A stretch of DNA of 64,000 nucleotides from Sulfurospirillum sp. UCH001 (GCF_001548035.1 NZ_AP014723.1:2356001-2420000), one strand, 5' to 3'; positions 1 to 64,000 are shown, counted from the first letter of the stretch. Translations and numbers: made by a program. The notes: generated from the sequence alone by a model not told the origin.

Positions 1-1
1 A

Positions 2-322
2 CCTGTCGAACTCAAGGTCGATTTTGAACTCTTTGGTGTTGTTTTGAAAAATCTTTTAGACAATGGTGTAAATTATGCTCATGATCACCGAGTTACTTTG
101 AGTAATGACCTCCATACCATCACCGTGTCTAACCATGCCCCTGCATTAGAATTCTCTCTTGAGCGCTATGCTGAACCTTACTTTTTAGAGGGTAAAAAGC
201 AAAAAAGTGCCCGTGGACTTGGCTTTGGATTGTTTATCACATGGCATGTGATTCGTCTCCATGGTATGCGATTGGAGTACAAACGTGAGGGTGAAATGAA
301 CCATTTCATCATTTATATATAA
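2..322 (+). CDS. Sensor histidine kinase, C-terminal end (5' truncated by window)
   Basis: Only the ATP-binding (HATPase_c) part of a histidine kinase is present; the open frame runs in from before base 1. Visible motifs are the N box (KNLLDNGVNYA) and a glycine-rich G2 box (GLGFGLFI). The fragment resembles the C-terminus of the complete ArsS-type kinase encoded at 9451-10731, which also reads VDFELF..KNLLDNA and GLGLGLYI, so it is probably another kinase of that family. Its input domain and partner regulator lie outside the window. The identity as a kinase is firm; the stimulus is unknown. Confidence 0.85.
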   Translation, partial: PVELKVDFELFGVVLKNLLDNGVNYAHDHRVTLSNDLHTITVSNHAPALEFSLERYAEPYFLEGKKQKSARGLGFGLFITWHVIRLHGMRLEYKREGEMNHFIIYI

Positions 323-333
323 AACATCTCGAC

Positions 334-360
334 AGGTATAGAGATAGTATCTCTATACCT
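334..360. terminator. Bidirectional hairpin between convergent genes
   Basis: A perfect 12-bp inverted repeat (AGGTATAGAGAT / ATCTCTATACCT, 3-base loop) lies between the kinase gene and the convergent GNA1162-like gene. It is a likely shared terminator, although the T tract is weak on both strands. Confidence 0.6.
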
Positions 361-373
361 TCTACATTCGATA

Positions 374-1417
374 TTAAGAGTTTGGTTGAGTTTTTAAATC
401 TACAATATTTTCAACCTGGAAATAGTACTTTCCATTTTCTTCACTATATGGGATCGTCCCATCTTTTTCCGTATAAACAAACACTTTTTTCCCATTTGCT
501 AACAAATAAGGAAATCCATTTTCATACTGAAAAAATCTATTTCTCAAAAACTTCTTACCATTAATTTCTTGAGTCACATAGTAATTGGGATAACCATTAT
601 GTTTGAATATATTGAGATTATTTACAGGAAATGCAAAATACCCCTTTTGATATTGGCGTACAGTAAGTGGTACTTTTTCTTCTTTCTTAAGCCCAGAAAT
701 AAAATATTCATCCACATACAATCTGCCATCTTCAAGTTTTGCACTATCCAAGATTGCAATTTTTTCGTCCATATCTTTATGATACGCTCTTCCATAAGCA
801 CCTTGTGGAAGTTGCTTAGAACCTACATTATTCGCTGTATAAGCCAATGCTGTGTAGTCTGTACCTGTATTTGCAGCTGTTACAACAGCTGAGACCAATA
901 ATCCTACAAGACCATTGTTCCCATCAAGCCCTTGGTACGAATAGGCATACGCATTATTTTGCCAAATTTCTTCTCCACTATTCGCGTCTACCAAAGAGAA
1001 CGATAAGCCAACATCAACGTTGCTGCTAAATACGGTATAACCCGTATCCCATGTATTAATATCAACATATAAAATTGCATCCGCATCAAAAATTTCTTTA
1101 AGCTTTTTAACTGGGATTTGACGAATCATTTCAGGATCGCTGATATTTTCGCTTTTGAAAAAAGCATCAACAAGATGAACAGGAAAAACATAATATCCCT
1201 GTTCAGCTAAAGGTTTTGTAATGGTATAACGAAAGTGATCTGTTGCATCAACAGAAGTTGTTGTATTTCTTGCAGGAAGTACCAAAATTGATTTTGGCTG
1301 ATGAGCATATACTTTTGGATAAAATTCTCCCTTACTCACTTGCGATACACTTTGAGCACATCCTGTCAATAAAAAAGCAGTTAACGCTAAAAATCCTAAA
1401 TAAAGTAATCGTTGCAT
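374..1417 (-). CDS. GNA1162/DUF799-family lipoprotein with C-terminal extension
   Basis: This is a 347-residue protein with a lipoprotein signal (hydrophobic stretch then LTGC, Cys20). Residues about 30-220 match the GNA1162/DUF799 pattern (SILVLPARNTT; DADAILYVDI; SGEEIWQNNA), a family of outer-membrane-associated lipoproteins usually encoded with CsgG and DUF4810 proteins, as here. The last ~120 residues are rich in Tyr, Phe, Gly and Lys and go beyond the usual family length of about 220; I do not recognise that part. The start overlaps the stop of the upstream DUF4810 gene (TAATG), with GGAGAA as ribosome-binding site. It probably acts in an envelope secretion or trafficking complex with the CsgG-like protein; that role is inferred from context. 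Confidence 0.8.
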   Translation of the reverse strand: MQRLLYLGFLALTAFLLTGCAQSVSQVSKGEFYPKVYAHQPKSILVLPARNTTTSVDATDHFRYTITKPLAEQGYYVFPVHLVDAFFKSENISDPEMIRQIPVKKLKEIFDADAILYVDINTWDTGYTVFSSNVDVGLSFSLVDANSGEEIWQNNAYAYSYQGLDGNNGLVGLLVSAVVTAANTGTDYTALAYTANNVGSKQLPQGAYGRAYHKDMDEKIAILDSAKLEDGRLYVDEYFISGLKKEEKVPLTVRQYQKGYFAFPVNNLNIFKHNGYPNYYVTQEINGKKFLRNRFFQYENGFPYLLANGKKVFVYTEKDGTIPYSEENGKYYFQVENIVDLKTQPNS

Positions 1418-1785
1418 TAGGCTTCTCCGTATAATTTTTTCATAATTTGATTGATGAATTTTTCAGATTCAGGATATGTTTTTTTCTCAAGCAAAAAGTA
1501 CTGTTTTGCATCTTCTTTTTTACCTGTTTCAAACAAAATTTGCCCATATTCTGCATAAATACCAGGAGCTACTTTTTGCTTATTCATATCAGATTCATCA
1601 ATAATTTTTTTAAGCTCCGCGCTATGTTGTTCTAAAACCTCTTTATTATGTCCATCCATTCCATATTTTGTTGAACTCTTTACATAGTCACCCCAACTAT
1701 AAAGTGGTGGCTGTGGTGCATTTGCACATCCTACTAATAGTAATGAAACACTTAATGATAAAAAAATATGTTTTAATTGCATCAT
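1417..1785 (-). CDS. DUF4810-family lipoprotein
   Basis: This is a 122-residue protein with a lipoprotein signal (LLVGC, Cys20) followed by PPLYSWGDY, typical of DUF4810 proteins. The rest is helical and TPR-like (YAEYGQILFETGKKEDAKQYFLLEKKTYPES). It sits between the small lipoprotein upstream (ATGA overlap) and the GNA1162-like gene downstream (TAATG overlap), so translation of the operon is coupled. The trio CsgG + DUF4810 + GNA1162 is a recurring module; its exact function is not established. Confidence 0.8.
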   Translation of the reverse strand: MMQLKHIFLSLSVSLLLVGCANAPQPPLYSWGDYVKSSTKYGMDGHNKEVLEQHSAELKKIIDESDMNKQKVAPGIYAEYGQILFETGKKEDAKQYFLLEKKTYPESEKFINQIMKKLYGEA

Positions 1786-2126
1786 GGTAATGTGATCTCC
1801 TTAGTATTTGTAGAGCCTAAATAAATTTCATCTTTATAAATTAATTTCTTAGTTGCATCAAATACTTTAATTGCAACCAAACCACTACTTACTTCAAATA
1901 ATTTATCCGATGTTGTATCTTGGCATTGACCAACAGCTTGTTGTTCTGCACATTGATCAAGCATAAACTCGTATTTATCATTAATAACGACACGATACCC
2001 TGCACTTGAAGACTTATTAAATTTTAAATAACCAACATCTCTAGTTTGTGTTGTAGTCTGTTTATAACCACATCCAACAAATAACAGTGTACTCATTAGT
2101 ATCAATACTATTTTATTTTTGAACAT
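1782..2126 (-). CDS. Small lipoprotein of the CsgG operon
   Basis: This is a 114-residue protein with a clear lipobox (LLFVGC, Cys19). The mature part is short and contains two Cys spaced as CAEQQAVGQC, possibly a disulfide, and a beta-rich C-terminus. I do not recognise the family. It overlaps the end of csgG by 14 bases and the start of the DUF4810 gene by 4, so it is clearly part of the same operon and probably a component of the same envelope complex. The ribosome-binding site AAGGA lies just upstream. Confidence 0.7.
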   Translation of the reverse strand: MFKNKIVLILMSTLLFVGCGYKQTTTQTRDVGYLKFNKSSSAGYRVVINDKYEFMLDQCAEQQAVGQCQDTTSDKLFEVSSGLVAIKVFDATKKLIYKDEIYLGSTNTKEITLP

Positions 2127-3060
2127 ACATATCCTTTAGAGAAGAATTAGAAATTGCTCCATTGATGATTTGACATACAGAACCTTCATCCGTATCGCTT
2201 GATCCAAATTGACTAACAACTTGAATATCTGCTATTTTACTTCCTGGAAGTTCGATCATCATCCCTGTTTGAGGGTTTTTCATTTGCTTACCTTGACCAT
2301 AAACACTCAATGTGTCACCAATTTTCAATCCTTGATTTGCACCACCAGCGATAATGACTCCGCCATTTTCAACAGAAAGTACATATGAACGCCATGGTTT
2401 TGCTAAAAGATTTTGCATAATTCCATCTACAACACTACTGATAGCTGCAGAAATTGCTTTATCGTTTAAAGTAGAATCATAACCTACGTGTTTTCCAACA
2501 CCAAAAGCACTTCCCGCTTCACTGTCGGCTTCACCACTGCCTTCTTGTGCAAATACAATTTGACCTGTCTTAACATCAATCAAACGAACGCTCACTTTTG
2601 CGTAAGCAGTTTGAATTTTTGAGCGCGAAAAGACGCCCGTATCAGAAATGTTTTTTCGACCAAATTCTGTCACTGAACCAACAATGAGATAATCTGCTCC
2701 AATATTCATCGATTGTAAGTTAAATGTTGTTGTTTCTTTATTAATTTTATCTAAATCACTACGCTCTAAAAGAATGAATTTGCCCGATTGTGTAAGTTTT
2801 GCCGAGAGGACATCTGTTGCCTGCTTTTCAGCATTATAATCGTTGTTGATACCAAAAAGTGCAGATTTACCATACTGAGCTTCATTGCCAAAACGTGCAA
2901 TTGCAACTTTGCGTTTCAACACGGGTTCTTGCTTTTGCTCTGCAATTTTAGGTTGTAAGGAAGTTGGTTTTTCTACATTCACAACAGTAGGTGTTGTTGT
3001 AGCACAACCTGTCAATATTACAGCGCCCAGTACTGTAACAACTAAAGAATTTCTCACCAT
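2113..3060 (-). CDS. CsgG-family outer-membrane secretion lipoprotein
   Basis: This is a 315-residue lipoprotein (LTGC, Cys19) and the first gene of a four-gene operon. The CsgG fold is seen in KVAIARFGNEAQYGKS, then LSAKLTQSGKFILLERSDLDKI, then GADYLIVGSVTEFGRK and AKVSVRLIDVKTGQIVFAQEGSGEA. CsgG proteins form ring pores that export curli subunits; many relatives are unrelated to curli and pair with DUF4810/GNA1162 lipoproteins, as here. The C-terminal ~90 residues (GGVIIAGGANQGLKIGDTLSVY) resemble an extra beta domain found in these relatives. No curlin gene is present nearby, so a curli role is not supported. Confidence 0.85.
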   Translation of the reverse strand: MVRNSLVVTVLGAVILTGCATTTPTVVNVEKPTSLQPKIAEQKQEPVLKRKVAIARFGNEAQYGKSALFGINNDYNAEKQATDVLSAKLTQSGKFILLERSDLDKINKETTTFNLQSMNIGADYLIVGSVTEFGRKNISDTGVFSRSKIQTAYAKVSVRLIDVKTGQIVFAQEGSGEADSEAGSAFGVGKHVGYDSTLNDKAISAAISSVVDGIMQNLLAKPWRSYVLSVENGGVIIAGGANQGLKIGDTLSVYGQGKQMKNPQTGMMIELPGSKIADIQVVSQFGSSDTDEGSVCQIINGAISNSSLKDMYVQK

Positions 3061-3240
3061 GTTTGCCCCCTAGTGATCGTAAAAGATATATAAATTCATA
3101 TTTAATAATAAATATTTTAAAGAATATAATTTTTTTTCGCTTTAATATGCATTAATTTCATATTACTTTTGCATAAATATTAAATTATTACTTTTGTGTT
3201 ACAATTTTTCAATTTATTGACGATAACAAGGAACAATACA

Positions 3241-3852
3241 ATGACTTTTTCGGTTGGTATTTTCATCTTTGACAACGTTGAAGTACTTGATTTTGCAGGT
3301 CCTTATGAAGTTTTTACAACTGCTTCGCGTGTTTATAAAAAACTTCATATATCCTCCATTGAAATACCATTTGAAGTTTTTACGATTGGGAAAACAAAAG
3401 AGCCTATTCATGCGCGAGCAGGACTTAAAATAGACCCTGATTTTGACTTTACATCCCATCCAAAAGTTGATGTTTTACTCATTCCAGGTGGTGTTGTTAC
3501 AGAAGAACTTGAAGATACTTCTGTAATTAACTGGATTATGACTACATCAGAACAAACACAACTCACCGCCTCTATTTGTACAGGTGCTTTTTTGTTAGCA
3601 AAAGCAGGACTTTTGGATGGAAAATCTGCTACAACTCATTGGGAAGATATAGACGATCTTCGTGCTATGTTTCCACACCTTGCTGTCAAAGAGAACATGC
3701 GTTGGGTGGATGAAGGAAAGATCATTACATCAGCAGGTATTTCTGCAGGTATCGATATGAGCTTACACCTTATTGAACGTCTTATAAATCAAGATTTGGC
3801 TATAAAAACTGCCAAACAAATGGAGTTTGACTGGACACAAAATAAGGCATAA
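3241..3852 (+). CDS. DJ-1/PfpI-family protein (isonitrile hydratase / GlxA-like)
   Basis: This is a 203-residue single-domain protein. It starts FSVGIFIFDNVEVLDFAGP, typical of the InhA/AraC-associated branch of the DJ-1/PfpI superfamily, and has the nucleophile-elbow pattern ASICTGAFLLAKAGLLDG with the conserved Cys, followed by ATTHW. The open frame extends to 3196, but the start at 3241 is preferred: it is preceded by AAGGA at good spacing and begins directly with the family's first strand. There is no C-terminal AraC DNA-binding domain, so it is more likely an enzyme (isonitrile hydratase-like) than a regulator. The substrate is unknown. It is monocistronic. Confidence 0.8.
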   Translation: MTFSVGIFIFDNVEVLDFAGPYEVFTTASRVYKKLHISSIEIPFEVFTIGKTKEPIHARAGLKIDPDFDFTSHPKVDVLLIPGGVVTEELEDTSVINWIMTTSEQTQLTASICTGAFLLAKAGLLDGKSATTHWEDIDDLRAMFPHLAVKENMRWVDEGKIITSAGISAGIDMSLHLIERLINQDLAIKTAKQMEFDWTQNKA

Positions 3853-3943
3853 AATCCAATCACTTTTAAACCTTAATATTATTTTAAACAAATTCCACTA
3901 TAATGCCCTTAATTTCAGAGCTTCATTAAAAAGAACTTCACCT

Positions 3944-3988
3944 AAAACCTACCAGATTTGAGAAATCCTCAGTGAGTATGTAGGTTTT
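3944..3988 (+). promoter_or_regulatory. Hairpin in the leader upstream of deaD
   Basis: The arms AAAACCTAC (3944-3952) and GTAGGTTTT (3980-3988) can pair, with a 27-base loop, about 120 bases before the deaD start. The second arm runs into a T stretch, so it could act as an attenuator, or simply as the terminator of the PfpI-like gene. deaD leaders are often long and regulated by cold or autoregulated; that this one is so is inference. Confidence 0.35.
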
Positions 3989-4105
3989 TACATACGATAT
4001 TGACGGGTTTGTTCCCCATTAAAATTTTTATGTACATGAGTTAGAGTTTGTGCCTAGTCGCACGTTAGTTTTGTTTTGAAAAAATTTATAATAATGGAAT
4101 AAAAC

Positions 4106-5872
4106 ATGCAAACATTTGAATCCTTTGGTCTTCACCAAGATATTCTCAAAGCCATCACAGAGGCAGGCTTCACAGAGCCAAGTCCCGTACAAGCAGAGGC
4201 AATTCCTCTTGTTCTTCAAGGACACGACATCGTTGCGCAAGCACAAACAGGTACAGGTAAAACAGCTGCTTTTGGTCTTCCAACCATGAGCATGATCGAT
4301 GCAAATCTCAATAAAGTTCAACTTTTAGTCATTACACCAACCAGAGAACTAGCGACTCAAGTCAGTGACGAGCTTTACTCTTTAGGTCGTTTTTGTGGCA
4401 TTAAAACGGTAACCATTTATGGTGGTAGCTCATACAGCCGTCAAATTGGCTTAATCGAAAAAGGTGCGAGCGTTATCGTCGCAACTCCAGGTCGTATGTT
4501 AGATCTTCTTAAAAATGGTAAGCTTCCAGGTTTTGCACCTAAAATGGTTGTTTTAGATGAAGCCGATGAGATGCTCGATATGGGCTTCCTAGAAGATATT
4601 GAAGAGATCTTTACCTATCTTCCAAAAGAGCGTCAAACACTTCTTTTCTCAGCAACAATGCCAGATCCTATTAAAAAACTTGCTACAAAAATTCTTCACG
4701 AACCAAAATTTGTCAGCATCACACCAAAAGATAGCACAACCAATGATGACATCGAACAACTTTACTATGTGATCAACGAGTATGAGAGAGATGATGCAAT
4801 GATTCGTCTTTTGGATGCGCTTGAGCCTGAAAAATCAATCGTTTTCTGCCGTACCAAAAAAGAGGTTGATCGTCTTTCAACTCAATTGATGGCAGTCGGA
4901 TATGCAGCAAAAGGCTTACACGGCGATATGGAACAAAATCAACGTGAGAGTGTTATTAAGGCTTTCCGTGGTTCACAAATCGAAATCCTTGTAGCAACCG
5001 ATGTTGCGGCACGTGGTCTAAACGTAGCTGACATCACTCACGTTTTCAACTACCATATGCCATTTGATCCAGAAAGCTACGTTCACCGTATTGGTAGAAC
5101 AGGACGTGCCGGTAAAAAAGGTACAGCGATTACCCTTGTAACACCAATCGAATTTCACTCAATGCAACGCATCAGTAAAAAAGTGGGCTCAAAAATGGAA
5201 CACAGAATTGTTCCAAGTTTAAGAGATGTAAAAGAGCATAAACTTGTAAAAATCGCAGAAGATATTAAAAGTGCTGAACTCAATGAAAATGCGTCTAAAC
5301 TTCTTGCTATTTTAGAAGATGAGATGGATATGTCACAAATCGCTCTTAAACTTCTTTCAAACCTATTGAAAGAAAATACACCTGTTGGTCCAGATAAAAT
5401 CGGTCTTGATAAAAAGACATTGGAAAATGTTGTTAAAAACATCGAAGAGCGTGAAAATAGCCGTGGAGGACGCGGTGGTTATAGAGGAAGCCGTGATGGC
5501 GGACGTGGCGGATACAGAGGTAACTCTGGTGGTTCACGTGATGGTGGCGGATACCGTGGAAGCCGTGATGGTGGTTCACGTGACAGCGGTGGATACAAAG
5601 GCACAAGCTCACGCGATGGCGGCACAAGCAGAGACTCACGTCCTCCAAGAGGAGATGGTGTACCTAGAAGTGACAGAGGCGAAAGCCGTAATCCTTTTGC
5701 AAAAGAAGGTGGTAGATCTTCAGGTTCACGTGATGGTGGCGGATACAAAGGCAACCGTGACAGCGGTGATAGCAGACCACCACGCGCACCAAGAGGCGAC
5801 AAACCAAGTGGAGCACCACGTAGTGATCGCGCTCCTAAATCTGCTCCAAGAAACGCTTACAAAAAAGACTAA
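4106..5872 (+). CDS. deaD: DEAD-box ATP-dependent RNA helicase with RGG-rich tail
   Basis: This is a 588-residue protein. The RecA-like core (about 1-360) shows the Q motif (FESFGLHQDILKAI), motif I (AQTGTGKT), Ia (PTRELA), II (DEAD in VVLDEADEMLDMGF), III (SAT), V (VATDVAARGLNV) and VI (HRIGRTGRAGKKG). A DbpA-poor linker follows to about 450, then a ~130-residue low-complexity tail of repeated GG-R-S-R-D-GG units (from about 5460) that probably binds RNA non-specifically. The family unwinds structured RNA in ribosome assembly and mRNA decay, mainly at low temperature. A possible leader hairpin lies upstream and a strong terminator downstream. Confidence 0.95.
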   Translation: MQTFESFGLHQDILKAITEAGFTEPSPVQAEAIPLVLQGHDIVAQAQTGTGKTAAFGLPTMSMIDANLNKVQLLVITPTRELATQVSDELYSLGRFCGIKTVTIYGGSSYSRQIGLIEKGASVIVATPGRMLDLLKNGKLPGFAPKMVVLDEADEMLDMGFLEDIEEIFTYLPKERQTLLFSATMPDPIKKLATKILHEPKFVSITPKDSTTNDDIEQLYYVINEYERDDAMIRLLDALEPEKSIVFCRTKKEVDRLSTQLMAVGYAAKGLHGDMEQNQRESVIKAFRGSQIEILVATDVAARGLNVADITHVFNYHMPFDPESYVHRIGRTGRAGKKGTAITLVTPIEFHSMQRISKKVGSKMEHRIVPSLRDVKEHKLVKIAEDIKSAELNENASKLLAILEDEMDMSQIALKLLSNLLKENTPVGPDKIGLDKKTLENVVKNIEERENSRGGRGGYRGSRDGGRGGYRGNSGGSRDGGGYRGSRDGGSRDSGGYKGTSSRDGGTSRDSRPPRGDGVPRSDRGESRNPFAKEGGRSSGSRDGGGYKGNRDSGDSRPPRAPRGDKPSGAPRSDRAPKSAPRNAYKKD

Positions 5873-5878
5873 TTTACT

Positions 5879-5906
5879 AAGATGGCGTGAGAAATCACGC
5901 CATCTT
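5879..5906. terminator. Strong bidirectional terminator between deaD and lysE-like gene
   Basis: A perfect 12-bp stem AAGATGGCGTGA / TCACGCCATCTT closes a GAAA tetraloop and is followed by a T-rich run. It serves deaD on the plus strand and possibly the convergent LysE-like gene. Confidence 0.85.
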
Positions 5907-5926
5907 ACCTCTTTTATTTTATTTCA

Positions 5927-6553
5927 CTACGCCCTATCTAACGCCAATTTAAGACCTAAAATTCCCAATACACTTCCTGCGATTCTATCGATATGCTTCT
6001 TCGTGCGCAAGTAAATCTTTTGGGCTTTTTGCGTCGATAAAAGTCCTACAACACACGAGTACCACGATGCATCAATGATAAAAGCGATGAGGCAAATGAA
6101 CAGTGTTCCAAAAGGCGGTATCTCTTTGGGAAGAAGTGCCGCAAAAATGCTTCCGATGATGATAGCTGTTTTGGGGTTACTCATCTGTGTTGCGAAACCA
6201 AATAAAACAGCTTTGGTAAAGCTCTTTGGTTTTTGCTCCAAACTAAGCGTGGTCTCCAAAGGTGTATCGGCATGTTTCCACATTTTATAAGCTAAATAAA
6301 CAAGGTAGAGACCTCCTGCTATTTTTAAAGCACCGTACAAGAAAGGCACGGTTTCTAAAATGGCATAGAGCCCAAAAATGGCTAAAAGAGAAAATACAAC
6401 AGCTCCTAGTCCCAAACCAATCGCCACGCCAAACCCTTCTTTTCGAGACTTGGAAACAGCCGTTTTGGCAATCAAAATAAAACTAGGTCCTGGACTTATC
6501 GTCCCTAACATAAATACCGTCGCAATACCTAAAAGAAAAGCATATTCGCCCAT
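5927..6553 (-). CDS. LysE-family amino acid exporter
   Basis: This is a 208-residue integral membrane protein with about six hydrophobic segments. The N-terminal signature GTISPGPSFILIAKTAVSKSRKEG is diagnostic for the LysE/RhtB family, which exports amino acids such as lysine, homoserine or threonine from the cytoplasm. FATQMSNPKTAI is the second conserved block. It is convergent with deaD and shares its terminator. The specific substrate cannot be told from sequence. Confidence 0.9.
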   Translation of the reverse strand: MGEYAFLLGIATVFMLGTISPGPSFILIAKTAVSKSRKEGFGVAIGLGLGAVVFSLLAIFGLYAILETVPFLYGALKIAGGLYLVYLAYKMWKHADTPLETTLSLEQKPKSFTKAVLFGFATQMSNPKTAIIIGSIFAALLPKEIPPFGTLFICLIAFIIDASWYSCVVGLLSTQKAQKIYLRTKKHIDRIAGSVLGILGLKLALDRA

Positions 6554-6692
6554 GATTTGCCTTTATATGTAAAAAATTTCAACCAGAATTTTGACTCATG
6601 AAAGTTTAGCATGCAAATATGTACAAGGACATAAGAGAGGTTATTTCAATCATTTTTTAATAATCTTGTATGCAGAGTAAAGAAAAAGTAGC

Positions 6693-6968
6693 CTACTCTT
6701 TTAGGTGTTTACGAGACACCATCACACCTTCATACCCTGTCGTTTTAACAGCATCCAAATAGACTGCATCTTCGATACCATCTTTTGCAATGACTACCGC
6801 TAATTTTGTCTCTAGTGTCACTTTAGCACTTTCCACACCTTCAACGCTTTTTAGAGCTTTCTTTACAGCAGTCGTACATAAAGGACAATGCATCTCAGCT
6901 ACCTTGATGATGATTTCTTCTTTCGCAAAAAGCATCAGCGGTAACAGCAAGAACAACCACTTTTTCAT
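6693..6968 (-). CDS. Periplasmic heavy-metal-associated (MerP-like) protein
   Basis: This is a 91-residue protein: a cleavable signal peptide (KKWLFLLLPLMLFAKE) followed by one HMA domain with a metal-binding CxxC in AEMHCPLCTTAVKKALK. This is the layout of MerP, which binds Hg2+ or another soft metal in the periplasm and hands it to a membrane carrier. The gene overlaps the start-proximal end of a MerT-like gene (ATGA-type overlap at 6965-6968), which supports the pairing. Cu or Hg cannot be distinguished. No merA or merR is nearby. Confidence 0.8.
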   Translation of the reverse strand: MKKWLFLLLPLMLFAKEEIIIKVAEMHCPLCTTAVKKALKSVEGVESAKVTLETKLAVVIAKDGIEDAVYLDAVKTTGYEGVMVSRKHLKE

Positions 6969-7297
6969 TCCACATCCTCGATAAAAAGATTTGCCATTTC
7001 AGGATAGAGCAAAATCACTAAAATAATGCCTAAAATAGCAGAGTAAAACCACACGATACGCTTTTTCTTTTGAAGATCACATGCAAATGTGTGGTGTGCA
7101 TAACTGCGCCATGAAAGCCACAAAACAAAGAGTGATAAAAGAGAAAGCGGTATACGAAATGGGGTAAGAGTTTCTAAAAAGCTAAGCATTCCAAAAGAGA
7201 TTCCAAAGAGTAAAAACAGCAAAGGAGGCAGACAACATGCCGTTGCAGCAAAGGCTGAAAGGAGTGCTGTTAAAACGCCTAGAATCTCTTTTTTCAT
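6965..7297 (-). CDS. MerT-like small membrane metal carrier
   Basis: This is a 110-residue protein with three hydrophobic segments. The first contains the paired cysteines AATACCLPPLLF characteristic of mercuric transport protein MerT; a further Cys lies in the loop (TFACDL). In the family, Hg2+ passes from MerP to this Cys pair and then into the cytoplasm. The gene is fused in operon with the HMA gene (overlap) and starts one base after the transglutaminase-like gene ends. Whether the metal is mercury is uncertain because the detoxifying reductase is absent from the window. Confidence 0.7.
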   Translation of the reverse strand: MKKEILGVLTALLSAFAATACCLPPLLFLLFGISFGMLSFLETLTPFRIPLSLLSLFVLWLSWRSYAHHTFACDLQKKKRIVWFYSAILGIILVILLYPEMANLFIEDVE

Positions 7298-8386
7298 TTA
7301 GAGTTTCTCTTGAGAGACAAAGCTATAACTAAATGCAGCAGGTGCATAGTAGTCTAACACTTCATCTTCCACTTCTGCGTATGGGTACCCAAACATATTG
7401 AGTGGTTTTTGAGCAGGTGTTGGAGTAAGAACAAAATCACGCGCCATGTTATAACCCATCCAGTTCATCTCCCAGTTACCGAAGAAATAGTCACGTACTT
7501 CTTTTACCAGTGGATCGTTCAGTGTCATTTTCTCGGTTAAAATGACTTTTGCCACATCCGCAGGATCGCATGGGATCCAACCTGCGCCATCAAGATAGAA
7601 CTCAGCTCTACAATGCTCCGCTCCTGTAATTTTAGCCAAGCCCTTCTCATCGCTGCTACCGCATGCTTTTGAGTAACGTGAACTACCCAGACGAATACCG
7701 AAGATCTCACGAGCAGGCACACCCACACTTCTTAGAAGTGCCACAAACACTGAGCTGATGTCCGTGCATTTTCCACCCATGATGTTATTTTCAATCGCTT
7801 TGCCCGCATCACCGAGTCCACAACCCACAACGGCATTATCACGGTACATATTTTCCGTTACCCATGCGTAGATCGCTTTGGCTTTTTCAAGAGGTGTTTT
7901 TGCATTTTCTGTAATCTTAAGCGCTAACTCTTTCACTTTACCCGTTGTTGGGATGTGTGCTGTTGGCTTGAGATAATGTAGTACATCTTTAGGGTATTTC
8001 GTTGACGCAGTTGCTTTGCTAAGATCAGAGTTGCGTTCATAGGTTGTAATCGTGTATGTGACTTCTAAAATCTTTTCGCCTCCATTTTTCCACTCAGCAT
8101 AAAGTGTACGTGCTTTATAACTATTTTTATCGGTGACATAAGCATTGGTTGCGTTAGAGTTAAATTTAAAATCGCTTAGCTTTTGATAGCTACTTTCTAA
8201 CGGAAGAGGAACCCACAGTTTTGTGAAACCGTTTTTATTTTCATGTTTGAGGTTATAACTGTTTTTGACATAAAAAATACGTGTTTTTGATTTTGGTTCA
8301 CTTGCCTCCAAAATCGAAACGTGAGGAAGAATAACGGAGCTTGCACCTAGTGCTACACACCCTTTGATAAACGCTCTTCTTTGCAT
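7298..8386 (-). CDS. Tat-exported transglutaminase-like protein
   Basis: This is a 362-residue protein beginning QRRAFIKG and then a hydrophobic stretch, a plausible twin-arginine signal. The middle carries a transglutaminase-like core: GKCTDISSVFVALLRSVGVPAR with the catalytic Cys, then AEHCRAEFYLDGAGWIPCDPAD with the His and Asp. This cysteine-protease-like fold often acts on peptides or cell-wall bonds, but the substrate here is unknown. It is the first gene of an operon with the MerT/MerP-like genes, an unusual partnership. Confidence 0.8.
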   Translation of the reverse strand: MQRRAFIKGCVALGASSVILPHVSILEASEPKSKTRIFYVKNSYNLKHENKNGFTKLWVPLPLESSYQKLSDFKFNSNATNAYVTDKNSYKARTLYAEWKNGGEKILEVTYTITTYERNSDLSKATASTKYPKDVLHYLKPTAHIPTTGKVKELALKITENAKTPLEKAKAIYAWVTENMYRDNAVVGCGLGDAGKAIENNIMGGKCTDISSVFVALLRSVGVPAREIFGIRLGSSRYSKACGSSDEKGLAKITGAEHCRAEFYLDGAGWIPCDPADVAKVILTEKMTLNDPLVKEVRDYFFGNWEMNWMGYNMARDFVLTPTPAQKPLNMFGYPYAEVEDEVLDYYAPAAFSYSFVSQEKL

Positions 8387-8530
8387 AAGAAATCCTTACT
8401 GATAATATAGCACGAAGAGGTGAAAAACATAAAAGCAGGTAAATAAAGAAGTTGTTACGATTATGTTTGTCTAAGCCTTAGACGTCGTGCATTAAGAGGA
8501 TTGTACAGTGGATTTGCTTAAAAAATTCTC

Positions 8531-8567
8531 TAAAAGCTCTTATAGTCAAATACCATAAGAGCTTTTA
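8531..8567 (-). terminator. Terminator after the small basic protein gene
   Basis: A perfect 13-bp inverted repeat (TAAAAGCTCTTAT / ATAAGAGCTTTTA) lies with an 11-base loop immediately downstream of the minus-strand gene at 8573-8842. On that strand it is followed by GAGAATTTTTT. Confidence 0.85.
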
Positions 8568-8572
8568 TACGT

Positions 8573-8842
8573 TTACGCTATTGTAGAACTTTTAGCACTC
8601 TTCTTGTTCTTTTTCTTTGAAGCTAAAGTCTCTTTAGAAGACTTTGAAGGTGCTTTTTTAGCTGCAGTTTTTGTAGATGATTTGACGTTTTTATGAGCGG
8701 TTTTACTTGCTTTTGATTTTACATCTCTTTCACTATGCTTTTTTTTAGTTTGCGTTGTGTCACTTGAAACACTGCTTTGCGCAAACACGCCTGAAGTAAG
8801 CAGCGCTACGCCTGCTAGAACGATTAAGAAACGTTTGAACAT
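8573..8842 (-). CDS. Small secreted Lys/Ser-rich protein
   Basis: This is an 89-residue protein with a signal peptide (FKRFLIVLAGVALLTSGVFAQ) and a mature part that is almost entirely Lys, Ser, Thr and Ala (repeated KKK, SSK and KSS clusters). The start at 8842 is chosen because it follows AAGGAGA at good spacing; the longer frame to 8872 adds a non-signal leader. The basic composition suggests binding to polyanions (DNA, LPS or cell wall), but no family is recognised. A strong terminator follows. Confidence 0.65.
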   Translation of the reverse strand: MFKRFLIVLAGVALLTSGVFAQSSVSSDTTQTKKKHSERDVKSKASKTAHKNVKSSTKTAAKKAPSKSSKETLASKKKNKKSAKSSTIA

Positions 8843-9097
8843 CTCTTCTCCTTGATCAAAATAGAAGCGCATTGTACTGTTAAGTATCTAAAATGTTTCT
8901 AACATTTTTAATTCATCGCATTTAAGGGAGTTTTAGAGTAAAGTTTTCTTCTTCTATTGCCGATATACGCGTTTCTAAAAGCAAAAAACTGTACACGATA
9001 CGTTTTTATATGAAAGAGTTTTTTTGAAGAGCGCTTTTCATAAAAAGTGAACACTTTTTGCTTGTAGTTTTGAGAAGAATTTTTAAAAGGAATGAAT

Positions 9098-9454
9098 ATG
9101 CATTTTTTAGTTGTTGATGATAGCTCAACGATGCGCAGAATTTTGTGTAACACTTTAGGTACTATCGGATATAGTGCGACTGAGGCAGAAGATGGACTTG
9201 ATGCGCTTAAAAAAATCAAAGATCAAAAATTTGATGCCATCATGACAGACTGGAATATGCCTAAAATGAACGGATTGGAACTTGTAAGAAACATCCGAGC
9301 CATGGAAGAGTATAAACATATTCCTATCATCATGGTAACCACAGAAGGTGGTAAACGTGAAGTCATTACAGCCATCAAAGAAGGTGTCAATAACTATATC
9401 GTAAAGCCTTTCACAGCTTATGTTCTTCGTGAAAAGCTTAAAGACATTATCTAA
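9098..9454 (+). CDS. cheY: CheY-like single-domain response regulator
   Basis: This is a 118-residue receiver domain. It shows the acidic pair (VVDDSS), the phospho-acceptor Asp in MTDWNMPKMNGLEL, the switch Thr in VTTEGG and the invariant Lys in IVKPF, which are the CheY pattern. The ATG at 9098 is preferred over 9092 because AAGG sits at proper spacing only for 9098. CheY proteins carry the phosphate signal from CheA to the flagellar switch. No other che gene is adjacent. This may be the chemotaxis CheY or a paralogue. Confidence 0.85.
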   Translation: MHFLVVDDSSTMRRILCNTLGTIGYSATEAEDGLDALKKIKDQKFDAIMTDWNMPKMNGLELVRNIRAMEEYKHIPIIMVTTEGGKREVITAIKEGVNNYIVKPFTAYVLREKLKDII

Positions 9455-10731
9455 CGTGGAGAGTTTTTCTCCACCTCTTTTGGCCTAAAATGAATCGTAA
9501 AGTAGTTTTGTCCTTCTGCATGTAAATAACTGAGTTCAAACCCATGTTTTGCAACAATTGCATTGGCGATGTAAAGCCCAAGCCCCAAACCACTGCTTGC
9601 TCCTTCCATAGCTCTATTAAAAGCCCGTGAAAAATCAAGTCGCTCTTTAGGAATTTTTTCTCCATAACTACACACGCTAATACTATCTGCGCACAAATCT
9701 ACCTCAACCCTTTCAGTTGTATGTTTGAGTGCATTATCCAGTAAATTCTTAATAGCTGTGGCAAAAAGCTCAAAATCAACATTGACTAATGGTGCCAGCT
9801 CTTGTGGTTGAATGTGAATACGTTTCGTATCGCTTACAAGGAGTAAATCCATCGCATGATCCAAAACATCGACCAAGCGGTACTCTTTAGCCTCTAAAAC
9901 CCATTCATTTGAACTCAGTTTCTCTACTTTTATCATCTCACCAAGCAGTGTCTCGAGACGTTCAAATATACGCTCTAGTTGTGTTTGTTGTTTTACATTT
10001 TCAAGAGAATTTGAGAGAATTTTACCTTTCATAATAGGCGTTTTAAGTTCATGCAAAATGTTACGTAAAAAAAGTGTACGTGCCTCTTTAAGTAGATGGA
10101 TTTTCTCCATAGCAAGATTGAATTCTGATGCAATCTCACCCAGTTCATCTTCACTCTCCACACCAATAGCTTGAAATTTTTTCGTATCACCAAAAGTATG
10201 AATCGCTCGTTTAAGATGGCGAAGTCGTAAAAGCTTTCGCAAAACAATCCAAAAAAATAAAAACAAAAGTGTATTAATCACTCCTCCTAAAATCCACAAA
10301 CGATAGGGAGAAAATTCTTCAATATTTTCAAGAATAGGTGGTTCGTGCATCCTTTTCATGGGTACTGGAGGAGGAAATTCTTCATTGAACCCCAACGATG
10401 GTGGTGGCGGTGGAGGATCTCTGTGAACAAAATAAAGCTTTTTCTCATACATGACCATATCAGAAAATGGATCTTCTAAAAGCTTCTCCCCTTCTGTGAG
10501 TAACGTATGTTTATCTTTCGTACTAATACGAACACCCAATTTTGATAGTGTTGCCTCTTTCTCAGCATCATTATGAAATGCTACTTTCATAGCCATCATA
10601 AAGCGTTGAAACGTAAAGAATTGTAAATCACTAATTTGTCTTTTATACTCGATAACAAGGGCAATATTGATAACAACCAATGTCAAAGCAAAGAAGCTTG
10701 AAATTAACGTAACAATGGAGATTTTACGCAT
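9451..10731 (-). CDS. ArsS-type sensor histidine kinase
   Basis: This is a 426-residue membrane kinase. TM1 is near residues 5-27; a ~110-residue periplasmic domain contains two proline runs (PPPPPPSLGF and PPPVP); TM2 is followed by a HAMP-like linker. The H box reads FLRNILHELKTPIMKGK, the N box KNLLDNALKH and the G box GLGLGLYIA. The start at 10731 is preferred over 10791 because it begins at the first TM and overlaps the regulator gene by 8 bases. It forms a two-component system with the gene at 10724-11395. ArsS relatives in Helicobacter and Campylobacter sense acid or metabolites; the stimulus here is unknown. Confidence 0.9.
   Translation of the reverse strand: MRKISIVTLISSFFALTLVVINIALVIEYKRQISDLQFFTFQRFMMAMKVAFHNDAEKEATLSKLGVRISTKDKHTLLTEGEKLLEDPFSDMVMYEKKLYFVHRDPPPPPPSLGFNEEFPPPVPMKRMHEPPILENIEEFSPYRLWILGGVINTLLFLFFWIVLRKLLRLRHLKRAIHTFGDTKKFQAIGVESEDELGEIASEFNLAMEKIHLLKEARTLFLRNILHELKTPIMKGKILSNSLENVKQQTQLERIFERLETLLGEMIKVEKLSSNEWVLEAKEYRLVDVLDHAMDLLLVSDTKRIHIQPQELAPLVNVDFELFATAIKNLLDNALKHTTERVEVDLCADSISVCSYGEKIPKERLDFSRAFNRAMEGASSGLGLGLYIANAIVAKHGFELSYLHAEGQNYFTIHFRPKEVEKNSPR
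9456..9474 (+). terminator. cheY terminator
   Basis: A stem GTGGAGA / TCTCCAC with a short T-rich loop is followed by CTCTTTT, just after the cheY stop. It overlaps the 3' end of the convergent kinase gene. Confidence 0.6.
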
Positions 10732-11395
10732 TAACAAATTTATATCCCACCCCTCGAACAGAGAGAATAAAACGAGGTTTTTTGGGATCATCCCCTATTT
10801 TCTGGCGGATACGTCCCATAATAACATCAATACTTTTAAGGCTACTTTCGTATTTTATAGAGCCAATATTGAGTAAAAGTTCTTCCCTAGAAATGACAAA
10901 GCCTTCTTTTTTAAGCATATAGGAGACGATGTCATACTCTGCCATCGTGAGCTTTACTTCCTGCTTACCTCGTGTGATGACATGTCTCTCTTCATCATTT
11001 TTAAACGTTTGATACACAGGTTCATTAAAAGTTGCGCCTCTTCTTAAAATGGCGCGAAGTCTGTATGCTAACTCTCTTGGGTCATACGGTTTTGGAAGAA
11101 AATCATCTGCTCCACGTTCAAACCCCATCACTTTATCACCCATATCGGAACGTGCGGAAGAGATAATAATTGGAAGAGTGGGAATGGACTCATGAACAAT
11201 GCGGCAAATTTCTAAACCATCAATTTGTGGTAATGAGAGATCTAAAACTAGTGCATCAAAACTTTCACGTTGAAGCGCAGTTAAGCCCTCTAAAGGCGTA
11301 AACGCCAATATGGTTTCAATCTCCTCTTTTGCAAGAGAGTCTTGAAGCAATTGTGCGAGTTCAACGTCATCTTCGATCATTAAAATTTTAATCAT
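10724..11395 (-). CDS. OmpR-family response regulator (ArsR-type partner)
   Basis: This is a 223-residue regulator. The receiver domain (1-120) has the acidic pair IEDD, Asp52-region LVLDLSLPQIDGL and LPKPYDPREL. The C-terminal winged helix (130-223) has LTMAEYDIVSYMLKKEG and VIMGRIRQKIGDDP..LSVRGVGYKF. It is the first gene of the pair with the kinase (8-base overlap). It binds DNA as a phosphorylated dimer to control transcription; target genes cannot be named from this window, although the EF-hand gene just upstream in the same orientation is a candidate. Confidence 0.9.
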   Translation of the reverse strand: MIKILMIEDDVELAQLLQDSLAKEEIETILAFTPLEGLTALQRESFDALVLDLSLPQIDGLEICRIVHESIPTLPIIISSARSDMGDKVMGFERGADDFLPKPYDPRELAYRLRAILRRGATFNEPVYQTFKNDEERHVITRGKQEVKLTMAEYDIVSYMLKKEGFVISREELLLNIGSIKYESSLKSIDVIMGRIRQKIGDDPKKPRFILSVRGVGYKFVNA

Positions 11396-11438
11396 GATTG
11401 ATTATAGCGAAGGTAAAGTAAATGAAAAGTAACACGAA

Positions 11439-11462
11439 ACCACGCTTTGCTTAGAGCGTGGT
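11439..11462 (-). terminator. Terminator of the EF-hand gene
   Basis: A stem ACCACGCT / AGCGTGGT with an 8-base loop lies just past the stop of the minus-strand EF-hand gene, followed on that strand by a T-containing run. Confidence 0.6.
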
Positions 11463-11469
11463 CTGAGGC

Positions 11470-12396
11470 TTACGCACTAAAGCTAACAGAAGAGCCTATA
11501 GATGTATTTTGTGTTGCGTAATTCGAGATAATTTGCGCTAAAAGCGCTTTCATCAACGAATCATTACTGCTTGCAGTTTCAGTGTTTGCAACACCCATAC
11601 TATCAGCCCTTGTTGACTCTTTATACGCTTGTGCTTCCGCAGAAGTCACTTTACCATCACTGTTCGTATCGGCTGCATCAAAATTTTGTGACAATGATTC
11701 AAAGAGTGAAGCAAGATTGCTATCGGTTGATGAAACATCACTCGCCATTGCGGTAAGTTCATCTTGGGTATAGCCCGTATCTTCTTGCATAGAAGATGAC
11801 GGTGGCGGAGGAGGTGGGGGCATACTTCCTGACGCCGCAACATTACTTGCATCTGTTCCATCAGTTGTTTCTTGAGATGAACGCTGATACGCCATAGCTT
11901 CAGCAGAAGTCACTTTACCATCACCATTGGCATCTGCAGCGTCAAAATTTTCAGCCACTGAAGAGAGTAATGAAGCCAAATTGCTATCGGTAGATGAAAC
12001 TTCTTTCGCCATAGCGGTAAGTTCATCTTGCGTATAACCATTGTCTTCTTGACCATGAGATGATGAAGAGGATGGCGGCGGAGGTGGGGGCATACTTCCT
12101 GACGCCATTGTTGACTGTGCTGATAACATAGATGTCAATTCATCTATGCTAATACTTCCGTCTTTATTACTATCCAGTGATGAAAAAGCATCGTTAACCG
12201 CGCTTGTATCACCGTTGGCTAGCTCTAAAGCGGCACTGCTAAACTCAGTACTATCAACCGAACCACTCGAATCGCTATCCAAAGAAGTAAGCAACGCTTC
12301 TGCGAATTTTGAACTTAACGAGCTGGTACTGTTGGTACTGCTGCCATACGTCGCGCCCATAGACGTTCCGTAAAGAGAATTTGAACTTAAAGTCAT
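11470..12396 (-). CDS. EF-hand calcium-binding protein with duplicated module
   Basis: This is a 308-residue protein with four EF-hand loops: DSDSSGSVDSTEF, DSNKDGSISIDEL, DANGDGKVTSAEA and DTNSDGKVTSAEA. The last two lie in two near-identical ~89-residue repeats (about 267 bp apart), each starting with a poly-Pro run (MPPPPPP) and then GYTQDELTAMA. The start at 12396 has a near-perfect ribosome-binding site (AGGAGGAG) and is preferred over 12525, which would add a hydrophobic leader without one. With this start there is no Sec signal, so the protein is cytoplasmic or leaves by a type I-like route. The function is unknown. It lies upstream of the ArsRS-type genes in the same direction, with its own terminator. 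Confidence 0.8.
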   Translation of the reverse strand: MTLSSNSLYGTSMGATYGSSTNSTSSLSSKFAEALLTSLDSDSSGSVDSTEFSSAALELANGDTSAVNDAFSSLDSNKDGSISIDELTSMLSAQSTMASGSMPPPPPPSSSSSHGQEDNGYTQDELTAMAKEVSSTDSNLASLLSSVAENFDAADANGDGKVTSAEAMAYQRSSQETTDGTDASNVAASGSMPPPPPPPSSSMQEDTGYTQDELTAMASDVSSTDSNLASLFESLSQNFDAADTNSDGKVTSAEAQAYKESTRADSMGVANTETASSNDSLMKALLAQIISNYATQNTSIGSSVSFSA

Positions 12397-12603
12397 TTTC
12401 TCCTCCTTTGTTTGGCTTGGGGATTTCCCAATAGCAATGCTAACGCTAAAGCAGTAAACAATGGGTAACAGTATGAAAGATCGTAACAACGGCGATAAAT
12501 CAAAAAAATTGATCATTTGCTTCAAAAATTTTTAATTTTTAGGAGAGTAGAATGATTTTGCCTTAAAACAATACTTTATCTTGCCTTCAAGAGGGGTCAT
12601 AAC

Positions 12604-14250
12604 ATGTACCTTTTTCTCAAACGCTTGTTTTCTTTCTTGATTGCCGTTATTCCCACATTCGCGCTGGCTGATATTAACGATCAAATCAATGCCGCACACT
12701 TGCTCATCTACCAAGGCAAATATGCCCAAGCCGAAACAACCTATACACAACTTATGACACCAGCATCAGAAGAATTTATCTCCGGTACCGTGTTGGTCGA
12801 TATGCTACATTTTTATCGAGGAACAGTTCGATTGATTCTACACAAAAATCAAGCGGCTCAAGAAGATATCGAAGCGGCTTTGCATCCTCAAAGTAGTATG
12901 ATGTATGATGACGCCGGATATATGCTTCGTGCCAGACTCCGCTTAATGCAAGGCGACACAAAAGGTGCTTTCGAAGACTATGACACCTTGATGAAAACCA
13001 CGCAACAAGGTATTGCAAACGGTTATCGAGTCGCAATGGCTTTAGCGCAACGCGGTTGGGCACACATCCTTTTAGAAGAACAAGAGGCGGCAAAAAAAGA
13101 TTTTCTCGCCGCTATTTCGGCCGAGACGACAATGCTCGGCATGGAGTTAAACTCTCTTCAAAAGCCGTTCTGGCAAGCTGTTGTACAGGAGATCATTCCT
13201 CTTGTCGGCACGCACAATGATACGTTAATCATCAAGACGCTCGACGATATTTTAAAGAGACAACAACTGACAACCTACCCTTTTACCGATGATCGAAGCG
13301 TACATGACGAAAAAAATTTTTCAAATGTCATCTTGATGTATGAAGTCTACGGCCCTGCTTTTTTACTACGAGAAAAGATGCAAAAAGAAAAATCACAAAC
13401 ATATCAAGCCAACGTCAGCACCCTCTTTGCTTCCGCACAGCAGTCCCTTTTAAAAGGCGACAAGCTCGGTGCGTTTCATAGTTTTGTGAACGCTTTTCAA
13501 CAATCGGCACCGGAAGATCAAAATGGACGTACAACAGCCGTACAAGGGATGTCAGGTATTATCCGCTCCGGTTTTACGCCACCTACCGCTACGGAAAGTT
13601 CTCGCAAACTCGCGATTAAAGCACAAGTCGTTGCTCAAGAAAAAGCCTATCAAGAAGCGATCGAACTTTATGCTCAAGCTATCAACGAGACACCTTGGGT
13701 TGCCAATTTTTACTACGATCATGCCTTACTCATAGCCGAAGCGGTGCAAAAAAGCGACGATTATAATGCCGCTATCGTTGAGATGAAGCGCTTCATTTTT
13801 CTTTCCACCAATGCGCTTGAAATTCGAGAAGCACAAGATCGAATTTATCAATGGGAAGTCAAACGCGATCGAAGCGCGCAAAAACAAAACGCCGCACCGC
13901 AAGGTCCTCACCTTGCCTCGAGCGCGACGGGAAGTTCTAGCGACTGTTTTATCGCAACGGCCGCATACGGTTCTTTCCTCGAGCCGCACGTCGTCACCTT
14001 AAGACACTTCCGCGATCGTTATTTACTCACAAACGCACCAGGGCAGTGGATCGTGGAGCATTATTATCGTTATTCGCCTCCGATTGCCGATGTGATTCGA
14101 GAACACTCCATTTTACGATTGCTGACACAACTATTGTTAACGCCAATCGTTTTTTGCGTCGAATATCCAATAGCTTTGGCTCTTTTTGTCGTTAGTTTGG
14201 GTCTTTTATGGTGGTTCAAAAAGCGTTCTTGCAAAGTCATTGTCCGATGA
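12604..14250 (+). CDS. Secreted TPR protein with CFI-box C-terminal domain
   Basis: This is a 548-residue protein. A signal peptide (residues 1-21, [14 protein letters not shown]) is followed by TPR-like helices ([59 protein letters not shown]). Near the end is [17 protein letters not shown], the CFI-box motif that marks a C-terminal domain found in many surface proteins, and then a transmembrane helix and a basic tail ([10 protein letters not shown]). It is the first gene of a three-gene coupled operon. Codon use is richer in G+C (GCG, CGC, GTC, ACG) than in genes on either side, which suggests horizontal origin. The CFI box may be a sorting or processing signal, but its enzyme is not known to me. 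Confidence 0.75.
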
Positions 14251-15425
14251 AACGCTTCATCTTCTGCTTAAGTCTATGGCTTGCCTCGCAAACACTTGAT
14301 GCGGAAAGCGCTCTACAGCAACTCTACGATGCTGGCGGTTCACCTCCTGAAGTTCCGATGCCGCAGCTCAAAACCCAACCGTATAATAGCGGTAGTTCTT
14401 CGACAGCTCCTTCCCAAACACCTCGAAGTACGTCACCAAAACCTTCTCGCGCACCCAGTCCGGCAGCGACCGTCGGAGCCACGGTCTTTGGAGCCCTTTT
14501 AGAGAGCGTCCTTTTTGATGCCCCATCCAATGAGCCAGATCCCGAAACGTTACGTCAACAAGAAGAACAACAACGACAAGCGCAAGAGGCCGCAAAACGA
14601 CAAGAGCAAGAGGCACAAAAACAGCATCAAAACCTAATGCACTCTTTTAAAAGTGTTCCCGTTGCGACAACGACCACGGAGACAACAACACCCTCTTCTG
14701 GACTTTCATTTAAAACCGCACAAACCTTGAAAGAGACAAAAATCGACACGAGTTCAGACGAAGCGATGAGAGAATCTGCTTCCAGACCTTTTGACGGAGG
14801 CGCTTCGCACACGGCTTTACCGGCGACATGGAAGCCTTATCCGCTCGGAAAGACACCCGTCTCTTTTTCAAAACCGAGCATCTTATGTCAAAATAAAACT
14901 TGTACATGGCCCAAAGTCACACCGCTTAACGCAACGCTTCCTAAAGCAACCGTGCGTCATACGCCAATCAACCTTTCTCAAATAGGCATACCTACAGCAC
15001 CCAATCCCAGTATGCTTCTTAAAACGATTTTAACTTCCAAGGAACAAGATGCGACGCAATTTTACGTTATTCTTAATCGCTTAAGTTATTTGGGCAAAGA
15101 GATTGGCAAAGAACTTGTAACCAGTATTGCCATGAAACTGTTAGAGTCAACGCCTGTGGGAGAAAAAATCGCCTTAATGAAAGAAGTGCACGATCTTGCG
15201 ACCAACGATATGGAAGACGCCAATAAAGTTGCGTTATGGCTCGGGTCGACGCAAATAGACCAACCTCCCGAAATCACCTCATTAGCAGAGGATGCCAAAC
15301 CGTTTTTAATCCGAGGAATCAGCGCTTCGGAATCGTTTGAAAAACTATCGGAATTAATCAGCGATACCAACGATGTTTTTGACATGTCGGCAAAATTTTC
15401 CGATATTATTAAGAATATGCCATGA
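14247..15425 (+). CDS. Secreted Pro/Gln/Thr-rich protein, unknown family
   Basis: This is a 392-residue protein using the ATGA start that overlaps the previous stop (14247-14250); the open frame from 14208 lacks a signal. A signal peptide ([18 protein letters not shown]) is followed by a low-complexity region rich in Pro, Ser and Thr, a Gln/Glu/Ala helix ([17 protein letters not shown], about residues 105-130) and a helical C-terminal half (residues 230-392) without recognised domains. Codon use matches the upstream CFI-box gene. It is probably a periplasmic or surface partner of that protein; no function is assigned. Confidence 0.65.
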
Positions 15426-16189
15426 AATATCTCATCATTTCCATTCTTTTTTCATTGCTTTCCTACGCATCGCCGATCGAATTGGCACCGAAATTAACAC
15501 TCAATAGTATGCCAAAAGCACTTGTCGATAAAATTGATTGGTGTCAAAACACCCAACTTCATGTTGATGCGAACGGATTGTGGATTTTGTCCCAAACCAA
15601 TCTATTAAGGCTGGATAAACCGGGAAAAGCCTTGATGGCGCCATTGCACGCCACGTCGTTTAGCCTTACCAAAAGCGGCCATCCTATCGCTATCATCGAC
15701 GATCGCCTAGGACTCATTCGCCACGGTATTTTTCTGCCAGGACCTAAACTTCCCGATACCGGTTATAGCCTTGTGCAAGGGCAAAACGACACATTGTATG
15801 TGTATAATCCACAAAAAATAGCCCCAATCTACCGTTTCGACGGTCAAACGATTCGTTCGATTGCGCAGCCAAACCAACCCGTTTTAGCACTAAGCGCTTT
15901 AGGCGACGGTATCGTCTTTGCGACCAAAGAGGGAATTTTCGCCCTGCAAGAGAACAAACCCTTGGCTCTCGTGATGCCTTTATCCGAGTTTGAACCCATT
16001 ACCTCACTCGCCGTCAATCCTCAAACGGCGGAAATTTTTGTCGGTACGCCCCATACCGTTTACAGCCTTAACGCGAACGTGATGGTTCCTTTGGTGAGTG
16101 GAATTGGAGGAGCGATTGCTTTTTACGACAATCGCCTATGGATCGCCGACGCGTCTTTACGCCAGGTTTATATTGTAACGCCGCAATAG
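15422..16189 (+). CDS. Secreted propeller-like protein, unknown family
   Basis: This is a 255-residue protein whose ATGA start overlaps the previous stop. A signal peptide ([17 protein letters not shown]) precedes repeated short beta segments such as LHVDANGLWILSQTNLLRLD, DGIVFATKEGIFALQENKP, AEIFVGTPHTVYSLNAN and NRLWIADASLRQVYIV, the pattern of a small beta-propeller. The family is not recognised. It ends the coupled operon one base before the convergent nspC stop and shares the G+C-rich codon use of the block. It is likely a binding partner in the same envelope complex. Confidence 0.65.
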   Translation: MKYLIISILFSLLSYASPIELAPKLTLNSMPKALVDKIDWCQNTQLHVDANGLWILSQTNLLRLDKPGKALMAPLHATSFSLTKSGHPIAIIDDRLGLIRHGIFLPGPKLPDTGYSLVQGQNDTLYVYNPQKIAPIYRFDGQTIRSIAQPNQPVLALSALGDGIVFATKEGIFALQENKPLALVMPLSEFEPITSLAVNPQTAEIFVGTPHTVYSLNANVMVPLVSGIGGAIAFYDNRLWIADASLRQVYIVTPQ

Positions 16190-16190
16190 A

Positions 16191-17336
16191 TCAATTGCGT
16201 CTTTGATACTCTTCATAGCCAAAACGGCTGGTGACTTCATAGCGCCCGTCTTTATGTAATACGGCTAAGTCAGGAAGTTTTACGCCATTAAAGGTTGTGT
16301 TTTTTACGATGGTATAGTGAATCATGTCTTCAAAAATGAGTTTATCGCCAATTTTTAGCGGTGCGTCAAAACTATAATCACCCATGATATCACCCGCTAA
16401 ACAGGTAGGTCCGCCTAAACGATAAAGATGTGGTTTTTCACCGATGTCTCCAGCACCTCGTATAGCAGCGCGATAAGGCATCGCAAGGGTATCTGGCATA
16501 TGCGCTTCAGCGGAGATATCTAAGATGGCAATATCCATGCCGTTATGAATAATATCAAGGACACTTGCTACCAGTGGTCCTGTTTGCCAGCCTACTGCTT
16601 CACCTGGTTCTAAATAGACTTTAATGCCATCATATCGTGCTCTAAAATCACTGATAATTTTGATGAGTTTTTCAACATCATAGCCTTCTCGTGTGATATG
16701 ATGCCCTCCTCCAAAATTGACCCATTTCATACGAGGGATGAGATCACCAAAGCGTTTCTCAAAACCTTTTAGCACCTCTTCTAAAGCACTAGCATCTTGT
16801 TCACACAGTGCATGAAAATGAAGCCCTTCAATGCCTTTTAATTTATCGTATTGCATATTTTCTTTCGTAATGCCAAGACGACTGTAAAGCCCGCAAGGAT
16901 TGTAGAGATCAACAGGGCTGGAAGACACTTCAGGATTAAGCCTTAGTCCACAACTTGTTTTTCCTATCGCTTTATCTTTGTATTTTTCCCATTGATTGAA
17001 TGAATTAAAAATCAAATGATCACTAAGTGTAATGACTTCATCAATATCTTCTTCTTTGTATGCAGGAGAATAGGTACATACGGAGCCTTTAAAAAACTCT
17101 TTTGCAAACTTCGCCTCATGAAGTCCACTGCATGTACAGCCACTCAAATATTTATCGACTAATGGAGCAAGCGCTTTAAAAGCAAAGCCTTTCAGTGCTA
17201 ATAAAATAGTTGCGCCTGAGCGTTCACTCACCTCTTTTAATAATTGAAGATTTTGCTCTAAAAGAATCTCTTCACAGACATAAGCAGGGGTTTGAATATC
17301 GTCCAAGACTGTTTCAATACGACTGATTTTTAACAT
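16191..17336 (-). CDS. nspC: Carboxynorspermidine decarboxylase
   Basis: This is a 381-residue PLP enzyme of the alanine-racemase-fold decarboxylases. The PLP Lys lies in ILLALKGFAFKAL (Lys49), with WVNFGGGHHITREGYD and the C-terminal GPTCLAGDIMGDY that carries the active-site Cys. It removes CO2 from carboxynorspermidine or carboxyspermidine, the last step of the polyamine route used by Campylobacterota instead of SpeE. The partner dehydrogenase is encoded at 20861-22075, not adjacent. The ends of this gene and of the acquired operon are 1 base apart. Confidence 0.93.
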   Translation of the reverse strand: MLKISRIETVLDDIQTPAYVCEEILLEQNLQLLKEVSERSGATILLALKGFAFKALAPLVDKYLSGCTCSGLHEAKFAKEFFKGSVCTYSPAYKEEDIDEVITLSDHLIFNSFNQWEKYKDKAIGKTSCGLRLNPEVSSSPVDLYNPCGLYSRLGITKENMQYDKLKGIEGLHFHALCEQDASALEEVLKGFEKRFGDLIPRMKWVNFGGGHHITREGYDVEKLIKIISDFRARYDGIKVYLEPGEAVGWQTGPLVASVLDIIHNGMDIAILDISAEAHMPDTLAMPYRAAIRGAGDIGEKPHLYRLGGPTCLAGDIMGDYSFDAPLKIGDKLIFEDMIHYTIVKNTTFNGVKLPDLAVLHKDGRYEVTSRFGYEEYQRRN

Positions 17337-17468
17337 GTTTTTCTCCCAAAATTACACATGAAATGTAGCATTTTTCCTCTTAATAAACTCAATACCCTAC
17401 GCGGGATAAAGTTTTGTACTAAAATTACGATATATTATGAGGAAATTAACAAAAAGTGAGGAAAATAT

Positions 17469-19607
17469 ATGCAGGCTTTAAGCATTAAGGTCAAGGCACT
17501 GGTTATTTTTATTGTTTCTATCACCTTGGTAGCTGCACTCTCGCTTGTAGTTGTTATTTATAAGTCTTATCAACTCGCAAGCAAACAATCTTCTGATCAA
17601 AAAGAACTTATTTTAAGTATGAATCAAAATGAGCTTAAAACCCATACCTATATGGCAGAAAAAGCGATCAACGCTTTTTATGAAGCCTCATCATCAGAAG
17701 CCAATATCGCTCAAAATATAAAAGCGGATGCCTTGATTCTTAAAAAAACACTCGATGATATCTATGCCAATAATAAAGATAGACTCTCTAAAGACGAATT
17801 ACGCACCATGCTTTTAGCTCTTATAAATGGCTACCGTTATAACAACGATGTCGGATATTTTTATGCATATAATCTTGAAGGCGTAAACGTCGTACATCCT
17901 ATCAATAAAGCACTCGTAGGGAAAAACCTTATTGATATGAAAGATAAAGAAGGAAATTTTGTTATTAAAGATATCCTCAAATCTGCTAAAGAAGGTACGG
18001 GCGTCACGAAATTTATCTGGCCTCACCCTGTCACCAAACAAGATGAACCAAAACTCTCTTATAACTTCTACTACGAACCTTTAGATATTGTCATTGGAAC
18101 TGGTGACTACGCATCAAGCATTAAAGAACACTTCCAAAATGAAGCCATTAAAGTGCTCAATAAATTACGTTATACCAAGGATGACGAAGGGTACTTTTTT
18201 GCTTATAAAAAATCAGCCAATGGAAAATATGTCTATGCTTTCCATGCAACAAAACCAGAACTTCAAGGCAAAGAGATAAAGCTTGAAGAACCCGATTCTA
18301 AAGGAAAACCTTTCCGTAAAGAGCTTGTTGATGGAGCCCTTAAAAACCAAAGCGAAGGCGTATTTGTTACCTACAACTATGAAAATCCTGTCACTAAAAA
18401 AGATGCAACTAAATTAACGTATGCAAAATATTTTAAAGAGTGGGATTGGGTCATTGTTTCAGGAGTTTATATCGATGGTATTGAAGATTTTACACAAAAT
18501 GAACGCCATAAAATCTCTTCAAACATCAACTCTATGCTTCTTGAAACCGTTTTATTGGGTGGATTTGTAACCATTCTTGCGATTATCGCTATCTATTTTC
18601 TTATTACAAACCTTATCGCAAAACCTCTTCGCAATCTCCAAGATACGGCTTATAACCTAGCAGAGGGAGATGGAGATCTAACCAAATCATTAGAAATTAA
18701 ACATCAAGATGAGATTGGTGGAGCATCTAGAGAAATCAATAATTTCATTGAAAAAGTACGTGCAACGATATCGCTTGCTAAAGACACCAGTAGTGAAAAT
18801 GCTTCTATTGCGCATGAACTTTCAACAACAACGCTACAAGTTGGAAAACGCGTAGAAGACTCTACGCACATTATTAGTCAGACGTCACAAATGTCAAATG
18901 TCATTAAACAAGAGATTACCGCTTCGGTTAGCAAAGCAAAAGAGTCTAAAGAAGAGCTCATGAAGGCCAATCAAGAGTTAAGATCTGCTCGTGGATTTGT
19001 CCAAGAACTAGGACAACGTGTCCAAAATAGCGCTCAAACAGAGCTTGAACTTGCTCATAAAATCCAACAACTAAGCTCCGATGCCGACCAAGTTAAAAAT
19101 GTTCTTACCGTTATCAGCGACATTGCCGATCAAACCAATTTGCTCGCTCTTAATGCGGCGATTGAAGCAGCACGTGCAGGTGAACATGGACGTGGATTTG
19201 CTGTCGTTGCCGATGAAGTACGCACGTTGGCAGAGCGCACACAAAAAAGCTTAGTGGAAATTCATGCTACGATTAATGTTATTGTTCAAGCTATCATCGA
19301 TAGTAGTGAACAGATGAACAGAAACTCTAAAGAGGTACAAGAACTCTCATCGATTGCTGAAGATGTCGGCAAAAAGATCAACGCAACAGTCGATATGATG
19401 GACTTTGCAACCAACCTTAACGATAAAACAGTGACTGACTACATCAACACTGGTTCTAAAATCGAAGAAATTGTCGCCAAGATTGAAGAGATCAACACAC
19501 TCTCAACCCAAAATACCAGAAGTGTCGAAGAAATCGCAGGTGCAAGTGAGCATCTTAACTCACTCACCGAAAAACTCAATATCATTTTAAATAAATTTAG
19601 AACATGA
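17469..19607 (+). CDS. Methyl-accepting chemotaxis protein with tandem Cache sensor
   Basis: This is a 712-residue chemoreceptor. TM1 is at residues 10-31. A ~320-residue periplasmic region holds two Cache_2-like repeats, each with a Tyr-rich GYFYAYN/GYFFAYK strand and GTGDY/SGVYID ending. TM2 is near 358-382, followed by HAMP ([23 protein letters not shown]) and the signalling hairpin with the conserved tip ([19 protein letters not shown], about 554-572). Such receptors bind small organic acids or similar ligands and control CheA. There is no CheR/CheB-binding pentapeptide at the C-terminus. The ligand is unknown. Confidence 0.93.
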
Positions 19608-19608
19608 G

Positions 19609-19633
19609 ATAAAGCTCTATTTTAGGGCTTTAT
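19609..19633. terminator. Terminator between convergent MCP and SDR genes
   Basis: The arms ATAAAGCTC / GGGCTTTAT (one G-T pair) enclose a 7-base loop immediately after the MCP stop and end at the convergent SDR stop. Confidence 0.6.
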
Positions 19634-20454
19634 TCGCTTGACTTTCGTGCCACATAATCCATCAATTTTGTCGAAAAAAACCGTTTCAACCACGCAAACA
19701 ACTTCGTTGGAAAAGTAACAGCATAACGTGCCTTTGGCTTTTTGGCTTCAATTGCCATAAGAAGGGCTTCAAGGACCGCTTCTGCACCCAAAGTAAACGG
19801 TGCATCTCCAGTTTTTTGAAGGCGTGCAAGTGTTTTTTCATAAATTTCTTTATGAGCAGAATTCTCTTGATCGATATTTGCTAAAAACTTTGCCAATGCG
19901 TTTTTGCGAAAAGCACTTCGTATGGGACCAGGTTCTATCAAAACAACTTCTACACCACTTTTATGAAGCTCCAAACGAAGCGTATCCGCAAGTCCTTCAA
20001 TAGCAAATTTAGAAGCATTGTAAGCTCCTCGATAACTCATCGCAACAAAGCCTAAAATAGAGCTGTTGTAAATGATGCGTCCACTTTTTTGTTTTCGCAT
20101 ATAAGGAAGCACCAAGTTGGTAAGCTCTTGCGTACCAAAGACATTGGTTTCAAACTGTTCACGTAAAACATCGCGTTTGAGATCTTCCACAGCACCAGGC
20201 TGTCCAAAAGCAGCATTGTTAAAAAGTACATCAATGCGTCCGCTTGTTTGAGAAAGCATCCATGTAAGCGCTTCATGCATACTGTTTGTATCACACAAAT
20301 CAAGTTTACAAACATTGAGTCCTTCATCTTGAAGGCGTTTGACATCCTCATCCCTACGACACGTTGCAAATACTGAGTAGCCAAGCTTTTGCAAACCATG
20401 TGCACAGGTGTAACCAATGCCCGAAGAACAGCCCGTAATTAAGATATGTTTCAT
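19630..20454 (-). CDS. Short-chain dehydrogenase/reductase
   Basis: This is a 274-residue classical SDR. It has an N-terminal NAD(P)-binding GCSSGIGYTCA, NNAAFGQPG, catalytic Ser in IIYNSSILG and the YxxxK pair in YNASKFAIEGL. A C-terminal extension of about 30 basic/hydrophobic residues (TKLFAWLKRFFSTKLMDYVA) may contact the membrane. It is an oxidoreductase of unknown substrate. The start overlaps the stop of the DsrE-like gene by 4 bases, so the two are co-translated. Confidence 0.88.
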   Translation of the reverse strand: MKHILITGCSSGIGYTCAHGLQKLGYSVFATCRRDEDVKRLQDEGLNVCKLDLCDTNSMHEALTWMLSQTSGRIDVLFNNAAFGQPGAVEDLKRDVLREQFETNVFGTQELTNLVLPYMRKQKSGRIIYNSSILGFVAMSYRGAYNASKFAIEGLADTLRLELHKSGVEVVLIEPGPIRSAFRKNALAKFLANIDQENSAHKEIYEKTLARLQKTGDAPFTLGAEAVLEALLMAIEAKKPKARYAVTFPTKLFAWLKRFFSTKLMDYVARKSSE

Positions 20455-20789
20455 ACGCTAATAACAGTCTCGCCAGAGTTAATCCAGCTGCTTAAAAGTT
20501 CACCCGTATAATGCACGTCAATGTTACATGCTTCAAGACTCTGTGTTACATTCATACTATCGGCACATTTTAAACATGCAACGACTTTCACACCATCGTT
20601 TATCATCATCTCGACTTTGGCACGCACTTCCAAATCTTCGGCGATCAAACGCTGTGAAGCACCCCAAACAAGGACTTCAACCTCATCCATCCAGCCTTTT
20701 AGGAGTGCATTATGCGCATAAAGACAAACCATATGCAGTGCTGTTTCTTTATTGTCAGTCGTCCATAAAATTTTTGCTTTTTTTAACAT
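20451..20789 (-). CDS. DsrE/DsrF-like protein
   Basis: This is a 112-residue alpha/beta protein that matches the DsrE-like fold in layout: an N-terminal strand with nearby helix (ALHMVCLYAHNALLKGWMDEVEVLVWGAS), a middle ACLKCADSMNVTQSLEACNIDVHY with Cys residues in the position of the sulfur-carrying Cys, and a C-terminal GETVISV. Family members carry sulfur or act as small accessory proteins. It is the first gene of a pair with the SDR. The function is otherwise unknown. Confidence 0.75.
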   Translation of the reverse strand: MLKKAKILWTTDNKETALHMVCLYAHNALLKGWMDEVEVLVWGASQRLIAEDLEVRAKVEMMINDGVKVVACLKCADSMNVTQSLEACNIDVHYTGELLSSWINSGETVISV

Positions 20790-20820
20790 GATAGTCCTTT
20801 ACGTATAAAGAAGAAGGAGA

Positions 20821-20852
20821 GACTCAAAGCTTGATATACCAAGCTTTGAGTC
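20821..20852 (-). terminator. Terminator after carboxynorspermidine dehydrogenase gene
   Basis: A perfect 13-bp stem (GACTCAAAGCTTG / CAAGCTTTGAGTC) with a 6-base loop lies 8 bases past the minus-strand stop and is followed on that strand by a pyrimidine-rich run. Confidence 0.85.
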
Positions 20853-20860
20853 GAGTGGAG

Positions 20861-22075
20861 TTATTTAACTTCGAAAGTCTCTTCAGGTTTCATTTCGATG
20901 ATTTTCCAAGGAAGCCCTTGAGTATTGAGCTCATCCATAAATGGTTTTGCGTCGAATTGTTCCATATTGAACACACCCTTGCCAGCCCATTTACCTTGTA
21001 ACATCATTTTTGCACCAATCATTGCAGGAACACCTGTGGTGTAACTTACTGCTTGAGCGCCTGTCTCACGGTAACACTCTTGGTGGTCACAGACATTGTA
21101 GATGTAGATTTTACGTTTTTTGCCATCTTTGAGTCCTTCAAAAACACAACCAATGTTGGTATAACCAACTGTTCTAGGTCCCAAACTTGCAGGATCAGGT
21201 AGTAACGTTTTCAAAAACTCAATTGGTACGATTTTCATGCCCTTGTGCTCAACCTCATCAATGCGAAGCATACCGATGTTCTCTAAACATTTCATGTGTG
21301 TAAGGTAGCTTTGACCAAATGTCATAAAGAAACGAATACGTTTAAGTCCCTTGATGTTTTGAACAAGGGATTCTAACTCTTCATGGTAAAGGAGGTAGCT
21401 GTCTTTTGGTCCCACTTCTGGGTAATCCCACACCATTTTTACGGAAACTGGCTCTGTCTCAATCCACTCGCCATTTTCCCAATATCTACCTTTTGAACTT
21501 ACTTCTCTCAGGTTGATCTCTGGGTTAAAGTTCGTTGCAAACGGATAACCATGATCGCCTGCGTTACAGTCTAAAATATCGATGGTGTTAATCTCATCAA
21601 AGAGATATTGCTGTGCGTACGCACAAAAAACATTGGTAACACCTGGGTCAAACCCGCTACCAAGAAGTGCCATGATGCCTGCATCTTTAAACGCTTTATC
21701 TCTTGCCCATTGCTCTTTGTATTCAAATTTTGCAAGGTCAGGATGCTCATAATTTGCGGTGTCTAGGTAAGGAACTTTTGTTTTAACACACGCATCCATA
21801 ATGGTAAGATCTTGATATGGAAGTGCTATGTTAAGAACTAACGCAGGCTTTACTTTTTCGATAAGCGCAACAAGTGCATCCACATCATCCGCATCAATCG
21901 CTGCTGTATCGATGGTAATGCCTAAAGACTCTTTAATTTCTGCTGCGATTTGATCGCATTTTGATTTGGTTCTACTTGCTAAAACAATGTGTGAAAACAC
22001 ATCTTTGTTCATTGCACATTTTTTGGTGACCACACGACTAACACCGCCTGCACCAATAATTAATACTGTTGCCAT
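20861..22075 (-). CDS. Carboxynorspermidine/carboxyspermidine dehydrogenase (synthase)
   Basis: This is a 404-residue protein of the saccharopine dehydrogenase family. An N-terminal Rossmann fold (VLIIGAGGVSRVV) is followed by the substrate-binding middle (LGSGFDPGVTNVFCAYA; DCNAGDHGYPFATNF). In Campylobacterota this enzyme condenses aspartate semialdehyde with a diamine to form carboxy(nor)spermidine, which NspC (16191-17336) decarboxylates. The presence of nspC in the same window supports this reading over lysine catabolism. A single-gene unit with a strong terminator. Confidence 0.88.
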   Translation of the reverse strand: MATVLIIGAGGVSRVVTKKCAMNKDVFSHIVLASRTKSKCDQIAAEIKESLGITIDTAAIDADDVDALVALIEKVKPALVLNIALPYQDLTIMDACVKTKVPYLDTANYEHPDLAKFEYKEQWARDKAFKDAGIMALLGSGFDPGVTNVFCAYAQQYLFDEINTIDILDCNAGDHGYPFATNFNPEINLREVSSKGRYWENGEWIETEPVSVKMVWDYPEVGPKDSYLLYHEELESLVQNIKGLKRIRFFMTFGQSYLTHMKCLENIGMLRIDEVEHKGMKIVPIEFLKTLLPDPASLGPRTVGYTNIGCVFEGLKDGKKRKIYIYNVCDHQECYRETGAQAVSYTTGVPAMIGAKMMLQGKWAGKGVFNMEQFDAKPFMDELNTQGLPWKIIEMKPEETFEVK

Positions 22076-22178
22076 TTCTATCCTTTGAGGTTTTCATTGA
22101 GGCTTCTTTAATAAGAGCTATGTCTCATAGCCATTATCAAAAAAGCCTAGTCTATTTTACGTTTTTTTGATTACTTTT

Positions 22179-22781
22179 TTATTTCAAACTATTAATCACA
22201 ATATGCGCCAATTCAAGGGCACGTGCTCGGTGCGAAAATGCTTTTTTAACACTTTCATCCAGTTCACCCAGTGTTTGAGTATATCCACATGGAATGAACA
22301 TTGGGTCATACCCAAAGCCGTTGTTACCTCTTGCTTCAGCGATTGCTTCGCCATGCATCCAGCCGTGTACACAAAATTCACCTTTTTTGCAAACTAAGGC
22401 AATCGCTGCGGTATAAAACGCTGGTGTTCTTTTCACACCTTTGTCTTTGAGGGCTGCGATCAGTTTATTGAGATTATCTTTGGCATTCGCATTCACACCC
22501 GCATAACGAGCACTATAAATACCAGGAATGCCGCCTAAAAGAAGCACACTGATGCCGCTGTCATCGCTTAAAACGATGTCGTTTTTATCTTCAAGTTTTT
22601 CATACACCGCACGCGCTTTAATAAGAGCATTTTCTTTAAATGTTGACCCTGTTTCATCAATCTCAAAAGGCTCCATAATATCGCTGTATGCAACGACTTC
22701 ATACTCGCTGATCCATGATTGGAACTCTTTGACTTTACCTTGATTGGATGTGGCTAGAACTATTCTCAAACGTTGCTCCAT
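22179..22781 (-). CDS. rdgB: Non-canonical purine NTP pyrophosphatase (dITP/XTP)
   Basis: This is a 200-residue Ham1/RdgB enzyme. It has the N-terminal IVLATSNQGKVKE, VLSDDSGISVLLLGGIPGIYSARYAG with the catalytic Asp, and a C-terminal GNNGFGYDPMFIPCGYTQTLGEL and SHRARAL. It cleaves ITP, dITP and XTP to the monophosphate and keeps deaminated purines out of DNA. The start at 22781 fits the family N-terminus; the frame continues to 22823 but adds unrelated residues. Confidence 0.93.
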   Translation of the reverse strand: MEQRLRIVLATSNQGKVKEFQSWISEYEVVAYSDIMEPFEIDETGSTFKENALIKARAVYEKLEDKNDIVLSDDSGISVLLLGGIPGIYSARYAGVNANAKDNLNKLIAALKDKGVKRTPAFYTAAIALVCKKGEFCVHGWMHGEAIAEARGNNGFGYDPMFIPCGYTQTLGELDESVKKAFSHRARALELAHIVINSLK

Positions 22782-22831
22782 AACTCTACATATAAAAGTT
22801 TTAGAATAACCTGCACGAAACACTTTGAGCC

Positions 22832-22870
22832 GATGGGACGAAAAAGCATAAGCGTTTCGGGGCTCCCGTC
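22832..22870. other. Stable hairpin in the rdgB-mltA spacer
   Basis: The outer arms GATGGGA / TCCCGTC (one G-T pair) and inner arms CGAAA / TTTCG form a two-part stem in a G+C-rich spacer between mltA and rdgB. There is no T tract, so it is not an ordinary intrinsic terminator. It could be a processing site, a leader structure of mltA, or a small RNA. Confidence 0.35.
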
Positions 22871-22929
22871 GTGATTCAACCGTGTTGAGAAAGGGTTAGT
22901 TCTAAACTTTAATTTTACCTATTTTTTGT

Positions 22930-24009
22930 TTAAAACTTAGGTTGCATAATCCATACTTCAAGAGGAGCTTTCAGCTCACCTGCTATCCACTGTGCTCGCT
23001 CACCGTATCCCATGAACATATCGGCCCTATTGGGTCCTTTAATGGCGCCACCTGTGTCTTGCGCAAAAACAAACTTCTCTACTTTGTAGTTAGGTGATTC
23101 GCTTTTAACGGCTAACAAGGAACCAAGAGGAATGTAACTTCTATCGACAGCAACAGAGCGTTCTGGCGTTAGTACCAGCCCTAAACTTCCTGTTGCTTTT
23201 TGTTCCATTTTTCTAAAAAAGACATAACTAGGATTGGTATTTAAGAGTGCATCAATTTGATTTGGATGTGCAACAAGCCATGCACGAATGCTTTGCAAGG
23301 AAATCTCTTCAACACTCGCAAAGATGCCACGATTGAGCATTTCACGACCCAATGATTTATACGCATGTCCATTAGAATCAGCATATCCTATAAAAACAAC
23401 ACGCCCATCAGTGAGTTCCACTCTACCTGAACCTTGTACTTCCATAAAGAAAAGATCGATTTTATCATCCACATAACAGAGGACTTCCGCATTCAACTTT
23501 CGTTTGTTGATCTCTTCACGTGTAAAATAAGGCACCATCTTTCCCTTGACGGAACGTCCACGCATCTTTTTGTCATTTTCACCCACGATCATAACAAGAT
23601 CTTTTGGCTTTCCATAAACAGGGTATTTAAAACGTTCAGTTTTTTTAAGACTACCATGCAGTAAGGGCTCATAATAGCCTGTGAGCATTGAACGCTGTTC
23701 ATTTGGCTCAATTTTTTTCAACTCAAATGAGTTCTGAAAAAAGGCTTTTGCGTCTTTGACGTGTAGGGATTGTTCACACACGTTTGCATACACTTTCTTC
23801 GTTTGAGGAGCTGTACAATTTTGCTTGAAAAGAGAGAGGAGCTCATCAAAGTTTTCATTTTGACTAAGCTTTTCAAAGCGTTCATTATGTTCTTTCAAAG
23901 AACTGACTAAAGCTTCATCTTGAAGCGAAGGAGACGTTGTTTTTAAACTACAACCACTCACCAAAACCATTAAACATACACAAAAAAGGAGACTTTGTCG
24001 CATTACCAT
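22930..24009 (-). CDS. mltA: Membrane-bound lytic murein transglycosylase A
   Basis: This is a 359-residue lipoprotein (LVSGC, Cys20). The MltA core shows LTGYYEPLLHGSLKKT, the 3D-domain motif (FVFAQDTGGAIKGPNRADMFMGYG) with the catalytic Asp in DTGG/GPNRAD, and YADSNGHAYKSLG. It cleaves peptidoglycan glycan strands to 1,6-anhydromuropeptides at the outer membrane. It is monocistronic. Confidence 0.92.
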   Translation of the reverse strand: MVMRQSLLFCVCLMVLVSGCSLKTTSPSLQDEALVSSLKEHNERFEKLSQNENFDELLSLFKQNCTAPQTKKVYANVCEQSLHVKDAKAFFQNSFELKKIEPNEQRSMLTGYYEPLLHGSLKKTERFKYPVYGKPKDLVMIVGENDKKMRGRSVKGKMVPYFTREEINKRKLNAEVLCYVDDKIDLFFMEVQGSGRVELTDGRVVFIGYADSNGHAYKSLGREMLNRGIFASVEEISLQSIRAWLVAHPNQIDALLNTNPSYVFFRKMEQKATGSLGLVLTPERSVAVDRSYIPLGSLLAVKSESPNYKVEKFVFAQDTGGAIKGPNRADMFMGYGERAQWIAGELKAPLEVWIMQPKF

Positions 24010-24204
24010 CCATTACAAAAAGGCACTTTCATACCTTACATTTTCAACTATATCACGCTTTGATGGCATTTCGAACACCATTCATGTTAAAAATTATAAC
24101 ATAAAACAACCTTGCACAAAGAAGGGCTTACTGAATCTATAGAATTTTCAAAGTTTAACAAGGGTAAAATTTGTCCTGATTAAATTTCGAGGAATATTCT
24201 TTTC

Positions 24205-25521
24205 ATGTTTAAAACTATTTTCCCACTTAGCCTTATTATTTCACTCCGTTTTTTAGGTCTCTTTATCGTCTTACCCGTCCTCTCTGTTTATGCACTTCAT
24301 TTGGAGGGCTCAAACGAATTTTTAGTGGGTATTACCATCGGTGGTTATGCCGCTACCCAGATGCTTCTTCAAATTCCTTTTGGCATCATGTCTGATAAAA
24401 TTGGACGTAAAATTACTATTTTTATTGGTCTGGTTATCTTTCTTATCGGCTCACTGATTTGTGCCTACAGCGAAACCATTTATGGCTTGATGATTGGACG
24501 TTTCCTACAAGGGGCTGCTGCTATTGGCGCTGTTGGAACTGCGATGATCAGCGACATGGTCAAAGAAGAAGTACGAGGTCATGCCATGGCGATCATGGGT
24601 GGCTGTATCGCAGCGAGTTTTGCCATTTCTATGATGTTAGGCTCTGTGATTGGCGGCTATTACGGTGTGGATAAACTCTTTTTTATCACCGCAGCGCTTT
24701 CTATTTTTGCGATCATCGTACTTTATACTAAAGTACCCAATCCTCCAAAAATTGTTCACCATTACGGTGCAGATGAAACCGAACTCAAACACATCCTCAA
24801 AGATAAAAATCTGATGAACATGAACATCACCAACATGCTTCAAAAGGGCATGATGACTTTAGCGTTTATGGTCATTCCTATCATTATGGTGCAAGAGTTT
24901 GGCTTTGCAAAAAAAGAGCTTTGGATGGTGTATCTACCAGCAATGGTCTTTGGTGTGCTAGCTATGGGGCCTTCCGCGATTTTAGGTGAGAAAAAACATC
25001 GCTCAAAAGAGATGCTCATGATCGGTGTGGCATTTTTCGCTATCAGCTATGTAATGATGGGTTATGCACATGCAGCACCATGGTTTATTGTCGGTGTTGT
25101 TATCTTCTTCATCGGCTTTAACATGCATGAGCCTTTAATGCAATCTATGGCAAGTAAATACGCTAAAGTGCATCAAAAAGGCGCTGCATTAGGCGTTTTT
25201 AACACATTTGGTTATGCTGGAACATTTATCGGCGGTGTGTTTGGTGGTTATTTCTTACAACATTTTGGTATTAAAGAGATTGCATGGGTTATCTTCATCA
25301 CCTGTATTCTCTGGCTATTTCTCATAGCTACTCTTAAAAACCCAAGTCACAACAAAAACATTTACCTTTCTTATGATAGCTTTGATCTTGTTCGTGCAGA
25401 GCATTTGCACCACGTGATCGGTGTTGTCGAATGGTATCGCAATGAAAGTGAACGCATTTTAGTCGTTAAATATGACACAAATGTAACCAACAAAGAGACA
25501 ATTTTAGCCGTTCTTTCTTAG
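24205..25521 (+). CDS. MFS transporter
   Basis: This is a 438-residue protein with 12 predicted TM segments and the MFS motif A (GIMSDKIGRKITI) after TM2; motif C-like glycine-rich sequence is seen in TM5 (GGCIAASFAISMMLGSVIGG). About 60 soluble C-terminal residues (EHLHHVIGVVEWYRNESERILVVKYDTN) follow TM12, an extension resembling a small ferredoxin-like domain. It is likely a drug or metabolite exporter; the substrate is unknown. The YqaA-like gene follows 3 bases later. Confidence 0.88.
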   Translation: MFKTIFPLSLIISLRFLGLFIVLPVLSVYALHLEGSNEFLVGITIGGYAATQMLLQIPFGIMSDKIGRKITIFIGLVIFLIGSLICAYSETIYGLMIGRFLQGAAAIGAVGTAMISDMVKEEVRGHAMAIMGGCIAASFAISMMLGSVIGGYYGVDKLFFITAALSIFAIIVLYTKVPNPPKIVHHYGADETELKHILKDKNLMNMNITNMLQKGMMTLAFMVIPIIMVQEFGFAKKELWMVYLPAMVFGVLAMGPSAILGEKKHRSKEMLMIGVAFFAISYVMMGYAHAAPWFIVGVVIFFIGFNMHEPLMQSMASKYAKVHQKGAALGVFNTFGYAGTFIGGVFGGYFLQHFGIKEIAWVIFITCILWLFLIATLKNPSHNKNIYLSYDSFDLVRAEHLHHVIGVVEWYRNESERILVVKYDTNVTNKETILAVLS

Positions 25522-25524
25522 TCT

Positions 25525-25944
25525 GTGAGCTATTTTTCTCTTTTTCTAACCAGCTTTGCTTCTGCCACACTTTTACCTGGTGGAAGCGAAGCGCTTTTTA
25601 TCTATCTTCTCAGTGAACACTTAAGCCCTACTCTTCTTTTAGCCATTGCCACATTAGGCAATACTTTAGGCTCTTTTATCAATTATATCCTCGGAAAATA
25701 TGCTACTGACTTTGCCCTATCTAAGGGCTATATGAAAGAAAAGCATCTTATCAAAGCGTCATCTGTTTTTGAAAAATATGGAGCATGGAGTCTTCTCTTC
25801 TCATGGCTTCCTATCATCGGAGATCCACTGACCTTTGTTGCGGGTATCGTACGCTATTCATGGTGGAAATTTCTCATGATCGTAGGATTTGCAAAATTTG
25901 CTCGGTATATTTTTGTCTATCTTGGATTTTTAGCTATCGCATAA
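25525..25944 (+). CDS. YqaA/DedA-like small membrane protein
   Basis: This is a 139-residue membrane protein starting at GTG three bases after the MFS stop. It has LLPGGSEALFIYLLS, GNTLGSFINYILGKYA and WLPIIGDPLTFVAGIVRYSWWKFL, the pattern of YqaA (SNARE-associated/DedA fold) proteins, here the short form. The DedA superfamily has roles in lipid scrambling and envelope homeostasis. The function of YqaA itself is not established. Confidence 0.8.
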   Translation: MSYFSLFLTSFASATLLPGGSEALFIYLLSEHLSPTLLLAIATLGNTLGSFINYILGKYATDFALSKGYMKEKHLIKASSVFEKYGAWSLLFSWLPIIGDPLTFVAGIVRYSWWKFLMIVGFAKFARYIFVYLGFLAIA

Positions 25945-26082
25945 TTTCACGATCTTTCTCTAAGTTTTTTGTATTTTAATCCATTTTTAACTATGATTTT
26001 ATAACTCAAAGCAAAAGGATCTCCTACGATCTCACGAGAACAACAGACCAAAATAACCGCTCTTGTCATTCGTGTTGCTGCC

Positions 26083-26793
26083 ATGCTGTTAGAATATGGC
26101 GCAGAGAGTCGTCTTATCGAGCAACTCGCTTCTCGCTTAGGAAGAGCGCTAGGATGTACTTCCATTGAAATTTCACTCATTCCCTCAGCCATTGTTCTTA
26201 CCACTCTCATCGGTGAGTCTTCGGTAACCACCACACGAAGGGCTCATGAACAACCCATCAATATGTCGATTGTTCATCAAATTGTCTCTATTTGTATCTT
26301 AGCGGAACAAAACCCTCGCGACATTGTGCTGATTGAACGAAAAATTGAGAATATCCATGCTAACCATTACCCAAAATGGCTCGTCATCCCTGCTATTGGG
26401 CTTTCATGTGCTGCTTTTAGCCATTTGCATGGTGCAGATTGGGCTGGTTTTTGGATCACATTTTTGGCTTCTGCTGTGGGTATGGCGGTACGGATGGAGC
26501 TCTCATCTCGCAAATATTCTCTGCTCATTGTGTTTGCATTTACCGCATTTATCTGCACACTTGTAGCAAGCCTCTCGTTGTATCATGGTTTAAGTGACAC
26601 TGCAAATATTGTGCTTTCTTCAAGCGTTCTCTTACTTGTTCCTGGGTTTCCCTATATCAATGCTATGCTTGACGCTTTCAAAGGATACATCAGTATGGGA
26701 TGGGGACGTTGGGCACAAGCAACACTGCTGACACTCATGACGTCACTGGGAATTATGCTTGCAATCGGTATTTTGGGGGTAAAAGGATGGTAA
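26083..26793 (+). CDS. Threonine/serine exporter family, N-terminal subunit (ThrE_1-like)
   Basis: The protein has at least 236 residues: a cytoplasmic part (MLLEYGAESRLIEQLA; SIEISLIPSAIVLT) and then five hydrophobic segments (LVIPAIGLSCAAFSHLHGADWAG and on to ILGVKGW). This is the larger subunit of a split ThrE-type exporter. The family usually has 15-25 residues before the MLLEYG helix. Those residues are present in frame upstream (from about 26029: ISREQQTKITALVIRVAA), but no ATG, GTG or TTG exists before the stop at 26002. The true start may be a rare codon or the start may be lost. The next gene overlaps by 7 bases. Confidence 0.8.
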   Translation: MLLEYGAESRLIEQLASRLGRALGCTSIEISLIPSAIVLTTLIGESSVTTTRRAHEQPINMSIVHQIVSICILAEQNPRDIVLIERKIENIHANHYPKWLVIPAIGLSCAAFSHLHGADWAGFWITFLASAVGMAVRMELSSRKYSLLIVFAFTAFICTLVASLSLYHGLSDTANIVLSSSVLLLVPGFPYINAMLDAFKGYISMGWGRWAQATLLTLMTSLGIMLAIGILGVKGW

Positions 26794-27251
26794 TAATCGA
26801 GCTTTTGCTGGGTGCGCTCTGGGCAGCGATTCCAGCGGTGGGATTTGGAATGATTTTTAATGTACCCCGTTCTGCTTTACCTTTTTGTGCTTTAGGTGGG
26901 GCATTGACTTATGGCGTAAGAGAAGTGTTACTTTATCAGCATCTTTCCATTGAACTTTCTACATTTATCGCGGCAACTACCATCGGTATTATCGGCGTTT
27001 TTTGGTCAAGACGCTATGTGATGCCTCGCCCTGTGTACACTGTTCCCTCTATCATTCCTATGATTCCTGGCAAGTACGCTTATGAGATGATGATAAGCCT
27101 GGTTTCCATGAATACCGATGGAGTCACGAATGCCCTACTTTCAAGCTTTATTGAAAATGGTCTGCATGCGGTGAGTATCTTATTTGCGATTGCATTTGGG
27201 CTGGTTTTGCCATCCATGTACTACACAAAACGCCAACAGCCAATTATTTAA
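26787..27251 (+). CDS. Threonine/serine exporter family, C-terminal subunit (ThrE_2-like)
   Basis: This is a 154-residue protein with four to five TM segments (LLLGALWAAIPAVGFGMIFNVP; FCALGGALTYGVREVL; YTVPSIIPMIPGKYAYEMM). It matches the small ThrE_2 subunit, which pairs with the ThrE_1 protein to export small amino acids. The ATG at 26787 overlaps the upstream stop and follows AAAAGG; the longer frame from 26700 is out-of-family sequence. Confidence 0.85.
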   Translation: MVIIELLLGALWAAIPAVGFGMIFNVPRSALPFCALGGALTYGVREVLLYQHLSIELSTFIAATTIGIIGVFWSRRYVMPRPVYTVPSIIPMIPGKYAYEMMISLVSMNTDGVTNALLSSFIENGLHAVSILFAIAFGLVLPSMYYTKRQQPII

Positions 27252-27330
27252 TACTATTAAATTTAAGGTTTCTTATTCTATGCTACTTCAACGGTGCATC
27301 TAAGAGGTAGAACACATACAGGAGGTTGAG

Positions 27331-28758
27331 ATGTTTAACACTAAGAAGATTATTTTTATTGTTTTGGCTTTAATCGCCATGCTTTCCATGATTTATCTTA
27401 CCCCTGAAATGGCAGGACTCAATTTTAAAGCAAAAGTAGCGCTTGGTGTTGGCATTTTTGCCATCATTGTCTGGATCACACAAGCACTGGATGACGCGCA
27501 AAGTGGCTTTTTAATCATCACTTTTTTAGTGCTCTTTGGCGCAGGTAAAATGAGTGAAGCACTCATTGGATATTCTTCAACGGGCGTTTGGATTGTTGTG
27601 TTAGGTATGATAATGGCAGCCTGTATGGGTGATACGGGACTTTCCAAAAGACTTGCGCTCATCATTGTAAGCAAGATTGGAAAATCAGCCATCAATCTAT
27701 ACTGGGCGATTTCACTCGTAACCCTTCTTATGACCTTTTTTATCCCTTCCCTTGCAGCTAAAACACTTTTAGTTATACCGATTATCACCTCGATGGGTTT
27801 GGCATTTGGTGTTGAAAAAGGACAAAGTTCGTTGGTTAAAGGCTTGATTTATATTGTCACCATTGCAGGCACGATGTACTGTATGGGCATTATGACCTCA
27901 CACGCCGCAAACCCTATCTCTGTCAGCCTCATCAAAAATGCAACAGGAATAACCGTAGGCTGGATGGAGTGGTTTAAAATCGGCATGCCACCAGCCCTAC
28001 TTATGGGCTTAATTGCAACGTATATGATTATTAAGATGTTTCCACCTGACATTAAAGACATCTCAGCGGGTCAAGATGTTATGCAAAAACAGCTAAGCGA
28101 GATGGGAAAAATGAGCGCAAAAGAGATTTATACGTTTGTCATTTTTATCATGACACTTCTTTTATGGGCAACTGATAAACTCCATGGACTTGACACCACG
28201 CTTGTTGCACTCCTTGCCGTTGCTGCGATGATAGCTCCCGTGCCGACTCAAGTCATGACATGGAAAGAAGCTGAGAAAAAAGTCCCTTGGAATGTTTTTA
28301 TCGTGTATGGAGCTGGCTTATCTATGGGTTCATTACTCGTTAAAACAGGTGCTGCTGCGTGGCTTGCCAGTACATTTTTTCATCCCTTACTCAATCTTGA
28401 TGTCAAACTACAAGTCGTCATTTTTATTTGGCTGATGCTAGCCCTTCAAGTCTTGTTTACAGGTGCAGGTCCAAAAACAACCGCTTTAACTCCTGTGGTT
28501 ATCGCTCATGCTATCGCTGTTGCGGCTCTTCCAGCCAATGCCGGTATGCAAGTGACTGCATTTGTTCTTTTGGTTGCTATGAATATGCTCCACCAATACC
28601 TACTCCCCGTCTCTAACCTTCCAAATATCATCGGTCTAGCAACGGAAGAGATCACCTCAAGCGAGTTGATTAAAGTGGGAGCCATCATGAGCTTGTTTGG
28701 GGCTGTATTTTGTACGATTATGGTTTATACCTATTGGAGTTGGATAGGGCTATTTTAA
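27331..28758 (+). CDS. DASS/SLC13-family anion transporter
   Basis: This is a 475-residue protein with about 12 TM segments. It has the Na+/dicarboxylate symporter features: SHAANPISVSLIKNATG (first SNT-like motif), VFIVYGAGLSMGSLLVKTGAA and LLPVSNLPNIIGLATEEI (second, NxP-type). It carries dicarboxylates, citrate or sulfate with Na+ across the inner membrane; the substrate is not clear. AGGAGG precedes the start, and a hairpin straddles the stop. Confidence 0.9.
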   Translation: MFNTKKIIFIVLALIAMLSMIYLTPEMAGLNFKAKVALGVGIFAIIVWITQALDDAQSGFLIITFLVLFGAGKMSEALIGYSSTGVWIVVLGMIMAACMGDTGLSKRLALIIVSKIGKSAINLYWAISLVTLLMTFFIPSLAAKTLLVIPIITSMGLAFGVEKGQSSLVKGLIYIVTIAGTMYCMGIMTSHAANPISVSLIKNATGITVGWMEWFKIGMPPALLMGLIATYMIIKMFPPDIKDISAGQDVMQKQLSEMGKMSAKEIYTFVIFIMTLLLWATDKLHGLDTTLVALLAVAAMIAPVPTQVMTWKEAEKKVPWNVFIVYGAGLSMGSLLVKTGAAAWLASTFFHPLLNLDVKLQVVIFIWLMLALQVLFTGAGPKTTALTPVVIAHAIAVAALPANAGMQVTAFVLLVAMNMLHQYLLPVSNLPNIIGLATEEITSSELIKVGAIMSLFGAVFCTIMVYTYWSWIGLF

Positions 28759-28771
28759 TACGATAGCCCTA
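28745..28771 (+). terminator. Terminator of the DASS transporter gene
   Basis: The arms TAGGGCTAT / ATAGCCCTA enclose 9 bases over the stop codon. A second GCCC/GGGC pairing is possible just after it. Confidence 0.55.
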
Positions 28772-28821
28772 AAATCGGGCGTTCTATTAAATTATCTTAG
28801 TAGTGGTGTTAAAGGTATTTC

Positions 28822-29028
28822 TTAAAACTCATTCCCTTCTATGCGATTAACACGAATCTCTATAAAGTCGTCATGCTTTGATGCGATGTAAATTTCAATA
28901 GGGCGACAGCAGACATAACAGTCTTCAATATAACTCTCTCCCACTTCACTACTAGGTTCGATAAAAATTGAAAAGTTTTCCCAGCAGTAAGGACAGGTGA
29001 TCGTTTTATTAAATAGCGCGTTGTCCAT
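28822..29028 (-). CDS. CPXCG-motif cysteine-rich small protein
   Basis: This is a 68-residue protein with two zinc knuckles, CPYCWENFSIFIE and CYVCCRPIEI, and an acidic stretch between them (SSEVGESYIEDC), which is the CPXCG-motif family pattern. These are small conserved zinc-binding proteins of unknown role. It is monocistronic, upstream of moeA in the same orientation. Confidence 0.8.
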   Translation of the reverse strand: MDNALFNKTITCPYCWENFSIFIEPSSEVGESYIEDCYVCCRPIEIYIASKHDDFIEIRVNRIEGNEF

Positions 29029-29048
29029 AAAAACCTTTCGAAAAAGAG

Positions 29049-29078
29049 TATTGTTAGACTCTTACAAGTCTAACAATA
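29049..29078 (-). terminator. moeA terminator
   Basis: A 12-bp perfect stem (TATTGTTAGACT / AGTCTAACAATA) covers the moeA stop codon and on the minus strand is followed by CTCTTTTT. Confidence 0.85.
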
Positions 29079-30276
29079 CAACATCGACCATCTCGCCTTT
29101 TTCAATTTTTTGAACATCTTTTTCAACGCGTAAAAGAACGGGATTGTCTAAGAGATTATTGAGGATGGCACTACTGCCCTCTTTTTTGCCTTCTAAGTCA
29201 ACAGTAAGTTGTCCTTGATTAAAACGAAGATTACATGCGGTAAATTCTACAAATTTGGAGCGTTTTTTATAAAGTTCACCCATATATGCTTTTATCGTTG
29301 GCAGGGCAAAGGTTTGCGCACGGAGTTTGCGCAGTAATGGAGCGATGAACAAGAAGGTACAAACCGAAGCACTGTACGGAAAACCTGGCAACGCGTAAAT
29401 GTATTTGTGTCCTGCTTTCACAACACGAATGTGACGACCTGGTTTCATGTACGAGCCATCGATGATATTTTCGATTTTCATATCGGTCAAAATACTTTGG
29501 ATAAAGTCAAAATCACCAACACTACCGCCACCTGTGGTAATGACAATGTCACTCCACATGAGCGCTTGTCTAAGTTGTTTCTCTATAAGATCACGATCGT
29601 CTCGGATCAGTTTGAAGCGCATACATTCGCAACCAAGCTGTTTCAAAATGGCTTCAACAGTGACGTGATTGGAGCTTCGAATTTGAGCATTGGAAACTTT
29701 TGGCTCGCCAAAGTCTAAAATTTCATTGCCCGTAGAGAGGATGGCAACACGTGGTTTCATAAAAACTTCAACTTGCACTAAGCCGATTTCTGCCATCACA
29801 CCAATCTCAGCAAAGCCAATCTTCGTGCCTTTTTTGATGAGCACTTCACCTGCTTTATAGTTCTCCCCGACAGGTCGAACCGCAAAACCTTTGGAAACCG
29901 CAGAAGTGATGTAAATTTTTCCTTCTTTCACCTCTACATTTTCAATAGGAATGAGTGTATCACTGCCCTCACTCATTAGTGTGCCTGTAAAGGTTTTTAC
30001 ACATTCACCTTTATGCACCACACCATGCGTCTCAGTCCCTGCAGGGATAAAATCGCTAATGACAAGTGAGCCTAACTGCTGGTCTTCAAAGCGAATGGCA
30101 TAACCATCCATTGAAGAGGTAGTATGGGTGGGATTGTTTTCCAATGCAACGATATCAACAGCAAGGAAGCGTCCAAGTGCATCACCGATGAAAAGATTTT
30201 CAATGCCCATTTCTGTTGTGATGGAGTCTTCAAGAGCCTTTAGTGTTTCATCAAAAGGGAGGAAGGTTTTACTCAT
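29062..30276 (-). CDS. moeA: Molybdopterin molybdotransferase
   Basis: This is a 404-residue MoeA. It has SSMDGYAI at the N-terminus (Asp of the active site), the MoCF-biosynthesis domain with TGNEI and TTGGGSVGDFDFIQ, and PGRHIRVVKAGHKYIYALPGFPYSA. It inserts molybdate into adenylated molybdopterin to give the molybdenum cofactor. The start overlaps the moaE stop by 4 bases; the operon order is moaD-moaE-moeA. Campylobacterota need Mo/W cofactor for many respiratory reductases. Confidence 0.94.
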   Translation of the reverse strand: MSKTFLPFDETLKALEDSITTEMGIENLFIGDALGRFLAVDIVALENNPTHTTSSMDGYAIRFEDQQLGSLVISDFIPAGTETHGVVHKGECVKTFTGTLMSEGSDTLIPIENVEVKEGKIYITSAVSKGFAVRPVGENYKAGEVLIKKGTKIGFAEIGVMAEIGLVQVEVFMKPRVAILSTGNEILDFGEPKVSNAQIRSSNHVTVEAILKQLGCECMRFKLIRDDRDLIEKQLRQALMWSDIVITTGGGSVGDFDFIQSILTDMKIENIIDGSYMKPGRHIRVVKAGHKYIYALPGFPYSASVCTFLFIAPLLRKLRAQTFALPTIKAYMGELYKKRSKFVEFTACNLRFNQGQLTVDLEGKKEGSSAILNNLLDNPVLLRVEKDVQKIEKGEMVDVVLLDL

Positions 30277-30719
30277 GCATCTGCCTTTAAGAGTCCAAAA
30301 CCACTAAGCACATGTGAGCGCTCTTTGGCATAGACACGTTTACCATCTACCAAGTCATACTTCCAAATTGGCGCATTGGCTTTAAAGTCTTCAACAAAAT
30401 CATTAATCATTTTAAGAGCAACTTTACGTTTTGGTGATACTACTGCTGCAATGTAACTTGATGTGTGGTTTGGCACATCACCACGAGAGTGGGCCATCAA
30501 AAGATAGGCATTTTGCTCTTTAGCTTTTTCTTGCCATGCATTAAACCAACTATTTAAAATAGGCTCGTAAATGTCAAAACTAAGCCCCTCTATGCCATCT
30601 TCATCTCTGACGATACCTACAAAAGGGATAAATGCACCATAGTTTTTATCGCAAATGTGATCATACCACGATGCTAAAATCGTGTTGACCGCTAAAGGGC
30701 CATTGTGAAGTTCAAGCAT
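30273..30719 (-). CDS. moaE: Molybdopterin synthase catalytic subunit
   Basis: This is a 148-residue MoaE with AFIPFVGIVRDEDGIEGLSFDIYEP, the HSRGDVP block and the catalytic Lys region ANAPIWKYDLVDGKR. It transfers sulfur from the MoaD C-terminal thiocarboxylate to cyclic pyranopterin. It lies between moaD (3-base gap) and moeA (overlap). Confidence 0.93.
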   Translation of the reverse strand: MLELHNGPLAVNTILASWYDHICDKNYGAFIPFVGIVRDEDGIEGLSFDIYEPILNSWFNAWQEKAKEQNAYLLMAHSRGDVPNHTSSYIAAVVSPKRKVALKMINDFVEDFKANAPIWKYDLVDGKRVYAKERSHVLSGFGLLKADA

Positions 30720-30722
30720 AAC

Positions 30723-30944
30723 TCACCCGCCACAAACAGGAGGTAGAAGGGAAATTTTATCTTCTTTGGAAATTGGCATATTAAGGTCGCAAACAAGGGT
30801 GTCGTTCACTGCAACAGCACAGATGGCAAGCCAATCTTGGAGTTCTTTGTCTTCTTTAAAATAGCTTTTGAGTTCTTGTAGATTTGCAATATCTACTTCA
30901 ATACTAGGGCGTCCGAGTGGGCCCAAAAATTCGATTTTTGCCAC
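30723..30944 (-). CDS. moaD: Molybdopterin synthase sulfur-carrier subunit
   Basis: This is a 73-residue ubiquitin-fold protein ending in PPVCGG, the double Gly that is thiocarboxylated. It begins the moaD-moaE-moeA operon. The E1 that activates it (MoeB-like) is not in the window; the ThiF-like genes in the transposon are unlikely to serve it because they carry leader-peptide-binding domains. Confidence 0.9.
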   Translation of the reverse strand: MAKIEFLGPLGRPSIEVDIANLQELKSYFKEDKELQDWLAICAVAVNDTLVCDLNMPISKEDKISLLPPVCGG

Positions 30945-30970
30945 GAATGTTCCTTATAAAATGTAAGAAA

Positions 30971-30997
30971 TTGCAGAAGAGTTAACCTCTTCTGCAA
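30971..30997 (-). terminator. nifU terminator
   Basis: An 11-bp perfect stem (TTGCAGAAGAG / CTCTTCTGCAA) with loop TTAAC lies 6 bases past the nifU stop, followed on the minus strand by TTTCTTACATTTT. Confidence 0.85.
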
Positions 30998-31003
30998 TCT
31001 GAT

Positions 31004-31993
31004 TTAGATAGGTAATATTCGTATATTTTTACTTAATTTCTCTTGTAGTACAGCTTCAATCGCGAAAAGTGTGCCTGTAGAGCTACTTGCACAACCACTA
31101 CATGCGCCAAGATAGCGAATGTAAACGTCAGTCATTTTATCATCGCCCTCTTTGATATCTAAAATCTCAAGGTTACCGCCATCCATAACCAACATTGGGC
31201 GGATATTTTCATCAATAACTGCTTCGATTTGTTGGAATTTTTTAACAACAGTTAAATCATCAAAGTTGATGGTATTGCTACCTTCAATTTTTGCATTAGA
31301 AATAGCAAGCAGATGGTCATGTTCCATCTCTGCTCTGGTATCTCTTAAGATATCAACCAGATAGTACTCTCTTGCTTCATGTCCACCAGGTTTGATACAG
31401 GATTTACAAAATGCGCCTGCTTTGGTGTAGTTCGTAATCTCTTCAACGGTTTTAAGGTTGTTAATACGAATGACTTCTTTGATCGTTCCAAGGCTTACAC
31501 GTGCACATTCACAAACGATAATGTCATCTTCAAATGATGCCGCATCTACACCTTTAAAAGATGCTGCTGCTGCTTTGATAACATCGTATGCCATAACAGA
31601 ACAGTGCATTTTTTGAGGTGGAACAGCAGGAACATCTGGTGTATCGCGCATTGCTTTTTCAACGTCAATATTCGTAATTTTTACGGCTTCAGAAACTGTT
31701 TTGCCGATACAAAGCTCTGCCATTGTGTCAGAACTTGCAATCGCAGTACCACAACCAAAGCTTTTAAATTTTGCCGCTTTGATGATTTCTGTTGCTTCAT
31801 CAACAATCCAGTAAAGTCTTACCGCATCACCACAACTCTCCGCACCAAAGTCTGCAATAATGAGCTTTCCACCCATGTTTTTTGCATCTTCTTCAGTGAG
31901 TTCTCCCATGTTACGTGGGTGGTTCATCAAATCTTGTACTTTTTGGCTGTACTCCTCCCAGATGGAGCCACCAATCAAACTATTTTTTGCCAT
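31004..31993 (-). CDS. nifU: Fe-S cluster scaffold NifU (three-domain)
   Basis: This is a 329-residue full-length NifU. The IscU-like domain (1-130) has FGAESCGDAVRL, KSFGCGTAIASSD and KMHCSVMA with the three scaffold Cys. The central BFD-like [2Fe-2S] domain has CECARVSLGTI and CKSCIKPGG. The C-terminal Nfu domain has LEILDIKEGDD and YLGACSGCASS. It assembles Fe-S clusters with NifS sulfur. Campylobacterota use NifU/NifS as their housekeeping Fe-S system. It lies 25 bases downstream of nifS. Confidence 0.95.
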   Translation of the reverse strand: MAKNSLIGGSIWEEYSQKVQDLMNHPRNMGELTEEDAKNMGGKLIIADFGAESCGDAVRLYWIVDEATEIIKAAKFKSFGCGTAIASSDTMAELCIGKTVSEAVKITNIDVEKAMRDTPDVPAVPPQKMHCSVMAYDVIKAAAASFKGVDAASFEDDIIVCECARVSLGTIKEVIRINNLKTVEEITNYTKAGAFCKSCIKPGGHEAREYYLVDILRDTRAEMEHDHLLAISNAKIEGSNTINFDDLTVVKKFQQIEAVIDENIRPMLVMDGGNLEILDIKEGDDKMTDVYIRYLGACSGCASSSTGTLFAIEAVLQEKLSKNIRILPI

Positions 31994-32018
31994 TTTTTTA
32001 TCCTCTATCGTTATTTAA

Positions 32019-33242
<1,224 letters not shown>

Positions 33243-33301
33243 TTATCCTAATTAATTTTTTGAATACTATTACTTTCTATATTAAAAAATACTAAAAAAA
33301 T

Positions 33302-34606
33302 TTACGCAATGATCTGTTTTAACTCAGCGACGGTTGTATCAAATTCAAAAACCTCGTCAGGGTCTTGCTGTAAAAAACCATTCATCTTCTCTTTTTTACT
33401 GATCGCTATATCGAGCTCTTTATCATTGCCTTTTTCATATGCACCAATACGAATGAGAACCTCGTTCTCTTTTAAAATGGAATTGAGCCGTTTAAAACGC
33501 ATCGCTGCTTTTTTATGCTCTGTATTAATCACATCGCCCATAACCCTTGAGGCACTGTTTTGAATATTGATCGGTGGATAAATTCCATAATCTGTGAGTT
33601 CACGACTCAAAACAATGTGACCATCCAAAATACTTCTGGATTGATCAGCAATCGGGTCGCTCAGATCATCACCTTCAACCAATACTGTAAAGAACGCTGT
33701 AATCGAACCTTTGCCCTCTTCTTTTCCGGCGCGCTCCATAAGCTGTGGTAAGAGTGCTAAAACCGAAGGTGGATAACCTTTTGAGGTGGGTGGCTCGCCT
33801 AAGGCCAATCCGATTTCACGTTGAGCCATCGCAAAACGTGTGACCGAGTCCATCATAAAAAGGACATCTTTACCTTGATTTTTAAAGTACTCCGCAATAC
33901 TCATCGCTGTAAAAGCACCGTATTTTCGCATCAATGGCGAGTCATCGCTGGTTGCAACAATGATGACAGTGTTTTCAAGATTGCCACCCAAGTTTTTTTC
34001 AATAAACTCAGGGACCTCACGTCCACGCTCACCAATGAGCGCAACCACTTTAATGGGTGCTTCACTCCCTCTTACGATCATTCCCATCAAGGTAGATTTA
34101 CCAACACCACTTCCTGCAAAAATTCCCATTTTTTGGCCTTTTCCGCAGGTTAAGAGTCCATCAATGGTTTTTACACCGACACGAAACGGCTCATTAATGA
34201 GTCCTCTTTTCATCGGGTCAAGTGGCGCTTTCATAATGGGTGCCATTGACGTTGCACCTACCGTTCCTTTGCCATCTTTGGGGCGAATAAACGGATCAAC
34301 AACGCGACCCAGCAACTCTTCGCCGACAGGAATCATCATCCCTTGTTCACTAATGAACACTTTATCGCCGATTTTAAAACCTTCGATAAAACCAAAAGGA
34401 GAGATAAAAAAGGAGTTACGATCGACTTCGGTAATCATACCGAGTTCACTTTTGTTCCCATCTAAAGAGACAATTTTGACAATATCTCCAATGCTTGGTC
34501 TTAGCCCCATCGCTTCAATGGTTGTGGAGCTAATTTTAGTAATCGTACCAAACATAGGAGAAAGGCTTTTGCCGTGAAGTTTTTCTCTAAGACGAGTGAG
34601 TGGCAT
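33302..34606 (-). CDS. fliI: Flagellar export ATPase FliI
   Basis: This is a 434-residue F1-beta-like ATPase: Walker A GIFAGSGVGKSTLMG, Walker B VLFMMDSVTRFAMAQREIGL, and the FliI/YscN signature PPTSKGYPPSVLALLPQLMERAG. It powers substrate unfolding at the flagellar type III export gate. The order fliI-folE with divergent tig-clpP matches other Campylobacterota. It overlaps folE by 1 base. Confidence 0.95.
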   Translation of the reverse strand: MPLTRLREKLHGKSLSPMFGTITKISSTTIEAMGLRPSIGDIVKIVSLDGNKSELGMITEVDRNSFFISPFGFIEGFKIGDKVFISEQGMMIPVGEELLGRVVDPFIRPKDGKGTVGATSMAPIMKAPLDPMKRGLINEPFRVGVKTIDGLLTCGKGQKMGIFAGSGVGKSTLMGMIVRGSEAPIKVVALIGERGREVPEFIEKNLGGNLENTVIIVATSDDSPLMRKYGAFTAMSIAEYFKNQGKDVLFMMDSVTRFAMAQREIGLALGEPPTSKGYPPSVLALLPQLMERAGKEEGKGSITAFFTVLVEGDDLSDPIADQSRSILDGHIVLSRELTDYGIYPPINIQNSASRVMGDVINTEHKKAAMRFKRLNSILKENEVLIRIGAYEKGNDKELDIAISKKEKMNGFLQQDPDEVFEFDTTVAELKQIIA

Positions 34607-35181
34607 TAGTAGCGATTTGCCTGTGGTGCGTTAATGATATCGAAAAACTCTTTTCTCGTATCTGCCTTAAGAAAGAGCCCTCGAAGTGCTGATGTCGTAG
34701 TATTGGAATGCGTTTTTTCAACGCCGCGCATCTCCATACACATATGACGTGCTTGAATGACAACGCCCACTCCTTTAGGAGCGATAACATCATCAATCGC
34801 TTTTGCAATTTGTTCGGTAAGTTGTTCTTGAATTTGAAGACGACGCGCAAAGATGTCTACCATACGTGGAATTTTAGAAAGTCCTACGACTTTTCCATTG
34901 GGAATATACGCTACATGCGCACGTCCAATAATCGGTAGAAGGTGATGTTCACACATCGAATAAAATTCAATATCTTTAATAAGGACCATTTGATTATTGT
35001 CGCTCTCAAAAAGCGCTTCTCCCAACACTTCATTGGGGCTTTGATGATAGCCTTGAGTCATGTACTCATACGCTTTAAATACGCGCGTTGGGGTTTTTAA
35101 GAGCCCTTCTCTATTGGTGTTTTCACCGATAATTTCGAGCATGGTTTTGACAGCTTGTTCAAACTCTTCTTGTCTGTGCAT
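34606..35181 (-). CDS. folE: GTP cyclohydrolase I
   Basis: This is a 191-residue enzyme with the zinc site Cys/His in [20 protein letters not shown] and [11 protein letters not shown], and [23 protein letters not shown]. It makes dihydroneopterin triphosphate, the first step of folate synthesis. Its stop overlaps the fliI start by 1 base (TAATG type). It is divergent from tig. Confidence 0.95.
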
Positions 35182-35309
35182 TATGATTCACTTCTGTTAA
35201 AATTAAGACGAGATATTTTATCTCTATTTTGCTTTTTAATGGATAAAAAGCGACTTAAAAGCAATTTTTTGGTATATTTGAGCAAAATTTTATATCGAAA
35301 AGGGATTTT

Positions 35310-36608
35310 ATGCAAATTAAAGTTAACCGTACTAATAGTGCTAATGCTGCAGTTGAGGCAACCATTTCACCAGCGCTATTGCAAAAAAAAGAAGAAAAAA
35401 TGATTGCATCTGCAGCTTCAAATATGAAAGTAGATGGTTTTAGAAAAGGAAAAGTTCCAGCACATATCGTTAAAGCACGTTACGGCAAACAACTTAAAGA
35501 AGACGCACAAACTGAAGCACTTAGAGAGCTTTACACAAAAGCATTGGCAGAGCTAGATGTCAAAGCTGAACTCGTTGTAGGTGAGCCAAGTTTTTCTAAA
35601 TTTGAAGAAAAAGATGGTGGTTTAGAACTCGTTATGAAACTTTCATTTAGACCAACTGTAAATGTTGAAGGCTATAAAGAGTGTGTACCTGAATATAAAG
35701 CTCCAAAAGTCACTAAAAAAGAGATCGCTGAGAGACTTGAAAAAACATTGGCACTTGTTGCTGAACTTAAAACTGTTGAAGAAAAACGTGCTGTTAAATC
35801 AGGTGACTTCGTTGTGATCGATTTCGAAGGCTTCCTAGACGGTGTTGCGTTTGATGGCGGTAAAGCAGAAGGTTATACACTTGAGATTGGTAGTGGTTCA
35901 TTTATTCCTGGTTTTGAAGATGGTATCATCGGTATGAAAGTAAGCGCTAAAGCAAAAGAAATTGCTGTTACATTCCCAGAAAACTATGGTAACAAAGATC
36001 TTGCAGGTAAGCCAACTGTATTTAAAGTAACCCTTAAAGAGATCAAAGTTAAAGATATTCCTGAGACTCCAAGCGAAGATATGATCAAAAAACTTCTTCC
36101 AGGTGTAGAAAACCCTACATTAGAAGTACTTGAAGAGCAAATCGAAACTGAAATCCGTAATGAAAAATTAGCAAAACTTTTCAATGAAGAAGTTAAACCT
36201 AAATTTGTTGAAAATGTTTTAGAAAAAATTGCTCTTGACCTTCCTGAGAACATCGTTGATCAAGAGATTGATCTTCAAATGAGAAGTGTTTTTGGAAAGC
36301 TTAGCGAAGATGAAATCAAAGAATTTGCAGGTAATCCTGAAAAAATTAAAGAAAAAAGAGAAGAATTCAGAAATGATGCAGAAAAAAGTGTTAAACTCAC
36401 TTTCATTGTTGACGAATTAGCAAAACAAGAGAGCATCAACGTCAGTGACCAAGAAGTTCTTCAGATGATCTACTTTGAAGCAATGCAACAAGGTGCTAAT
36501 CCAAAAGAATACTTAGAGTTCTACGAGAAACAAGGTGTTCTTCCAGCAATTAAAATGTCTATTATTGAAGAGAGACTCTTCACAAAGCTTTTTACTAAAG
36601 GTAAATAA
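35310..36608 (+). CDS. tig: Trigger factor
   Basis: This is a 432-residue ribosome-associated chaperone. The N-terminal domain has the ribosome-binding signature DGFRKGKVP. The FKBP-type PPIase domain (about 150-240) includes [25 protein letters not shown] and [12 protein letters not shown]. The C-terminal helical chaperone arms follow. It is the first gene of tig-clpP-GGDEF-def-comM; its stop overlaps the clpP start. Confidence 0.95.
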
Positions 36609-37198
36609 TGAGCTATTATGTTCCTGTCGTTATCGAAAAAACAGGTCGTGGTGAGAGAAGTTACGATATCTACTCTCGCCTCTTAAAAGATCGTATCATT
36701 ATGCTCAGCGGTGAGATTAATGATGTTGTTGCTTCTTCGATCGTTGCACAGCTTTTGTTCCTTGAAGCGGAAGATCCTGAGAAAGATATTTATCTTTATA
36801 TTAACTCCCCAGGTGGAGTTATTACCAGTGGTTTTAGCATCTACGACACCATGAACTATATCAAGCCTGATATTAGTACCATTTGTATTGGTCAGGCTGC
36901 TTCGATGGGAGCATTTTTGCTTAGCTCTGGTACGAAAGGCAAACGTTATGCCTTGCCAAATGCTCGTATTATGATTCACCAACCATTAGGTGGTGCACAA
37001 GGACAGGCAACTGACATTGAAATTCAAGCCAAAGAAATTTTGCGTATGAAGCAAGTACTTAATGAAATTTTGGCAAAAAATTGTTCACAAAAACTTCCAA
37101 AAATCGTTAAAGATACTGAAAGAGATTTTTTTATGAGCGCAGAAGAGTCATGTGAATATGGATTAATTGATAAAGTACTTGATAGAAGTTTTAAATAA
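36608..37198 (+). CDS. clpP: ATP-dependent Clp protease proteolytic subunit
   Basis: This is a 196-residue serine protease with the nucleophile in [15 protein letters not shown], catalytic His in [12 protein letters not shown] and the Asp near [10 protein letters not shown]. It forms the tetradecameric protease chamber used by ClpX/ClpA. The start overlaps the tig stop by 1 base. Confidence 0.96.
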
Positions 37199-37218
37199 CA
37201 TAGTAAAGAAGGCAAACA

Positions 37219-38310
37219 ATGGTTCGTTTCAATAAAGAAAAAGGTAAAACAGGTGTTTACAATATCGATGTCAAAGATGATACGATTGAGCAAGCTCCGC
37301 CACCGCCTACTCCCAAAGAGCCTATTGTAACCCAAGCGTCTAATGTTGAGCTTGAAAAATTTGCCGCATTGGTACTCAAGGTGTTAGGAGATGAAAACAT
37401 TCCTCCTACACCTACCAACTTTCAGATCTATTTTGACAAACTCTTAGAGAGTAAGCCTGCTGCTTTTAAAAAACGTATCAATGACTTTTTAGAACTTGAA
37501 ATCACCAATAACGATGAAAATCATGCCCGTATTGAGCGTGAAGTTAAAGAGGGTTTTACTCAGATCAAGAATATCATGCAAGTCGTTTCTACAGTTTATC
37601 GTAACCTCAATGTTATGCAAGAAATTATTAAAAAGCGTTCGACCCAACTAGAGACAAACTCTAATCCATTATCGATTCAAAATATTATCTCCTCTTTAAG
37701 TGAAGATCTTAACAAAATGTTTGGTTTAACAACCAAGCAAATTGATCTTTTAAAAGAGTATTATCAAAAAACAACGACGATTTTACAAGAAGTGGATAAC
37801 CAATCTATTTTTGATGTGAAATATGGCGTTTACAACCGTCGTTACCTTTTAAAATCTCTTCAAGATGAGATTAAACTGATTAAAAACTATGCGCATCCAA
37901 CTTCTTTAGTGTTGGCGCGTGTCAAAGAAGATACGTTAGAAAAAATTGTCAATAAAAAAGATAAAGACACTGTTGTACGAAACATCGCAAAGCTTCTACT
38001 TAAAACATCCCGGAGAAGTGATATTGTCGCACACTTTGGTGATGGTGTTTTTGCGATGATTCTCAAGCATACTGATATTGTGGGCGCCAAAAAAGCATGT
38101 GATCGTATCAGTGAACTTGTCTATCAAACAAGCTTTTTTGTAGGAACTGGTGAAGTAGAAACAGATATTGAGCTTTGTATTGTTGCACTCGATCCAGATC
38201 ATAATGCAGAAGAATTTATTGCAGCAACACTAGAAGAGCTCCCTCATACAGGTAAAAGATATGTTCCATATATTGTATGTACGCCTTCCCTTCCAAGTGA
38301 GGAGCTATGA
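37219..38310 (+). CDS. Degenerate GGDEF-domain protein
   Basis: This is a 363-residue protein. Residues 1-40 are disordered with Pro (APPPPTP). A helical middle (residues 50-190) is followed by a GGDEF domain with recognisable VYNRRYLLKSLQDEI. The active-site motif reads FGDGVFA (residues 273-279) where active cyclases have YGGDEFA, so the catalytic residues are lost. It probably does not make c-di-GMP and may bind a nucleotide or act through protein contacts. It sits between clpP and def, a position shared with other Campylobacterota, and overlaps def by 4 bases. Confidence 0.85.
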   Translation: MVRFNKEKGKTGVYNIDVKDDTIEQAPPPPTPKEPIVTQASNVELEKFAALVLKVLGDENIPPTPTNFQIYFDKLLESKPAAFKKRINDFLELEITNNDENHARIEREVKEGFTQIKNIMQVVSTVYRNLNVMQEIIKKRSTQLETNSNPLSIQNIISSLSEDLNKMFGLTTKQIDLLKEYYQKTTTILQEVDNQSIFDVKYGVYNRRYLLKSLQDEIKLIKNYAHPTSLVLARVKEDTLEKIVNKKDKDTVVRNIAKLLLKTSRRSDIVAHFGDGVFAMILKHTDIVGAKKACDRISELVYQTSFFVGTGEVETDIELCIVALDPDHNAEEFIAATLEELPHTGKRYVPYIVCTPSLPSEEL

Positions 38311-38822
38311 TTAGAGAGGTTTTAGTTTATCCCAATAAGCTTTTACGTGAAACATCAAAAGATGTAACACATTTTGATGCACATCTACACACGCTTTTAC
38401 AAGATATGTATGACACAATGATTTGTAGAGAAGGTATCGGCTTAGCTGCTATTCAAATTGGGGTTCCTTTAAATGTATTAATTATTAACCTTGTCAATGA
38501 AGATGGTGCACAACTTAGTGAAAATCTTTATGAAATCATCAATCCTGTTATCGTTGAAAAAGATGGCTTAACTATTTATCAGGAAGGATGTTTAAGCGTG
38601 CCAGGATATTACGATGAAGTTGAACGTGCTGCACACATTAAACTACGTTATTTTGATAGGAATGGCGAGCAACATGAAGAAGAGTTTACAGATCTAATGG
38701 CCATTGCCGTACAACACGAGATGGATCACTTAAAAGGTCGTCTATTTATCGAAAAACTCTCTTACCTAAAACGTAAAAAATTTGAAAAAGAGTGGAAAAA
38801 AAAGCAAAAAGCAGGTAAATAA
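38307..38822 (+). CDS. def: Peptide deformylase
   Basis: This is a 171-residue metalloenzyme with the three motifs GIGLAAIQIG, EGCLSVPG (Cys ligand) and QHEMDHLKG (two His ligands, catalytic Glu). It removes the N-formyl group from new proteins. It starts within the end of the GGDEF gene (ATGA overlap) and ends 2 bases before comM. Confidence 0.96.
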   Translation: MIREVLVYPNKLLRETSKDVTHFDAHLHTLLQDMYDTMICREGIGLAAIQIGVPLNVLIINLVNEDGAQLSENLYEIINPVIVEKDGLTIYQEGCLSVPGYYDEVERAAHIKLRYFDRNGEQHEEEFTDLMAIAVQHEMDHLKGRLFIEKLSYLKRKKFEKEWKKKQKAGK

Positions 38823-38824
38823 TC

Positions 38825-39727
38825 ATGGAAGAAGCTGCCCCGCTATCCAAGGTTAAACATGCTAAATGCGCTACACTATACGGCAACAAAGCTTATGAGG
38901 TTAATGTCGAATCAACCTTAGTACGAGCTCTTCCTGGCTTCATCATTGTAGGAATGGCCGATCAATCCATTCAAGAATCACGCGAGAGAATAAAATCAGC
39001 TCTTGCGAGTGTTAACTTTCAGTTTCCTGCTCAAAAAATTACTATCAATCTTTCTCCTTCTGATCTTAAAAAAGAGGGAAGTCATTTTGATTTAGCGATT
39101 GCATTGTTGATTGCCATACAAAAAGAACGTTTTACGTGTAACGATTTTTTTATCTTTGGCGAATTAGGTCTTGATGGAAAAGTAAAAAAAACAAACACCA
39201 TTTTTCCGATTATTCTTTCATTAGCGTCTCACATACCCAATTTACGTGTCTTAGTCCCCAATGAGCTGCTTTTAAAAGTGCAACAAATACCTAATATTAG
39301 GGCATATGGTATTGAAACACTCCATGATGCCCTACTCTTTTTTAAAGAAAAACGTTTTGATACAGAAACACCTGCAGATCACCAAGGTTTTTGCGAAACT
39401 ATTTTAGAAATTGAAGGTAAACACTATTTTTACAATACTCAGTTTCCACTTGATTTTAGTGATGTGCTAGGACAACATCGAGCTAAACGAGCGATGATGA
39501 TTGCTGCTGCTGGTATGCACAACCTTTTAATGGAAGGAAGCCCTGGATGCGGTAAAAGCATGAGCATTAAACGCTTACGCTATATTTTACCTCCTCAAAG
39601 CATTGAAGAGATACTCGAATCCAATGCCTACCAATCGTTACAAGAAGAAGATGTCGAATTAAGTCCACTAAGACCGTTTAGAGCCCCTCACCATACCTCC
39701 TCTCGCCCTTCTATCTTTGGAGGGGGA
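38825..39727 (+). pseudogene. comM: comM (yifB), 5' part, interrupted by a Tn7-like element
   Basis: Codons 1-301 of a 511-codon Mg-chelatase-like AAA+ protein. An N-terminal Lon-type S5 fold (GFIIVGMADQSIQESRERI; FPAQKITINLSPSDLKKEG) is followed by Walker A in LMEGSPGCGKSMSIKRL (about 236-247). The reading frame runs into the transposon after RPSIFGGG and ends at 39775 after 16 foreign codons. ComM is a branch-migration helicase needed for efficient natural transformation. The insertion separates Walker A from Walker B (encoded at 62065-62697), so the ATPase is broken unless the halves assemble. Confidence 0.95.
39723..39727. repeat. Left target-site duplication (GGGGA)
   Basis: These five bases GGGGA immediately precede the TGT end of the element and are repeated at 62060-62064 right after the ACA end. 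A 5-bp duplication is the rule for Tn7-like transposition. Confidence 0.92.
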
Positions 39728-39752
39728 TGTAATTTTCAACAAAAGATACGAC
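39728..39752 (+). repeat. Left terminal inverted repeat with outer TnsB-like site
   Basis: It begins TGTAATTTT and contains CAACAAAAGATACGAC (39737-39752). It aligns with the inverted right end TGTCATATG..CAAAGAAAGATGCGAA, sharing TGT-AT, CAA, AAAGAT and CGA. The consensus across all sites is CAAyAAAAAATrCGAC. Confidence 0.85.
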
Positions 39753-39756
39753 TATG

Positions 39757-39772
39757 CAATAAAAATTGCGAC
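39757..39772 (+). repeat. Second TnsB-like site, left end
   Basis: CAATAAAAATTGCGAC lies 20 bases inside the outer site, close to one helical-turn multiple. Tight spacing like this is typical of the R end of Tn7. The site ends 24 bases before the first gene start, so TnsB binding may also control that gene. Confidence 0.7.
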
Positions 39773-39795
39773 TAATTAAATTCTAGGAGAATTCA

Positions 39796-41502
39796 ATGAC
39801 CTCTGAGGCTGTAGATTTATTAGATTTAACGCTAACAACTTTCCCTAAAGATAAAAAAGTCACTGTATTCTCATATGGTAGTATTTATCAATCTGAAACT
39901 AATTATTCTATAGCCATAATTTTAAAAGAACTATATCAAGAAAATCCTTCTTATATGGTGTCATATATCAATTTGAAAGAATTATTTGCGTTTTCTCTTG
40001 GTACTGTTATTGATAACCAACGAAAGACTGGATTAAATTCAGGTAGTATTGATTCATTTGAAATAAATATTCATTCTGGATTATTAGAACAAAGAAAAAT
40101 AAAAGATATCCCTCAATTAAAAGCCTTTTTGGAGCAAATACCCGCAAAAATTAATGGATATAGTGCGCTGTGGCATAAAAATCAACAAAACTACTCTATA
40201 TTCACTGATACTAATGGCAGAACTATTATTTTTCCTCATTATGAGATTGCAAGATATTTTTATTTTACATCATCATCAATGACAAGGCAAATCATGGCCA
40301 TATCATCAGAAAATAACGCATTATTAGATGGATTATATAAAAAAGTACAACTAAAGAATGGAAAAGGAGAATTAAATCTCAAGTTTAATGCGAATAGTAA
40401 CGATGCTGAAAATATTTTTCGATTTGCAATTGATCCTTATGCAAAAAATATGTGGCATCAAGTTCGTAGAGATTTATCTGCAAGTAAAATTACAATTGAT
40501 GAAAACAAAAAACGCAAAGGATTTAAGGATTTTTCTCCTGAAATGATACTATCAGCAAATTTTCCAACTTGCGGCAAAACTAATTTTACTGCAAGAGTTA
40601 AAAACATCGATGAAAAGACATTACTTGTTCTTAGAATATTACAAGAAGATACTTTCTATCCATTTGAAAGCTTAAAAGTAATTAGAGAATTTTCTAATGG
40701 AAAAGAAGAAATAATTGGAGTTATCAAGAAAAAAGCACCAACTAAGAAGAATTTAACACATAAAATTAAACCAACAACTCCAAATACTGCATATACAACT
40801 GTTAATGTTATAGATCATGATGCAGATGATAGTTTAGAGGCAAAGCTCGACTTATTAAATAAAACCATAGAATTTGAAACAAAAATAATTGACGAAGAAG
40901 ATAAAGAAGTTACTAGAAGTGATGATACAACCGATAAGGAACTAGATTTAAGCGCTAAAGATGCAGAAGGGCAAGGCAACTTAAATACAGCCGAAGAAAA
41001 TCTAAAAGAACAAAATGACAATGAACGAGATTTTGTTACACTCGAAGACTTCAAAAGAATGCTTCTCTATTGTGCTGAAGCCAATGATGATTTTTCCTAT
41101 AAAATTCTCAAAGATAGCAAGCTACCACAAAAGCCTGAAAAAGATGAGAAGAGTCGATATCAATGGAAAAGATCAAAATTATCAGATGGTATCACTCCAA
41201 GAAAATATATTGTTGTAGAAATAAAATTTAAAGAAATAAAGTTTGTGGTTATTGAAATTCAAAAAGATATTGTCGTAGAGGCGATGAGTACCCTTATGAT
41301 TGATGATTCTCAAAATAACATAGATGCATATATCATCGAAAAAATTATTTTGAATATCGCGAAAACAAGCAATAGTTGGTTGCAAGGATTGGACTTAAAT
41401 GTGAAATCAAAACCATTTTACCATTCTCGTGAAAAAGAAAAAGTTGATATTCAAGATTGGGGAAATCGATTCATAAAGATGTTGAAAGAATACAATTCGT
41501 AG
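39796..41502 (+). CDS. Possible TnsE-like transposition protein
   Basis: This is a 568-residue protein, the first gene inside the left end. The N-terminal part (1-330) has no recognised domain. A charged linker follows (about 345-425, rich in Asp, Glu, Lys). The C-terminal ~140 residues contain RKYIVVEIKFKEIKFVVIEI and EAMSTLMI, then SWLQG, a layout and length close to TnsE (538 residues in Tn7), whose C-terminal domain binds replication-fork DNA. The position inside a Tn7-like end supports a transposition role, but the location away from tnsABC is unusual and I cannot confirm the family. The ribosome-binding site is AGGAG at 39784. Alternatively it is a cargo protein of unknown function. Confidence 0.5.
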   Translation: MTSEAVDLLDLTLTTFPKDKKVTVFSYGSIYQSETNYSIAIILKELYQENPSYMVSYINLKELFAFSLGTVIDNQRKTGLNSGSIDSFEINIHSGLLEQRKIKDIPQLKAFLEQIPAKINGYSALWHKNQQNYSIFTDTNGRTIIFPHYEIARYFYFTSSSMTRQIMAISSENNALLDGLYKKVQLKNGKGELNLKFNANSNDAENIFRFAIDPYAKNMWHQVRRDLSASKITIDENKKRKGFKDFSPEMILSANFPTCGKTNFTARVKNIDEKTLLVLRILQEDTFYPFESLKVIREFSNGKEEIIGVIKKKAPTKKNLTHKIKPTTPNTAYTTVNVIDHDADDSLEAKLDLLNKTIEFETKIIDEEDKEVTRSDDTTDKELDLSAKDAEGQGNLNTAEENLKEQNDNERDFVTLEDFKRMLLYCAEANDDFSYKILKDSKLPQKPEKDEKSRYQWKRSKLSDGITPRKYIVVEIKFKEIKFVVIEIQKDIVVEAMSTLMIDDSQNNIDAYIIEKIILNIAKTSNSWLQGLDLNVKSKPFYHSREKEKVDIQDWGNRFIKMLKEYNS

Positions 41503-41536
41503 TAAATATCTACTGCTTGGTAATTTTTGATGCAAT

Positions 41537-41803
41537 CTATTCAAATGGATTTTTTACCTCTTTAGCCACATTCTCAATACTAATCTTCTCAGGCAATGCT
41601 TGCTTTTTTAAATACTCCACAATGGTATCTATTTGACGTTTAAGTGCAAAGGCATATTCTAAGCCTTGTTGGTCTTTAGTGATATCCACAGAGCCATGTA
41701 TTGAAACTCTATCCAATCTATTTTCAAGTGTGAGTTCTTGTATTGTAATAACTTCTTCTTCATTGGCATAGGGATCAATACAAAGTAGTTTTTCTTTCAT
41801 CAT
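41537..41803 (-). CDS. Small acidic protein, unknown family
   Basis: This is an 88-residue protein (ATG at 41803 or 41800 after AAGGA) with many Glu, Asp and Lys residues. HGSVDITKDQQGLEYAFALKRQIDTIVEYL suggests a helical middle. It is the second gene after the nuclease gene in the same direction with a 10-base gap, so it is likely co-transcribed. A role as an immunity or accessory factor for the nuclease is possible but has no direct support. Confidence 0.6.
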   Translation of the reverse strand: MMKEKLLCIDPYANEEEVITIQELTLENRLDRVSIHGSVDITKDQQGLEYAFALKRQIDTIVEYLKKQALPEKISIENVAKEVKNPFE

Positions 41804-41813
41804 AGGTTCCTTA

Positions 41814-42563
41814 TTACTTATAGGCTTTTGGTTCTGGTAAACTCAGCAGTTGTGTCTTTTTCTCTTCACTCATTTTAGGAAAGAAGTTAATTCCACTAAG
41901 AATCTCTAACTCTTTAACAGAGATAATGTGATAGGCTTTTCCTGGTTCATTATTGGTGAAATAGACTGCTGCTTTTTGTTGTTTGGGAGAATAGATAATT
42001 TTATAAATGTATGTTGGTACTAATACACCATTACCAATGGATTTGAGTGTTCCTTTGTAGATAGGTCCTGTAATAACATACAATGAACCTTCTTTTTTAG
42101 CTAGATAACGTGTTGCTGATTCTATATTAGACCAGATGCCTGTATTATGATTATGATCTTGAGGCACCATATTGGCTAAACTAAAACTCTCACTTTGAGC
42201 TGATTCGGTTGGCATATCAGCAGAGGGACTCATATGTCCTCTATCATAACCACTTTTTGCATAGTCTTTTAGTTCTGCTCGTTCATTTTGAGGTAAAAGA
42301 GTTTCTTCATGAAATTTATCTTTTCTAGGAACATCTGCATCAATAGCTGATGCTGTTAGATACTCTGCACTCCAAAGAGGTGTTTTAGAAATACCAGAAT
42401 GCATCACGCCAAATGCTTCAAAGCATAATTCTTTTGTTTTTACTGCTAACTTCTCATTCACAATTTCTGGGGCTTCGCCATCCACATAAAACTCTGGACA
42501 AGCGGTTGGCGCCGCATAAAGCATAATAGATAATAGTGATGTGAGAAACAATGCTTTTTTCAT
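41814..42563 (-). CDS. Secreted DNA/RNA non-specific endonuclease (DRGH type)
   Basis: This is a 249-residue protein with a signal peptide (KKALFLTSLLSIMLYAAP) and the NUC/ββα-Me signature GYDRGHMSPSADM (catalytic His about residue 110) with the metal-binding Asn in QDHNHNTGIWSNIE. Such enzymes degrade DNA and RNA in the periplasm or medium. Homologous nucleases on integrated elements of Campylobacter jejuni block natural transformation. Here it sits near the left end of an element that also disrupts comM. It precedes the 88-residue gene in an operon. Confidence 0.9.
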   Translation of the reverse strand: MKKALFLTSLLSIMLYAAPTACPEFYVDGEAPEIVNEKLAVKTKELCFEAFGVMHSGISKTPLWSAEYLTASAIDADVPRKDKFHEETLLPQNERAELKDYAKSGYDRGHMSPSADMPTESAQSESFSLANMVPQDHNHNTGIWSNIESATRYLAKKEGSLYVITGPIYKGTLKSIGNGVLVPTYIYKIIYSPKQQKAAVYFTNNEPGKAYHIISVKELEILSGINFFPKMSEEKKTQLLSLPEPKAYK

Positions 42564-42718
42564 ACAAAAAACCTCTAACTAATGAAGATACTTTTTAAAG
42601 CGGGATATTAGCATATCAATGTGAGATTTGTGGGTGATATGAATCAAGTCATCTTATATTGTAAAAGACTATTCTGATATTATTAAACTGTAGATTTCAA
42701 TTACTAGTGAAGGTAACA

Positions 42719-43786
42719 ATGGAAAATATCCCTTCTGGAGATATATTTAAAGAATTAATCTCTGCTTTTGGGCAATTAAAGTCCAATATAAAATTGATAA
42801 ATGACAACTACTTTGATATTCTAGGCTATAGTCATTATGAAAATATAAATAGTAATATCCTAGCTTATTATCTCTCATCAGAAAATGGACATAATTTTCA
42901 TACATATTTTTTAGAAGCACTGTGTGAACTTTTAAAAATTGAAAATATTGATTTAGAATATTCTCGTACATTTAGAGAATATTGGACTCAAAAAGGTGGT
43001 AGGTTAGACATTCTGATAGAAACACATAATTGTGCTATTGGCATAGAAAATAAAATTTTTAGTAGGCTTTACAATAACCTAGATGATTACTACAAGACAG
43101 TTGAATCAAAAAATCAACAATCAAGCTATCTATGCGTATTATCGTTAAAGAAGGAACACAATACAAGCGGATATAAAAATATTACACATATCGATTTATG
43201 GAATAAAGTTTTTGAAAAAATTCCTTTTGAAGAATTTCGAGAAAATAAACATATAATATTTATACAAGAAGTCAAGCAAAATATTGACAATCTCAGTAAC
43301 GGAAAACAAAAAATGAATGACCAGGAAAAAGCTTTTGTCCTTAAATATGAGAACGAAATTCAACAAATTTTTACATTGAAATCTAATTATGAGAAAGAAT
43401 TAAAGCAAAAAATCATCAACTTACAACAAAAAATAGAAGAGAAAGGCATCTACCAAAAGAAAATCCAAATGGGCATTATTCGCTTAAATAATGACGGTAG
43501 CTATATCTTAGACTATATTTTATTTGCTGATTTTAATCTTGATGGCATTATTCTTGCTATAGATATTGTTTTAAATAAGCATGGCGAATGGAAAATTATC
43601 TTGCTTGATAGAGAAGGTGGTAAGTTGTCAAACAATCTTACTAATCTACTTAATTCTAGACATATTGATTTTGAAGAAATTACTTATGACACTATGCAAA
43701 GAGCACAAATAATGACTTCTTCAAGTAATGAATCAGATATTTTAACATCAATAACACATATTTGTGAAAAGCTTAAATTAGCTTAA
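42719..43786 (+). CDS. PD-(D/E)XK nuclease superfamily protein
   Basis: This is a 355-residue protein from the ATG at 42719, which follows AAGG at good spacing; a GTG at 42707 is an alternative. The N-terminal half has YENINSNILAYYLSSENGH and GGRLDILIETHNCAIGIENKI, the D-...-ExK active-site pattern of the PDDEXK_4 branch (Asp of RLDILI and Glu/Lys of GIENK). The second half is coiled-coil-like (NYEKELKQKIINLQQKIEEK) with a variable C-terminus. These proteins are common in defence islands; the target is unknown. No methyltransferase is nearby, so it is not a standard restriction enzyme. Confidence 0.75.
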   Translation: MENIPSGDIFKELISAFGQLKSNIKLINDNYFDILGYSHYENINSNILAYYLSSENGHNFHTYFLEALCELLKIENIDLEYSRTFREYWTQKGGRLDILIETHNCAIGIENKIFSRLYNNLDDYYKTVESKNQQSSYLCVLSLKKEHNTSGYKNITHIDLWNKVFEKIPFEEFRENKHIIFIQEVKQNIDNLSNGKQKMNDQEKAFVLKYENEIQQIFTLKSNYEKELKQKIINLQQKIEEKGIYQKKIQMGIIRLNNDGSYILDYILFADFNLDGIILAIDIVLNKHGEWKIILLDREGGKLSNNLTNLLNSRHIDFEEITYDTMQRAQIMTSSSNESDILTSITHICEKLKLA

Positions 43787-43828
43787 AATACTTTTGCATT
43801 AATTACATATATTTTGATTTTTAGTACT

Positions 43829-45982
43829 TTATATATAATTACTATTTATTATTTTTCCACCATTTTTCCCTTGTCCAGGACCAATTTCAATAATATAATC
43901 ACATTGGTCCAAAACATATTTGTTATGTTCTATAATAAAAATTGTGGAATCGTGATTGAGAATATCATCAAATAATTTAAGAGTTTTTGAAATATTTTGT
44001 TTATCAACACCAGAAAAAGCTTCATCAATTATATAAATTTTTTTTCTATTGGTGTAAGATATATTTTTTACAATCTTTAATCTTTGTGATTCGCCCCCTG
44101 ATAGTGATGAAATTTCTTGAAATAATGTTAAATAACCCAATCCTAATTCTGCCATATATTTTAATTTTTCACTGATTTTTTTTACATTTTGAAAAATATT
44201 GGAATATATCAATTGCTCAATAGGCATTTTTAAAATATCTAAAATATTTAAATCATGATATTTATAAGACAATGCTAGCTGGTTAAATTTATTTCCATGG
44301 CATTTTGTACAAGTATTTTTAATTATATCGCCAAAGGGGATATCTATAAATGTATATCCTTTACCATTACATTCTTCACATGCACCACTTTCATCTGTAA
44401 AAGATATATTATTCTTAGAAATTTTATTATATTTACAAAATTCATTTTTTATACAATCGAAAATCTCTATATATGTTGCAATAATTGAGTTAATATTCCC
44501 ATGTAAAGGTTTCTGCGAAATATATGTAGAATTATCTAAATTCTGATGTAGTGCAATAGCTAGCGATGTTTTCCCCGAACCAGAAGGACCACAAATTCCA
44601 ATTAAAGAGTTTAATGGGAAAGTGATTGAAATATTAAGAATATTATTAAAACTAATATTTTGAAGGCAAAATAGATTTTGCTTTTCACTGTGCTTTTGTC
44701 TTTTATAAATAATGTTATTATCAATAAATTTTTCAACAATCATCCCACCATTTATACCTGCACCAGGTCCTAGATAGATAGCTTTATCACTTGCTTGAAT
44801 AAATTTTTCATTATGGTCTATAAGAAGTATCGTATTCCCTCTGTTTTTTAAAGAAATAATTTGCTCGAGAATACCGTCCAGTTCTTTATAGTAAATACTC
44901 GAAGAAGGTTCATCTAAAATATATAATATATTAGAAATATTTGAATGTAAAATATTTGAGAGTCTTAATCTTTGTAATTCTCCACCAGAGAGCGAAGGGA
45001 TAGAACGATTAAGTGTTAAATAACCTAGATTAGAAGCAATAAATGTTTTTAATACCATGAGAATAGTTTTAACGATCTGATTTATATCTTCTTGGTTGAT
45101 TTTCATGAATAGTTCAAATAATTCTGTAATTTCTAGAGAATACATATCTCCAATTGAAAGGCTAGCAATTTTGTAATCTTTAAGCTTATCTGAAAAACGA
45201 CTTCCATAACATTTAGTACAAAGTATTTGTTTTACATAAGATTTTATTTTTTGATTATCAGATTTTTGATTTGATTTAATATATTGATTAATCTCTGTTA
45301 ATACGCCGATAAATGGAAATAATTTATTTTTATATGTGTTTTTTTGTTTAAATTTAATTGCATATTTCTTTGTAGAGATGTCCGAATAGAGTATTTTTTT
45401 CAAATCCTGTTTAGAAAGACAATCTAAGCTTAAATCTAAAGGAATATTATTATCCTTACAGTATTCATATAGTAAGGGATAATAATGATTACTTGTAAAA
45501 TTATTCCAAGTTTTAAAAGGGAATTCTTTTAGAGATTTTTTATAATCAATAATGAGGTTATCATCAGGAACAAATTCATAACCTAAGGCGTTACAATTTT
45601 CGCATGCACTAGTATAATTATTAAAAGAAAAATCTGAATATTTAGCATGGAATTTATATGCAAACATCTGTTTGAAATAATGATCAATTCCCGTAAAAGT
45701 AGCAATTGTTGATTTCGGATTGGTATTGTAATTGAGCTGCTTTAACGCGGCTGTCGGAACAATATTTTCATAAGAATCAATATCTAGAAAAGTATTTTCT
45801 TCATTGACCCCAAGAATTTTGTTAAATTCATATTTGGATATTTTTTCTATAGTTTCATATGCTAATGAAGTTTTACCTGAGCCATTCGGACCTGATAATG
45901 CAATCATTGTATTCTTTTCTAAAGAAATATTTATATTTTTTAAATTGTTTGTTCTAACACCAAAAAAATTAATATTTTTCAA
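43829..45982 (-). CDS. UvrA-like twin ABC ATPase
   Basis: This is a 717-residue protein with two UvrA-type ABC halves. Walker A motifs are GPNGSGKTS (residues 31-39) and GPSGSGKTS (about 465). Signatures are LSGGELQRLRL (about 332) and LSGGESQRLKI (about 629). Zinc-module cysteines are CENC/CTKC in the first half and CEEC/CTKCHG in the second. It is shorter than repair UvrA (about 940), lacking most insertion-domain sequence, like the class that includes self-protection proteins of DNA-binding antibiotic producers. It is divergent from the peptide/E1 genes, sharing a 125-base promoter region. It may protect DNA or expel a bound ligand; that role is inference. There are no membrane segments. 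Confidence 0.85.
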   Translation of the reverse strand: MKNINFFGVRTNNLKNINISLEKNTMIALSGPNGSGKTSLAYETIEKISKYEFNKILGVNEENTFLDIDSYENIVPTAALKQLNYNTNPKSTIATFTGIDHYFKQMFAYKFHAKYSDFSFNNYTSACENCNALGYEFVPDDNLIIDYKKSLKEFPFKTWNNFTSNHYYPLLYEYCKDNNIPLDLSLDCLSKQDLKKILYSDISTKKYAIKFKQKNTYKNKLFPFIGVLTEINQYIKSNQKSDNQKIKSYVKQILCTKCYGSRFSDKLKDYKIASLSIGDMYSLEITELFELFMKINQEDINQIVKTILMVLKTFIASNLGYLTLNRSIPSLSGGELQRLRLSNILHSNISNILYILDEPSSSIYYKELDGILEQIISLKNRGNTILLIDHNEKFIQASDKAIYLGPGAGINGGMIVEKFIDNNIIYKRQKHSEKQNLFCLQNISFNNILNISITFPLNSLIGICGPSGSGKTSLAIALHQNLDNSTYISQKPLHGNINSIIATYIEIFDCIKNEFCKYNKISKNNISFTDESGACEECNGKGYTFIDIPFGDIIKNTCTKCHGNKFNQLALSYKYHDLNILDILKMPIEQLIYSNIFQNVKKISEKLKYMAELGLGYLTLFQEISSLSGGESQRLKIVKNISYTNRKKIYIIDEAFSGVDKQNISKTLKLFDDILNHDSTIFIIEHNKYVLDQCDYIIEIGPGQGKNGGKIINSNYI

Positions 45983-46073
45983 TGAAAAACCTTTCAGAAT
46001 AAATATATTGAGGTCATGATATGAATTGCAAAGTTTTAATGGTATAAAAAAATATTTTTTAGTTATTACTTGT

Positions 46074-46079
46074 TATAAT
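46074..46079 (+). promoter_or_regulatory. Extended -10 promoter element before the peptide gene
   Basis: TATAAT preceded by TG (TGTTATAAT) is the extended -10 form; it lies 29 bases before the start at 46108. The -35 region is A+T-rich without a clear motif, usual in Campylobacterota. The ribosome-binding site CGGGAG follows at 46095-46100. Confidence 0.6.
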
Positions 46080-46107
46080 ACAACAATATAAATTCGGGAG
46101 CAAGATA

Positions 46108-46323
46108 ATGCAATTAACAGATGAACAAGAAAAAGAGTTCCTTCATGTAGGCTTTGTTGAGATTGAATCGCTTGAGGAATTATCAGCTCAATACTCAGCT
46201 GGATGTTCAGGTGGTAGATCTGATTGCTGCACAAGAGTTTGTTCACAGGACCAAAATTTTGTATCAAGCACAAATGACTGGGAAAGATTTTTAGAAGTAA
46301 AAGGTGGTCAAGTTCAATACTAA
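46108..46323 (+). CDS. Cys-rich putative precursor peptide
   Basis: This 71-residue peptide has an acidic N-terminal part (MQLTDEQEKEFLHVGFVEIE) that would serve as leader. A Ser/Gly/Cys-rich core (AGCSGGRSDCCTRVC, Cys 33, 40, 41, 45) lies in the middle, and a C-terminal tail ends EVKGGQVQY. It has its own promoter and good ribosome-binding site, and its stop overlaps the start of the first E1-like gene (TAATG). Small size, Cys/Ser/Thr core and coupling to two enzymes with leader-binding domains suggest a ribosomally made, modified peptide. No product class is recognised. It could also be a small Cys-rich regulator. Confidence 0.7.
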   Translation: MQLTDEQEKEFLHVGFVEIESLEELSAQYSAGCSGGRSDCCTRVCSQDQNFVSSTNDWERFLEVKGGQVQY

Positions 46324-47456
46324 TGAACCGAGACTATAAAACCTTTGTTCTTAGAGATGGTGTTGATTTATACTATGATGAGACATTAGAAGTTGCGATA
46401 TTCATTTTTCTGGCAACAAGGAAGAGAATAAAACTTAAAATTCGAAAAGAGTTTATTCTTCTTGTTAGTTCAATGGATGGAGCAACAATCCTTCATGATA
46501 AGTTTATTTCTTATGCATTTTCAAGTCAAGAAATTAAAAATTTTTATAATCTCTTAGATTATCTATATGAACATAATATTTTAATTGAGAAAGATTGGAT
46601 TAGACTATTAGATTTTGATGATGATTATATAAAGTTATATGATAGACATTTTAAGTATTTATTAGATTTGACTTGTGGTGGCATTAAGGAAATAGAGCTT
46701 ATCCAAAAAAGAATTTTTACTACAAAAATTGCAATTTTTGGCTTGGGCGCTGTTGGTGCATCATTAGCAAGAGAATTAGTAATGCTAGGGTTTGTAAATT
46801 TTCTTTTAATTGACTATGATAATGTTGATGAGCAGGATATCTCAAGAAACTTAATATATAATAATTTAAGTATCAATAATTCTAAGACAGAAATTTGTAA
46901 AAAAATGCTTTTATCAGTGAATAAGCATGCAAATATCACTACTAAAGAACTAATATTAAATACTGATACCAAATTAGATTTTTTAGATGACTATGATTTT
47001 ATAATTAATAGTGCAAATACACCTTATATAGGCTATACAAGTATCAAGCTCTCAAGATATATCTTAAATACAAAAAAAATACTTTTTATATGTGGCGGAT
47101 TTGATGCTCATTTGGCAAGTTTAGGCGAGCTTATTATCCCAGGAATAACACCTTGTTCTGATTGCTATACAACTTATTTTAGTAAAGCTCTTCAAGATTG
47201 GAAACCAATGCCTCATCCTAAACAAAATAGAACAAAAGTTTTTGGTGGTTTGTCTAGTCTCAGCCTTTTTTCTGCTTCTGCGGCAGCTATGCAAATTTTG
47301 AAATATTTTATTGATTATAATCAAGCAAATATACTTGGAGGAAGAGGTGAATTTTTGTTTGATAACTATATAGTAGACAAATTTGAAGTACCTAAGGATG
47401 AAAATTGTCAATTTTGCAAAAACTTAAAATCAAATATGAACTCCGAGGTTCAGTAA
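46323..47456 (+). CDS. RRE-ThiF/E1-like protein 1, probably catalytically altered
   Basis: This is a 377-residue protein. Residues about 30-95 form a PqqD-like winged-helix leader-binding (RRE) domain (LKIRKEFILLVSSMDG; FYNLLDYLYEHNILIEKDW). Residues 135-370 are a ThiF/MoeB/MccB-type adenylating domain: GLGAVG (140-145), DYDNVD and SRN (Arg175), and a zinc site CSDC / CQFC. The conserved Asp that binds Mg-ATP (CADN in the partner, Asp230) is Asn232 here (NSANTP), so this copy may not adenylate. It overlaps the second E1-like gene by 52 bases. It probably acts as a binding partner or scaffold. Confidence 0.8.
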   Translation: MNRDYKTFVLRDGVDLYYDETLEVAIFIFLATRKRIKLKIRKEFILLVSSMDGATILHDKFISYAFSSQEIKNFYNLLDYLYEHNILIEKDWIRLLDFDDDYIKLYDRHFKYLLDLTCGGIKEIELIQKRIFTTKIAIFGLGAVGASLARELVMLGFVNFLLIDYDNVDEQDISRNLIYNNLSINNSKTEICKKMLLSVNKHANITTKELILNTDTKLDFLDDYDFIINSANTPYIGYTSIKLSRYILNTKKILFICGGFDAHLASLGELIIPGITPCSDCYTTYFSKALQDWKPMPHPKQNRTKVFGGLSSLSLFSASAAAMQILKYFIDYNQANILGGRGEFLFDNYIVDKFEVPKDENCQFCKNLKSNMNSEVQ

Positions 47457-48778
47457 GTTTTATTCCCTCATTACACAATCCAAATTTTGTAGAATTTTTT
47501 AAATCCAACACAAGAATTAGTCTAAAGCTATATCTTGACAGAAAGTTGAAAGAGTTAGTTCAATTCCTTGACGGAACCAAAGAATTGCATGAATTAATAA
47601 ATGAGTTAGATATTGATCAAGATAAAGCATTTGGATTTATCCAATATTTGGAGGATAATTGTTTAATTCAAACCAATGATATTTCCTTGCTAATAGAAAA
47701 ACATAAATGGAACCATGTATTAAATTTTTTAGCAGATTACATTAAATATGATGAATTAATGACACGATTTTCTCAATTACAAAACAGCCATGTTGTAATC
47801 GTTGGATTAGGTGCTGTTGGTAGTTGGACAGCTATTCAACTCGCAAAAACAGGTATTCAGCATTTCGTATTGGTTGATTTAGATAAGGTAGATATTAGCA
47901 ATCTTAATAGATCTTTTTTTTCCGAAGAACATATTAATGAATATAAAACATATTCTATTAGGAAGCAACTCCTAGAAATTAATAATAAAATTAAATGTGA
48001 TGAAAAAAATATTTTAATGACTTCTCCCGAACAGATTGAAAAAATTATTATAAATATTAAATCACAAAATATTGTAGTTATTAATTGTGCTGATAATCCC
48101 AATGTTGATATTACTGCATCTTTAGTTCATCAAGCTTGCATTAAATATAAAATACCTTATATTATTGCAGGGGGATATAATTTACATTTAACTCTCATTG
48201 GACCCTCAATTATCCCATTTGAAACTGCTTGTTTTGATTGCATCCAATTTCAACTTAATTTCAATGACCCAGTAGATGAGATAATTAATTCAAGAAAGTT
48301 GGTTAGACCTAATAGAAATATAGGGAATATAGCATCAACATCAATAATTTCAAGCACATTTGTGGTAAACGAGACATTAAAAATATTACTAAAATCAAAA
48401 AAATTGTATCCCACAATGACTAATAGGAGAGGAACAATTAATTTTTTTGATAATGATATAAAATTTACTAATTTTTTCAAAATGCCAACTTGTAAAAGTT
48501 GTGCTACAGACAGTAAAATTTTAAATTTGGATCATTTTATTAATCTACTATACAAAGAAATATCTAATATTGAGAATATAGCTTTAATAGATAATAAATT
48601 ATGTTTTGATAAAAATATTTATATGGATCTAGAATTGGTTATAGACTCTTTAAAAAAGATGAATTATAATTTATCCAATTTTCATAAAATAAATTTAGAA
48701 TATTTACACTTGAGCAATCAAGCTTTGAAGCAATATGAAATGTTACTTTCAAATACTTATCTTCGACAAAATGCTTAA
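47405..48778 (+). CDS. RRE-ThiF/E1-like protein 2, adenylating enzyme
   Basis: This is a 457-residue protein starting at TTG 47405 (or TTG 47414), inside the end of the previous gene. The N-terminal RRE-like domain is clear: LDRKLKELVQFLDGTKELHEL and GFIQYLEDNCLI, the PqqD pattern. The E1-like domain has GLGAVG (134-139), VDLDKVDISNLNR (Arg169), Asp230 in NCADNP, and zinc Cys pairs CFDC and CKSC. About 80 further residues at the C-terminus have no match. Like MccB, it may adenylate a peptide C-terminus or side chain. YcaO is absent, so azoline formation is not supported. Confidence 0.82.
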   Translation: MSILQKLKIKYELRGSVSFIPSLHNPNFVEFFKSNTRISLKLYLDRKLKELVQFLDGTKELHELINELDIDQDKAFGFIQYLEDNCLIQTNDISLLIEKHKWNHVLNFLADYIKYDELMTRFSQLQNSHVVIVGLGAVGSWTAIQLAKTGIQHFVLVDLDKVDISNLNRSFFSEEHINEYKTYSIRKQLLEINNKIKCDEKNILMTSPEQIEKIIINIKSQNIVVINCADNPNVDITASLVHQACIKYKIPYIIAGGYNLHLTLIGPSIIPFETACFDCIQFQLNFNDPVDEIINSRKLVRPNRNIGNIASTSIISSTFVVNETLKILLKSKKLYPTMTNRRGTINFFDNDIKFTNFFKMPTCKSCATDSKILNLDHFINLLYKEISNIENIALIDNKLCFDKNIYMDLELVIDSLKKMNYNLSNFHKINLEYLHLSNQALKQYEMLLSNTYLRQNA

Positions 48779-48833
48779 ATATTACAATATTCTATTTTTA
48801 TAAGATAATAAAGATATAAAATCGAGGTGTTAT

Positions 48834-51800
48834 ATGAGCGATATAGAACTAAAGAAAATTTTAGAATTCTGGCATATTCAAGAATTTTTATTGCCGCAGT
48901 CACTCGAAAATATAGATAAAATCAATGACGATACAAAAAGTTTGCGAAAAGCTTTTGCAGGAAATACTAATAATGTTGTCAAATGGATTTATGAAAAATT
49001 AAAATACCCACCAAAAGACGATTATATTTGGCAATTTATGATTTATGGTGGAATTTATAAAATTGAAGATGTTAAAAAACAGTTACTGACTTTTTTTGAC
49101 GAGGAAGATGACGTAGAAAGTAGAGAGATAAAAGATAATGCTGCTACTTTTTCTTTAGCATTAGACCCGACTACTCAAAAAATTAAATTAGATGACATTC
49201 AGGTTTCAACAGTCCTTTGGGCATTAAAACAAATTTCAAAAGATCCTAAAAATTTTAATTTATCATTGCCTAATTTTAATAAAGAACTCGAATTAATGGT
49301 AGCTACACTTCAACAAGACGTTGGTTCTCTCTCAGACGACAAATTAACATTGGAAGAAGAAATCAATAAAGTTGCAACAATTGCTTTTCAGATTTTCGGT
49401 TTTGATGCAATATCTAATTGCACAAATTTTATAGTCATTGCAACTCAAAAATCTCAAAAAAATGCAGCACAAGAGAAAAATGATAATGATATATTGAATA
49501 GTTTTTTTATTGAAGATATTAATAAAACACTAACCTTTCTTAAAAATGGAAAATCTGACAATCTTATAACGCAATATCTTAATATGGATGAAAGTGCCGT
49601 CAAGAATAACCGAACTGATATCAGAAAAAACTTGGAATATTCGTATAACATACTTGCACCTATGAATTTTCCTGATGCGTGTTGGCCTACAAATGAACAT
49701 CACCCTCTCGTTTATAGCCAGCAGTTTGCGATTAATTCCATAATCAAACGATTTAATAGTACTTCTAATGGTTTTTATGGTGTCAATGGCCCTCCAGGAA
49801 CAGGAAAAACCACTATGTTAAGAGATTTAATTGCTTATGTGGTCACAGAGAGAGCAAAGATTTTAGCTCGTTCTGAAAATCATGAAGTACTATTTCAATC
49901 AAGCAAAGCAAAGCAAGCTTGGAAAACTGAAAATTGGACACAGTATATTAACCTTTTTACAGAAGATTTACTTGGCTTTGAAATGGTTGTGGCTTCAAGC
50001 AATAATGGTGCAGTTGAAAACGTAACTTTAGAAATTCCAACCCAAAAAAGTATTGACCCTTCTTGGTTAGAAAATTTCGATTATTTTAAAGAAATAGGAA
50101 CTCGAATTATTAAAGAATCTAAAGTATCGGCTTGGGGTATGGGTGCAGCTTGCCTTGGTAATGCTTCAAATAAGAATGCTTTTGTCTCTAACTTTTGGTA
50201 TGAAGATAAAAAGGAGCATGCAAAAACAATTCAAGGATTTAAAGATTATTTGTTAAAAATCAAACAACGTAGTGAAGATGACTTAATAGCTGAATGGAAA
50301 TTGGCTCGAAAAAGTTTTCAAGATGCATTGAACATGGTTCAAAAAATGAAAAAGGAAAAGAATTCTATTTATACTTTGGCTGAAGAGTATAAAGCAAAAA
50401 CCCTAAATGAGAACAAGCAAATAACTGCACTTATTAGCGAAAATAGTGAATTAGAGAAGAAAATTGCTACTGATGTGAAATCGATTGATCAAACTGAACA
50501 ATTAATCCAAAACAAAAAATCTGCTTCACAACAATTTGAATTTTTCCTACAAACCTTAGATAATAAGATATCAACCATAAGTGTAAATTTGAGCGATACT
50601 AAAGAATTATTAAATGCTCATAGTCGGAGAAAAATGAGCTTCCTTGAAACTATTCTTGATTTGATATTTTCTAAAGGTAAACGTAGCAAAGCATGGAACA
50701 ATAAAATGGTCCTATTAGAACAAGATGAGCAAAATTTTGGTAATGATATCATAGGACTTAAAAAAAAGAAATCAGAAACTCAGTTAGATTTGGAGCAAAT
50801 TTCTTTTAATGTTACTAAGCTTGAAAAGCAAAAACAAGAATATGAAGAAAATATAAACAAATACAAGCTATTGATTTCTCAAAATACTTCAAAAATAGCT
50901 ACTCACAAAAAAAGTAAGGAAGAATATGACCGTCTTTATCAGTCTGCATTAAAGACACAACACCAGCATGAAAAACGTAGCGATAAAGACACTGAACGCG
51001 AATTGTCTTCCCCATGGATGGATGATGAATTTTTTAAAGCTAGAGCCAAATTATTTATAGAGGCTTTAAATCTTCATAAAGCATTCATTCATGTTAATGC
51101 TAAAAAAATTCAATCAAACCTTTTATGTATCATTGATATTCTTCAAGGAACAGTTCGCGCTGACACTGAATTTAAAGAAGCAGTAAGACATGCTTGGGCA
51201 ACATTATTTTTATGCGTACCTGTTGTTTCTACAACCTTTGCTTCGTTCCCAAGGCTCTTTAAACATTTTTGGAATCATGAAATTGGTTGGCTACTTATTG
51301 ATGAAGCAGGACAAGCCCCTGCACAAGCTGCAGTAGGTGCCATTATGCGTTCAAAAAGATGTATTGTCGTTGGGGATCCTTTGCAGTTAGAACCAATTAT
51401 TGGACTTCCTTTATCTATACAAAATATTTTAAGAAAAAAAGTTAATGCACATGATGACTCATTATTGCAACGAACCTCTGTGCAAAAAAGAGTTGATTTT
51501 ACTGAAACGAATGGTACATATCTTGAAGATACGAATAACAATAATAAGATATGGGTCGGTTCACCTCTTCGTGTTCACAGAAGATGCAATAATCCCATGT
51601 TTGAAATATCTAATTCAACAACGTATTTAGGAATGATGGTTCAAGGGAAAAAAGATGTTATTAATAATCTTCCTATGAGTCAATGGTATGATGTGCAATC
51701 ATTGGAATCTAGTGGAAATTGGATTCCAGATGAAGGCAAAAAAACACAAGAACTCATTAATGATTTGTCTACTCTAGGCATAACATCAAAAGAACTTTAC

Positions 51801-52121
51801 ATTATTAGTCCATTCAAAGATGTGATAAAAGGGCTAAAAGCGCTTTTTGCTTATTCTAAACAAGTCGATTCAAAAAACAAAATTGGTACAATTCATACAG
51901 TACAAGGCAAAGAAGCAAAAGTTGTTATATTGGTTCTTGGAAGCGATCCTAACAAAGATAACTCACGAACTTGGGCGGCTTCAAAACCAAATTTATTAAA
52001 TGTTGCAGCCACAAGAGCAAAAGAAAGGTTCTATATAATTGGGAATCAAAGGCTTTGGGGAAATAAACAATATTTTAAAGACGCATTGGCATTATTGAAT
52101 TTAAATTCAAGAGAGATATAA
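48834..52121 (+). CDS. Large SF1 (Upf1-like) helicase with coiled-coil insert
   Basis: This is a 1095-residue protein. Residues 1-300 have no recognised domain. Walker A is GVNGPPGTGKTTM (about 317-329). A long coiled-coil insert (about 490-720) interrupts the first RecA domain. Motif II is LLIDEAGQAPAQA (about 819), motif III VVGDPLQLEPI (about 844), and motifs V/VI are IHTVQGKEAKVVIL (about 1020) and NVAATRAKERFYII (about 1055). This is the Upf1/Sen1/Dna2 branch of SF1 helicases, common in phage-defence loci. There is no nuclease domain. A hairpin overlaps its stop. It starts 55 bases after the E1-like gene and could be co-transcribed, but is likely a separate cargo module. Confidence 0.85.
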   Translation: MSDIELKKILEFWHIQEFLLPQSLENIDKINDDTKSLRKAFAGNTNNVVKWIYEKLKYPPKDDYIWQFMIYGGIYKIEDVKKQLLTFFDEEDDVESREIKDNAATFSLALDPTTQKIKLDDIQVSTVLWALKQISKDPKNFNLSLPNFNKELELMVATLQQDVGSLSDDKLTLEEEINKVATIAFQIFGFDAISNCTNFIVIATQKSQKNAAQEKNDNDILNSFFIEDINKTLTFLKNGKSDNLITQYLNMDESAVKNNRTDIRKNLEYSYNILAPMNFPDACWPTNEHHPLVYSQQFAINSIIKRFNSTSNGFYGVNGPPGTGKTTMLRDLIAYVVTERAKILARSENHEVLFQSSKAKQAWKTENWTQYINLFTEDLLGFEMVVASSNNGAVENVTLEIPTQKSIDPSWLENFDYFKEIGTRIIKESKVSAWGMGAACLGNASNKNAFVSNFWYEDKKEHAKTIQGFKDYLLKIKQRSEDDLIAEWKLARKSFQDALNMVQKMKKEKNSIYTLAEEYKAKTLNENKQITALISENSELEKKIATDVKSIDQTEQLIQNKKSASQQFEFFLQTLDNKISTISVNLSDTKELLNAHSRRKMSFLETILDLIFSKGKRSKAWNNKMVLLEQDEQNFGNDIIGLKKKKSETQLDLEQISFNVTKLEKQKQEYEENINKYKLLISQNTSKIATHKKSKEEYDRLYQSALKTQHQHEKRSDKDTERELSSPWMDDEFFKARAKLFIEALNLHKAFIHVNAKKIQSNLLCIIDILQGTVRADTEFKEAVRHAWATLFLCVPVVSTTFASFPRLFKHFWNHEIGWLLIDEAGQAPAQAAVGAIMRSKRCIVVGDPLQLEPIIGLPLSIQNILRKKVNAHDDSLLQRTSVQKRVDFTETNGTYLEDTNNNNKIWVGSPLRVHRRCNNPMFEISNSTTYLGMMVQGKKDVINNLPMSQWYDVQSLESSGNWIPDEGKKTQELINDLSTLGITSKELYIISPFKDVIKGLKALFAYSKQVDSKNKIGTIHTVQGKEAKVVILVLGSDPNKDNSRTWAASKPNLLNVAATRAKERFYIIGNQRLWGNKQYFKDALALLNLNSREI

Positions 52122-52136
52122 AATACCTCTCTTGAA
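52106..52136 (+). terminator. Hairpin at the end of the SF1 helicase gene
   Basis: A 10-bp stem (TTCAAGAGAG / CTCTCTTGAA) spans the stop codon. A-rich rather than T-rich sequence follows, so termination may be weak. Confidence 0.45.
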
Positions 52137-52522
52137 GATTAAAAAGAGTGGGCTATTACAGGTCTCAATAATATATCAAGTTTACTAGAATGATATCGTT
52201 ATATGCTTTCTTAAATAAAGAAACTTTTCTAATAATGAGAACCTAACTTCTAAAATCAACGAATTTAAAAATAAATGAAAATATTCTAAAAGAGAGGGAG
52301 AGATTATCAAAGAAATTGTAGAATAAATATAATTATTTATGTCGAAGTGAGTGGCTAATGCGGACTTTATCTTCAAATTTCTACCAGCTAGATTAAATAC
52401 TCCACCATGAAATACATTACCTCAAAGTATTGATAAAAGAATTAGTCAAATATGAAGAACTGTACAATTGACAAAGTAAATAAATTGGCATAAAATTAAT
52501 CTTATTTTTTTAAAGGATAATA
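52137..52522. other. Non-coding spacer between two defence-like genes
   Basis: About 385 A+T-rich bases without a credible gene. The only frames (for example 52185-52376, minus) have no ribosome-binding site or domain. The end carries the promoter region and AAAGGA ribosome-binding site of the next gene. It may be scar sequence from cargo exchange. Confidence 0.6.
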
Positions 52523-55500
52523 ATGAAATTAGCTATTCTCCATCTTAGTGATGCACACATTAAAAAAGAAAAGACGAACAATTCATTATTTGAAAAAGAA
52601 GAAGCAATTTTTAATGCAATTAAAAATGAAATAACCCATTGTTCAAATTTATTTATTGTTTTTACTGGAGATATTGCATTCACTGGACACAAAGATGAGT
52701 ATACAATCGCCAATATTTTTTTTCATAATATTAGTAAATTTTTATCGGAATATAACCATTCTATAAAAATAAACTTTGTTTTTGCTCCAGGGAATCACGA
52801 TTGTAACTTTTCGATAGGACAAACAGTCAGAGATATTGTGATTAAATCAATTTTGGAACATCCATCACAAATAGACCAACATGTTATTGACATTTGTACA
52901 GAATCCCAAAAAGATTATTTTGAATTTATTGAAACATTCCATTCAGAAAAAAATATTAATCAGAATATTTCTAATAAGCTTTTAATACGATACGAGTTTA
53001 AAATTGATAATTATTCCATATCATTTAATTCTTTTAATACCGCATGGATGTCACAAAAGCAAGAGCAACAAGCAAAAATATTATTTCCACTAAATGCGAT
53101 TAATCAAGAAAAAATTGTTGAATCACAGGATGATTTAACAATCTCAATTTTCCATCACCCTCAACACTGGTTAACTCATAGTAATTTAAGAAATTTTAAA
53201 GAATTTGTAGACTCATGTAGTGATGTCGTTTTGACAGGGCATGAGCATACACAAAGTGCTTCTCAAACTCATAACATTAGCAGCCATAAAAATGTCGAAT
53301 ATATTGAAGGAGGAACACTACAAGATTCGCATGATGCCACTCATAGTAAATTTAACTTATTACTAATAGATCTACAAACAAAAAAACATGATATTTTTAT
53401 TTTTGAATGGCATAAGTCTATTTATAATAAAATTGCAAATGAAGGTATTGAGTTACCCTTATGTAATAAATCTCTTTTTCAACTTAACGAACTGTACAGC
53501 AAAAAAATATCTTCCTTACCACTTAAACTAAACCACCCAAGAAAAGAAAATATAATTCTTGAAGATATTTATATATATCCTGATCTAAGAACATTAGAAA
53601 TTCACAACAACAATAAAACTGCAAATGCATTTAATAAAATTTCTTCACGAGACTTATTAAAAGAATCCCCTATAAAAAAAGTGATTATTTTTGGTAAAGA
53701 TAATGCAGGGAAAACGTCATTAGCTCATATGCTTCAAATTAAATTTAAAGAAAAAGGCTTAATACCATTAGTAATAAATGGAAAAGAAATAAAAAAAATC
53801 AATAATGATAAAATCATAGAAAATACGCTTACTAAAGCTTTTAAAGAGCAGTATGAAATTAAAAAGAATGAGTTAACTACCTTTCAACAAGAAGATAAAA
53901 AAAATATAGTTATTATTTTTGATGATCTTCAATATATAAAATTCAATAATCAAACAAAAGGAGAATTCATTGAGAAATTTGAAAAATTAGGATATACGCA
54001 AATAATTGTATTCTCTGATGCTGAATTAGAGTTTGAAGCAACATCAGAAAGTAATCTTGCTAAATCATTGCAGAATTTTTCATATTATCATATATTAGAG
54101 TTTGGCCATGTTTTAAGAGATGATTTAATAAGAAAATGGATAATTTTAGGACAAGAAAGAGAACTTGAAAATGATGAAATAGCAGCTATTAGAAGGACTA
54201 AGGCCCATGCAATAACACATACGTTGGGTTTAAATTTTATTCCTTCCTATCCTTTTTACTTACTAACATTGTTACAAGCGATGGAGGCAAATGACACAAC
54301 TGTAGACAAAAGTTCTTATGGTCACTATTATCAATATATGATAATGCAATATCTTACTAATTATGGTGAGCCATTAGAGAATAAGGATTTAAATACAATT
54401 TTTGGATATTTATCAATGTTGGCTTTCAAAATGTTCAGTGAAAAAAAATATATTTTGGATCAAATTGAATTAGACGAATACGATTTGTCTTATAAAAAAT
54501 ATATTGGGTATACACCAAAACTTAATCTTCAAAAAAAAATACTTCAATCCCATTTGCTTGTAGAGTCTGATTATGAATACAAATTTTCTCATAAATATCT
54601 TTATTACTATTTTGTTGCATACTATTTTTCACAAAACGTAGATGATGAAGGAATTACAACAATAATTGATAATATGACACAAAGGTTGTATAGAGCCGAA
54701 TTTGCAAATATTCTAATGTTTATTTTTCATTTATCTCCTAAAAAAGATATCCTGGGAATGCTAAATCGAGAAGCAAAAAAAATTTTTGCAGATCTTGAAG
54801 AATTTTCATTTACACAAAATGAATTATTAACGATTAACAATTCTATTCATGAAAATATGACAAGTAAACTTGAGGATAGAACATTTGAAGAATCACGAAG
54901 AATCGAACTAGAACAAGAAGAAAAAAAGGATGCTTTTATCCATGCAAATCACATTGATGACCAACGAGATGCAAGCCATAATGAAGAAATTCAAAATTTA
55001 GATATTTTTGGACAAATAAATTTAGCATGTAAATTAATTGATATCTTGGGAGAAGTTGTAAAAAATTATGCTGGTACGTTAAAATATGAGCCAATATATG
55101 AACTCATTCAAAACACCTATGGAATGGGGTTACGAAGTTTAAAAAGAATATTTATTGATGTTGAAGAAAATCACGAATTAATTGTTCGAGAACTTCAAAA
55201 TTTGATTGACAAAAAAGGTTTTGTAACTACTGATAAAAAAGATGACGCAATTAATAAATTTGTTTTTAATCTTGCTACATCTGTTGCAACAGGCTTTATT
55301 AAAAGAATTTCACAAGCTATTGGGGACCCTGAATTAAAATCAATTTATAATAAAATTTCAAAAGAAGACCCCAATAATATTGCCTATAAATTAATTGAGC
55401 AGTCAATAAATCTAAATTTTAATGGGGGATTAAATTCACGTAAAATTATTGAATTATACGATTATCTAGATAAAGAAAAGAATTCTTTGACAAGCACAAC

Positions 55501-55636
55501 TCTCAAACATTTAGTTATGGCGCATTTATATAAATTTGATGTATCTGCTGACAAAAAAATGTCAATTTGTAGACAATTGGATATTACCATATCTCCTAAA
55601 ACTGAATATAGTAAAAAAGTAGGACTTAAAACATGA
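52523..55636 (+). CDS. Metallophosphoesterase + P-loop (STAND-like) NTPase
   Basis: This is a 1037-residue two-part protein. The N-terminal calcineurin-like phosphoesterase (1-290) has all metal motifs: SDAH (10-12), GD (50), GNHD (90-93), HH (211-212) and GHEH (239-242). A P-loop domain follows with Walker A GKDNAGKTS (391-399) and Walker B IVIIFDD (Asp467-468). A helical region resembles STAND/NACHT NTPases (FGHVLRDDLIRKWIILGQ, then a winged-helix-like part). The C-terminal ~350 residues are a likely sensor region. An effector enzyme joined to a sensor NTPase is the layout of bacterial NLR-like anti-phage proteins. The family is not one I can name. Confidence 0.75.
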   Translation: MKLAILHLSDAHIKKEKTNNSLFEKEEAIFNAIKNEITHCSNLFIVFTGDIAFTGHKDEYTIANIFFHNISKFLSEYNHSIKINFVFAPGNHDCNFSIGQTVRDIVIKSILEHPSQIDQHVIDICTESQKDYFEFIETFHSEKNINQNISNKLLIRYEFKIDNYSISFNSFNTAWMSQKQEQQAKILFPLNAINQEKIVESQDDLTISIFHHPQHWLTHSNLRNFKEFVDSCSDVVLTGHEHTQSASQTHNISSHKNVEYIEGGTLQDSHDATHSKFNLLLIDLQTKKHDIFIFEWHKSIYNKIANEGIELPLCNKSLFQLNELYSKKISSLPLKLNHPRKENIILEDIYIYPDLRTLEIHNNNKTANAFNKISSRDLLKESPIKKVIIFGKDNAGKTSLAHMLQIKFKEKGLIPLVINGKEIKKINNDKIIENTLTKAFKEQYEIKKNELTTFQQEDKKNIVIIFDDLQYIKFNNQTKGEFIEKFEKLGYTQIIVFSDAELEFEATSESNLAKSLQNFSYYHILEFGHVLRDDLIRKWIILGQERELENDEIAAIRRTKAHAITHTLGLNFIPSYPFYLLTLLQAMEANDTTVDKSSYGHYYQYMIMQYLTNYGEPLENKDLNTIFGYLSMLAFKMFSEKKYILDQIELDEYDLSYKKYIGYTPKLNLQKKILQSHLLVESDYEYKFSHKYLYYYFVAYYFSQNVDDEGITTIIDNMTQRLYRAEFANILMFIFHLSPKKDILGMLNREAKKIFADLEEFSFTQNELLTINNSIHENMTSKLEDRTFEESRRIELEQEEKKDAFIHANHIDDQRDASHNEEIQNLDIFGQINLACKLIDILGEVVKNYAGTLKYEPIYELIQNTYGMGLRSLKRIFIDVEENHELIVRELQNLIDKKGFVTTDKKDDAINKFVFNLATSVATGFIKRISQAIGDPELKSIYNKISKEDPNNIAYKLIEQSINLNFNGGLNSRKIIELYDYLDKEKNSLTSTTLKHLVMAHLYKFDVSADKKMSICRQLDITISPKTEYSKKVGLKT

Positions 55637-55748
55637 ATTAAGTATATTACAAAATCCGTAGAAAAATAATCAGTGCTAAATGTATATACTTGCTTTTATG
55701 ATGTTATAACAAATTATTGCATAGTTATGATACTTAAGGATATTTTAG

Positions 55749-56393
55749 ATGCCTGCACGAAAAATACCAAAAAACTACCGCTCATCAACAGGTATATTTC
55801 AAAGTTATAAAAACAATCTATCTATCGCTTATGAATCATTGCTTGAGAGAGATTTTTACTTATTACTAGAATTTAATCAAGAGGTTGTCGCTTATGAAGA
55901 GCAGCCATTCACTATTCGTTATTTGAGAAATAATGCCACATACAAATATACTCCTGATTGCTTGGTCTATTTTCATGCCAGCAACAAAAAACTACCTTGT
56001 GTATTTGAAATAAAATATAGCAGTGAACTTAAAGAAAAAAAAGCTTTTTTTGAAGAAAAATTTAACCAAGTTGAACAATATTTATTGGAAAATGATATGG
56101 ACTTCAAAATGTTTACAGAATTAGATGTGGATCCTACGTATCTTGCTAATGCAAAATTACTGTACTCCTATGCAAATTTGCAAAACCAACGGCTATTATC
56201 ATCCATTTTAGAAATCAGCTCAAAATATGGAGAACTTTCACTGAATGCGCTTTTAAATCATATCAGTACAGACCGCTATATACAAGCAGAAAATTTGCCA
56301 TATATATGGCACCTTGTTTTTCAGAATAAACTCAAAATTGATATGTTTAGTCCAATAAATAACCAAACCATGGTAGGACTTTCCAATGCATAA
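55749..56393 (+). CDS. tnsA: Tn7-like transposase endonuclease subunit TnsA
   Basis: This is a 214-residue restriction-endonuclease-fold protein that cuts the 5' strand at element ends. The catalytic pattern is YESLLERDFYLLLEF (Glu33), YTPDCLVYF (Asp70) and VFEIKYS (Glu87, Lys89). The C-terminal winged-helix part (residues 150-214) would contact TnsC/TnsB. It is the first of four overlapping transposition genes; tnsB starts 8 bases before its stop. TnsA with TnsB gives cut-and-paste movement rather than cointegrates. Confidence 0.9.
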   Translation: MPARKIPKNYRSSTGIFQSYKNNLSIAYESLLERDFYLLLEFNQEVVAYEEQPFTIRYLRNNATYKYTPDCLVYFHASNKKLPCVFEIKYSSELKEKKAFFEEKFNQVEQYLLENDMDFKMFTELDVDPTYLANAKLLYSYANLQNQRLLSSILEISSKYGELSLNALLNHISTDRYIQAENLPYIWHLVFQNKLKIDMFSPINNQTMVGLSNA

Positions 56394-58269
56394 ATTACAT
56401 TACGATGAAGGTGCACATGTATTTCACAATGAAATTGAGTACGAAATCATCAAAGTCGTTGACCTTGAAACAATTCTTGTAAAGAACATTGAAACACAAG
56501 AAAAAGAGCTACTGCCTTTACATGAAGTCTCTAAAAAAAATCCTTCTACTCTTATTGTTACATATAGTGATATTAATGAAATTTCTGAAAAAGATTGGGA
56601 TGAAGCAAAACGAAGATTAGAAATCATAAAGCCATTTTTAAATACACAAAAAACTAAAACCATCTTAGAAGAGCATGCTAAAAAATTTAATTTACATGTC
56701 AGTACTTTATATCGTTGGATTGATGAATATCAGAAATCAGATCTTTTAGTTTCTTTAGTTCCTAAACATAGCTTGAAAGGAGCAAAAGGTTCTATTCGTA
56801 TTAACGAAGAGACCGAACTCATTACTAAAAAAACGATTGAAGACTTGTATCTATCAAAACAAAAATATTCCGCAAAAAAAACGTACCGTGCCATTGTACA
56901 AAGATGTAAAAACGCCAGAATAGATCCACCAAGTGAGAATACTGTTAGATCAAGAATAAAAGATATTTCAGCCAAAGAAAAAATGAAGTACCGTGAAAGT
57001 GCAAGACTTGCCGATCGAAAATATCGCAATACGGATGGAATGTTTCCTGCAGGTAAATACCCTTTGGATTTTGTTCAAATTGATCATACACCCATGGACA
57101 TTATTGTTGTCGATGAAGTTTATGGTAAGCCTATAGGAAGACCTTATCTCACAATAGGTATTGATGTTTATAGCCGTATGATAACAGGCTTTTTTATCAG
57201 TTTAGATGAACCTAGTTATTTCTCTGTTGCTCAATGTTTAACACAATCTATCCTACCCAAAGAAAAATATTTAAGAAGTTTGGAAATTCCAGGGAGCTGG
57301 AACCTATGGGGAATTCCCAAAACTATTGGACTTGATAATGCAAGTGAATTTAGAGGTAAAGACTTACAAAGAGCTTGTGAATATCATGGTATTGAAATCA
57401 ATTGGCGACCTGTAGCAAGACCTCAGTTTGGAGGGCATATTGAGCGTCTTATTGGCACTACAATGGGCGAAGTTCATACGTTACCTGGTTCGACATTTTC
57501 CAATATACAACAACGAGGAGAATATAAATCAGATAAAGAAGCTACGATGACGCTTTCTGCATTAGAAAAATGGTTTACAGACTACATTGTGAATGTATAT
57601 CATAAAGAACTGCACAGCGGCATCAAATGTTCTCCTGAAAAAAAATATGAATTTGGGATTTTTGGAAGTGATACAATACTAGGCAGAGGAATCCCCGAGA
57701 GAATCCTTGATGAAGATAATCTCAAAATATCTTTTTTGCCAACAGTTGAGAGAAGTATCCAGCAAACAGGTGTTAAAATTGACAATATTCAATATTATGC
57801 TGATTCTCTTCGTCGATGGATTAAAGCCAAGAACAAAGACAATAAAGCAAGAAAATTTATTTTTAAAAGAGATCTAAGAGATATCAGCACTATTTGGTTT
57901 TATGATCCTGACATTAAAGAGTATTTTCCAATTCCTTACCGAAATATTTCATATCCTCCAATCTCTATATGGGATCTGCGTGCCATTAAAAAATATCTTG
58001 ATGATCAAAATGTAGTGGACTATGATGAAATGGCTATTTTTACTGCCTATGATAGAATGAAAAAAATTGAAGAAGCATCAGCTTCTACAGTAAAAAGTAT
58101 TCGCAGAAAACATGTTGCGCAAAAGAATAGAGCCGTTAAACAAAAATTTGACAACCTACCTAAAATAACAACCCAAAAAACTGTAGTACCAATCCCTGAA
58201 GAAAATGCTCCTTCTTTGCATAATGTACAAAAAAAAATTGAGCCATTTGAGGACATCGAAATTTTATAA
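56386..58269 (+). CDS. tnsB: Tn7-like DDE transposase TnsB
   Basis: This is a 627-residue transposase. N-terminal helix-turn-helix DNA-binding domains include HVSTLYRWIDEYQKSD. The RNase H-fold core has the DDE triad Asp233 (DFVQIDHTPMD), Asp317 (IGLDNASEF) and Glu353 (GGHIERLIGT), with 35 residues between the last two. A Mu-type C-terminal beta barrel and a tail for TnsC contact follow. It binds the repeats at both ends and joins 3' ends to the target. The frame is intact. Confidence 0.95.
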   Translation: MHKLHYDEGAHVFHNEIEYEIIKVVDLETILVKNIETQEKELLPLHEVSKKNPSTLIVTYSDINEISEKDWDEAKRRLEIIKPFLNTQKTKTILEEHAKKFNLHVSTLYRWIDEYQKSDLLVSLVPKHSLKGAKGSIRINEETELITKKTIEDLYLSKQKYSAKKTYRAIVQRCKNARIDPPSENTVRSRIKDISAKEKMKYRESARLADRKYRNTDGMFPAGKYPLDFVQIDHTPMDIIVVDEVYGKPIGRPYLTIGIDVYSRMITGFFISLDEPSYFSVAQCLTQSILPKEKYLRSLEIPGSWNLWGIPKTIGLDNASEFRGKDLQRACEYHGIEINWRPVARPQFGGHIERLIGTTMGEVHTLPGSTFSNIQQRGEYKSDKEATMTLSALEKWFTDYIVNVYHKELHSGIKCSPEKKYEFGIFGSDTILGRGIPERILDEDNLKISFLPTVERSIQQTGVKIDNIQYYADSLRRWIKAKNKDNKARKFIFKRDLRDISTIWFYDPDIKEYFPIPYRNISYPPISIWDLRAIKKYLDDQNVVDYDEMAIFTAYDRMKKIEEASASTVKSIRRKHVAQKNRAVKQKFDNLPKITTQKTVVPIPEENAPSLHNVQKKIEPFEDIEIL

Positions 58270-58279
58270 AGGATTATTT

Positions 58280-59173
58280 TTGCAAAATACGAACCTTCTT
58301 CCAGCCGTTCGAGATGTATTGAATTTCTCGAATGAAGAGCGATGCCTTTTTATTCTAAAAGAAAGATGGTTTCCCTATCCCATTGCCAAAAATATACTCA
58401 ATGAATTAGAATTTCATTTAAAACACCCTAAAAAAAGTAGAATGCCTGGCCGTCTTATCGTTGGAGGCACTAACAATGGTAAAACTTCTATTATTAATAA
58501 ATTTATTAGAAGTCATCAACCATATGACGATGAAAATGTCAAAATCATTCCTGTCATATCAGCTAAAGCTCCTGAGAGCTCTAGCATATCTGATTTATAT
58601 GGAGTGCTTTTATATCAATTAGGTATCCCTTACCGAAACACTGATCGAGTGAATAAAAAGCGTGAACAAGTACAAGAGATATTTGCATTATGTCAAATTA
58701 AAATGCTCATTATTGATGAATTACATAATATTTTAGTGGCCTCTGTTCCCAAACAAAAAGCATTTATGGTTGCACTAAAAAATTTAAGTAACGAGTTAAT
58801 GATGCCAATCATATTAGTAGGTACAGCAGATGCTTTGCATGCTATTAACTCAGATGCACAACTTAGTAATCGTTTTTCGCCCTTAGTCCTTCCAAGATGG
58901 CAATATACCGATGATTATAAAACATTACTTGCAAGTATTGAAGCGACACTTCCTTTGCACAAAGAATCCAATATAGCTACCTCAGAAGAAATTGCACTCT
59001 ATATTCTAGACCAATCAGAAGGCTATATTGGTGAAATTATTGATTTCGTCAATTATGCAGCACGCTATGCTATTGAAAATAAAATTGAAAAAATAAATAT
59101 GGATTCTCTGAAAAACTGTGGGTTTGTAAAACCTTCCATGCGAAAAAATATTGCAAATTTAATTGACATATGA
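58280..59173 (+). CDS. tnsC: Tn7-like AAA+ regulator TnsC (TniB-type)
   Basis: This is a 298-residue AAA+ ATPase with Walker A GGTNNGKTS, Walker B MLIIDELHN, and sensor region LVGTADALHA. It selects the target together with TniQ and activates TnsA/TnsB. I prefer the TTG at 58280, which follows AAAGGA at good spacing just after the tnsB stop; the ATG at 58205 would overlap tnsB by 65 bases and add unrelated residues. It is short, like TniB/TnsC of the Tn6022/Tn5053 groups. Confidence 0.9.
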   Translation: MQNTNLLPAVRDVLNFSNEERCLFILKERWFPYPIAKNILNELEFHLKHPKKSRMPGRLIVGGTNNGKTSIINKFIRSHQPYDDENVKIIPVISAKAPESSSISDLYGVLLYQLGIPYRNTDRVNKKREQVQEIFALCQIKMLIIDELHNILVASVPKQKAFMVALKNLSNELMMPIILVGTADALHAINSDAQLSNRFSPLVLPRWQYTDDYKTLLASIEATLPLHKESNIATSEEIALYILDQSEGYIGEIIDFVNYAARYAIENKIEKINMDSLKNCGFVKPSMRKNIANLIDI

Positions 59174-60111
59174 TCAGCCATGTCACAAAATTTATTAATT
59201 TGAATGATAAAGAATTTGTCATTCATCCTCCTCCTCAACACAATGAGCTTCTGTCTTCATGGCTTGTTAGAGTTGCTAGAGCCAATGATGTTGCAACAAC
59301 ATCTTTCACCAATATGCATTTTAAAGAATTTCAAAAAAATATATTATGGCAAAGAGATTTGGACATCTGGTGTCCAGAAAGCTTATTGGATAAATTAGCG
59401 AATAAAAGCCACCTTCCAAAACAGCAAATATTTGACATGACACTTAAAAGCTATGAAGGGAAATTACGGCGCAAAATACATGGAAAAAATCGAACTCATT
59501 TTATTCAATCTTTAGGCAATTATGCTCATATTAAACGAAATGGTGGATTACGCTTTTGTCCCTTATGTTTAGCAAATGATTTAATCCCTTACTTTAGGAA
59601 AGAGTGGCGATTGTCATTTTATACAGCATGTTTAGAACATAAATGCTTTTTATTAAATAGATGTCCAAATTGTAATTCTCCTTTAACACTTTCTAAAAGT
59701 TATCAAGAAAAAGATTTTACATTTTGTTATAAGTGTGGGATGGACCTGAAAAAGATCAATATAATCCAAGAAAAAGATTGTAAACTAGAAGCTATTATTG
59801 TATTAATGAAAGTTCTTAACAATGGATGGGGAAATAAACTTGGTCAAACAGTACAATCCATTGAGTATTTTGATTTTTTGAAGCAACTTAATAAAATGAT
59901 TTACTTATGGGAAAATACAGAAGAGATTTCTGAAAAAATTTTATTTTCTAAGCCACTGATTAAAAGTGCGGGGTATGAGGATTTTTTATCTAGTAGAGAA
60001 CAACATTCACTTTATTTAGCTTCATATCATTTAATATCTTCTACTAGTAATTTTCAACAATATATTCAAAAAAATAAAATTTATGATTGCTACATATATA
60101 AAGATATATAA
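59170..60111 (+). CDS. tniQ: TniQ/TnsD-type target selector
   Basis: This is a 313-residue TniQ-family protein. It starts PPPQHNELLSSWLVRVARAND, the conserved N-terminal TniQ motif. Zinc fingers follow: RFCPLCLAND, CLEHKCFLLNRCPNC and CYKCGMD (about residues 130-195). It is the only TniQ gene, so it is the likely DNA-binding protein that directs insertion to comM. It overlaps tnsC by 4 bases. It is short compared with Tn7 TnsD (508), with a reduced C-terminal region. Confidence 0.92.
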   Translation: MISHVTKFINLNDKEFVIHPPPQHNELLSSWLVRVARANDVATTSFTNMHFKEFQKNILWQRDLDIWCPESLLDKLANKSHLPKQQIFDMTLKSYEGKLRRKIHGKNRTHFIQSLGNYAHIKRNGGLRFCPLCLANDLIPYFRKEWRLSFYTACLEHKCFLLNRCPNCNSPLTLSKSYQEKDFTFCYKCGMDLKKINIIQEKDCKLEAIIVLMKVLNNGWGNKLGQTVQSIEYFDFLKQLNKMIYLWENTEEISEKILFSKPLIKSAGYEDFLSSREQHSLYLASYHLISSTSNFQQYIQKNKIYDCYIYKDI

Positions 60112-60219
60112 ACAACCAACTTTTTGGAAGGAGCTAATTAAGCTATAATATCAAATTTAAAGTTAGGATTATTGTCGTTTAAACTTTTAATATCATTCTT
60201 TATTAAATTTGGAATACCA

Positions 60220-61215
60220 ATGGAAAAAAAACTTAAACATCCTTATGTATATGTCTATGAATTAGAAAGAATTATTTCTCCAGCTAAAGCTCGTTTAGCA
60301 TTATTAAGCCATATGAACCCCTATGATAGATTTCACTTTTTTTGTAAATATTGCGGCGTTAAATTGGCAGGGAAAGGTATGAAGACACCTCAATTGGGTG
60401 AAAAAAGTAAACAACCACACTGTTCAGACTTTAAGAATATCCAACATAAATCCTTTTGCGATAATAGAAGAAGACAAGCACCTAGAGAACGACCAGGTGG
60501 TACTCGAACGACTCCTCCACCTCCAGCATCTCTAGATGTTTATATTCCAACACATCTCATTTATACACCCCCTCATTTTGCATATGCTGAAATTGAAGAT
60601 TTAGCAGCAATTGATTTACTAAATGAAGTACCACACAATGTAGTGCAAAATGCTCCCGATGAAGAATTATCTGATAATGAATATGAGATTTACGCAACAT
60701 ATTGGTTAAAAGAAGTTGTAGATGCATATATATGGCTCAAGATGCAAGTCTTAGAAGAAGATCAGTGGCCTACAATTCAAATGGGAGATTCTACTTTTAA
60801 TAATAGGTACCAATATCTTTTTAAGACAATTGAACGATCTCACTATTTTATAAATCAAAATAAAATATTTTACGGAACAATAGAGGCTAAATATGTAACT
60901 TTTAAAACAGATCAAGAGTATTATTCACTTTTTTCAAAACAAGACATATGGGTTGATTCTATTAAAAAATTTGCACATTTTCACATAAAAATTCCTAAAC
61001 AAACTTGTCAGAATACAATTTTAGAAACCATACTTGAGGACTTGATTAAGAATAAAAAGAAAAACTTTATTTATAATTATTATTTAACAAACCATTCTCT
61101 TGATATTGAGCCTATAGAGATAACTAAAGATCAACATTCTTATTATCAATGCGAATTGGTAATAAATAACCCTTTTTTATTTGTACTTATATGCAATTCT
61201 TCAACAGAAGAATAA
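60220..61215 (+). CDS. Zinc-finger protein of unknown function after tniQ
   Basis: This is a 331-residue protein. The N-terminal zinc site is FCKYCGVKL with PHCSDFKNIQHKSFC. A short Pro-rich run (TTPPPPASLDVY) precedes a ~200-residue C-terminal domain without recognised motifs. The ATG at 60220 is preferred to the TTG at 60172. It lies between tniQ and the right end in the same direction as the tns genes, so it may assist transposition or replication control, but the family is not recognised. Its 3' end overlaps the convergent gene by 70 bases. Confidence 0.55.
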   Translation: MEKKLKHPYVYVYELERIISPAKARLALLSHMNPYDRFHFFCKYCGVKLAGKGMKTPQLGEKSKQPHCSDFKNIQHKSFCDNRRRQAPRERPGGTRTTPPPPASLDVYIPTHLIYTPPHFAYAEIEDLAAIDLLNEVPHNVVQNAPDEELSDNEYEIYATYWLKEVVDAYIWLKMQVLEEDQWPTIQMGDSTFNNRYQYLFKTIERSHYFINQNKIFYGTIEAKYVTFKTDQEYYSLFSKQDIWVDSIKKFAHFHIKIPKQTCQNTILETILEDLIKNKKKNFIYNYYLTNHSLDIEPIEITKDQHSYYQCELVINNPFLFVLICNSSTEE

Positions 61216-61577
61216 CCTATAATTTTTTGTAAAAATTTTCTTGGTTCAGGTAATTTTATTATAAATGGTTTAGGGTATCGATCATAAGGAGATGTGTTTG
61301 CTACAATAAATTCAAATGGCTCTAAATCATCCATTTTTTTACTCACAATCAGAGTTACAAATTGTTTATATTCATAGTCTTTATCCCAATGTTCTGATGT
61401 ATAGCGAACACATATCTTATTTCCCAAAATATCAACATATTTCAATGTTCCAAATTGCATTTGAATTTCCAGTCCATAGCATGATCCTCCATATATTGAA
61501 TATATAAGCTTACAGAGTTTTGAATGATACTCTTCTGTAGAGATTTTTTCTTGTTTTTTTGTAATAGTTGTTCTCAT
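61146..61577 (-). CDS. Hypothetical protein near right end
   Basis: This is a 143-residue protein with AGAGGAT upstream of its start. It contains mixed alpha/beta sequence (IQMQFGTLKYVDILGNKICVRY; PFEFIVANTSPYDRYPKPF) without a recognised family. It follows the 78-residue gene with a 24-base gap; its 3' end overlaps the plus-strand gene. It is probably part of a small operon with promoter near the TnsB-site cluster. Confidence 0.5.
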   Translation of the reverse strand: MRTTITKKQEKISTEEYHSKLCKLIYSIYGGSCYGLEIQMQFGTLKYVDILGNKICVRYTSEHWDKDYEYKQFVTLIVSKKMDDLEPFEFIVANTSPYDRYPKPFIIKLPEPRKFLQKIIGYSSVEELHISTNKKGLFITNSH

Positions 61578-61601
61578 TTTTTATCCTCTAATTTTTTTGT
61601 T

Positions 61602-61838
61602 TTAGATACTAAAAATATCTGTATATGGTAAATTTTTATTAGACAAATAGCTGGTTATTTCTTCTTTTGTTAATCCCCTAAATGGATAATGAAAATACAT
61701 AAATTTTCCTTCCGAAAAAAATGCAGTTTTATACTTCAAATACATCTTGTCCCGTTTCGCAATATACCGAGAACGACATCGTTCAATCATATTTTTAACT
61801 CTTTGTTCTTCGGTATTAATATCTTGTTTTCTCGCCAT
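61602..61838 (-). CDS. Small basic hypothetical protein near right end
   Basis: This is a 78-residue protein with a good ribosome-binding site (AGGAG). It is basic and Lys/Arg/Tyr-rich (KNMIERCRSRYIAKRDKMYLKYKTAFF), resembling a DNA- or RNA-binding fragment; the family is unknown. It is the first gene of the minus-strand pair, reading inward from the right end. Its start lies 22 bases from a TnsB-like site, so TnsB could repress it. Confidence 0.5.
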   Translation of the reverse strand: MARKQDINTEEQRVKNMIERCRSRYIAKRDKMYLKYKTAFFSEGKFMYFHYPFRGLTKEEITSYLSNKNLPYTDIFSI

Positions 61839-61859
61839 AGCAATCTCCTGTCAATTGTT

Positions 61860-61905
61860 GTCGTATTTTTTATTGAATTTCACTGTTTGGTCGCATTTTT
61901 TATGA
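61860..61905 (-). repeat. Two inner TnsB-like sites, right end
   Basis: GTCGTATTTTTTATTG (61860-61875) and GTCGCATTTTTTATGA (61890-61905) are inverted copies of the left-end sites (consensus CAAyAAAAAATrCGAC), 30 bases apart. A weaker copy starts at 61936. Confidence 0.7.
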
Positions 61906-62034
61906 TGTAAGTTGCAAAATACTTTGAATTTTTTAGTCGAGCTTTTAACTTTTAGCATGGTAAAATAAATCATTAAAGATATGGAGGATATAGCTATGTT
62001 GTTACAATATGTAAAAATCAAGCTATTTTCCATA

Positions 62035-62059
62035 TTCGCATCTTTCTTTGCATATGACA
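62035..62059 (-). repeat. Right terminal inverted repeat with outer TnsB-like site
   Basis: It ends CATATGACA on the plus strand and contains TTCGCATCTTTCTTTG (62035-62050), the inverted counterpart of the left outer site. The ACA end is directly followed by the duplicated GGGGA. Confidence 0.85.
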
Positions 62060-62064
62060 GGGGA
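62060..62064. repeat. Right target-site duplication (GGGGA)
   Basis: This is the second copy of the 5-bp duplication; the first is at 39723-39727. Confidence 0.92.
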
Positions 62065-62697
62065 AGCTCACAAAGTAGAGCGGGTGAAATTGCCCTCGCG
62101 CATAATGGCATTTTATTTTTCGACGAATTTCCTAACTTTTCAAAAACGGTTTTAGAAAGTCTAAGAGAGCCTCTAGAAGATCATCGCGTTCTCATCTCAC
62201 GCGTCAATACAAAAATAAGCTACGCGACTAAATTTCTCTTTGCAGCAGCACAAAACCCTTGTCCTTGTGGTAACCTTTTTAGCCAGACCCATGAATGTCG
62301 TTGCAGTGAGGTGGAAATTAACCGTTATAAATCAAAAATTTCTGAACCTATTATGGATAGGATTGATCTTTACATTCAAATGAGTGAAGAACACTCTAAA
62401 GAAAAAGGGCTAAGCTCAGAAGAAATGCTCAAACAAGTACTCAAAGCTTTTATCATGCAAAAAAAACGTGGACAAAAAGAACTGAATGGTAAACTTGATG
62501 AACATGACACGATGCGTTTTTGTGTACTTGAAACAAAAGCACATGAAAGCTTGGAAATGGCGCAAAACCGTTTGGGTCTTAGTCAGCGCAGTATGCACAA
62601 AGTGCTTCGTATAGCACGCTCCATTGCTGATTTGGCACAAAGTGAGCAGATTTTGCAAGAACATCTTTTAGAAGCTCTTAGTTTTCGTAAACGTTAG
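62065..62697 (+). pseudogene. comM: comM (yifB), 3' part
   Basis: Codons 302-511 plus stop of comM. It resumes SSQSRAGEIALAHNGILFFDEF (Walker B), then the Mg-chelatase-like sensor region (AAAQNPCPCGNL) and the C-terminal helical Mg_chelatase_C part (VLRIARSIADLAQSEQI). Joining it to 38825-39727 gives an unbroken frame. The open frame also extends upstream into the element end, with a GGAGG and ATG at 61996 in frame, so this half may be translated alone. It lies 9 bases before nnr. Confidence 0.95.
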
Positions 62698-62706
62698 GAG
62701 AGAGCC

Positions 62707-64000
62707 ATGCGTTATGTTTATGAAGAAACCAGTAGTTTGGATGAGCGTTGTTACGCTACATTTGGATTAACCCCTGAGATTTTGATGGAACATGCAGGAG
62801 TTGCACTTGCACGTGCTGTAAAAAAGAGGCTTACACGTAAAAAAAGTGCTCTATTTGTATGTGGCATGGGCAATAATGGCGCAGATGGCATTGTTGCAGC
62901 ACGTATGCTTCATGGTCCTTACACTGTGAGTATCTACATGCCCTATGAACTCAAATCAGGACTTGCAAAACTTCAATTAGAGCGCGCGCAAAAAGTGGGT
63001 GTTGTCATCGTCAATGAACTGATTGATGCTGATATTTACGTTGATGCACTCTTTGGTGCAGGGCTCAATCGCCCTTTAGATAAGACAACCTGTCACCTTA
63101 TTGAAACACTCAATGCCAAAGAAGGCTACAAAATAGCGTGTGATATTCCTAGTGGCATTCTGAGCAATTTAACACTTAGTCCAACCGTTTTTAAAGCTGA
63201 TGAGACAATAACCATGGGTGCCTTAAAATTAGGGCTTTTCAACGATAATGTCAAAGACAATGTGGGCAAGATCAACGTTGCCAATTTAGGTATTGCACGA
63301 AAACAGTATGAAGTTCCAAGCACCACTGTGTTACTTCAAAAGAGTGACCTTAAATTGCCATTTAGAGAACAAAAAAATAGTAATAAAGGCTCGTTCGGAC
63401 ACGTTGCCATTGTTCAAGGCTCTAAAGAAGGAGCTGCACACCTTGCAGGCATGGGAGCATTTCATTTTGGCGCAGGATTAGTAACGCTTGTCGGTGAAAA
63501 AAACAAAAAATTGCCTGAGTATTTGATGAGCAGTAGGACTTTGCCTAAAAACGCTAATGTTATCGTGGCAGGAATGGGGCTTGAAATGCCTTTTGATGAA
63601 GAAGCCATTACATCACTACTCCTTGGCAATACGTTACCCCTTGTGATTGACGCCTCTTTGTCACATCATCCACTCGTTACGAAAGTCATTACGTCTAAAA
63701 AGCCTGTCGTTTTAACGCCACATCCTAAAGAGTTTAGCTCTCTTTTAGAGCTTCTCTGTAAAGAGAAAATTAGCGTTGAAGCGATCCAATCCAACCGCTT
63801 TGAACACGCTAAACGCTTTAGCCTTGCATTTCCTCATGTGGTACTTCTTCTCAAAGGTGCCAATACTATCATTGCACACAATAGGCAGCTTTTCATCAAC
63901 ACCTATGGTACACAAGCATTAGCCAAAGGTGGCAGTGGCGATGTCTTAGCTGGGATGATAGGAGCACTTATCGCTCAAGGCTATAGTTTAAAAGATGCAG
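62707..64000 (+). CDS. nnr: Bifunctional NAD(P)HX epimerase/dehydratase (3' truncated by window)
   Basis: At least 431 residues are present and the frame is open to the window end. The N-terminal YjeF_N epimerase domain has MEHAGVALARAV, CGMGNNGADGIVAARML and DIPSGI. The C-terminal ADP-dependent dehydratase domain has NSNKGSFGHVAIVQGS, TPHPKEFSSLL and LAKGGSGDVLAGMIGAL. It repairs hydrated NAD(P)H. It follows comM closely, so the transposon may also affect its expression from the tig-clpP-def operon. Confidence 0.93.
   Translation, partial: MRYVYEETSSLDERCYATFGLTPEILMEHAGVALARAVKKRLTRKKSALFVCGMGNNGADGIVAARMLHGPYTVSIYMPYELKSGLAKLQLERAQKVGVVIVNELIDADIYVDALFGAGLNRPLDKTTCHLIETLNAKEGYKIACDIPSGILSNLTLSPTVFKADETITMGALKLGLFNDNVKDNVGKINVANLGIARKQYEVPSTTVLLQKSDLKLPFREQKNSNKGSFGHVAIVQGSKEGAAHLAGMGAFHFGAGLVTLVGEKNKKLPEYLMSSRTLPKNANVIVAGMGLEMPFDEEAITSLLLGNTLPLVIDASLSHHPLVTKVITSKKPVVLTPHPKEFSSLLELLCKEKISVEAIQSNRFEHAKRFSLAFPHVVLLLKGANTIIAHNRQLFINTYGTQALAKGGSGDVLAGMIGALIAQGYSLKDA

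Follow-up and report, generated by a model that had tools for sequence, protein, structure and literature searches.

The window analyzed here, a 64,000-nucleotide stretch of the Sulfurospirillum sp. UCH001 genome, contains three consecutive plus-strand genes that lie back to back with a fourth gene on the minus strand. The first of them (46108..46323), preceded by a Shine-Dalgarno-like GGGAG, encodes a precursor peptide of 71 residues with four cysteines (MQLTDEQEKEFLHVGFVEIESLEELSAQYSAGCSGGRSDCCTRVCSQDQNFVSSTNDWERFLEVKGGQVQY, followed by the stop codon). Its TAA stop shares one base with the ATG start of the next gene (TAATG), so that the peptide and its overlapping stop/start junction are present just as an earlier, sequence-only reading of this DNA had described them. 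The second gene, E1A (46323..47456), encodes an RRE domain followed by a ThiF/E1-fold domain with a degenerate catalytic signature (a putative pseudo-E1 subunit), and the third, E1B (47405..48778), encodes an RRE and a canonical ThiF/E1 adenylating domain. The E1B start is inferred to be the TTG at 47405, which falls within E1A and has AAGGA upstream, with the TTG at 47414 as a possible alternative; the former start makes the two E1 genes overlap by 52 bases. The minus-strand gene (43829..45982) codes for a 717-residue UvrA-like double-ABC ATPase that lacks the UvrB-binding domain and is presumed to be a self-protection protein. As judged from the gene layout, it is separated from the operon by a divergent intergenic region of 125 bp (45983..46107). 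Neither the divergent UvrA-like gene nor the asymmetry between E1A and E1B nor the invariant C-terminal tail of the precursor, all described below, had been mentioned in the sequence-only reading. A scan for promoters and terminators, including the 125-bp region, gave nothing beyond chance level, and no terminal inverted repeats of the transposon were found at 20/24 identity between about 39650-40000 and 61150-62050.

Alignment of 16 precursors showed that residues F16, C33, S38, C40, C41, C45, W58, L62, G67, Q70 and Y71 are invariant. F16 belongs to the N-terminal leader region (46108..46203, plus strand) with the motif [LV]-x-F, which reads LDLSFEV in most relatives and has Leu two positions before F16 in 14 of the 16; this segment is likely the RRE-binding site, binding being inferred. 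The four-Cys core, C33 to C45 (CSGGRSDCCTRVC; 46204..46242, plus strand), retains its four Cys residues in all precursors in the pattern C-x5-7-CC-x3-C, and S38 is likewise kept (16/16). The conserved tail runs from W58 to Y71 (WERFLEVKGGQVQY; 46279..46320, plus strand), and every precursor terminates in W-x2-[YF]L-x4-G-x2-QY-COOH. The segment between the fixed ends is variable: it is CSGSRSDCCTRVC in most precursors, CkTNGtSTCCSTYC in those from Pantoea, Cedecea and one Pectobacterium, and CTSGGSSGCCTAIC in Zoogloea, and the length of the precursor ranges from 60 to 72 residues across the family. No acidic residue is invariant in this alignment: Glu63, which follows the conserved Leu, is replaced by Gln in three precursors, and six have another residue in place of the Asp preceding CC. 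This leaves the C-terminus as the sole carboxylate common to all aligned precursors. In the window precursor the cysteines lie 26-38 residues ahead of the C-terminus, and the invariant Trp58 is located 13 residues ahead of the C-terminal Tyr. The invariant tail, which presumably enters an E1 active site, is of no less importance than the Cys core.

The peptide-E1A-E1B set was found intact in 22 loci, window included, from Pseudomonadota, Campylobacterota and Fusobacteriota and from two plasmids. A scan of bacterial genomes with an E1B alignment yielded 20 loci, 16 of which carry the peptide and both E1 genes: Pantoea, Cedecea, Pectobacterium (three), Acinetobacter, Zoogloea, Methyloprofundus, Ignatzschineria, Shewanella, Aliivibrio, Pseudomonas (four) and a Leptotrichiaceae MAG. 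The two plasmid-borne sets, in Acinetobacter johnsonii and Moraxella osloensis, were identified by tblastn on plasmids. A peptide profile recovered three further loci that it did not contain (L057, L093 and L094), and both E1 genes adjoin the peptide in all three; in L093 and L094 the gene order is peptide-E1A-E1B-UvrA. Two E1 genes are present in every set. Because orthologous peptides adjoin orthologous E1 pairs in these 22 loci, the peptide is not a chance reading frame, and the same conclusion follows from its conservation together with low rates of amino acid replacement, with dN of 0.007-0.09 against dS of 0.4-0.9 in close precursor pairs (dN/dS about 0.02-0.12). The sequence-only reading had staked its case on finding homologous peptides, conserved and in frame, beside homologous E1 pairs in relatives, and this expectation was met.

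The cassette is rare. With the seed genomes counted in, the samples gave 4 positives among 298 genomes for the window's phylum (the window being one of the four), 1 among 149 for the Acinetobacter family, 3 among 296 for the Pectobacterium order, 2 among 98 for Fusobacteriota and one clear match among 249 for the genus Pseudomonas. The Cedecea cluster had no match in 5,426 E. coli genomes. When 60 relatives of the window genome were searched with the P0003 query, no second close copy was found and the matches outside the window were weak and mostly confined to the ThiF domain, indicating that the genus as a whole does not carry the set. A decayed copy was observed in Helicobacter muridarum, and apparently also in two other Campylobacterales genomes. 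The four-gene cassette is mobile, rare and patchily distributed across distant bacteria. A phage-borne origin was rejected, as no cluster member was found in viral contigs with the P0003, E1B alignment or peptide alignment queries. One remote E1 fragment (L045) was noted in these scans. Four additional peptide matches (L060-L062 and L087) were short fragments and were treated as chance; the first three have no E1 genes nearby.

Both E1 proteins match the Pfam ThiF family (2e-24 for E1A and 1e-35 for E1B), and the best PDB sequence match of each is MccB. The PqqD-like (RRE) domain postulated by the sequence-only reading had no match to Pfam models in either protein; the domain was seen structurally. 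AlphaFold models of the two proteins, built on shallow alignments of 16-17 rows without the two plasmid sequences (mean pLDDT 74.5 and 77.1), both contain an N-terminal winged-helix RRE followed by the E1 domain. The predicted RRE (peptide-clamp) domain of E1A comprises residues 7-90 (46341..46592, plus strand; beta-beta-beta-beta-alpha-alpha-alpha, pLDDT about 83-91), and that of E1B residues 10-90 (47432..47674, plus strand; pLDDT about 79-93), which lie within the match to MccB. The E1B model superimposes on MccB over residues 9-368 with a Z-score of 30.7 and an rmsd of 2.7 for 324 aligned residues (Foldseek 8.7e-21), making MccB the closest solved structure, and it ends in a window-specific helical extension (residues about 369-457). 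The E1A model matches MoeB with a Z-score of 25.8 and MccB (6..366) with a Z-score of 24.7 over both domains, with the RRE rotated (rmsd 11.5). The two ThiF/MccB-type proteins, a modeled RRE-type fold in each of them and the kinship to MccB thus hold as predicted from the sequence alone.

The two proteins are not equivalent. Residues D158, D160, N166, R169, K181 and D230 of E1B and its two CxxC pairs are invariant in 18/18 sequences. E1A retains the GxG motif, K188 and the CxxC pairs, and in it the second Asp is replaced by Lys in 17 of 19 sequences, the Arg is lost in two and Asp232 is Asn in the window. We assume the catalytic roles of the aligned positions from what is known of the MoeB/ThiF family; as far as residue conservation can tell, E1B is catalytically canonical and E1A is degenerate. 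E1A could nevertheless be active, since GxG and Lys188, which belong to the ATP site, are retained. In a tree with single-E1 outgroups, the E1A sequences form one clade (support 99) and the E1B sequences another (94), indicating co-inheritance of a single ancestral pair; the window copies are the most diverged of the family.

The UvrA-like protein covers positions 3-112, 267-650 and 678-917 of the TIGR00630 model, and the missing positions 113-266 are what we take to be the UvrB-binding region. A separate canonical UvrA of 938 residues is encoded in the same genome, and alignment of the two proteins shows the same gap. Walker A, LSGGE and the zinc-module cysteines are kept in both ABC halves. 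Among solved relatives the protein matches Ecm16 (7sh1) at 4.8e-80, canonical UvrA scoring higher. The gene is adjacent to the set in 20 of the 22 loci: in 15 it lies downstream on the same strand, and in five, the window and L035-L038, it is divergent and upstream. No such gene lies near the intact sets L029 and L057. In Pectobacterium sp. CFBP8739 (L040), full-length E1B and the full-length UvrA-like protein form one frame of 1096 residues; this natural fusion, seen in a single draft assembly, argues for functional coupling. UvrA-like proteins without the UvrB-binding domain confer self-resistance in clusters for DNA-binding drugs (PMC10413001; PMC10192343 for Ecm16) and have been used in genome mining to flag intercalators (PMC10413001). 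From this kinship we infer a DNA-directed product for the present cassette, and by analogy the UvrA-like ATPase probably shields the host cell from that product, the resistance itself being inferred.

MccB shares with the E1 proteins the peptide clamp joined to a ThiF/E1 fold and the two CxxC motifs, besides being the best structural match, but it is one enzyme, which acts on a heptapeptide ending in Asn and is accompanied by an MFS exporter. Here, two distinct paralogous subunits and a UvrA-like partner accompany a long Cys-rich precursor that ends in Tyr, with no conserved exporter. IndF of Streptococcus is likewise an RRE-ThiF enzyme that activates a C-terminal carboxylate, in a peptide with a Trp near its C-terminus. 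The IndF clusters, however, contain one E1, a protease, a transporter and the short core EDTTNWYFI, in contrast to the two E1s, the four Cys and the lack of both protease and transporter in the present cassette, and the distance from Trp to the C-terminus is 3 residues in IndA as opposed to 13 here. GrcB (thiolactone macrocyclase), PaaA (pantocin A) and EnfB (enterofaecin) resemble the E1 proteins in that an adenylated carboxylate is captured by an internal nucleophile, but each is a single E1. GrcB joins the side chain of a Glu close to the C-terminus to a Cys, together with a RaS radical SAM enzyme, whereas the Cys residues are distant here and Glu63 is not invariant; PaaA converts a Glu-Glu core into a bicycle, for which the invariant acidic residue is lacking. 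Azole/azoline, sactipeptide and lanthipeptide routes were rejected: as noted in the sequence-only reading, no YcaO, radical SAM or LanM enzyme is present among the scanned genes of the window neighborhood, and no extra gene is conserved. For the azole/azoline class, in which YcaO works with an E1-like docking protein, only a weak TIGR03882 match of E1B (0.0022) was seen. DrrC and Ecm16 are, like the UvrA-like protein, UvrA-related double ABC ATPases without the UvrB-binding domain encoded within biosynthetic clusters, but the known examples guard clusters for other compound classes such as anthracyclines and echinomycin, and we found none reported together with an E1-made RiPP. The pairing of a canonical with a degenerate E1 partner has an analogue in SAE1/UBA2 and APPBP1/UBA3, although these eukaryotic heterodimers lack an RRE and act on a ubiquitin-fold protein and not on a short peptide.

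Our preferred reading, held tentatively and at just short of an even chance, is that of a RiPP-type cassette in which a heterodimeric E1 macrocyclizes the Cys-rich peptide into a DNA-binding product and the UvrA-like protein acts as the guard. Both monomers of the MccB homodimer contribute to its peptide clamp (PMC12250964), and the IndF peptide was modeled as bound to one monomer's RRE and reaching the other monomer's active site with its C-terminus (PMC12150305). By the same logic we propose that E1A and E1B would form one heterodimer, a split and specialized version of the MccB homodimer; this is inferred without a model of the complex. An RRE would hold the LDLSFEV leader while the QY C-terminus threads into the active site of E1B. 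There E1B would adenylate the carboxylate of the C-terminal Tyr, a site proposed because the C-terminus is the only invariant carboxylate. The adenylate could be captured by a side chain of the same peptide, for which the thiol of a conserved Cys or the indole of Trp58 are the inferred candidates, and a macrocycle would close with the loss of water. The mature product is inferred to bind DNA, and the UvrA-like ATPase might strip it from, or exclude it from, the host DNA, in the way known for DrrC and Ecm16 with anthracyclines and echinomycin. The precursor appears to be modified by the E1 pair, an inference made without mass data, and the product may be a peptide weapon or an anti-phage agent aimed at DNA, the target again being inferred.

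The surroundings of the set bear on its purpose. Strong phage-defense genes were found in 7 of 15 independent contexts: an MkoC-like helicase, DS8 and PDC-S26 in the window, BREX beside the A. johnsonii plasmid set, PDC-S37/Hhe in Pantoea, Mokosh-like genes on both sides of the set in A. variabilis, RADAR in Pectobacterium, Gabija in Ignatzschineria and TmtA in Aliivibrio. L094, found later, has Lamassu-like genes to one side and a type I restriction system to the other. In control regions of the same genomes, defense genes were found in 2 of 20, or in 3 of 20 counting an MTase, the other positives being a BREX island (L074, assigned by BLAST) and one PDC-S32. DinG was excluded from the control count as housekeeping, and first-round matches to HerA, SIR2 and E1-E2 were assigned to L074 by elimination. 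The control was uneven, as its regions were longer and some of its open reading frames went through just one of the two scanning rounds and a few through neither. The difference is marginal (Fisher p 0.019-0.047), and the location beside defense genes was therefore not used as proof; the link between cassette and defense is suggestive only, and shared use of mobile elements could be an alternative cause of the co-location. The loci have no exporter, protease or uptake-related gene in common, and their flanks share no further enzyme.

An intracellular role in phage defense, in which the DNA-binding peptide attacks phage DNA and the UvrA-like ATPase clears the host chromosome, is possible but rather unlikely on this evidence; if the product does act on phage DNA, RiPP chemistry would be linked to anti-phage immunity. 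We consider just as doubtful that the cassette makes a bacteriocin, which would leave the cell by lysis or through a host exporter and kill competitors, with the UvrA-like protein as its immunity protein. The E1-made RiPPs with an assigned function (microcin C and pantocin) are antibiotics, and the plasmid and mobile contexts and the patchy distribution fit a bacteriocin; however, nothing in the conserved set corresponds to the MFS exporter of microcin C or to the protease and transporter of IndF, an uptake-related gene is missing as well, and about half of the contexts contain phage-defense genes. That the modified peptide instead serves the UvrA-like protein as cofactor or ligand, in a complex that senses or removes foreign DNA with neither toxin nor antidote involved, seems improbable. 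The tight linkage, the E1B-UvrA-like fusion, the Walker and LSGGE motifs kept in both ABC halves and the several neighboring defense systems would agree with such a complex, but the known UvrA-like proteins of this type from biosynthetic clusters act in self-resistance, and in two loci the set lacks such a neighbor.

We give little credence to a miniature ubiquitin-like conjugation system, in which the heterodimeric E1 would link the C-terminus of the peptide to cellular or phage proteins. The logic of an E1 heterodimer, the invariant C-terminus and the absence of a protease are consistent with it, and E1-type defense systems exist (the weak PADLOC E1-E2 matches here are made via the ThiF domain only). 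Yet the peptide does not resemble ubiquitin in sequence, and it ends in QY and not GG; the window cluster contains no E2 or JAB/deconjugating protease, nor do the loci have such a partner in common; and an RRE is a typical feature of RiPP enzymes. A microcin-C-like nucleotide peptide with AMP added to the C-terminus is equally unlikely even though MccB is the best match in fold and sequence, because the succinimide route of MccB needs a C-terminal Asn (PMC12250964) whereas all precursors here end in Tyr, are 60-72 residues long as opposed to 7 in MccA, and lack an MccC-type exporter.

The described E1-dependent RiPPs (microcin C, pantocin A, GRC, enterofaecin and indolylamide) are made with a single E1 (PMC12150305), the published enzymes being homodimers or monomers. 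In the open-access literature searched in full text, we found no relevant paper on an RRE/E1 peptide pathway with UvrA or paired E1s, and no report of a UvrA-like self-resistance protein paired with an E1-made RiPP. The cassette is therefore an apparently undescribed variant of E1-dependent RiPP, possibly with a new biological role. One genome-mining study of RRE-ThiF fusions sought clusters with proteases and a transporter (PMC12150305), so that cassettes like the present one could have escaped it. If the pairing of a canonical with a degenerate half holds true, bacteria would offer a natural parallel to the heterodimeric E1s, acting on a peptide small enough for detailed study. The presence of the UvrA-like partner suggests that the ribosomal peptide is directed at DNA, and we found no report of E1-made RiPPs acting in this way. 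The cassette is compact, with four genes in about 5 kb, and should suit work in E. coli.

The Tn7-like element in the window carries the peptide cassette as part of its cargo. Its TnsA-like gene (55749-56393) was recognized by an NCBIfam match below threshold, as was the TnsE-like protein (39796-41502) by a sub-threshold match, while the assignment of the TnsB-, TnsC- and TniQ-like genes (56386-60111) is our own reading. The element sits between two parts of a comM-like (Mg chelatase) gene, seemingly split into pieces at 38825-39775 and 61981-62697.

The cassette is flanked by an MkoC-like helicase (48834-52121) and a PDC-S26-type PD-(D/E)XK nuclease (42707-43786), which together constitute a defence island within the transposon. 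A DS8 anti-phage protein (metallophosphoesterase and NTPase; 52523-55636) was identified by NCBIfam with a score above the cut-off. The UvrA-like protein (43829-45982) was matched by the PADLOC MADS protein mad3 at 2.4e-44, probably owing to common UvrA/ABC ancestry. The window's E1B, the canonical member of the E1 pair, ends in a helical C-terminal extension of about 90 residues (48509-48775; low-confidence prediction), which is not present in the aligned relatives.

In three Pseudomonas species (L036, L037 and L038), the cassettes are near-identical and their distal flanks differ, which suggests recent horizontal transfer. In the Campylobacterales set L057, which lacks a nearby UvrA-like gene, a small ORF of 87 aa (MGFWNKAWDLTKKGAKYVGEGIRETQ...; 5620-5883) lies between the peptide and E1A; its product could instead serve as an accessory or immunity protein. 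Helicobacter muridarum (L041, 6570-11046) has the entire cassette in decayed form, with the peptide frame interrupted by a stop and the E1 and UvrA-like frames broken into fragments.
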